A stretch of DNA of 29,244 nucleotides, taken from Blepharisma japonicum. Its lineage: Eukaryota > Ciliophora > Heterotrichea > Heterotrichida > Blepharismidae. The stretch lies in contig CATKHK010000176.1 of the NCBI GenBank assembly GCA_949751835.1, forward strand, positions 1-29,244, given 5' to 3'. The translations under genes and the position numbers were made by a program. The notes under the pieces are model-generated. The model had not been told where the DNA came from. It saw nothing but the letters and a program-made list of their open reading frames with translations, and searched no databases. Numbering within the stretch: position 1 is the stretch's first letter; every line of letters starts with the position of its first letter. Shown piece by piece: positions 1 to 29,244 of this stretch.

Positions 1-1439
1 GAACTGTATCTATAGAGCCAGACGGAAATCAGAGAAGTTTGCCTACAATAGGGATTTATAACTTGCGCTGAGATAATAAAACACATTTTTTATATGAACA
101 ACTTGTAGGAATATATGATAGTAGTAGATTGCAACTAATTACATTATATAGTAGCGTTATATGATATGATAATACTACAATAACGCCTTCCGATTCAGTT
201 GTATATGAGAATGGCTGCCCATTTCCTAAAAGGAATATTTCTCATTCTAGCAAAGGAGTCAATGTTTTATATGGAATATCAGCAGCTATAATAACTCTTA
301 CAATTATCGAGTCATTTGTTATATGAAAAAAATTATGAAATAAAATATATATAGAAAAATTAGTAGTGTCAGTTTATATACATTTTGAGGATTATTTTAT
401 TATGGGAATTTTGGCTATAGATGCTTTGCAATTTATTTCTCAAGGCTCAGATATAAGTGATTTGTATGTATGATTATCAAAAGCTTGCAGCTACTCAATG
501 GCCCATTTTGATTATTCAGTTAAAGGAGAAGTTTACTGAGGTTATTTATACTCTGCAATGATTATTTCTTGCTATTGAATATTTTCAACATTTATCTTAC
601 TTTTCAAACTCAATAAAATTGATAGTTTTATCTTAAGAAATGCCTGAAATATTTCTTTATTTTTACTTCCAATAATTGTAAATATTTTATTTATGCCTAT
701 GATTTCAATACTTCTAAGTATTTTTCAATGTGATGAAGGAATAGGCTCAAATATTTCTGATTCTTTTATAAAGAATGACTGCACAGTTCATTGCTGGAAT
801 CATGAATATGCTCTATGAGCAACTTTTTCATTAATTTCTTTGATAGTTTTTATTCCTTCAGCAATTTACTTTAGATATTTTTATGAGAATATTAATAGCC
901 ACATTAATATAAAAACAAAACCAAGCTTCATTATAAAAAAAGCCATTTTTCAAGTGATAATTGCTGTCATGAATAAAACAATAAAAATATATGATGAAGC
1001 TTTACATGGGCTTTGCTGCAATATCCTTCTCTTTATACTAATCTTGTTATGCTTTAAAAATAACCCTTATAATTATAGCAGAATGAATTTCTGGCTAGTT
1101 ATATCTTATTTAGCAGTTTTGTGGAGTTTCACATTATCATCATTTTATTGATTTACAAAATTTGATCCATGAATAATGTGAATTTTATTGCAATACTTAG
1201 TTTGGCTTATCTTAATAGTAGCTGGAATCATAATTCAATGAAAATCAATCCCAAGTTTATTATCGACTGATAAGACAATAGATATAGCAATCTTTTTTCG
1301 ATTTTCAATGGGTGGCAAGATTTCTCCTGAAGAAATAAATAAAATGAAAAAGGAAATCGTGGAAAATAAATGTTTAAGCAGTGATAAAAAAACATTCACA
1401 ATAAATTACGATGAGCAAATGATTTTAGTTTCAAACTAA
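1..1439 (+). CDS. Receptor family copy 1, C-terminal 478 residues (5' end outside window)
   Basis: Read with TGA as Trp, one open frame runs from base 3 to TAA at 1437-1439. It begins inside the end of the ligand-binding ectodomain (TVSIEPDGNQRS, matching the F-x-G-x-SG-x-V...GxR signature that closes ANF-receptor domains). It then has a linker ending YENGCPFP, about eight hydrophobic segments and a polar tail. A loop with conserved Cys (QCDEGIG...NDCTVHCW) separates segments 4 and 5. The tail carries the family motif DIAIFFRFSMG...EINKMKKE. It is closely similar to the copy at 3742-7326 and should be an integral membrane receptor of the same type. The N-terminal half, including start and signal peptide, lies upstream. 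No break is visible in the part present. Function beyond a membrane receptor is inferred from family shape. Confidence 0.8.
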
Positions 1440-1630
1440 ATATTTGTCAGATATCGATAATTAAGTAAAATTTGTGCTAATTTGAGTATCTTTAATAATC
1501 ATTAATTTATATTATTATACAGAATTTAAAGAGCTTGACGCTAAAAGAGTCACTGAATTGACTGAAATAGCACGGATGCTTGAGAGAGTTAAAAAATTAA
1601 CTAAATTTTTATCATCATCTTGATTCCAAA

Positions 1631-3216
1631 ATGATAAAGAATATTATTTTTGTTGTCTTGCATGCTACGATGCTACTTTTGAATGGAATTGAATTAACTA
1701 TAAAGCAAGGCAAAAATGTGAGAGATCATGAAATAATGAACAGTAATTTGAGAAAACAAAAATTTGTAGGGTGCTCTGGGACCGTATCGATAGAACAAGG
1801 GAGTAGTCAGAGAAGCTTTCCTAAAATAGGGATTTATAATATAAGATGAGATAAAGCGCACAGTCATTATATGAGGAGTTTGTGGGGGTATATGATCCTA
1901 GTAGTATACAATTGATCACTTTATATAGCAGCATTATATGATATGATAATACAACGATAGCTCCGATTGACTCAATCATGTACGAAAATGGCTGCCCATT
2001 TCCTATAAAGGATATATTTAGGTCTGAAAAAGGAACTGGAGTTTTATATGGGATTTCAGTGGCATTGATATTTATTACTATTATTGAAGCCCTTTTTATA
2101 TGGAAAAGGCATTGAAAAAATATTAAAATTGAAAAATTAAAAAATGCTACACAAGTTCAATTTGAAGACTATATACTTATGATGGTTCTGGCCATGGATT
2201 TTTTTCAAATTATTTCCCAGGGGTCTGGTATTAGCGAATTATTCTTCTTAATATCTAAGGCATGTAACTATTCGTTGATTAAATTTACTTTTTCAGTCGA
2301 TCGGGATATTTACTGAGATTACTTATATTACTCTCTGATTATTTCTGGCTATTCATTTTTTGTGGCATTAATATTAATTTCTAGGCCGAGTAATTGTGTG
2401 ATATTGAGATATGCTAGAAGCCTTGCCATAATTTTACTTCCAATTATTGGGAACGCTTTATTTTTACCTATAGTTTCAATAGTTTTAAGTATTTTCCAAT
2501 GTGATCAAGGAACTGGTTTAAAGATTACTGACTCTTTTATAAGACAAGACTGTACAATGAATTGCTGAGACAATAAATATTCTATATGAGGAGGGCTTTC
2601 AATAGCCTCTTTAGTGACTTATATCCCTCTTACAATTTATTTCAGATATTTTTATGAAAATTTCAATGGCCAAATAAATATAAAAACACAGCCTATTTTT
2701 ATTTTAGAAAAAATAATCTTTCAGGTTATAATTGCTGTTTTGTATAGAACATTAAAAATTTATGATGAATCTCTGCATGGTCTTTGCTGCATTGTCCTTA
2801 TCTTTATAATGATTTTATTAAGCTTCAAGCAAAGACCTTACAACTATAGCATAATGAATTTTTGGCTGATTACTTCATATTTTGGTATTTTATGGAGTTT
2901 TGCTTTATCATCTCTATATTGATTCACAAAATACAAATCTTGAATAATGTGGATTTCGCTTCAATATTCTGTATTACTTATCTTAATAGTAGTTGGCTTT
3001 TTGATCCAATGAAAGTGTCTTCCAAGCTTATTAATTACTGAAAAGTCAGTGGATATTGCAATCTTTTTCAGATTTTCAATAGGAAGTCAAATATCTGCTA
3101 GTGAAATTAATAGAATGAGAAAAGAAATCATCGAAAATAAAACTTTTATCAATGAAGAGCAATCAAATATTGATTCTTCTCAAGCTATTTTTCAGACTTC
3201 AAAAAAGAAAATATAG
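1631..3216 (+). pseudogene. Receptor family copy 2, truncated and frameshifted
   Basis: Homology to the intact receptors starts near 1655 (HATMLLLNGIELTIKQG) and runs to TAG at 3214-3216. The first part (1631 to about 1857, ending GIYNIRWDK) is in one frame. From 1861 (QSLYEEFVGVYD) the match continues in another. Between the shared Asp codon and the shared Leu-Tyr, copy 1 has 15 bases and this copy has 14, so one base is lost. A 15- or 16-base intron cannot restore the frame. A second frame change is possible at 1660-1675, where a short repeat (tgctacga, tgctact) occurs. The two Venus-flytrap modules present in the minus-strand copies are absent upstream. The membrane part (about 450 codons) stays open and keeps every family landmark, so decay looks recent. 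It may be transcribed but should not make a full receptor. Confidence 0.7.
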
Positions 3217-3741
3217 TATCACAATAATATTTAAAATATGTAAATTACTGTTAAAGCTACCTATAAATAAGATTACTAATATTTATTATAATTCTTATGC
3301 GAAACTGCTGCTTTTTTTGGTACTTAATTATTATGAAATTTAATCTTTTAAGTGATCAAAAGAATCAGCATAAATTCCGATAAAAATTATAAACTAAATA
3401 ACTTTTAAAGTGCATATTCATGGCAATTATATTATTTTAACAATTATTTTTTATAATAAAAATAGATTTGGTTTTATATTAGTTAATGCTAAAGTATACT
3501 ATAATAATGTCTGAAATACGCTGCTAAAGGAAGATACTATATTCAATAATAAATTTACATAATTTTTTTTAGTTGAAATCTGCAATTAAGGAGCTCGATT
3601 GATCTAATATTTAATCATTTATTAATATGCAAATAATAAAAGAGAAGGCTCTCAACGCTGATTATTATAGTCTTAAAAATACCAATTCAGAGTTATATTG
3701 ATATTATATAAATATTTAAATTATAATAAAAATAAGATTTG
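3217..3741. other. AT-rich spacer between converging receptor genes
   Basis: Very AT-rich sequence between the 3' ends of copy 2 (plus) and copy 3 (minus). I see no supported gene, RNA or repeat in it. It presumably holds the two 3' untranslated regions. Confidence 0.6.
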
Positions 3742-6700
3742 TTAATTATCAAAATCTGATTGCATATTTAGCCTGTAACTAGAAACATTGGATTGTTCAT
3801 CGAAATTTGGTGTTTTTGAGATGCTCAAATAATTGTCATTAACAGTTTCTCTTTTCATTTTATTTATTTCTTTAGCAGATATCTGACTTCCAAATCCAAA
3901 TTTCAAAAAAAATGCTATGTCTACTCCCTTATCAGTCATCAATAAGCTTGGAAGCGATTTTCATTGGAATATTATCCCAATTACTATAAGAATAATCCAA
4001 ATTAATCATTCTATTATAAATCACACTATTCAATTATCAAATTTTGTAAGTCAATAAAGTGATGATAATATAAAATTCCATAAAATTGCAAAATACGAGA
4101 TAATTAGCCAGCAATTCATTCTGCCGTAGTTATATGGATTGTTTTTAAAGCATAAAAAGATTAGTATTGTAAGAAGAATCACGCAGCAGAGACCATGTAA
4201 GGCTTCATCATAATTTTTTATAGTTTTATTCATAACAACTATAATAACTTGAAAAACTGCTTTTTCTATAATAAAACTAGGTTTGGTTTTTATATTAATA
4301 TGACTGTTAATATTCTCATAATGATTTCGGAAAAAAAGCACTAAGGGAATAAATACTATCATAGATATTATTGAGAATGCTGCTCATAAATAGTAATTGT
4401 TATTATTATTCCAACAATATATTGTGCAGTCGTATTTTATAAAAGAATCAGAAATATTTGAACCTATTCCTTTATCGCATTCAAAAATACTTAAAAGTAT
4501 AGAAATCACAGGCACAAACAAAATATATCCAATAATGGGCATCAAGAATAAAGCAATATTTCTAGTATATCGCACTATTCAAATATCAATTCTCTCAAAC
4601 TCAAAAAATAAAATAAAAGCTGTAAAAACCCAATAGCAAGAAATAACCATTGCACCATATAAGTAAACTCAGTAAATATCTCCTAAAGTTGAAGAATTAA
4701 AATTAATAAGTGAATATTTGCATATTTTTGATAATCACACATTTAATTCACTTATATCTGGGCCTTGAGAAATAAATTGTAAAAAATCCAATGCTAAAAT
4801 TCCCATAAGATAATAATCCTCAAAATGCACTCTAGCGGGGACTATTAATTTTTCTATATTTATTTTGAATCAGAATATTTTCCAAATAGCAAACGATTCA
4901 ATAATTGAAAGAGCTATTAGGGCTCCTGATATTCCATATAATATATTAGCACCTTTTTTGGAATAAAAAATCTTACTTTTAGGAAATGGGCAATTATTTT
5001 CATACACTATAGAATCTGTAGGTGTTATTGTAGAATTATCATATCAAATAATGCTTTGGTATAAATTAATCAGTTGCGCACTGCTTGTGTCATAAATTCC
5101 TACTAGTTCCTCGTATAGTAATTGGGTATTATTGTCTCAACGTACGTTGTGAATCCCTATAGTAGGTAGACTTCTCTGGTTGCCCTCTGACTCAATAGAA
5201 ACAGTCCCAGAACACCCTAAAAATTTTTGTTTTCTCAAATTTATATTTAACGCATGAGAATCTTCTACGTTTTGACCTTGCCTTATAGTAAATTCTATTC
5301 CATGTAGAAGTAGCATTGTAGCATCAAAAGAGTAGCAACTAAAAACTGAGGATCCTCCATATTCTTTTAAATAGCCATTTTCCATCTTTTTCCCAAATTC
5401 TCCAAATCATTCAGCATGAAAAACAACAACAGACCCATATAGCAATTCAATAAGCTTACTAATTTGTGAGACATCCGTCTCCCATGTAAGCGAATATGCA
5501 ACTCTTCCATTTGATAAAAAAATGGCATCGCCTCTTCTTAATCCTGTATCATAAAAGCTTTCAATTACATGGTATCAAGAAGGAACATTCAAAAAAATGA
5601 CATAAAGCCTGACATTTAAGCTTATTAAGCTCTTGAATCAATCCTTTCATTGTGAGTATTTATCTAATGTGTAGGTTGTATTCATTTTCCGCATATCAGG
5701 AGTATTTGCAATTTTTATTTTAAATTTATTTGCAGTTTTCATATTAAATTGATCTATTAATGATATGAAATATTGACAATCAAGGTCATTAATATCATCA
5801 TAAAGGACTATAAAATTTTGCCACCTAAAAACAACTGCAAGATCCAGCATAACTTTTGCATTAAATTTTATATCTTTCATGATTGTCATGAACTCAGGAA
5901 ATGCTGTTTTATTTTGTAAAGTACTTGAAGGAGAATATGGAGAAACACTAGGTATAGAGCAATTTAGAGATCTCAATGTATAAATATAACTAATACTATC
6001 TGATGAGAAAAGTGATGTTATAAATCCTACAGCTGGCGTGCTTAATGCACGAGAAAAACAGAAATTCCGAGCATATGTGTCTCCTGCACACATAAGCTCA
6101 GTTGAGGTTATTTCAAAGCCTTCTAAGTAGTGTGCACTTTTCCAATAGATTAAAGTATAAAGGATTCCAGATGATAGTCCTAGCGCATTATCATATCATA
6201 TATTAATATAACTAAATGGAGAGTTAGGGACTATTCAAGAGTCTCCTGGAAAAGAAAGAGGAGTAAATACAGTCAAATTTCCTTTAAAAATATTTCCAGA
6301 TATAAGCTTTTGACTATTTTTTGTATTCAGGAGGGTAAAATTTGATATTGGATAATTATTAACTGTAAAAAAATTAGAAATCACACAGTCAGTGCTTGAG
6401 CTAAAATTTTCATAGCAACTTTCATTTAAAAACGAATTTGCAAATGTTGGGTGTTTTATTTTTCTTACCTTTTCTGTCTCTCTTATATAGTAACTATTTA
6501 ATCTCTCAAAGAGACTGAGATCAGATGAATAATCTAAATTTAGAATAATTTTCAAAAACTTGATAAATGCTAACCCTTCATAACTATAAAAGCTATCAGC
6601 ACTCTCTAGTCCTGATTCTGCAAAACCAATTATCCCATTTCCTATTAAACCTCATGCACCTTCACTTCCTACAATAATCCCAGTTCCATTCGTAAGCAAA

Positions 6701-7326
6701 TTTTTTTCTTCTAAAGCTTTCAATAACAATTTTGTGCTTTCCCCTTGATTTAGTATCACAATATTTCTTATACCAATAGGCTGAATTACTCTTCCTATAA
6801 ATAAGTTTGCTGAATTTTCATTATTACTATTAGCGAAAAAGTATCAGCGGTAATTTTTTTGGTTAAAATAATTAGCAAAAATTTCACTATTTTCATTGCT
6901 AATTTGATCAGAAATTACAATAAAAGTTTGCCAATTAAAATAAGAAATAATCCCATATAAAGCTTCGATTTGGCTTTCTCAAGAATTGTGTATAAAAAAT
7001 TCTCAGTCGCGATGGGCAAGAATATGTGTATAAATACTGGTAATTATAATTTTTTCCTCTTCAGCAAACTTTTTGATTGATTCTGATAACGTGATACTAA
7101 AAGTAAGGTCAAAAATAATATCTGGGCTTTCTATAGTCTTGATTTCATCCCAGAGACTATCAATGTAAATAAGATTAAATTCAAACTCATCTTTGAAACT
7201 ATTTTTAGCCAAAGCAGTCAAATTCGAAACAAAGTGTATATCTGCAAAAGAACTGTAAATAATATCTACAATAAGCTGACTTGTTAAGCAAATCTTTGCA
7301 AAGAGTAAGGCAGCTAAAAACTTCAT
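3742..7326 (-). CDS. Intact double Venus-flytrap multi-pass receptor (copy 3, 1194 aa)
   Basis: One uninterrupted frame with TGA as Trp, ATG at 7326, TAA at 3742-3744. Residues 1-16 (MKFLAALLFAKICLTS) are a signal peptide. Residues about 20-370 form a first type 1 periplasmic-binding fold: IIFDLTFSITLS, then a Trp-containing YFNWQTFIVISD that begins lobe 2. Residues about 375-775 form a second: HYLEGFEI, VGFITSLFSS, FRWQNFIVLYDD, then FLGCSGTVSIE near 703 and NQRSLPTIGIHNVR. This order follows ANF-receptor/GABA-B-like ectodomains, without a Cys-rich stalk. About eight membrane segments lie between residues 790 and 1116, then a cytoplasmic tail with DIAFFLKFGFG...EINKMKRE. Ligand and signalling partner are unknown; amino-acid-like ligands are usual for this fold. 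The membrane part is not a clear match to seven-helix class C. It lies downstream of copy 4 on the same strand. Confidence 0.85.
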
Positions 7327-8021
7327 TTTTGATTTTTTTTATTTTTAAGAACAAGTATCAAAATTTCTAAAATAATAAGAGAAAATTATAATTTAATTGA
7401 ATTTTTATTAAACTGATTATAAAAAAATTAATATTCAATATAAAATGGGCAATAATTTTAAGATCAAGCAGTGCAACTACTCTGCTTATTTTCTGCTTAA
7501 TTTCCTATTGACTATATTAGCTATCCGTACTAAATTTCTGGTTAATATTCTAATGCCAATATACAGATTAGAATATCAAACCCTAGCTGTTAATAGATTA
7601 CTTATCCACTGTCGAACTTGTTGCACAGCTCATCTTTCAAATTTTAGGGGTCCTCTTCTATTTTTTTGTCAAGCACATTCAATGCTTGTGCTTCAAGAGT
7701 TCGAGGGTTTGAGAAATCGCTCACCAAAATGCTCTATTTCAGCCAAGCTGCATATTTTCCTAGTTAATTAAGGTGATTCTGCTCTTAATCGCTTTGCTCT
7801 CACCATTGGAAGGAATTGAGACCAGATATGGCTTTAAAGCCGTTTCGAAGTAATGCCCACTATCATATGCCACTAAGCTATAATTAGTTCTATGAATAGC
7901 CAGATTTTCGGCTCTAAAAGCCTTATTAGCGTAATATAATGAAAATATTAAATTAATATAAGATTTGGTAACCTGCTTATTTACATATAAATAAATTATT
8001 ATTTTATTATTCTCATTAAGA
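7327..8021. other. Spacer between receptor copies 3 and 4, with a GC-richer centre
   Basis: The first ~115 bases are AT-rich and should contain the promoter of copy 3. From about 7560 to 7930 the sequence is visibly less AT-rich than other spacers. A plus-strand ORF (7445-7771, TAA stop) shows no domain I recognise. The minus strand holds protein-like fragments, listed separately. Confidence 0.5.
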
Positions 8022-8032
8022 TTATGGGTATT
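7760..8032 (-). pseudogene. Unidentified minus-strand ORF fragment, no in-frame ATG
   Basis: On the minus strand a frame without TAA/TAG runs from 8032 to TAG at 7760-7762. Its last ~55 codons read like ordinary protein (RAENLAIHRTNYSLVAYDSG, then HYFETALKPYLVSIPSNGES). No ATG lies in frame. A second protein-like stretch follows in another frame (SILVSDFSNPRTLEAQALNV, about 7720 down to 7640). This suggests a broken gene relic trapped between the receptors. I cannot name the family, and chance cannot be excluded. Confidence 0.25.
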
Positions 8033-11000
8033 TTATACCTTCTTCATAGATAGGATAAAATGATTCATTTCTAACAGCAGAAGTGTTCGGCTTTTCTGTA
8101 ATAATTTCTAAAAATAAATGTTTAGCTTTAGCTCGTTCTTTATTTTTATCATTTATTTCTGCGGCTGCAATTGAGCCACCCAGTGAAAATCTGAAAAGAG
8201 TTCCTATATCAGTCATTTTTTCCCTAAATAGCATGCTGGGGCAATGTTTTCATTGAATATGAAACCCAGTAATAATAATTAATGCTCATCCAATATATTG
8301 AAATGCAAGCCATAATTGATTTATTCTAGATGAAACTATTCAATACAATGAAGATAATGTAATGCTTCAAATAATTGCAATATAAGAAATAATTAATCAA
8401 AGATTCATTCGACTATAATTATAAGGTTTCTTTTTGATACAAAGCAATACCAAACCAAATAACAAAATAATTAAAATCAGCCCATGCAAGCTTTGATTGT
8501 AAATTTTCAGAGTTTTGCTTAATATAATTATCGAAATTTGAAAAAGACTTTTTATCATCAAAAATCTTGGCTGAGCTTTTATATTTATGCAGCTATAACT
8601 TATATACCAAAATGGTCTTAAATAAATAGCAAGAGGTAGATAAATAATTAAAGAAACAGCAGACAGTATAGCTCATTGAATGTGACTATTTTCTCAACAA
8701 ACTGTTGTGCAGTCATTTTGAAGAAATGCTTTATTTATATTTAATGATCGTTGTTTGTTGCATTGGAATATGCTAAAAAGGATAGATGAAATAGGCAAAA
8801 AACAGGCATTTCCTAATACTGGTAATGCCATTTTTGATAAAATTCTAAAAAGCACTAGAAAAAAATTTTGAGTGTCTTTTCCAAAATTAAAAATATTTTC
8901 TATACTGAAAAAGACTCATATGAAAACAGCTATTAAGGCAGAATAAAAGTAAATTCAAAATGTTTCTCTTTCAGTGACTAAACTAAAATCTGCTATAGCA
9001 AATTTTGTAAAATAACTTACTAGAGAATCATAGTTGCCCATATAAGGACCCATCCCTAAAATTTGCAAAAAATCAATAAAAACTATAGCCATTGCTAGAT
9101 AATCTTCAAATTGAATTAAAGATCTCATCGATAATTCTTCAATTTCCTTTTTCCACCATTTCTTTCATATAAAAAATGTTAAAACCGCAGTTATTGTTAA
9201 AATTCCAATTGAAATCGCATATAAAATTCCAGCACTTTTAGCAGAATATACAGCTTCGTTTATATCGAAAGGACAATTGTTTTCATATGTAATTATATCT
9301 TTAGGGGTATTTGTGGTATTATCTGATCATTTTATATGACTTGTAAAGCTAATTAGATTGGTGCTTCCACGATCATAGACTCCTACCATAAATTCATTAT
9401 AATATTGAGCTCTCTCATTTCATATTATATTATAAATCCCTATAATTGCAGCACTCCGATCATTAGAGTCAGGCTCAATTGAAACTACCCCAGAGCAGCC
9501 TAAAAAATTTTGTTTTCTTAAATTAATATTGAGAATTTTAGATTCTTCAAGGTTTTCACCTTGAATAATCGTGTATTTTATTCCATTCAACAAAAGCATA
9601 GCAGCATCAAAAGATAAACATCTTCAATCAGTGACATCTGAGTAAGCTTTAATGAAACCTTCTTTCATTTTTTTACCATATTCTCATATTCATTCAGCTT
9701 CATTGATGCTTATTGCTCCATACAATAACTCAATTAATTTTGCTTTTTGAGATAGATTTGCTTCAACATCAATTCCAAAGCCTACTTTATTTGGAAATAG
9801 AAGAACAGAATTTTTCCTTGTAAGTCCGACATCATAGAAATCTTCAATTAAATAAAATTCAGCCGGAGGGGTAATAAAAAGTATAAATGGCCTTGTTTTT
9901 AAGCTTATTATATTTTGCATTCAAATTTTGTATTCAGGATAATCACTGTGGTTATAATTTTCCTTAATCATTCTATTAGAATTAACTATATTGATATTAT
10001 ATTCCTCAGCTTTTGCAGCAAAATATTGATAAATCAATAAATTATCAGACGAATTTTCATATATCAAAATAATATTTTTCCAATCAAAAAGTAAAATCAA
10101 ATCAATAAGAACCCTTGCGTTGTACAAGTCATCTCTTGCCATTCTCATAAATTCAGGAAAATTTGTTTTATTTGCTAAAATTCCAAGCGGGGAATATTCT
10201 GAAATATGTGGAATAGTTATATTTAAAATTCTCATAGAAATTATATTACCAATAACAGTAAGTGGGAATGAAGTAGTTAAAAACCCAACACCAGGTACAT
10301 TTTTAAGCTCTCTAAAACAGTTTATAGAGTAGATTGGGTCATAAACATCAGCCCCACAATCTGTATGAGTAACTAATATCTCAAAACCTTCCAAAAAATG
10401 AGTTGCTTTTATATATTGTAAAGCATATTTTGCTCCTTGTTTTAATAAAGTATAAGCACTGTCAGGATAGCCTGGATTTGTATTGCCATCTGCCATTCAT
10501 ATATTGATATAACTTATAGGATAGTTTGGGATGCTTGATGAATTTCCTGGAAAATTTAAATCTTTTTCATAAATAGTAAAATTCGTATCTGTTGATTGTC
10601 CTATTATAATTTTTTGGCTATTTTTGATGTTAATTATTGAAAAAAGAGGCTTTTGGTGATGATTAACTGTATTTTTTTCTAAATATTCTCGTAAAGCTAA
10701 AGAGTCATAATAATTAGGATATGCAAAAATAATATTGAAAAATTGTATTAAAGCAGAAGATTCATAACTATAATAATCAACAGCATTTTCTAATCCTGAT
10801 TCTGCGTATCCTAAAATTCCATTTTCATTTATACCTCAAATACTTTGACATCCCATAATGACTCCGCATCCTAATCTAAAAATATTTTTGTTCTTCAATC
10901 CTTCAAGCAAAATTTTAGCATTTTCTGCCCTATTTAATATCACAATATTTTTTATCCCAGTTGGCTTTATTTCTTTGCCTATAAAATTATCAGCTGCTCA

Positions 11001-11498
11001 TTGATTTTGACTTGAAAATCGATAAAAAGTTATTTTTTTATCTGGAAAATACATCATAAGATCATTTTCATCTCCATACTCATTTAATATTAGAATAAAT
11101 TTCTTTCAATTTAGATAAGAAATCAAACCATTTATAGTTCGTAAATGGTCTTTTTCCAACATATGAGTGGAAAACTCTCAATCATTGTAACTATTGCCAA
11201 TATCCCTCATTGAAATAAGTAAAATATTCCTTAAATTGCAAAACTGCCTGAGAAAATTCGATAAAGAGATACTAGAAGTTAGATCCAAAATTATTTGCGG
11301 ACTGTCAGAATATTCTAATTGCTGGGAGTATAGGTCAATAAATTGGAGCTTTAATTCAATATTGTCAGCAAAGGATTTTGTTAATGATGCTGATATAATT
11401 TCCAATAATTTTCAATCAGTTGATGAGCTATAAAAATGTTCAATCAAAAGAAAGGCTTGGGAGAAGTAGAGGTATAATAACGAGTTAAAAATTCCCAT
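8022..11498 (-). CDS. Intact double Venus-flytrap multi-pass receptor (copy 4, 1158 aa)
   Basis: Continuous frame with TGA as Trp, ATG at 11498, stop at 8022-8024. I chose this start because it adds a hydrophobic leader (NSLLYLYFSQAFLLIEHF) like a signal peptide; the next in-frame candidates would remove it. The first ligand-binding module (about 30-340) contains IILDLTSSISLS and YLNWKKFILIL. The second (about 345-745) contains HFLEGFEILVT, VGFLTTSF, FDWKNIILIYEN and the closing FLGCSGVVSIE near residue 666. The linker YENNCPFD leads into about eight membrane segments from residue ~756, with the loop QCNKQRS...NDCTTVCW. The tail has DIGTLFRFSLG...AAAEIN and ends IYEEGIKYP. It is the most divergent of the four copies yet keeps each landmark, which argues that the doubled ectodomain is ancestral in the family and under constraint. 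Ligand unknown. Confidence 0.85.
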
Positions 11499-11810
11499 TT
11501 GATAGTGAATTAATAATTATTTCTAGTTATAGTGATACTGGAAGAAATAATTTGGATGAAAGTTAGGGCTCTCAGATGAAAAATAAATATATATAGTAAG
11601 ATAGATGCCTATAAATTTATTGAAATGGTTTAATTCTTAATCTTAAGTAGGTTGATTTGAATCAAAAATTTACAATTTTTTATAAAAAATTATTTTTTAA
11701 TACCAAAATTCGAATATATAAAAATTTATCAATAGAATTTTTTTTTAAAAAAATTGTTTAAAGCTAATTAACTTATCATATTACTTAATTTAGCTTAAGC
11801 ACTATTTGGG
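11499..11810. other. AT-rich 5' flank of receptor copy 4
   Basis: Low-complexity AT-rich sequence with A and T runs near 11690-11760. No gene is visible. It should contain the promoter of the minus-strand receptor starting at 11498. Confidence 0.5.
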
Positions 11811-12020
11811 CTCAGTAATTAGATATGCCTTTTTATCTGTTTTGCCATGCTCTCGCATGCATATCGGGATTCGCAGTTCGGCTCGTCCATCCTAATCCCC
11901 ATGAATCTAGGAGCACGGGAAAAACTAGCGGCTTGGCCGTTGCCTTATTCTAACCGCTTAACTTCAACACCTATTTGGCCTTAGCATTCTGCCTTTAATG
12001 TCAGAAGGAAAATTTGTAAA
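11811..12020. other. GC-richer island with short stem-loops (candidate RNA gene or relic)
   Basis: This stretch stands out from its AT-rich surroundings. Short inverted repeats are visible: CATGC/GCATG with loop TCTC (11846-11859), GGGATT/AATCCC enclosing 22 bases (11866-11899), and AGCGG/CCGCT (11927-11958). A short minus-strand ORF (11902 to 11819, starting MGIRMDEPNCESRYAC) overlaps it, and its frame is open further upstream. I could not match it to tRNA, 5S, U2 or SRP RNA. It may be a structured non-coding RNA, a foreign fragment or an old gene piece. Confidence 0.3.
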
Positions 12021-12089
12021 GCACAGTGCGCAATGAATAGATGAGAGGGTAAAGCAATTCTTGCTATTTTCTTCTACTTATGCAGAAGT

Positions 12090-12345
12090 CCAAATGCAAA
12101 GACTTACCCTATAATAAAATATGAGAGGAGAGGAATTTCACTAAGTATGGCATCAGAAGCTCTTGAAATTGAAGAAACTCCAATGATAATCAATCCTAGC
12201 TGAAATTTTCTGATGTTATATATTCTATAAATTCTGATTAAGAGTTTAAATTAAAACTTTATAAGAAGAGGAAAAAATGAACAAAAAACTGATGAAGAGG
12301 AGGAGATGATAAGAAAATCTTAATCAGATGTCAGAAAATGATAAT
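12090..12345 (+). pseudogene. Decayed 3' tail of a paralogue of the LNR/beta-helix receptor
   Basis: The segment from 12147 (MASEALEIEETPM) matches, with gaps, the coding sequence near 20278-20320 of the neighbouring intact gene (GMIPETLEYEESPE). At the nucleotide level both share ggcat..cagaa..cttgaa..gaagaa..cca. About 125 bases on, the codons TDEEEEM near 12285-12310 match the acidic run TDGEEEEEE at 20437-20460. Between them stop codons occur, so this is not a working exon. It points to an older tandem copy in the same orientation whose body is gone. Confidence 0.45.
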
Positions 12346-12972
12346 GAGTTGGAGAAGAATTAATTTATTAATATTAGAATTGAATTAAATATAATTGCTT
12401 AATTTTAGAAAAAGATAATAATCCTCAAATATTTATCCTTTCAAATCCTCTTTTTTGTCATTAAAACACCTAAATTTTATTAACTACTTGATAAAATAAT
12501 GATAAATTTTTTATTTAAAAGAAGTTAATAAATCACTAGAACAATTTTTTAGTTATTTTCCAATATTAAATACTGTAACTTTCTTGAGGAATTCTTAAAC
12601 TTTAGTGTAGAAAATGCTATCCAATTTAGTAAATCTACCAAATTTAAATGAATAATCCATTTTTTAAAATTTGACAGTAGTTTTTGATTTTATTTGAATC
12701 CAATTCCATGTCCTTTTAAGCTAAATACTATCCATTGACTATTTTAAAAACATCCAAACCTAAATATGAAATCTCATCTAGAATATTATTCTTTACATGG
12801 ATTTTAGATCCAAATGTGTACTATTGTTTTAAAAATTGCCAATTTACCATAAAAAATAATTATTAAGTGTTATTTCTCATTATAGAATGAAAAATTTAGC
12901 ATCTATGGAAAATTATTTTAATTTTTCTTTTCTCAAGCTTTGAAAATTTTTTTCTAAATTAAATTATAATAA
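12346..12972. other. AT-rich 5' flank of the LNR/beta-helix gene
   Basis: AT-rich sequence with no supported gene. It should include the promoter and 5' untranslated region of the gene starting at 12973. No distinctive element is recognised. Confidence 0.5.
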
Positions 12973-15900
12973 ATGATCCGTATTGTGACTATTTTTATGC
13001 TTCAGCTGTTAATTGCTGCAAGTTTAGTTTCTGGGTTGAGCATTAATTGCAATCTAAACGTATGCCCAGGCTCAAATGTAAAATTTATATAGAGAGGAGA
13101 TGATTATTGTGACCCGCTTTGCATGTTTCCTTATTGTGAATATGACTCTGTTGACTCGGCTTCACCTCAAATTCAAATACTAAATTCAGATTGCCTGTGA
13201 GATTGCTTATATTATATAGGTTGCGATTATTCACTATTAGGGAACGGAGTTTGCGATCAAAGCTGCAATTCGCCTTATTGTGGATTTGATTTAGGAGACT
13301 GTGGATATTGCTGGAATGGATGTAAATTTTATTTAGGCTATGAATATATGCTAGGAGGAACTTGTGATGAGGCTTGCAATGTTATAGCTTGCTACAACGA
13401 CATGGGAGCTTGCAAAGATTGTGCCACAGGCTGTACATCTGACATGCTAGGAAATGGAGTTTGCGATCCTGAATGCAATGGACCTTTCTGCAACTATGAT
13501 TTCGGCGACTGTGAGAATTCTATATGTGCTCCAGGCTGCTATACTTATATGATTGGAGATTCTACTTGCCAAGAAGAGTGCCATGTCAAGGAATGCAATT
13601 ATGATGATTATGATTGCGATTGCTACCCTGGATGTACTTCTTCGATAAGAGGCGATGGAAAATGTGATTCTTTATGTAATAATACTGCTTGCTCTCTTGA
13701 TAATCATGATTGTGGGGACTGTTCATCAGGATGCTTTGATACGATGCTGGGAAATCTTGAATGTGATAATGCTTGCAATAATAAAGATTGCAACTGGGAC
13801 TATGGAGACTGTGGATGTGCTGACGGATGTGCTTTATCAGATTTTGGAAACTGTAAAGCTGAATGCCTTGTTGGAAAATGTGCCTATGATCAAATAAGCT
13901 CAGATTCCTCAAAAAGATGCAATAATAAAGGACTAGTTTTACTTGATTTATATCAAAATTTAGTCAAAGGCTCTTTTGATAGTGCTCCGAATTATTTCTG
14001 GTGTATCTATAACTCACGCACCTACAGTTCTGATACAGATCAGTGAGCAACTTGTGATGTCACCAAAGCTTATGATTTTACAAACTGCAATCAAATCTGT
14101 GATATTGCTGATTGTGCTTATAACTGAATAAATTGTGAGCCTGAAAAGTCATATAACTGCAAAGATGATAACTGTTTAAGCTGCTATGGGACTGATGAAG
14201 GAAAATGCTTTAAATGCAGTGAGTCAACAGTACAGCTTTTTGGGTATTGTGCAGAAATTTGCCCTTATGGGTATGAAGCGAAAGAAATTATGGACAGCAA
14301 CCCAATTTGTTTGCCATTAGTCGACATTACGACACCGAGAAACCCTTATGTTTATTATGCAAGTTCCAAAAAATACGGAGATGTGACAGGAGGGGAAGGG
14401 ACTTTGGAATCTCCTTTTGAAACTTTTGCAGTTGCTCTAGCATTAATTCAAAGAAAATATTCAATACTTTATCTAATAAATGATGGGGATTATGAGTGGG
14501 CGCCTGTTGATGAATTTTACTTTGTAAATAATTTTATAAAAAATAGCCGATCTCCGCTTGCTCATCATAATTCAGAGGACACGGGGACAATGCTATATAT
14601 AAAAATAGCAAGTTTGGATGGAAGCACTATAAAAATAAAGACAATTCGTGATGAAACCAACATATATATCGGGCTTTGGTCTGGACTAACCTTAGAAATT
14701 GAAAATGTCATTTTTGATGGAACTCTAACTACCGCAGCATGCTCTAGCCTAACATACTGCAGCTATTGCCCTTATATTGAAAAGCAGTTAGATGGCTCAT
14801 ATAAGACTGATCATGGACAAAAAATCAAGGCATCAGAATATTTGTCGTCAACATTTTGCACTACTTATAACGACGATTATTTATTTGGAGTGCCAAAACA
14901 AGCTATCTTAAATTTAACCAATGTAACCTTTTCCAACTGGGGAACTCTATATTATGCCTTAATAGAAAGCTGAGGAGGAAATATTACTCTTAATAATGTA
15001 AATTTTGATAATATCGTTATTTTTAGCGATGAAGTGGCTGCTGTCATTTCAATGCAAGATTGTGACGATCCGTTTTATAATTGCGGCACTTTGAATTTCA
15101 CAAATGGGAAAGTATCTAGAATTAACAATGGCTTTGAATATGCTGATCCAATTGACTTTAGAGGGTTTTTGTATGCTGAAAGAATTCAATATGCAGCTTT
15201 TACAAATGTAATTTTTGAAAAAAATTTGGTGGCTCTTCAGACGTCATCCGCTTTCGAAACTGGTTCTCTTATTACCCTTAAAATATTTCGAACTTTAGAA
15301 ATTAACAATTGCCAATTTATTTCAAATATTGCAGATACAGGAATTATTAATATTGCGTCAAAAGGTTTAAATTTTGTAATATCAGTAAACGAAAATAATG
15401 AGCTTACTGATTTATTGGAAGATCACATATATATACACAATTCAACATTTACAGGAAATTATGGGAAATTTTATGGGATTTTATATGCAAGTTTCAAAGG
15501 GCAACTTCAAAACTTTCGATTTGAAAATCTGAGCATTAGTTCTAACGGAGTTGAAAGTGGATCTTTGATATATGTCACAAACAATGAAATTAAGACCGAA
15601 TATGAAACAGACACGATAAAGTCAGCAACTTTATCAACAACAGGGCAGAGAGTCACTGCTACTTATAAAGCTCGTTGATTTATTATAAAATATATTAATT
15701 TTTTTGAAAATTATTCAGGTGGCTCTGGGATGATTGATATTAATAACTTAGTGAATATAGAGATTAATAGTTTGTCACTAGATTCCAATGGCGCCAGTAC
15801 AGATATTGATGTAAACAATATAATACTTAATGATTGAATAGAGGATTCAAGTATGTATCTTAAACTGCAATATAGTAATGCTGCTCTTATTGACTGCTCT

Positions 15901-18900
15901 TCAATGATGTCTGTTAGCTCGTCAATTAATATTTCTATTTCAGATTTTAGTATGACCAATAATTATTGTCAGGAATCTTCACCTGTGTTTATCTTATCAA
16001 AAATTGCAGAATTATCAATCTCAAAGTTTAATTGCACAAAAAATGAAGGAAATGGAGACCATCCGATATGTGTGTATTTTGTAGGTACTATAGAAACCTC
16101 TATTATAAACTCTAGTTTCATGAACAACATTAATCATTATTCATCTGGGCCAGGAGCAATTGGCACTATAACTGCTAATTTAAATCTGACCTTAGAAAAT
16201 TGCTTATTTCAATCGAATTCTGCTGGGTATGGAGGTGCATTGTATTTCCAAGGGAGATTTTTATATATTTCGAAAAGTATTTTTATTACGAATGAGTCTC
16301 CAAATGAACTCGGAGGAGCTATTTATTATTCTCCTCAAATCACCTATAAAAACTCAGGATTTTTTATTAACAGCTGTATTTTCAACAAAAATTGAGCTGT
16401 TAGTGATGGAGGGGCTATCTATATTGAAGAAAAAATTATCGGCTCAACAAAAATTGATCTTCAGTTTAAAAATGCTTCTTTTTACTATAATTCTGCCGAA
16501 AACGGAGCAGCGATATATATAGAAAAAACAGCTGCTTTAAGCCAGACTTCTTCAATAGTAGATTCTCATTTTTTTAACAACACAGCAAATTCATCAGGGA
16601 CTTTATCAATTTCATTTTATAACGGAATTTTGTCAATTACCGATACTGATTTTTCAAAAAATTATGCTAAATGAGGAGCAGCAATGTATATTACCACAAA
16701 AGAAGACGGTTCTTCATTAAGATCACAAACTATATTAGACACCTGTACAATTACAAGTAACTCAGGAGAGTCAATTATTCATATGGACGATTTAAGCCAA
16801 TATTCATATTTGGAAACGATAAATTGCCTTTTCGAGTTGAATTTAGGGACTGTTATATTGCTTAATTATGATAATTGGATAGAAACAGCGTCAATATTTA
16901 GATATAATACTGCAAGTAATGGAGGTAGCTCAGTAAGCCTGCAAAACAAAGCAACAGGAGAGTCAACAGGAACTCTTTTCTACGAAAATACAAGCAAAGC
17001 GACTGGAGGAGCTGCATCAATTAGCTCTCAATCAATTTTTAAATGCTCTTTTTGCAACTTTACAAATAATTATGCAGAAAATTCTGGTGGAGTCATTTAT
17101 GTTGAGCAAAATTCTTTGATTTTAATAGAGGATACTGTAATTACTGGAAATTCTTGTCTTAAAAAGGGTTCTGTGATGTATCTTTTAGGGACTTCTTTAG
17201 TTTCTTCTCAAGTTATAAGTACAGATATATACAATAATCAAGCATCTGAGGGAGCAATAGTCCTTTTAGATGCGTCTATTTTGATTGAATCTTCAAAAAT
17301 CCATGAGAATTTATCAGACGAAGCAAGCCCCGGTTTGATTTTGACCCTCTCAAATGCGACTATTTCTAACTCTCAATTTTATTCTCAACTTAGTAAGCAA
17401 GGATGCTTTATATATTCATCTACCCAAAGCTCTTTATATATTTCTAACTCAACCTTCCAAAATGCTGTTTCTTCAGGGTCAGGAGGTGCCATATTCGCTA
17501 TTTCTACCTCAATTACGACATTAAACTGTCTTTTTTCAAATCTCCAAGCGAACTCTGGAGGGGCAATACTAGCTTATTCTGATAGCTCTCTTCTTATCCA
17601 GTCTTCTAATTTCACAGACCTTACTTCATATAGCACTGGCGCAGTTTTCGATTTATACCAAAGCAACGTAACAATATTGAATTCTTTTTTCCAAAATTTT
17701 TCTAGTACTGGAATTTATGGAGACAAATTAGGAAATTTATATATTACAGGCTCATCTTTTAATAGTGCTAATGGAGTTAATGGAGGAGCAATATATTGTA
17801 TAGCTTGCTCTGATATAGCCATCAAAAACAGTAAATTCGTGAACTGCAATGCTACTCTTGGCGGTGCTGTTCATTTGTTAACCTCTTCAGATGCACAGAT
17901 AAACTCTGTATATATCATAGATCAAACCTACTTTATAAATAACACAGCTCTAAATGGAGGTGCACTCTATGCAAATAACATTCTATTGAATCTAACAAAC
18001 TCTTACATATACCATAATCATGCATTTGTGTCAGACTCAGATCAAGAAAACACAAAAATTCAATATGGAATTGGAGGAGGCCTTTTCTTAAACTGCAAAG
18101 ATCTTGATATATGCGAATTTTACCTTATTAATAATAATTTTGAAGAAAATGCAGCAAGCTATAATGGAGGAGCCTATGCGTGAGATGATATTATGCCGAT
18201 TTCTATCGATAATATTTTTTTGAGTAATTCAGCAGCTTATGCACCAAATGTTGCATCCTATCCAATTTCAATGGCTGCAGAATCAAGTAATTCATCATTA
18301 AGGAGGCTAGAAAGCAGAAGACTAGGAGATCCTCTAATTATTGCTAATTTAGAGAATGTTGCTTCAGGTCAAACTTATACAACACCATTAATTATTTCTT
18401 TAATTGATCATGATGGAAACGTTGTAAAGACTGATAATACAAGTACTGCTGAGCTTCAGACTATTGATAACAAAACAACAATTTCTGGAGGAGCCAGAGT
18501 ACTAGCAAACGAAGGAGTATATACATTTTCTTCATTTACGCTAACAGGGTATCCAGGAATAAATACCAAGATTTTAGTATATACATCAGCTATTGATACA
18601 TCAAAAAGCACTAAGGCAAAAGATGATGTGGAGTACCATCAAGTTGTGTTTATTAATGTTACTTTTAGACTCTGCCTAATTGGAGAGGCAACTGTAGGAA
18701 ATTTATGCAAAATCTGTGGATCAAACTATTATAGTTTAGATCCTTCCATCCCTGAATGCCAGACATGCCCCGATAATGCTATTTGTTATGGAAACTATAC
18801 GATGGTCCCAAAACCCGGCTATTGGAGAGATAATATGTATTCAAGTGTCTTTTGAAAATGTCCAAATTCAAATGCTTGTCTTGGCTCACCTGACGCTGGC

Positions 18901-20520
18901 AATATTTCATATACAGGAGAATGTGATAAAGGGTATAAAGGAAATATGTGTCAGTCTTGTGAATACGGCTACTCAAAAACAGCTGAAGAAGCTTGCAGTC
19001 CTTGTCCAGATGATACTTCGAATAGTTTGAGAATTGCTGGCGTTTCTATAGCTCTCATAATTATCTGTGCAATTATGGTAAATTCAACGAGAAGATCTGC
19101 ATTTAAACCTACTTCACTAGCATCAATTTACATAAAAATTTTTATGAATTATTTACAGTTAGTTATGCTTGTGACTACTTTTAACTTAAAATGGCCAAGC
19201 CTTGTATGGAAAGTATTTTCTATTCAAAATACAGCTGGCTCAGCAAATGATCAAATTTTTTCTTTTGACTGTTTTTTGCAGGTTAAAGATGATCCTGATC
19301 AATATTATTATAGTAAGCTTATACTAATGAGTCTTGCGCCTTTGGTTATTGCACTAACTTCTCTAATCGCATGAATTTTGATATATACTAAGAAGAAAAG
19401 CTTTAAGCATTTTAGGAATGATTACATATCTTCATGCGTTATTTTATTGTTTTTAATTCATCCAAATATTGTAAAAATGATGTTTGGAGCATTTAGCTGC
19501 AAACAAATAAATTCAGGAGAGCGATGGCTTACAGCAGATTATGATATCAGATGCTGAGATAGCAAGCATGTTTTTTATTTGTGCGTAGTTGTTATTCCTT
19601 CAATTATACTCTGGGGTATTGGAATTCCAGCTTTATGCTTACTTAATTTGGTGAAAAACCGAAGAAAACTCAATGAAATTAGTCCAAGGTTAATGTTTGG
19701 ATTTTTTTTCAATGGTTATAAAAAATCATGCTATTATTGGGAATTTATTATTTTATATAGAAAAATTTTGGTGATTTGTTGTTCTGTCTTTCTGGCTAAT
19801 ATTTCTGTCAGTGTTCAAGCTCTTAGCGTAACGATAATACTTGCAGCCTCCCTCCATCTTCACTATACAAATAATCCCTATAGTGGTCCAGTTTTAAATG
19901 AATTGGAATTAAGATCAATTTTTGTATCAGCCATTACAATTTATTGTGGACTTTATTTTTTAACAGATTCTTTAGATGAAACTAGTAGATTTATATTTTT
20001 CTTGATTATAGTGCTCGCAAACGTTTATTTTTTATATTATTGACTTTTTAAATTAATTGATACGGGATTGAGAAGTTTGCAAAAAAGCATACCTTTTCTT
20101 AAGCACAAGTGATATAAAAATGATGGCTATGATGATAAATTATTTGAAAATCCTAAAAGAGGCCATATAGTAACAAAGGAAGGTGAAGAATTTTATTCAA
20201 TTTTACACAGCATCCCACAGAAAAAAGAGAGAAAAGATGTATTTGATCCACATTTAACTATGGCAGATGTGTTTATCGGCATGATACCAGAAACACTTGA
20301 ATATGAAGAAAGTCCAGAATGCAGCTCTCAAGAAAAAAATGATATAGCTTCGTCCTTTAAAAATTCTGATTTTGAAATTGAATTGCCAACATCGGCTGAA
20401 AGGTCTAAGGAAAAAGATAGGCATATATATGGAACTGATGGAGAAGAAGAAGAAGAAGAAAAATTGGAAAGCTTGAGTTTAACATTGGAGCAGGAGATTC
20501 TTGAACTTAAAGTTGATTAA
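12973..20520 (+). CDS. Large LNR / Pmp-like beta-helix / multi-pass surface protein (2510 aa)
   Basis: ATG at 12973 opens a signal peptide (MIRIVTIFMLQLLIAASLVS). After a 15-base intron (13078-13092) one frame with more than a dozen TGA-Trp codons runs to TAA at 20518-20520. Residues about 25-380 hold eight or nine Notch/LNR-like Cys repeats, for example CTSDMLGNGVCDPEC. A Cys-rich patch (about 370-425) follows. Residues about 550-1760 form a long repeat region with recurring GGAIY/GGALY, F-x-N-N and N-S-F/C motifs, typical of Pmp-like right-handed beta-helix proteins. A second Cys-rich module (about 1896-2010, CGSNYYSLDPSIPECQTC) precedes about nine membrane segments (2016-2355). The acidic cytoplasmic tail contains DGEEEEEEKLESL. 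Ciliates carry many large surface proteins with beta-helix plus GCC-type module plus multi-pass ends; the N-terminal LNR array is the less usual part. Likely plasma-membrane adhesion or sensory role, unproven. Confidence 0.85.
13078..13092 (+). other. 15-base spliceosomal intron, phase 0
   Basis: The bases gtaaaatttatatag lie between codons 35 (Asn) and 36 (Arg) of the LNR gene. They start GTA and end TAG, and if retained they would place TAG in frame. Removal joins a Cys-containing repeat smoothly (CPGSN then RGDDYCDPLC). The length matches the 15-16-base introns of heterotrich ciliates. Confidence 0.85.
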
Positions 20521-21272
20521 TCTAATTAAAAGCTCATTTGAAAAAAAATTAATTTAGATAGTTTCTATAGCCTATGAAAGCCTACCTGTTAAAAAAGAAA
20601 AAGACTGAGGCTTTTTATACATTTGATACATAAAGTTAATAATTTGACAATCTTTTAATAAAAGCATTTGTTTAAACAAATAGTATTATAAAAAATAAAT
20701 AATAAAACTATTTTAAACGTTTTACAAATTATTGATTTTTTTGAAATTTTAAATTAATATAAAATTTTATGCATTTAAAAACTCTTGGACAGGAGTTAGA
20801 TTTTTCTATTTATATAATTTTAAAACTGATTAAAGAGAGATCCTCAAAAATGATCTATTTAATTACAGAACAGTTATATATAAGTGATGTGTACATGAAA
20901 ATCGACCTTTGAATATTCAAGAATGGCTTATTGATAAATAGATATATTTACAATTATTTTTACTGCTAAACCATAGGATCATTGTTAATTATTGTCAAAC
21001 AAATAGATAAAAAATTATTGTAACTAAATATTAAGCCTCATTGGATCTTAAATTTAACAATAAATTTCTATCAAATATAATCTACTAAGAGGCTTATGAC
21101 CAAGCTTGAAATGTAGCAACTACTATTACTATATGGAAGCTTGGAAAAATTAATCAAATGCAATCTACTTTTATTTTTCAATAAAACATAATTTTAAAAT
21201 AGCTACTAATTATACTAAGTATATCCCTTTTAAAAAAAGCCCTCTAATTTATAAATGAAAATTGATTAATTA
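20521..21272. other. AT-rich spacer between converging genes
   Basis: About 750 AT-rich bases between the LNR gene (plus) and the helix-turn-helix gene (minus), whose 3' ends face each other. No gene or RNA is supported. It contains a perfect palindrome (20666-20681) and an AAACGTTT (20715-20722). Confidence 0.55.
20666..20681. repeat. 16-bp perfect palindrome ATTTGTTTAAACAAAT
   Basis: Perfect self-complementary 16-mer about 150 bases after the LNR gene stop. It could be a protein-binding site, a 3'-end hairpin or chance in AT-rich DNA. Confidence 0.4.
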
Positions 21273-21944
21273 TTAAGAATCTTCAATTTCCTCAACATTT
21301 TGACTATTCCCATCAAGCCCCTTCACAAACAAATCTCTCCATCCCAAAATCGTTTTTTCACTGATTCCCAGCATTAGTGCAATTGGTTTTGCATACCCTG
21401 CTTTGATTACCAATTTGACTATTTCCTCTCTAATTTCGTTGTCCAGCAATTTATTATACAATCTTTTTGCCCTGCTCATCATTTCTTTAATTTCATCACA
21501 TTTTTCCTGAATTTCTGGGGTAAGTAGTTCCTTTACATTACTTAAGGTAAGTGACTCATTGCCTTCTTTAATTTTAAAGGTCGATTTGCAGAACCTTTCT
21601 ACCGATTTTTCTGTAGGTTTTTTGAAGCCTTCTAGAACTCCATTCGTAAAATGAAGGCTTTGAGAAGATGGGTCATTGTCGGCTTCTTTAAAACAATTAG
21701 GGTTTTCTCTTCATTGCTTTCTTCAAGATTTTATGTGGCTGTAAGAAATGTTGAAAAGCTTCATTAAAATGCTCCTTCCACCATATTGGTCATAAATCTC
21801 AACGATTTCTTCTTTTAGGCGATTCGGAACTTGCTTGGCTCGAAGGATCTTGCCGTTGTAGAGAGGTTTTAGTTCGGCTTTTATTGCTTTAAGCCTGAGA
21901 GCAAGTTCTCGGGTTTTTTCTTGATCTGATAGATATTCATTCAT
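21273..21944 (-). CDS. Protein with two helix-turn-helix repeats (223 aa)
   Basis: ATG at 21944, stop at 21273-21275, one frame with three TGA-Trp codons. Two regions repeat each other: residues about 43-80 (KEEIVEIYDQYGG...LFNISYSHIKSWRKQW) and about 169-206 (REEIVKLVIKAGY...MLGISEKTILGWRDLF). Each has the E-E-I-V helix, a Gly turn and a recognition-helix-like IS..xI..WR of transposase-type or Psq-like helix-turn-helix domains. The link between them is polar and Lys/Glu-rich; the C-terminus is acidic (NVEEIEDS). There is no catalytic domain, so it looks like a DNA-binding protein, possibly a domesticated transposase N-terminus. It is 233 bases downstream of the first methyltransferase on the same strand. 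A role in regulating that cluster is only suggested by position. Confidence 0.65.
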
Positions 21945-22177
21945 TTTTAGTCCCCTGTTTTTATAAAAATATTTTTTAAATTTAAAATTAAAATATAATT
22001 TTCTTTTGCTAGAGCCCGCTAATATTTAAGATTAGTATACAAAAATATTAAGGAAATTTCTATATCTAAAAAATATTTGAAGGTCTGACAATATAAATGA
22101 AATGCACATTTAATCTAAAAATTTTTAATTTTAATTCGAAATGAATTTAAATTGAGTTTAGATTGAACTAATCTTAA
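21945..22177. other. Short AT-rich spacer
   Basis: Separates the first methyltransferase 3' end from the helix-turn-helix gene start on the same strand; it should hold the promoter of the latter. No distinctive motif is seen. Confidence 0.4.
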
Positions 22178-23188
22178 TTAAATTGCTGTTGCGCTGACAA
22201 CATGATCATTAGTTGATTGAATATGAACCACGCTATCAAGTCTAAAGCCAGTTTCATTGAGTAAAGCTTCAAGTTGCTCCTTCGATCTTTCTTTTCCATT
22301 TAAGACTGCCATCATGTGAATATCAGCCATTCTTGCTATGAAATAATTATCACTTGACCTATCAATGACAGCATCTATGATCTTGAGCTGTTTTCCTACC
22401 TCTAAAGCCCTTCTGCAATTCTGTAAAATTTTTTTTGAATTTTCATCATTCCAGTCAAGCAAAATATGCTTCATAAAGATGCAGTCAAAACCTTCAGGGA
22501 TATTATTTAAAAAACTGCCTGAAATTACACTGAATTTTTCTTGTAAATTATTATCTGAGAAAATTTTTTCTGCTTTTGATTTGACTTCTTCAAGCTCATA
22601 AACAGCACCCGATATGTGAGGGTTTCACTTCAATAGCTCAATAAGAAGTGAGCCATCTCCTCCTCCTACATCAAGAACTCTGTTTGCTGAAGAAAGATCG
22701 ATTATTTTGTAACCATCTCCAGAAACTTGAGTAATTGCTCTCATAGATCTTTGGAAAGTTTCTAAGAGATCTGGATGAGCTGAGAGGTACTCAAAAGAAT
22801 GGCATCCAAAACGTAATTCCAAAGAAGATGTATTCTGTTTGGTTGATTCAGTGAATTTTGAGAGCATTTCAAGTGAAAATGGATTTCCAAGCCATCTTGC
22901 GATTGCATTGATTTTTTCGTCTATTAGAGCATCAGAAAGAGGAGAATTTGACCATAGGCCAGTTTCTTGATTAAATGAGAAGAATCCCAAAGGCTCTAAA
23001 GCCAATAAAATTCTTTCTAACTTTTCTGGAATTGCTGGAGTTTGCTCTGCTAATTGAGAGAAAGGTTTTGGCTCAGCAAGAAGTTGTGGGATATTAAATT
23101 CAACAACTGCATGAATCATCGCAGTTACTTGTGGCCCCAATAAGAACTGATAAATTTTCCCAAGGTTAGCAAGTCTATCACCCTCCAT
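22178..23188 (-). CDS. Family-2 O-methyltransferase, copy A (336 aa), catalytic His replaced
   Basis: ATG at 23188 (MEGDRLANLGKIY), stop at 22178-22180, with one TGA-Trp at 22625-22627 where copies B and C use TGG. The N-terminal winged-helix dimerisation domain (about 10-100: FSQLAEQTPAIPEKLERIL) precedes the SAM-binding motif VLDVGGGDGSLLIELLK (about 172-188). This matches the COMT / hydroxyindole O-methyltransferase (ASMT) family at its usual length, which methylates hydroxyls on small aromatic molecules. In this family the general base is the His of an HDW motif. Copies B and C have HDWDDEN, but this copy reads LLDWNDEN, so His is Leu (codon ctt against cat). SAM binding looks intact, while normal catalysis is doubtful. 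It may be an inactive dimer partner or have an altered role. The frame is clean, so it is not an obvious pseudogene. Confidence 0.8.
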
Positions 23189-23685
23189 TTAATTATAGAC
23201 ATTTTAATAGTAAGATTTTTTATTGATGATATGATGATTAAATAATTTTATGATGAGTTCAAAAACTTTATTAACTAATAATTAAACTCAATAGTTATGA
23301 GAAAAATTTATCTCATCAACTTTAAGTGTCCTTTCATTATGTAGTAGCATTTATCATAAATTAATTCTTTCCTTTTATTTTTTTGTGACTTAAGTTTGAA
23401 GTATATTCGTTTTATCTTGCTAGACAGAAGATCTTAAATTTTCTTTTTTAAAATTAATACAAAAATATTTTTAAAACGTTTTTCAAATATTTAAAATATA
23501 ATCCGTTAAAATGCTTCCAAGCAGAAAAGCAATTGATATTTTTTTAATTTGAAAGTTAAAATCTCAAAGCAGTAAATAAGCTCAAACTACAATAAACGAA
23601 ATGCACTAAAGCGTATAATAAATTCCTCCCTCTGGAGAGACTATTAATTACTATTATTTTGAATTTACTTCTAAATTAAGTTAAA
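23189..23685. other. Spacer between methyltransferases A and B
   Basis: AT-rich. It contains the promoter side of copy A and the 3' flank of copy B. A perfect 10-bp palindrome AAAACGTTTT lies at 23473-23482. The last ~50 bases before the copy B stop resemble those before the copy C stop. No gene is seen. Confidence 0.5.
23473..23482. promoter_or_regulatory. AAAACGTTTT palindrome upstream of methyltransferase A
   Basis: The identical 10-mer occurs at 24889-24898, upstream of copy B, and a shorter AAACGTTT at 20715-20722. Its repeated placement between cluster genes suggests a regulatory site or a shared duplicated flank. It may be chance, and no match is seen upstream of copy C. Confidence 0.25.
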
Positions 23686-24695
23686 CTAAATTGCTGTTGC
23701 ATTGACAGCATAGAAAATTCCTGGTAGGATTCGAACAATATTGTCAGGCCTAAATCCAGTTTCATTCAGCAAAGCTTTGAATTGCTCTTTTGTTCTTTCT
23801 TTTCCATTTAAAAAACCCATCATTTGAATATCAAATACTCTTGCGAACCAATAGAGATCGCTAGATCTCTCAAGTACTTGATCAATAATTCTAAGCTGAT
23901 TTCCTGTCTCTAAAGCTTTTCTACAATTTTGAAGTATTTTTTTGCAATTTTCATCATCCCAGTCATGTAAAATAAACTTCATAACTATGGATCGTAACCT
24001 TTAGAAATATCAATTAAAAAATTGCCTTCAATAACACTAAATTTTTGTTGTAAATTGTGATCTGAGAAATTGTTTTCGGCTTTAGGTTTGACTTCTTCGA
24101 GCTCATAAACAGCACCCGATATGTGAGAGTTCCACTTCAGTAACTCAATAAGAAGTGAGCCATCTCCTCCACCTATATCAAGAACTCTGTTTACTGATGA
24201 GAGATCAACTGATTTGTAACCATCTCCAGAAATTTGAGTAATTGCTCTCATACATCTTTGGAAAGTTTCTAAGAGATCTGGGCGATTACCAATATACTTG
24301 AAAGAATGGCATCCAAAACGTAGTTGAATAGCTGATGTATTCTCTTTGACAGATTCAGAGAATTTTGAGAGCATATCAAATTCATATGAAATTCCAAACC
24401 ATCTTGCCATTGCATTGATACTTTCGTCTAATAGAAGTTCGGATAGAGGAGAATTTGACCATAAGCCAGTTTCTTGATTAAATGAGAAGTATCCTAAAGA
24501 CTCTAAAGCCAATAAAATTCTTTCTAACTTTTCTGGAATTGCTGGAGTTTGCTCTGCTAATTGAGAGAAAGGTTTTGGCTCAACAAGAAGTTGTGGGATG
24601 CCTAAATCAGCAACTGTATTAAGCATTTTAGCAATAAAACCTCCTAAAAAAGTTCGATAAATTTTATCAAGGCTAGAAGCATTATCGCTCTCCAT
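23686..24695 (-). pseudogene. Family-2 O-methyltransferase, copy B, broken by a one-base deletion
   Basis: ATG at 24695 (MESDNASSLDKIY), chosen because A and C begin the same way (MEGD, MESD). The SAM motif VLDIGGGDGSLLIELLK is intact. At about 23989 the codons for KGYD-C become KGYD-P followed by TAG (23985-23987). Copy C has gattgcata here and this copy has gatccata, one base shorter. The total length is 1010 bases against exactly 1011 in A and C. The remainder, with the catalytic HDWDDEN and the terminal NATAI, continues in another frame from 23982. A 15- or 16-base intron would not restore the frame. The product would stop at about 236 residues without the catalytic His. Codons are otherwise conserved, so the break is recent or a sequence error. 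Confidence 0.75.
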
Positions 24696-24730
24696 TAAAA
24701 GCAAAAAAAATCTAATAATTTAATAATAGA

Positions 24731-24850
24731 AAATTAATTCATAATTTTTAAAAATAGCAATCTTTTTGACAGCCGGGATAACTGTCTGTTTTTGTCTTCT
24801 TCAGTTTCATAAGTTTTATTTATTTTTCATTATTTTCTTAGAGATTTCAT
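24731..24850 (-). promoter_or_regulatory. Upstream block of methyltransferase B, shared with copy C
   Basis: This ~120-base block directly upstream of copy B aligns with 25990-26110 upstream of copy C. Shared stretches include a T-run followed by TTGAC, TTTGTC, CTTCAGTTT and the run ending TATTTTTCATTATTTTCTTA on the plus strand. It was therefore copied with the gene and may hold the promoter. A small hairpin GACAG/CTGTC (24768-24786) is present only here. Confidence 0.4.
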
Positions 24851-24888
24851 TATAATACTTATTATTTATATATCAAGATATTATTTTA

Positions 24889-24898
24889 AAAACGTTTT
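24889..24898. promoter_or_regulatory. AAAACGTTTT palindrome upstream of methyltransferase B
   Basis: Second exact copy of the 10-bp palindrome, 194 bases upstream of the copy B start and 48 bases beyond the copy C stop. See the entry at 23473. Confidence 0.25.
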
Positions 24899-24945
24899 GC
24901 TCTCCTTCAAGAGATTACTAATTATTATTTCTAAATTAACTTAAA

Positions 24946-25956
24946 CTAAATTGCTGTTGCATCGATAGCATAGTTAATTCCTGGTAGGATTCTAACAATA
25001 TTGTCTAGTCTAAATCCAGTTTCATTCAGTAACGCTTCATATTGTTCCTTTGTTCTTTCTTTTCCATTTAAATAGCCCATCATCATAATATCAAACACTC
25101 TTGCGAACCAATAGAGATCGCTAGATCTCTCAAGTACTTGATCAATAATTCTAAGCTGATTTCCTGTATCTAAAGCCCTTCTACAATTTTGAAGTATTTT
25201 TTTGCAATTTTCATCATCCCAGTCATGTATAATATGCTTCATAACTATGCAATCGTAACCTTTAGGAACATGATTTAAAAAATTGCCTGTAATAACACTT
25301 AATTTTTCTTGTAAATTGTTTTCTGCAAAATTATTTTCGGCTTTAGATTTGACTTCTTCAAGCTCATAAACAGCGCCTGATATGTGAGAGTTCCACTTTA
25401 ATAGCTCAATAAGAAGTGAGCCATCTCCTCCACCTACATCAAGAACTCTGTTTACTGAAGAGAGATTAAATATTTTGTACCCATCTCCAGAAATTTTGGT
25501 AAGTGCTCTCATAGTTTTTTGGAAAGTTTCTAAGAGATCTGGATGAGCAGGAAGCAGTTCAAACCAATGGCACCCAAAACGTAACTGAATAGCTGATGTA
25601 TTCTGTTTGACTGACTCAGAGAATTTTGAGAGCATTTCAACTCCTCATATATTTGCAAACCATCTTGCTATTGTATTGATACTTTCGTCTAATAGAATTT
25701 CGGATAAAGGAGAATTTGACCATAAGCCAGTTTCTTGATCAAATGAGAAATATCCCAAAGGCTCTAAAGCTAATAAAATTCTTTCTAACTTTTCTGGAAT
25801 TGCTGGAGTCTGCTCTGCTAATTGAGAGAAAGATTTTGGTTCAACTAGAAGGCGTGGGATGTCTAACTCAACAGCTGTATTAACCATTGTAGCTATAAAA
25901 CCTCCCAAAAAGGTTCGATAAATTTTATCAAGGTTAGCAGCCTTATCACTCTCCAT
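24946..25956 (-). CDS. Family-2 O-methyltransferase, copy C (336 aa), intact
   Basis: ATG at 25956 (MESDKAANLDKIY), stop at 24946-24948; TGA at 25645-25647 reads as Trp (FANIWGVEML). An ATG ten codons upstream (25986) is rejected because its leader is not conserved in A or B. The protein has the dimerisation domain (FSQLAEQTPAIPEKLERIL), SAM motif VLDVGGGDGSLLIELLK, acidic YELEEVK, and catalytic HIIHDWDDEN followed by CRRAL and LRIIDQVL. All key elements of COMT/ASMT-type O-methyltransferases are present, so this is the likely active member. It should transfer a methyl group from SAM to a hydroxyl of a small aromatic or indolic substrate; the exact substrate cannot be read. It heads the tandem C-B-A array on the minus strand; spacing is about 250 bases to B. 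Confidence 0.88.
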
Positions 25957-26752
25957 TAAAACAATAAAAAACCGAATGGCTAACAATAAAAAATTAAATC
26001 AAAATTTTTTAAAATAACAAATTTTTTGACGTGGTGAGCAGATCCCTATATTTGTCAGCTTCAGTTTTGAATGCTTATTTATTTTTTATTATTTTTCTTA
26101 ATTATTTCCTTTTCATTTAAGATTTGCTTACATAAACCTTTATAACTTTTTACTCTCATTATAAGCAAATTTTTTAGATAGATCAAAATTATAGTTTAAG
26201 ATAGACAGTAAACACTTTTATAGGTAATTGAAATTTCAATAGAGTTCCCATGTTTTGCCTTAAATATTTGCTAAGTAATTATGGATCTCTTATCTTTTAT
26301 TAACTGCATTTTAATATGATTTATATCTGCAGTAGACCTAAAACATAACTTCTTCACTAGTTAAGGCAGTGTGAAATTTTGAAACTGGTGGCTTTGAATA
26401 AAATATCTGTGTGTAGCATGATACTTAATAAAAAAATGTGACTTGGTAGACAAATGACATAAAATTGAGTGACTTATTTAACCAATCATATGTGCCTTAA
26501 TGGTATAAGGGTTCTTATTGTGATAACTCGAGATTTGATTTCAAGAAAGAACCATTATATTAATACATAAATTTTGTATAAAAATAGCTTTTACTTAACA
26601 CTTTAACACCATAACACCCTAGCACTTGGAAGTAATAGTTTAATTAATTATATGTCTATTATTAATTTGATAAATATAAGATTGAATTTTTATTTAGCAC
26701 CAAAGAATAGGTTTATTTGTATTAGGCGCTGCTAGACAATATTGGCTTCTAC
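25957..26752. other. Spacer between methyltransferase C and the LINE 3' region
   Basis: AT-rich. The first ~150 bases hold the copy C upstream block. No gene is supported in the rest. A tRNA-like string near 26490-26560 was examined and rejected. An imperfect hairpin GGTTCTT/AAGAACC (about 26509-26553) is visible there. Confidence 0.45.
25990..26110 (-). promoter_or_regulatory. Upstream block of methyltransferase C
   Basis: It aligns with 24731-24850 upstream of copy B (see that entry). Conservation of non-coding sequence on both sides shows that the duplicated unit was gene plus flanks, and marks this as the likely promoter region. Confidence 0.4.
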
Positions 26753-26835
26753 AATCGCTGAGACATGGTTATCGATATATACATCATGATAAGCTTCAGT
26801 TAAGGTTACATCTTCTTTGTATCAAAACAAAATGT
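26753..26835 (-). repeat. Diverged second copy of the LINE ORF terminus and 3' region
   Basis: It aligns over about 83 bases with 26932-27014, sharing aatc.ctga, atggttat, acatcatgataagc and aaaa.aatgt. On the minus strand it encodes TFCFDTKKM then stop, in place of the TLFWEKI stop of the LINE ORF. It is either a tandem duplication of the element's 3' end or the tail of an older insertion. Confidence 0.55.
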
Positions 26836-26857
26836 AATATAGGTCTTTACCTATATT
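26836..26857. repeat. 9-bp perfect hairpin in the LINE 3' region
   Basis: AATATAGGT, loop CTTT, ACCTATATT form a perfect 9-bp stem. It sits between the two ORF-end repeats. It could serve as a 3' recognition structure for the retrotransposon, which is inference. Confidence 0.5.
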
Positions 26858-26931
26858 TATTGTTGAATTTAGAGGTCTTACAGATTGAGAGCAGGCTTTA
26901 TTAGATGGTTTTAATAGGTGTTGGAATATAA

Positions 26932-27014
26932 AATCACTGAATATGGTTATTGAAATACACATCATGATAAGCAGCAATTAAGACTATTTCTTAAATTTTT
27001 TCTCAAAATAATGT
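26932..27014 (-). repeat. LINE ORF terminus and first 3' bases, repeat unit 1
   Basis: It contains the last codons of the LINE ORF (TLFWEKI, stop at 26991-26993) and about 60 following bases; it is repeated in diverged form at 26753-26835. Confidence 0.55.
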
Positions 27015-29244
27015 TTTTTCACGATTTTTTATTCTTTTTCAATCAATTAATTCAGGGGTTCTTACGAAATTCTTAATTCCTGGAATAGAATTAATAATAG
27101 GTCTTGAGCATTTCAAAAATTGATTTTTCAAAAGTTCTCTATCAGCCTTATCAAAATATTCAATATTATAATTCTTCCATAATTCTTTTAGTCTGTTAAC
27201 TTTTATTTCCCTCAGAATTAATTGACAAGATGGTATTTTGGTAATAAGATGCAGTATTGGTATTGGACATCATTGAGGAGCATGTAATATTTTCCTCAGT
27301 ATTTTTCTTATGCTAGTTTCAAATTTTCCTTTCTCTCCCGTTAAAAATATCTTATTTTCATTTCGATCAACCATATTGCCCATTCCATATAAATTTCCTC
27401 TAATGCAACTTTCAATTAAAATTTTAATAGATTTATAGTTAAAGCAATCTTGCCCTATGCTTCTTGCTAAATTGTTTAAACAAATTTTAAATTTAGGCAA
27501 TCTTATTCTGCATTGTTCTACAGAGTATCGATTAATAAAAAATTTTCCATCTTTTCTTAATTTAATAATGTTGCCTAAATATTTATAGCTTTTTGTCAAA
27601 CTTGCGTGATCATTATCCTTATATTTATCAAAACAAATTTCATTCTTCCTAGATAAAACCATAATAGCAGTTTTGTCTGTTCCCTTGTTAATTTCCATAT
27701 GATTTTCATTGCACCATAAAGATACTTCCTCACATGCTTTAACAATAGATTGATAATCATCGCTAGCAATTAAGATATCATCAGCGTATGCTCTAATAAA
27801 CAATCTGTTATTTAATTCTAAAATATCAAATAAGTCATTGGTATACAGGTTAAACAAAATCGGACTTAGTGGTGATCCTTGTCTAACTCCTCTGCTAATA
27901 TTTATTCAAGGCATTTTAGAATTTAATACCCTTAAAGTTTGGCCCTTAAAAATTAATTTGATAGTATTTATGAGTTCATTTGGCATTTTATATCTTTCTA
28001 GTTTTTTGATTAAAATGGTTCTATTGACATAATCATAAGCTTTCTTAAAATCTATAAAAAGAAGAAAAACATTTTCTACTTTGGTAATATTAAACTTTTC
28101 ATCGATTCATGAGTTTAATATTTCATATTGTAATTTAGCTGATTTCTTTTCTGCGAAGCCAAATTGATAACCTTTAATATTTTCACTCAGGATATTTTGG
28201 TATTTTTTCAATATTGAAGTTTCATATAATTTTACTAAAAAGTTTATAAGTGCAATAGGTCTGTAGTTTTCCGCCAAATTTTTATCACCATTTTTATAAA
28301 TTGGAACAATTACGCATCGATTTTCTTTTCCAATGCTTTGTCTGTTGCATCAGTCTTCAAAGATATTTATAATAATATGATTAAAATCTTCAGGGAAATC
28401 AGCATCACAAATGCCGTCAGGTCCAGGACACTTGTTTGGATTGATATTGAGTCTTGCTTCTTTAATTTCTTCTAAATTAGGAATATAAAATTCATTTCCA
28501 ATATTATATATTATTTCTTCATCGCTCTCATAAAGTTTTTTATAGAAATTTTTCCATGCGTCATCCATATTATCATCTCCACGAATACTAATTCTTTTAG
28601 TAAATCTAAATTTTTTGTTTATTAGTAGATTATCATTTTCCTGTTTAATAATATCTAAAATCTTTTTCGTATGAATAGCTATAATTTCATTTTTATTAAA
28701 AATTTTGATATTAGAAATCCTTCTGCTACATCTGCCATATGCTCATCTCAAAGAATTTTGAAATACTCATATTCAATTACTGATATCAATGTCAGCAAGT
28801 TTGCATAAATTAAATTTAATTTTTTCATAAGTGTCATAATCAATTTTAATCTTTTTATTGATTTGAAAATCCAAGCATCTGTTTTTCCTGCTTATTTTAA
28901 TAAATTGAATCATATGAGATGTTTTTTCTGTTTCATAAAGAAATAAGTCCAAAGGAAATTTGCTAAATGTGTAATCTATTATCTTTTGACAGTTGGCTCT
29001 TTTAAAAGTTGCTTCGTTTACAGAGTTTCTTATTTTATAACTATGCTCTTCTAAAAATCTTAAAAGGATCTTGCTTATTTTATCATGTTTACTTGATAAA
29101 TATCCCTTGATATGTAAGTTAAAATCTCCTGCTATTACGTCACATTGATGCTTTTCTATACTTTCTAAAAGTTTTGTAAACTCTTGCATATTACATTTGG
29201 GTTTTACATAAACAAAACATGTCTTGAAACCTAATCCTTCGATA
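26991..29244 (-). CDS. LINE ORF: AP-type endonuclease and reverse transcriptase (partial, 750 aa seen)
   Basis: The frame enters from the right edge and runs unbroken to TAA at 26991-26993 when TGA is Trp. The endonuclease shows GDFNLH (near 29120), then ATFKR and IIDYTFS. The usual closing S-D-H is replaced by TSH (ETEKTSHMIQF), so the Asp is missing. The reverse transcriptase follows: PGPDGI (28430), IYKNGDKN and NYRPIALIN, LLFIDFKKAYD with the first catalytic Asp, RQGSPLSPILFNLYTNDLF, and YADDILIAS (27790) with the paired Asp residues. KYLGNIIKL belongs to the thumb side. About 110 further residues with scattered Cys and Trp end the protein. It would copy element RNA into DNA at a nicked target. 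The polymerase core looks active; the endonuclease may be impaired. The N-terminus lies outside the window. Confidence 0.85.

What the first reader, a model, noticed from the sequence alone, without database searches (positions are those of the whole stretch)
3742..11498. Receptor family with two tandem Venus-flytrap modules on one multi-pass protein
Both intact copies (3742-7326, 8022-11498) contain two successive type 1 periplasmic-binding/ANF-like modules before the membrane part. Each module has its own strand-Trp-strand signature (YFNWQTFIV and FRWQNFIVLY; YLNWKKFIL and FDWKNIILIY). Class C GPCRs and related receptors normally carry one such module per chain and dimerise. A doubled ectodomain on one chain could give two ligand sites or an intramolecular dimer. 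I do not recall a described family of this form, though I cannot search.
Basis: partly seen in the sequence, partly recalled or inferred. Interest (0 to 1): 0.8.

Follow-up and report, generated by a model that had tools for sequence, protein, structure and literature searches.

The report
Ciliate receptors with two flytrap modules
Two neighbouring genes in this ciliate belong to a family of at least about 200 gene copies whose proteins carry two ligand-trap modules in a row, joined to a multi-helix membrane part that is not the usual receptor type and is shared with a different group of giant proteins.

Summary
Two intron-free minus-strand genes, open with TGA=Trp, encode 1194 and 1158 residues: signal peptide, N-terminal flytrap module, C-terminal flytrap module, multi-pass membrane part. 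The C-module is unambiguous. The N-module is weak in single sequences, but a 33-paralogue profile matches the solved GluN1 flytrap domain (2.5e-11), and 21 of 33 N-modules match PF01094. The architecture is in 44 of 45 paralogous loci read. N- and C-modules form two fully supported groups, so the pair predates the expansion to at least about 200 loci. These are not class C GPCRs: 0 of 33 membrane parts match 7tm_3. The membrane part has no Pfam or PDB relative but matches that of a neighbouring LNR/DUF7630 gene family (94.5%, beyond controls). Two flytraps on one chain is not new: trypanosome receptor cyclases have it (PMC6027212). Joining them to this multi-pass core was found in none of my ten literature searches. 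Best reading: chemoreceptors. Ligand, output and stoichiometry are untested; both structure predictions failed.

The parts
3742..7326 (-). Intact receptor gene 1 (P0001, 1194 aa, no introns, TGA=Trp)
7279..7326 (-). Likely signal peptide of gene 1 (residues 1-16)
   Evidence: hydrophobic N-terminus; no signal-peptide predictor was run
6208..7278 (-). N-terminal flytrap module of gene 1 (residues 17-373; about 40 residues longer in the middle than P0002)
   Evidence: Pfam alone 0.0011, below cut-off; family profile to GluN1 N-terminal domain 2.5e-11
4954..6207 (-). C-terminal flytrap module of gene 1 (residues 374-791)
   Evidence: Pfam 5.4e-15 alone; family profile to GLR3.4, GABA-B and other class C flytraps
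3940..4953 (-). Membrane part of gene 1 (residues 792-1129)
   Evidence: no Pfam or PDB relative
3745..3939 (-). Short C-terminal tail of gene 1 (residues 1130-1194)
8022..11498 (-). Intact receptor gene 2 (P0002, 1158 aa, no introns, TGA=Trp)
10509..11450 (-). N-terminal flytrap module of gene 2 (residues 17-330)
   Evidence: Pfam alone 0.07, below cut-off; aligned with the family
9237..10508 (-). C-terminal flytrap module of gene 2 (residues 331-754)
   Evidence: Pfam 5.5e-17 alone, profile 6-350 of 353
8229..9236 (-). Membrane part of gene 2 (residues 755-1090)
3..1439 (+). C-terminal end of a third copy, cut off by the start of the contig
   Evidence: aligned
1440..3216 (+). Decayed fourth copy: open from 1855, C-module remnants upstream in shifted frames
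13093..20520 (+). Neighbouring giant gene (five LNR matches, multi-pass end); only its membrane part is related to the receptors
19405..19974 (+). Stretch of the giant protein matching receptor segments TM4-TM8 (approximate ends)
   Evidence: hhalign A3 vs A7

Best explanation
The two genes encode cell-surface chemoreceptors of a large family in a Blepharisma-like ciliate. Each chain has two type 1 flytrap modules in tandem outside the cell and one membrane core, probably of about nine helices, that is not a class C GPCR core. Likely mechanism: a small, probably amino-acid-like ligand closes the membrane-proximal C-module. The shorter, more diverged N-module packs on it as an allosteric partner, a built-in counterpart of the second subunit of GABA-B or of the N-terminal domain of NMDA receptors. 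The movement is passed to the membrane core, a transducing unit also used under a quite different (LNR-bearing) ectodomain. Shown: the two modules by sequence, their order, their fixed pairing, purifying selection on all three parts in the pairs tested, family size, and the shared core. Inferred: surface location, chemoreception, ligand class, roles of the two modules, coupling to the core.
For: Two modules. Same order in 44 of 45 paralogous loci read: 37 of the 38 best matches of two searches and 7 of 7 that I picked on other contigs. N- and C-modules split 17/17 with 100/100 support, so the pair is ancestral to the family (17 of 38 loci used). dN/dS medians 0.23 (N), 0.22 (C), 0.21 (membrane) over 14 pairs that I chose, 13 usable for N. 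N-modules are 384-389 aa in L001, L002, L003, L006 and 300-357 aa in the other 33 intact loci, while C-modules are 413-432 aa in all 37: the modules are not equivalent. The C-module of L001 aligns with GABA-B1 over 3-412 of 429 residues (7.5e-12) and with a bacterial branched-chain amino-acid-binding protein over 11-372 (3.8e-11). At least about 200 loci on 56 contigs, many clustered (24 on C19, 22 on C93, 16 on C112). Core matches the LNR/DUF7630 family core (94.5%, E 8e-8; in the control run 94.1%, reversed 0.2%, block-shuffled maximum 18.3%).
Against: No ligand, expression, localisation or signalling data. Single N-modules of the window genes are below the Pfam cut-off, and the L001 N-module alone finds no PDB chain at E<=0.001. 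Three of 7 further full-length members show only one Pfam stretch at E<=0.01. AlphaFold models of ectodomain and core failed (mean pLDDT 33.7 and 37.1). Counted per sequence, only 7 of 33 cores show nine hydrophobic segments, 16 show eight, 9 seven and 1 six. All relatives come from one genome.
Confidence: 0.6

Rival explanations
1. Ligand-gated ion channels: the core forms a pore and the tandem flytraps work like the stacked N-terminal and ligand-binding domains of ionotropic glutamate receptors.
For: Best PDB match of the N-module profile is the NMDA receptor GluN1 N-terminal domain and of the C-module profile GLR3.4, both channel ectodomains. The core is not a recognisable GPCR core.
Against: Those matches concern the type 1 flytrap only; no type 2 ligand-binding domain or channel domain was found by Pfam in the two window proteins or 7 further members. 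The same C-module profile also matches GABA-B, calcium-sensing and taste receptors.
Confidence: 0.2
2. Strongly diverged class C GPCRs: the core is a 7TM domain beyond recognition, perhaps with extra hydrophobic segments.
For: C-module followed directly by the membrane part, as in GABA-B receptors; matches to class C flytraps; hydropathy counts per sequence are 6 to 9, with seven in 9 of 33.
Against: 0 of 33 cores match PF00003; core profile has no PDB match at E<=10; the core is related to that of the LNR/DUF7630 family; a published survey found no family C GPCR in 27 ciliate species (PMC9960496, passages). The genome holds three weak 7tm_3 places elsewhere, one over the cut-off, each with in-frame TAA.
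Confidence: 0.12
3. Not sensors but uptake or surface-recognition proteins (solute capture feeding a transporter-like core, or variable surface or mating recognition proteins).
For: Type 1 periplasmic-binding proteins serve transport in bacteria (established knowledge); a large clustered family with broken copies would also fit surface-variation genes.
Against: No transporter family among the Pfam matches of 33 cores (best E 0.049); similar purifying selection in all parts rather than fast change confined to the ectodomain (14 chosen pairs).
Confidence: 0.1

Closest known systems
Receptor-type adenylate cyclases of trypanosomes (PMC6027212, passages)
   Same: Two flytrap modules on one chain, outside the cell; a protist gene family
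   Different: One membrane helix and an intracellular cyclase domain there; several membrane segments and only a short tail (65 residues in P0001) here. No sequence comparison with them was made.
Class C GPCRs, GABA-B type (flytrap joined directly to the membrane part)
   Same: C-module is a class C-like flytrap without a cysteine-rich domain, followed directly by a multi-pass part
   Different: A second flytrap on the same chain; core not 7tm_3
NMDA receptor GluN1 and GLR3.4 (type 1 flytrap N-terminal domains)
   Same: Best PDB matches of the N-module and C-module profiles
   Different: They carry one type 1 flytrap plus a type 2 ligand-binding domain and a pore (established knowledge); neither seen here
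BvgS/EvgS sensor kinases (PMC4352136, abstract start; PMC8174306, listing only)
   Same: Tandem flytraps on one chain
   Different: Bacterial, kinase output; their flytraps are of the other (type 2) class, as recalled
LNR/DUF7630 giant membrane proteins of the same genome (window 13093-20520; 79 matches to its end, itself and fragments included)
   Same: Membrane core related over about 172 columns
   Different: Ectodomain with LNR repeats, no flytrap in the one protein scanned whole

Membership tests
Type 1 periplasmic-binding / ANF_receptor superfamily (C-module) | Match to PF01094 over both lobes | tested here: met
   P0002 6-350 of 353 at 5.5e-17; P0001 74-339 at 5.4e-15
Type 1 periplasmic-binding / ANF_receptor superfamily (N-module) | Match to PF01094 or to solved flytraps | tested here: met
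   Family profile to GluN1 domain 2.5e-11 covering 99-310 of 315 positions; 21 of 33 members at E<=0.01; but single window modules below cut-off and L001 alone without PDB match
Type 1 periplasmic-binding / ANF_receptor superfamily (N-module) | Two-lobed flytrap fold | tested here: inconclusive
   AlphaFold mean pLDDT 33.7 with two sequences
Class C GPCR | 7tm_3 (PF00003) membrane domain | tested here: not met
   0 of 33 members; no PDB match at E<=10
Class C GPCR | Obligate dimer, G-protein coupling | not testable with these tools
   needs experiment
Ionotropic glutamate receptor | Type 2 ligand-binding domain split around a P-loop pore | tested here: not met
   No such Pfam match in the two window proteins (E<=1) or 7 further members (E<=0.01)
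Trypanosome receptor-type adenylate cyclase | Two flytraps, one membrane helix, cyclase domain | tested here: not met
   Two flytraps present; several membrane segments and no cyclase domain
Core shared with the LNR/DUF7630 family | Profile-profile match beyond controls | tested here: met
   94.5%; in the control run score 62.1 against reversed 16.0, column-shuffled max 19.6, block-shuffled max 33.9

The most novel reading that the evidence does not exclude
A new class of multi-pass receptor: an ancient tandem-flytrap ectodomain on a non-GPCR, roughly nine-helix transducing core that this ciliate also puts under LNR-bearing ectodomains, expanded to at least about 200 loci as the main chemosensory repertoire of a heterotrich. 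Flytraps commonly bind amino acids, and the Blepharisma pheromone gamone 2 is an amino-acid derivative (PMC10892320, passages); I know of no identified receptor for it (recalled), and it could be among these.
Probability: 0.45. Interest if true: 0.82.

Novelty: new variant of a known kind. Interest (0 to 1): 0.66.

Why it matters
A survey of 27 ciliate species reported no family C GPCRs (PMC9960496, passages). This family would be missed by searches that start from 7TM domains, yet it counts at least about 200 loci here (for scale, 25,711 genes are predicted in the Blepharisma stoltei genome, PMC9942806). It offers candidates for how these single cells sense food and mates, a membrane core of unknown structure used under two kinds of ectodomain, and a natural case of a flytrap pair fixed on one chain.

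Tried and rejected
Standard code on the plus strand and on the minus strand: rejected, the frames are broken; TGA=Trp opens both genes. Introns: a 15-nt intron-like stretch lies just before the open frame of the neighbouring gene (13078-13092); none is needed in the receptors. Class C GPCR membership: rejected on the core. AlphaFold: ectodomain from two and core from four window sequences both failed, so no fold search was run. Relatives outside this genome: viral contigs and genome contigs gave none confirmed; these hold viruses and prokaryotes, so this says nothing about other ciliates. P0001 alone against the PDB: best E 0.54; L001 N-module alone: none at 0.001. The single-sequence comparison of the core with the neighbour's core was weak (23%) and became clear only with a 16-sequence profile. 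The N-module/C-module hhalign result depends on settings (94.6%; 43%, score 38.5, where block shuffles reached 35.9), so I do not claim that the pair arose by duplication inside the gene. Literature: ten searches listed no description of this architecture that I could see; I read passages of six papers, not whole texts, and most subscription journals and preprints are not held.
Full report
What was checked. The finding gives 3742-7326 and 8022-11498. Both are exact gene ends, but on the minus strand and only if TGA is read as tryptophan. With that code both are single open frames of 1194 and 1158 residues without introns. The longest open frame in 500 shuffles of the first region was 186 codons. 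TGA=Trp and a 15-nt intron-like stretch before the neighbouring open frame fit Blepharisma, for which UGA=Trp and 15-16 nt introns are published (PMC9942806, passages).

The two modules. Pfam finds ANF_receptor (PF01094) in each protein, with two stretches each at the lax threshold E<=1. Cut apart, the C-modules are unambiguous (5.4e-15, 5.5e-17) but the N-modules are below the curated cut-off (0.0011, 0.07). I therefore used the family. From 38 loci (8, 30; each the best matches of its search) I aligned 33 N-modules, 33 C-modules and 33 membrane parts; five loci were left out (L012, frameshifted; L015, L016, L021, L024, close to others). The N-module profile matches solved flytraps, the GluN1 N-terminal domain best, at 2.5e-11 over profile positions 99-310 of 315. 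The C-module profile matches GLR3.4 (1.3e-18), GABA-B, calcium-sensing, taste and mGlu receptors. Of the 33 N-modules taken singly, 21 match PF01094 at E<=0.01, best 2.1e-17. The first ~98 positions of the N-module are not covered by the PDB match.

Results against. The L001 N-module alone finds no PDB chain at 0.001. Of seven further members that I picked on other contigs, Pfam sees two stretches at E<=0.01 in four (L042, L043, L045, L047) and one in three (L044, L046, L048). N-module against C-module by hhalign is 94.6% in one setting and 43% in another, little above block-shuffled controls (score 38.5 against a maximum of 35.9; reversed 12.2). AlphaFold on the two window ectodomains failed (mean pLDDT 33.7); the alignment was two rows deep because the relatives came from a tool whose loci are not among those the predictor names.

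One ancestral architecture, many copies. All seven extra loci encode one open frame of 1145-1197 residues that I read as the same three parts in the same order. With the 38, that makes 44 of 45 loci; L012/L049 is broken by frameshifts. A tree of N- and C-modules from 17 of the 38 loci puts all N-modules on one side of a branch and all C-modules on the other (100/100), so the pair existed before these genes diverged. Whether it arose by duplication within one gene cannot be told without outgroups. Merging core matches from three searches gives 170 places, and 30 more ANF loci have no core match just downstream in those capped lists, so at least about 200 loci on 56 contigs, broken copies included. 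Six of those 30 were read in full (L004, L005, L044-L047); all six have the core. Among 14 close pairs that I chose, dN/dS is 0.08-0.41 in all three parts; in several pairs dS is near or above 1 and thus rough.

The membrane part. None of the 33 cores matches 7tm_3, and the seven Pfam families that appear at E<=1 reach 0.049 at best; the profile finds no PDB chain at E<=10. In the whole genome 7tm_3 matches at three places only, one over the cut-off, all with in-frame TAA. Averaged hydropathy gives nine distinct segments after I merged overlapping rows; counted per sequence, 7 of 33 cores show nine, 16 eight, 9 seven and 1 six. With the N-terminus outside, the loops after segments 1, 3, 7 and 9, predicted inside, are net basic (K+R 4.3, 2.9, 2.1, 1.4 against D+E 2.6, 1.2, 0.4, 0), the loop after segment 5 is neutral, and the loop after segment 4, outside, holds three cysteines that never vary in the 33 (C159, C176, C180). 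The short loop after segment 6, predicted outside, is also net basic (1.5 against 0.3), which speaks mildly against this topology. The core model failed (pLDDT 37.1).

An unexpected relative. The giant gene at 13093-20520 has five LNR matches; I read its middle as beta-helix-like repeats, for which the only Pfam support is a Chlamydia PMP repeat match below cut-off (0.069). DUF7630 matches 15 of the 16 family members aligned, the window one included, at E<=0.1 (best 1.3e-7; window member 3.4e-5, under the cut-off). It too ends in a multi-pass part with a cysteine loop of similar pattern. A profile of 16 such parts matches the receptor core profile with 94.5% and E 8e-8 over 172 columns. Controls: score 62.1, reversed 16.0, column-shuffled maximum 19.6, block-shuffled maximum 33.9; the receptor core against either flytrap profile gave nothing. 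This family too is large (79 matches, fragments included), and members lie within about 10 kb of receptor genes in this window and on C93, C64 and C32 (coordinates).

How it may work. The C-module sits next to the membrane, keeps its length (413-432 aa in the 37 intact loci) and is the closer match to ligand-binding flytraps; that of L001 aligns with GABA-B1 over 3-412 of 429 residues and with a bacterial amino-acid-binding protein over 11-372. The N-module is 384-389 aa in L001, L002, L003 and L006 and 300-357 aa in the other 33. I therefore think the C-module binds the ligand and the N-module is an allosteric partner on the same chain; this is inference. The ligand class (amino-acid-like) is inferred from the relatives of the C-module. 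Coupling to the core, a channel or some other output, is open.

What is known. Two flytraps on one chain are described for trypanosome receptor cyclases (PMC6027212, passages) and tandem flytraps for BvgS (PMC4352136, abstract start). The main texts of the two Blepharisma genome papers do not contain the word receptor (find results), and a GPCR survey of 27 ciliate species reports no family C (PMC9960496, passages). Passages of a GPCR survey of animal relatives (PMC12716839) describe one ANF domain with a glutamate-type 7TM and no tandem pair; the word tandem does not occur there. Ten literature searches listed no tandem flytraps on a multi-pass core (see Tried and rejected). Gamone 2 is an amino-acid derivative (PMC10892320, passages); its link to this family is a guess worth testing, nothing more.

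Noticed in passing
window 13093-20520 (+): Giant gene (2475-aa open frame) with five LNR matches, a DUF7630-like stretch and a multi-pass end related to the receptor core; 79 matches to its end in the genome, several within about 10 kb of receptor genes.
   Followed up: partly
window 22178-23188, 23985-24719, 24946-26085 (-): Three tandem O-methyltransferase-like genes (PF00891 tested in the first only, 2.1e-35; the others by likeness); the middle one looks shortened.
   Followed up: no
window 26991-29243 (-): Non-LTR retrotransposon-like frame with endonuclease and reverse transcriptase domains, running off the end of the window.
   Followed up: no
window 21273-22025 (-): 250-aa protein with helix-turn-helix matches (HTH_28, HTH_23).
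   Followed up: no
window about 1440-3216 (+): Decayed receptor copy: open from 1855, C-module remnants upstream in shifted frames.
   Followed up: partly
L049 / G000:C93:25300-29300: Receptor copy broken by frameshifts in the N-module and near the start of the C-module, the rest open.
   Followed up: partly
L039-L041 (C5, C25, C81): The only three 7tm_3 matches of the genome, weak and with in-frame TAA; possible class C-like cores, genes with tiny introns, or decayed genes.
   Followed up: no
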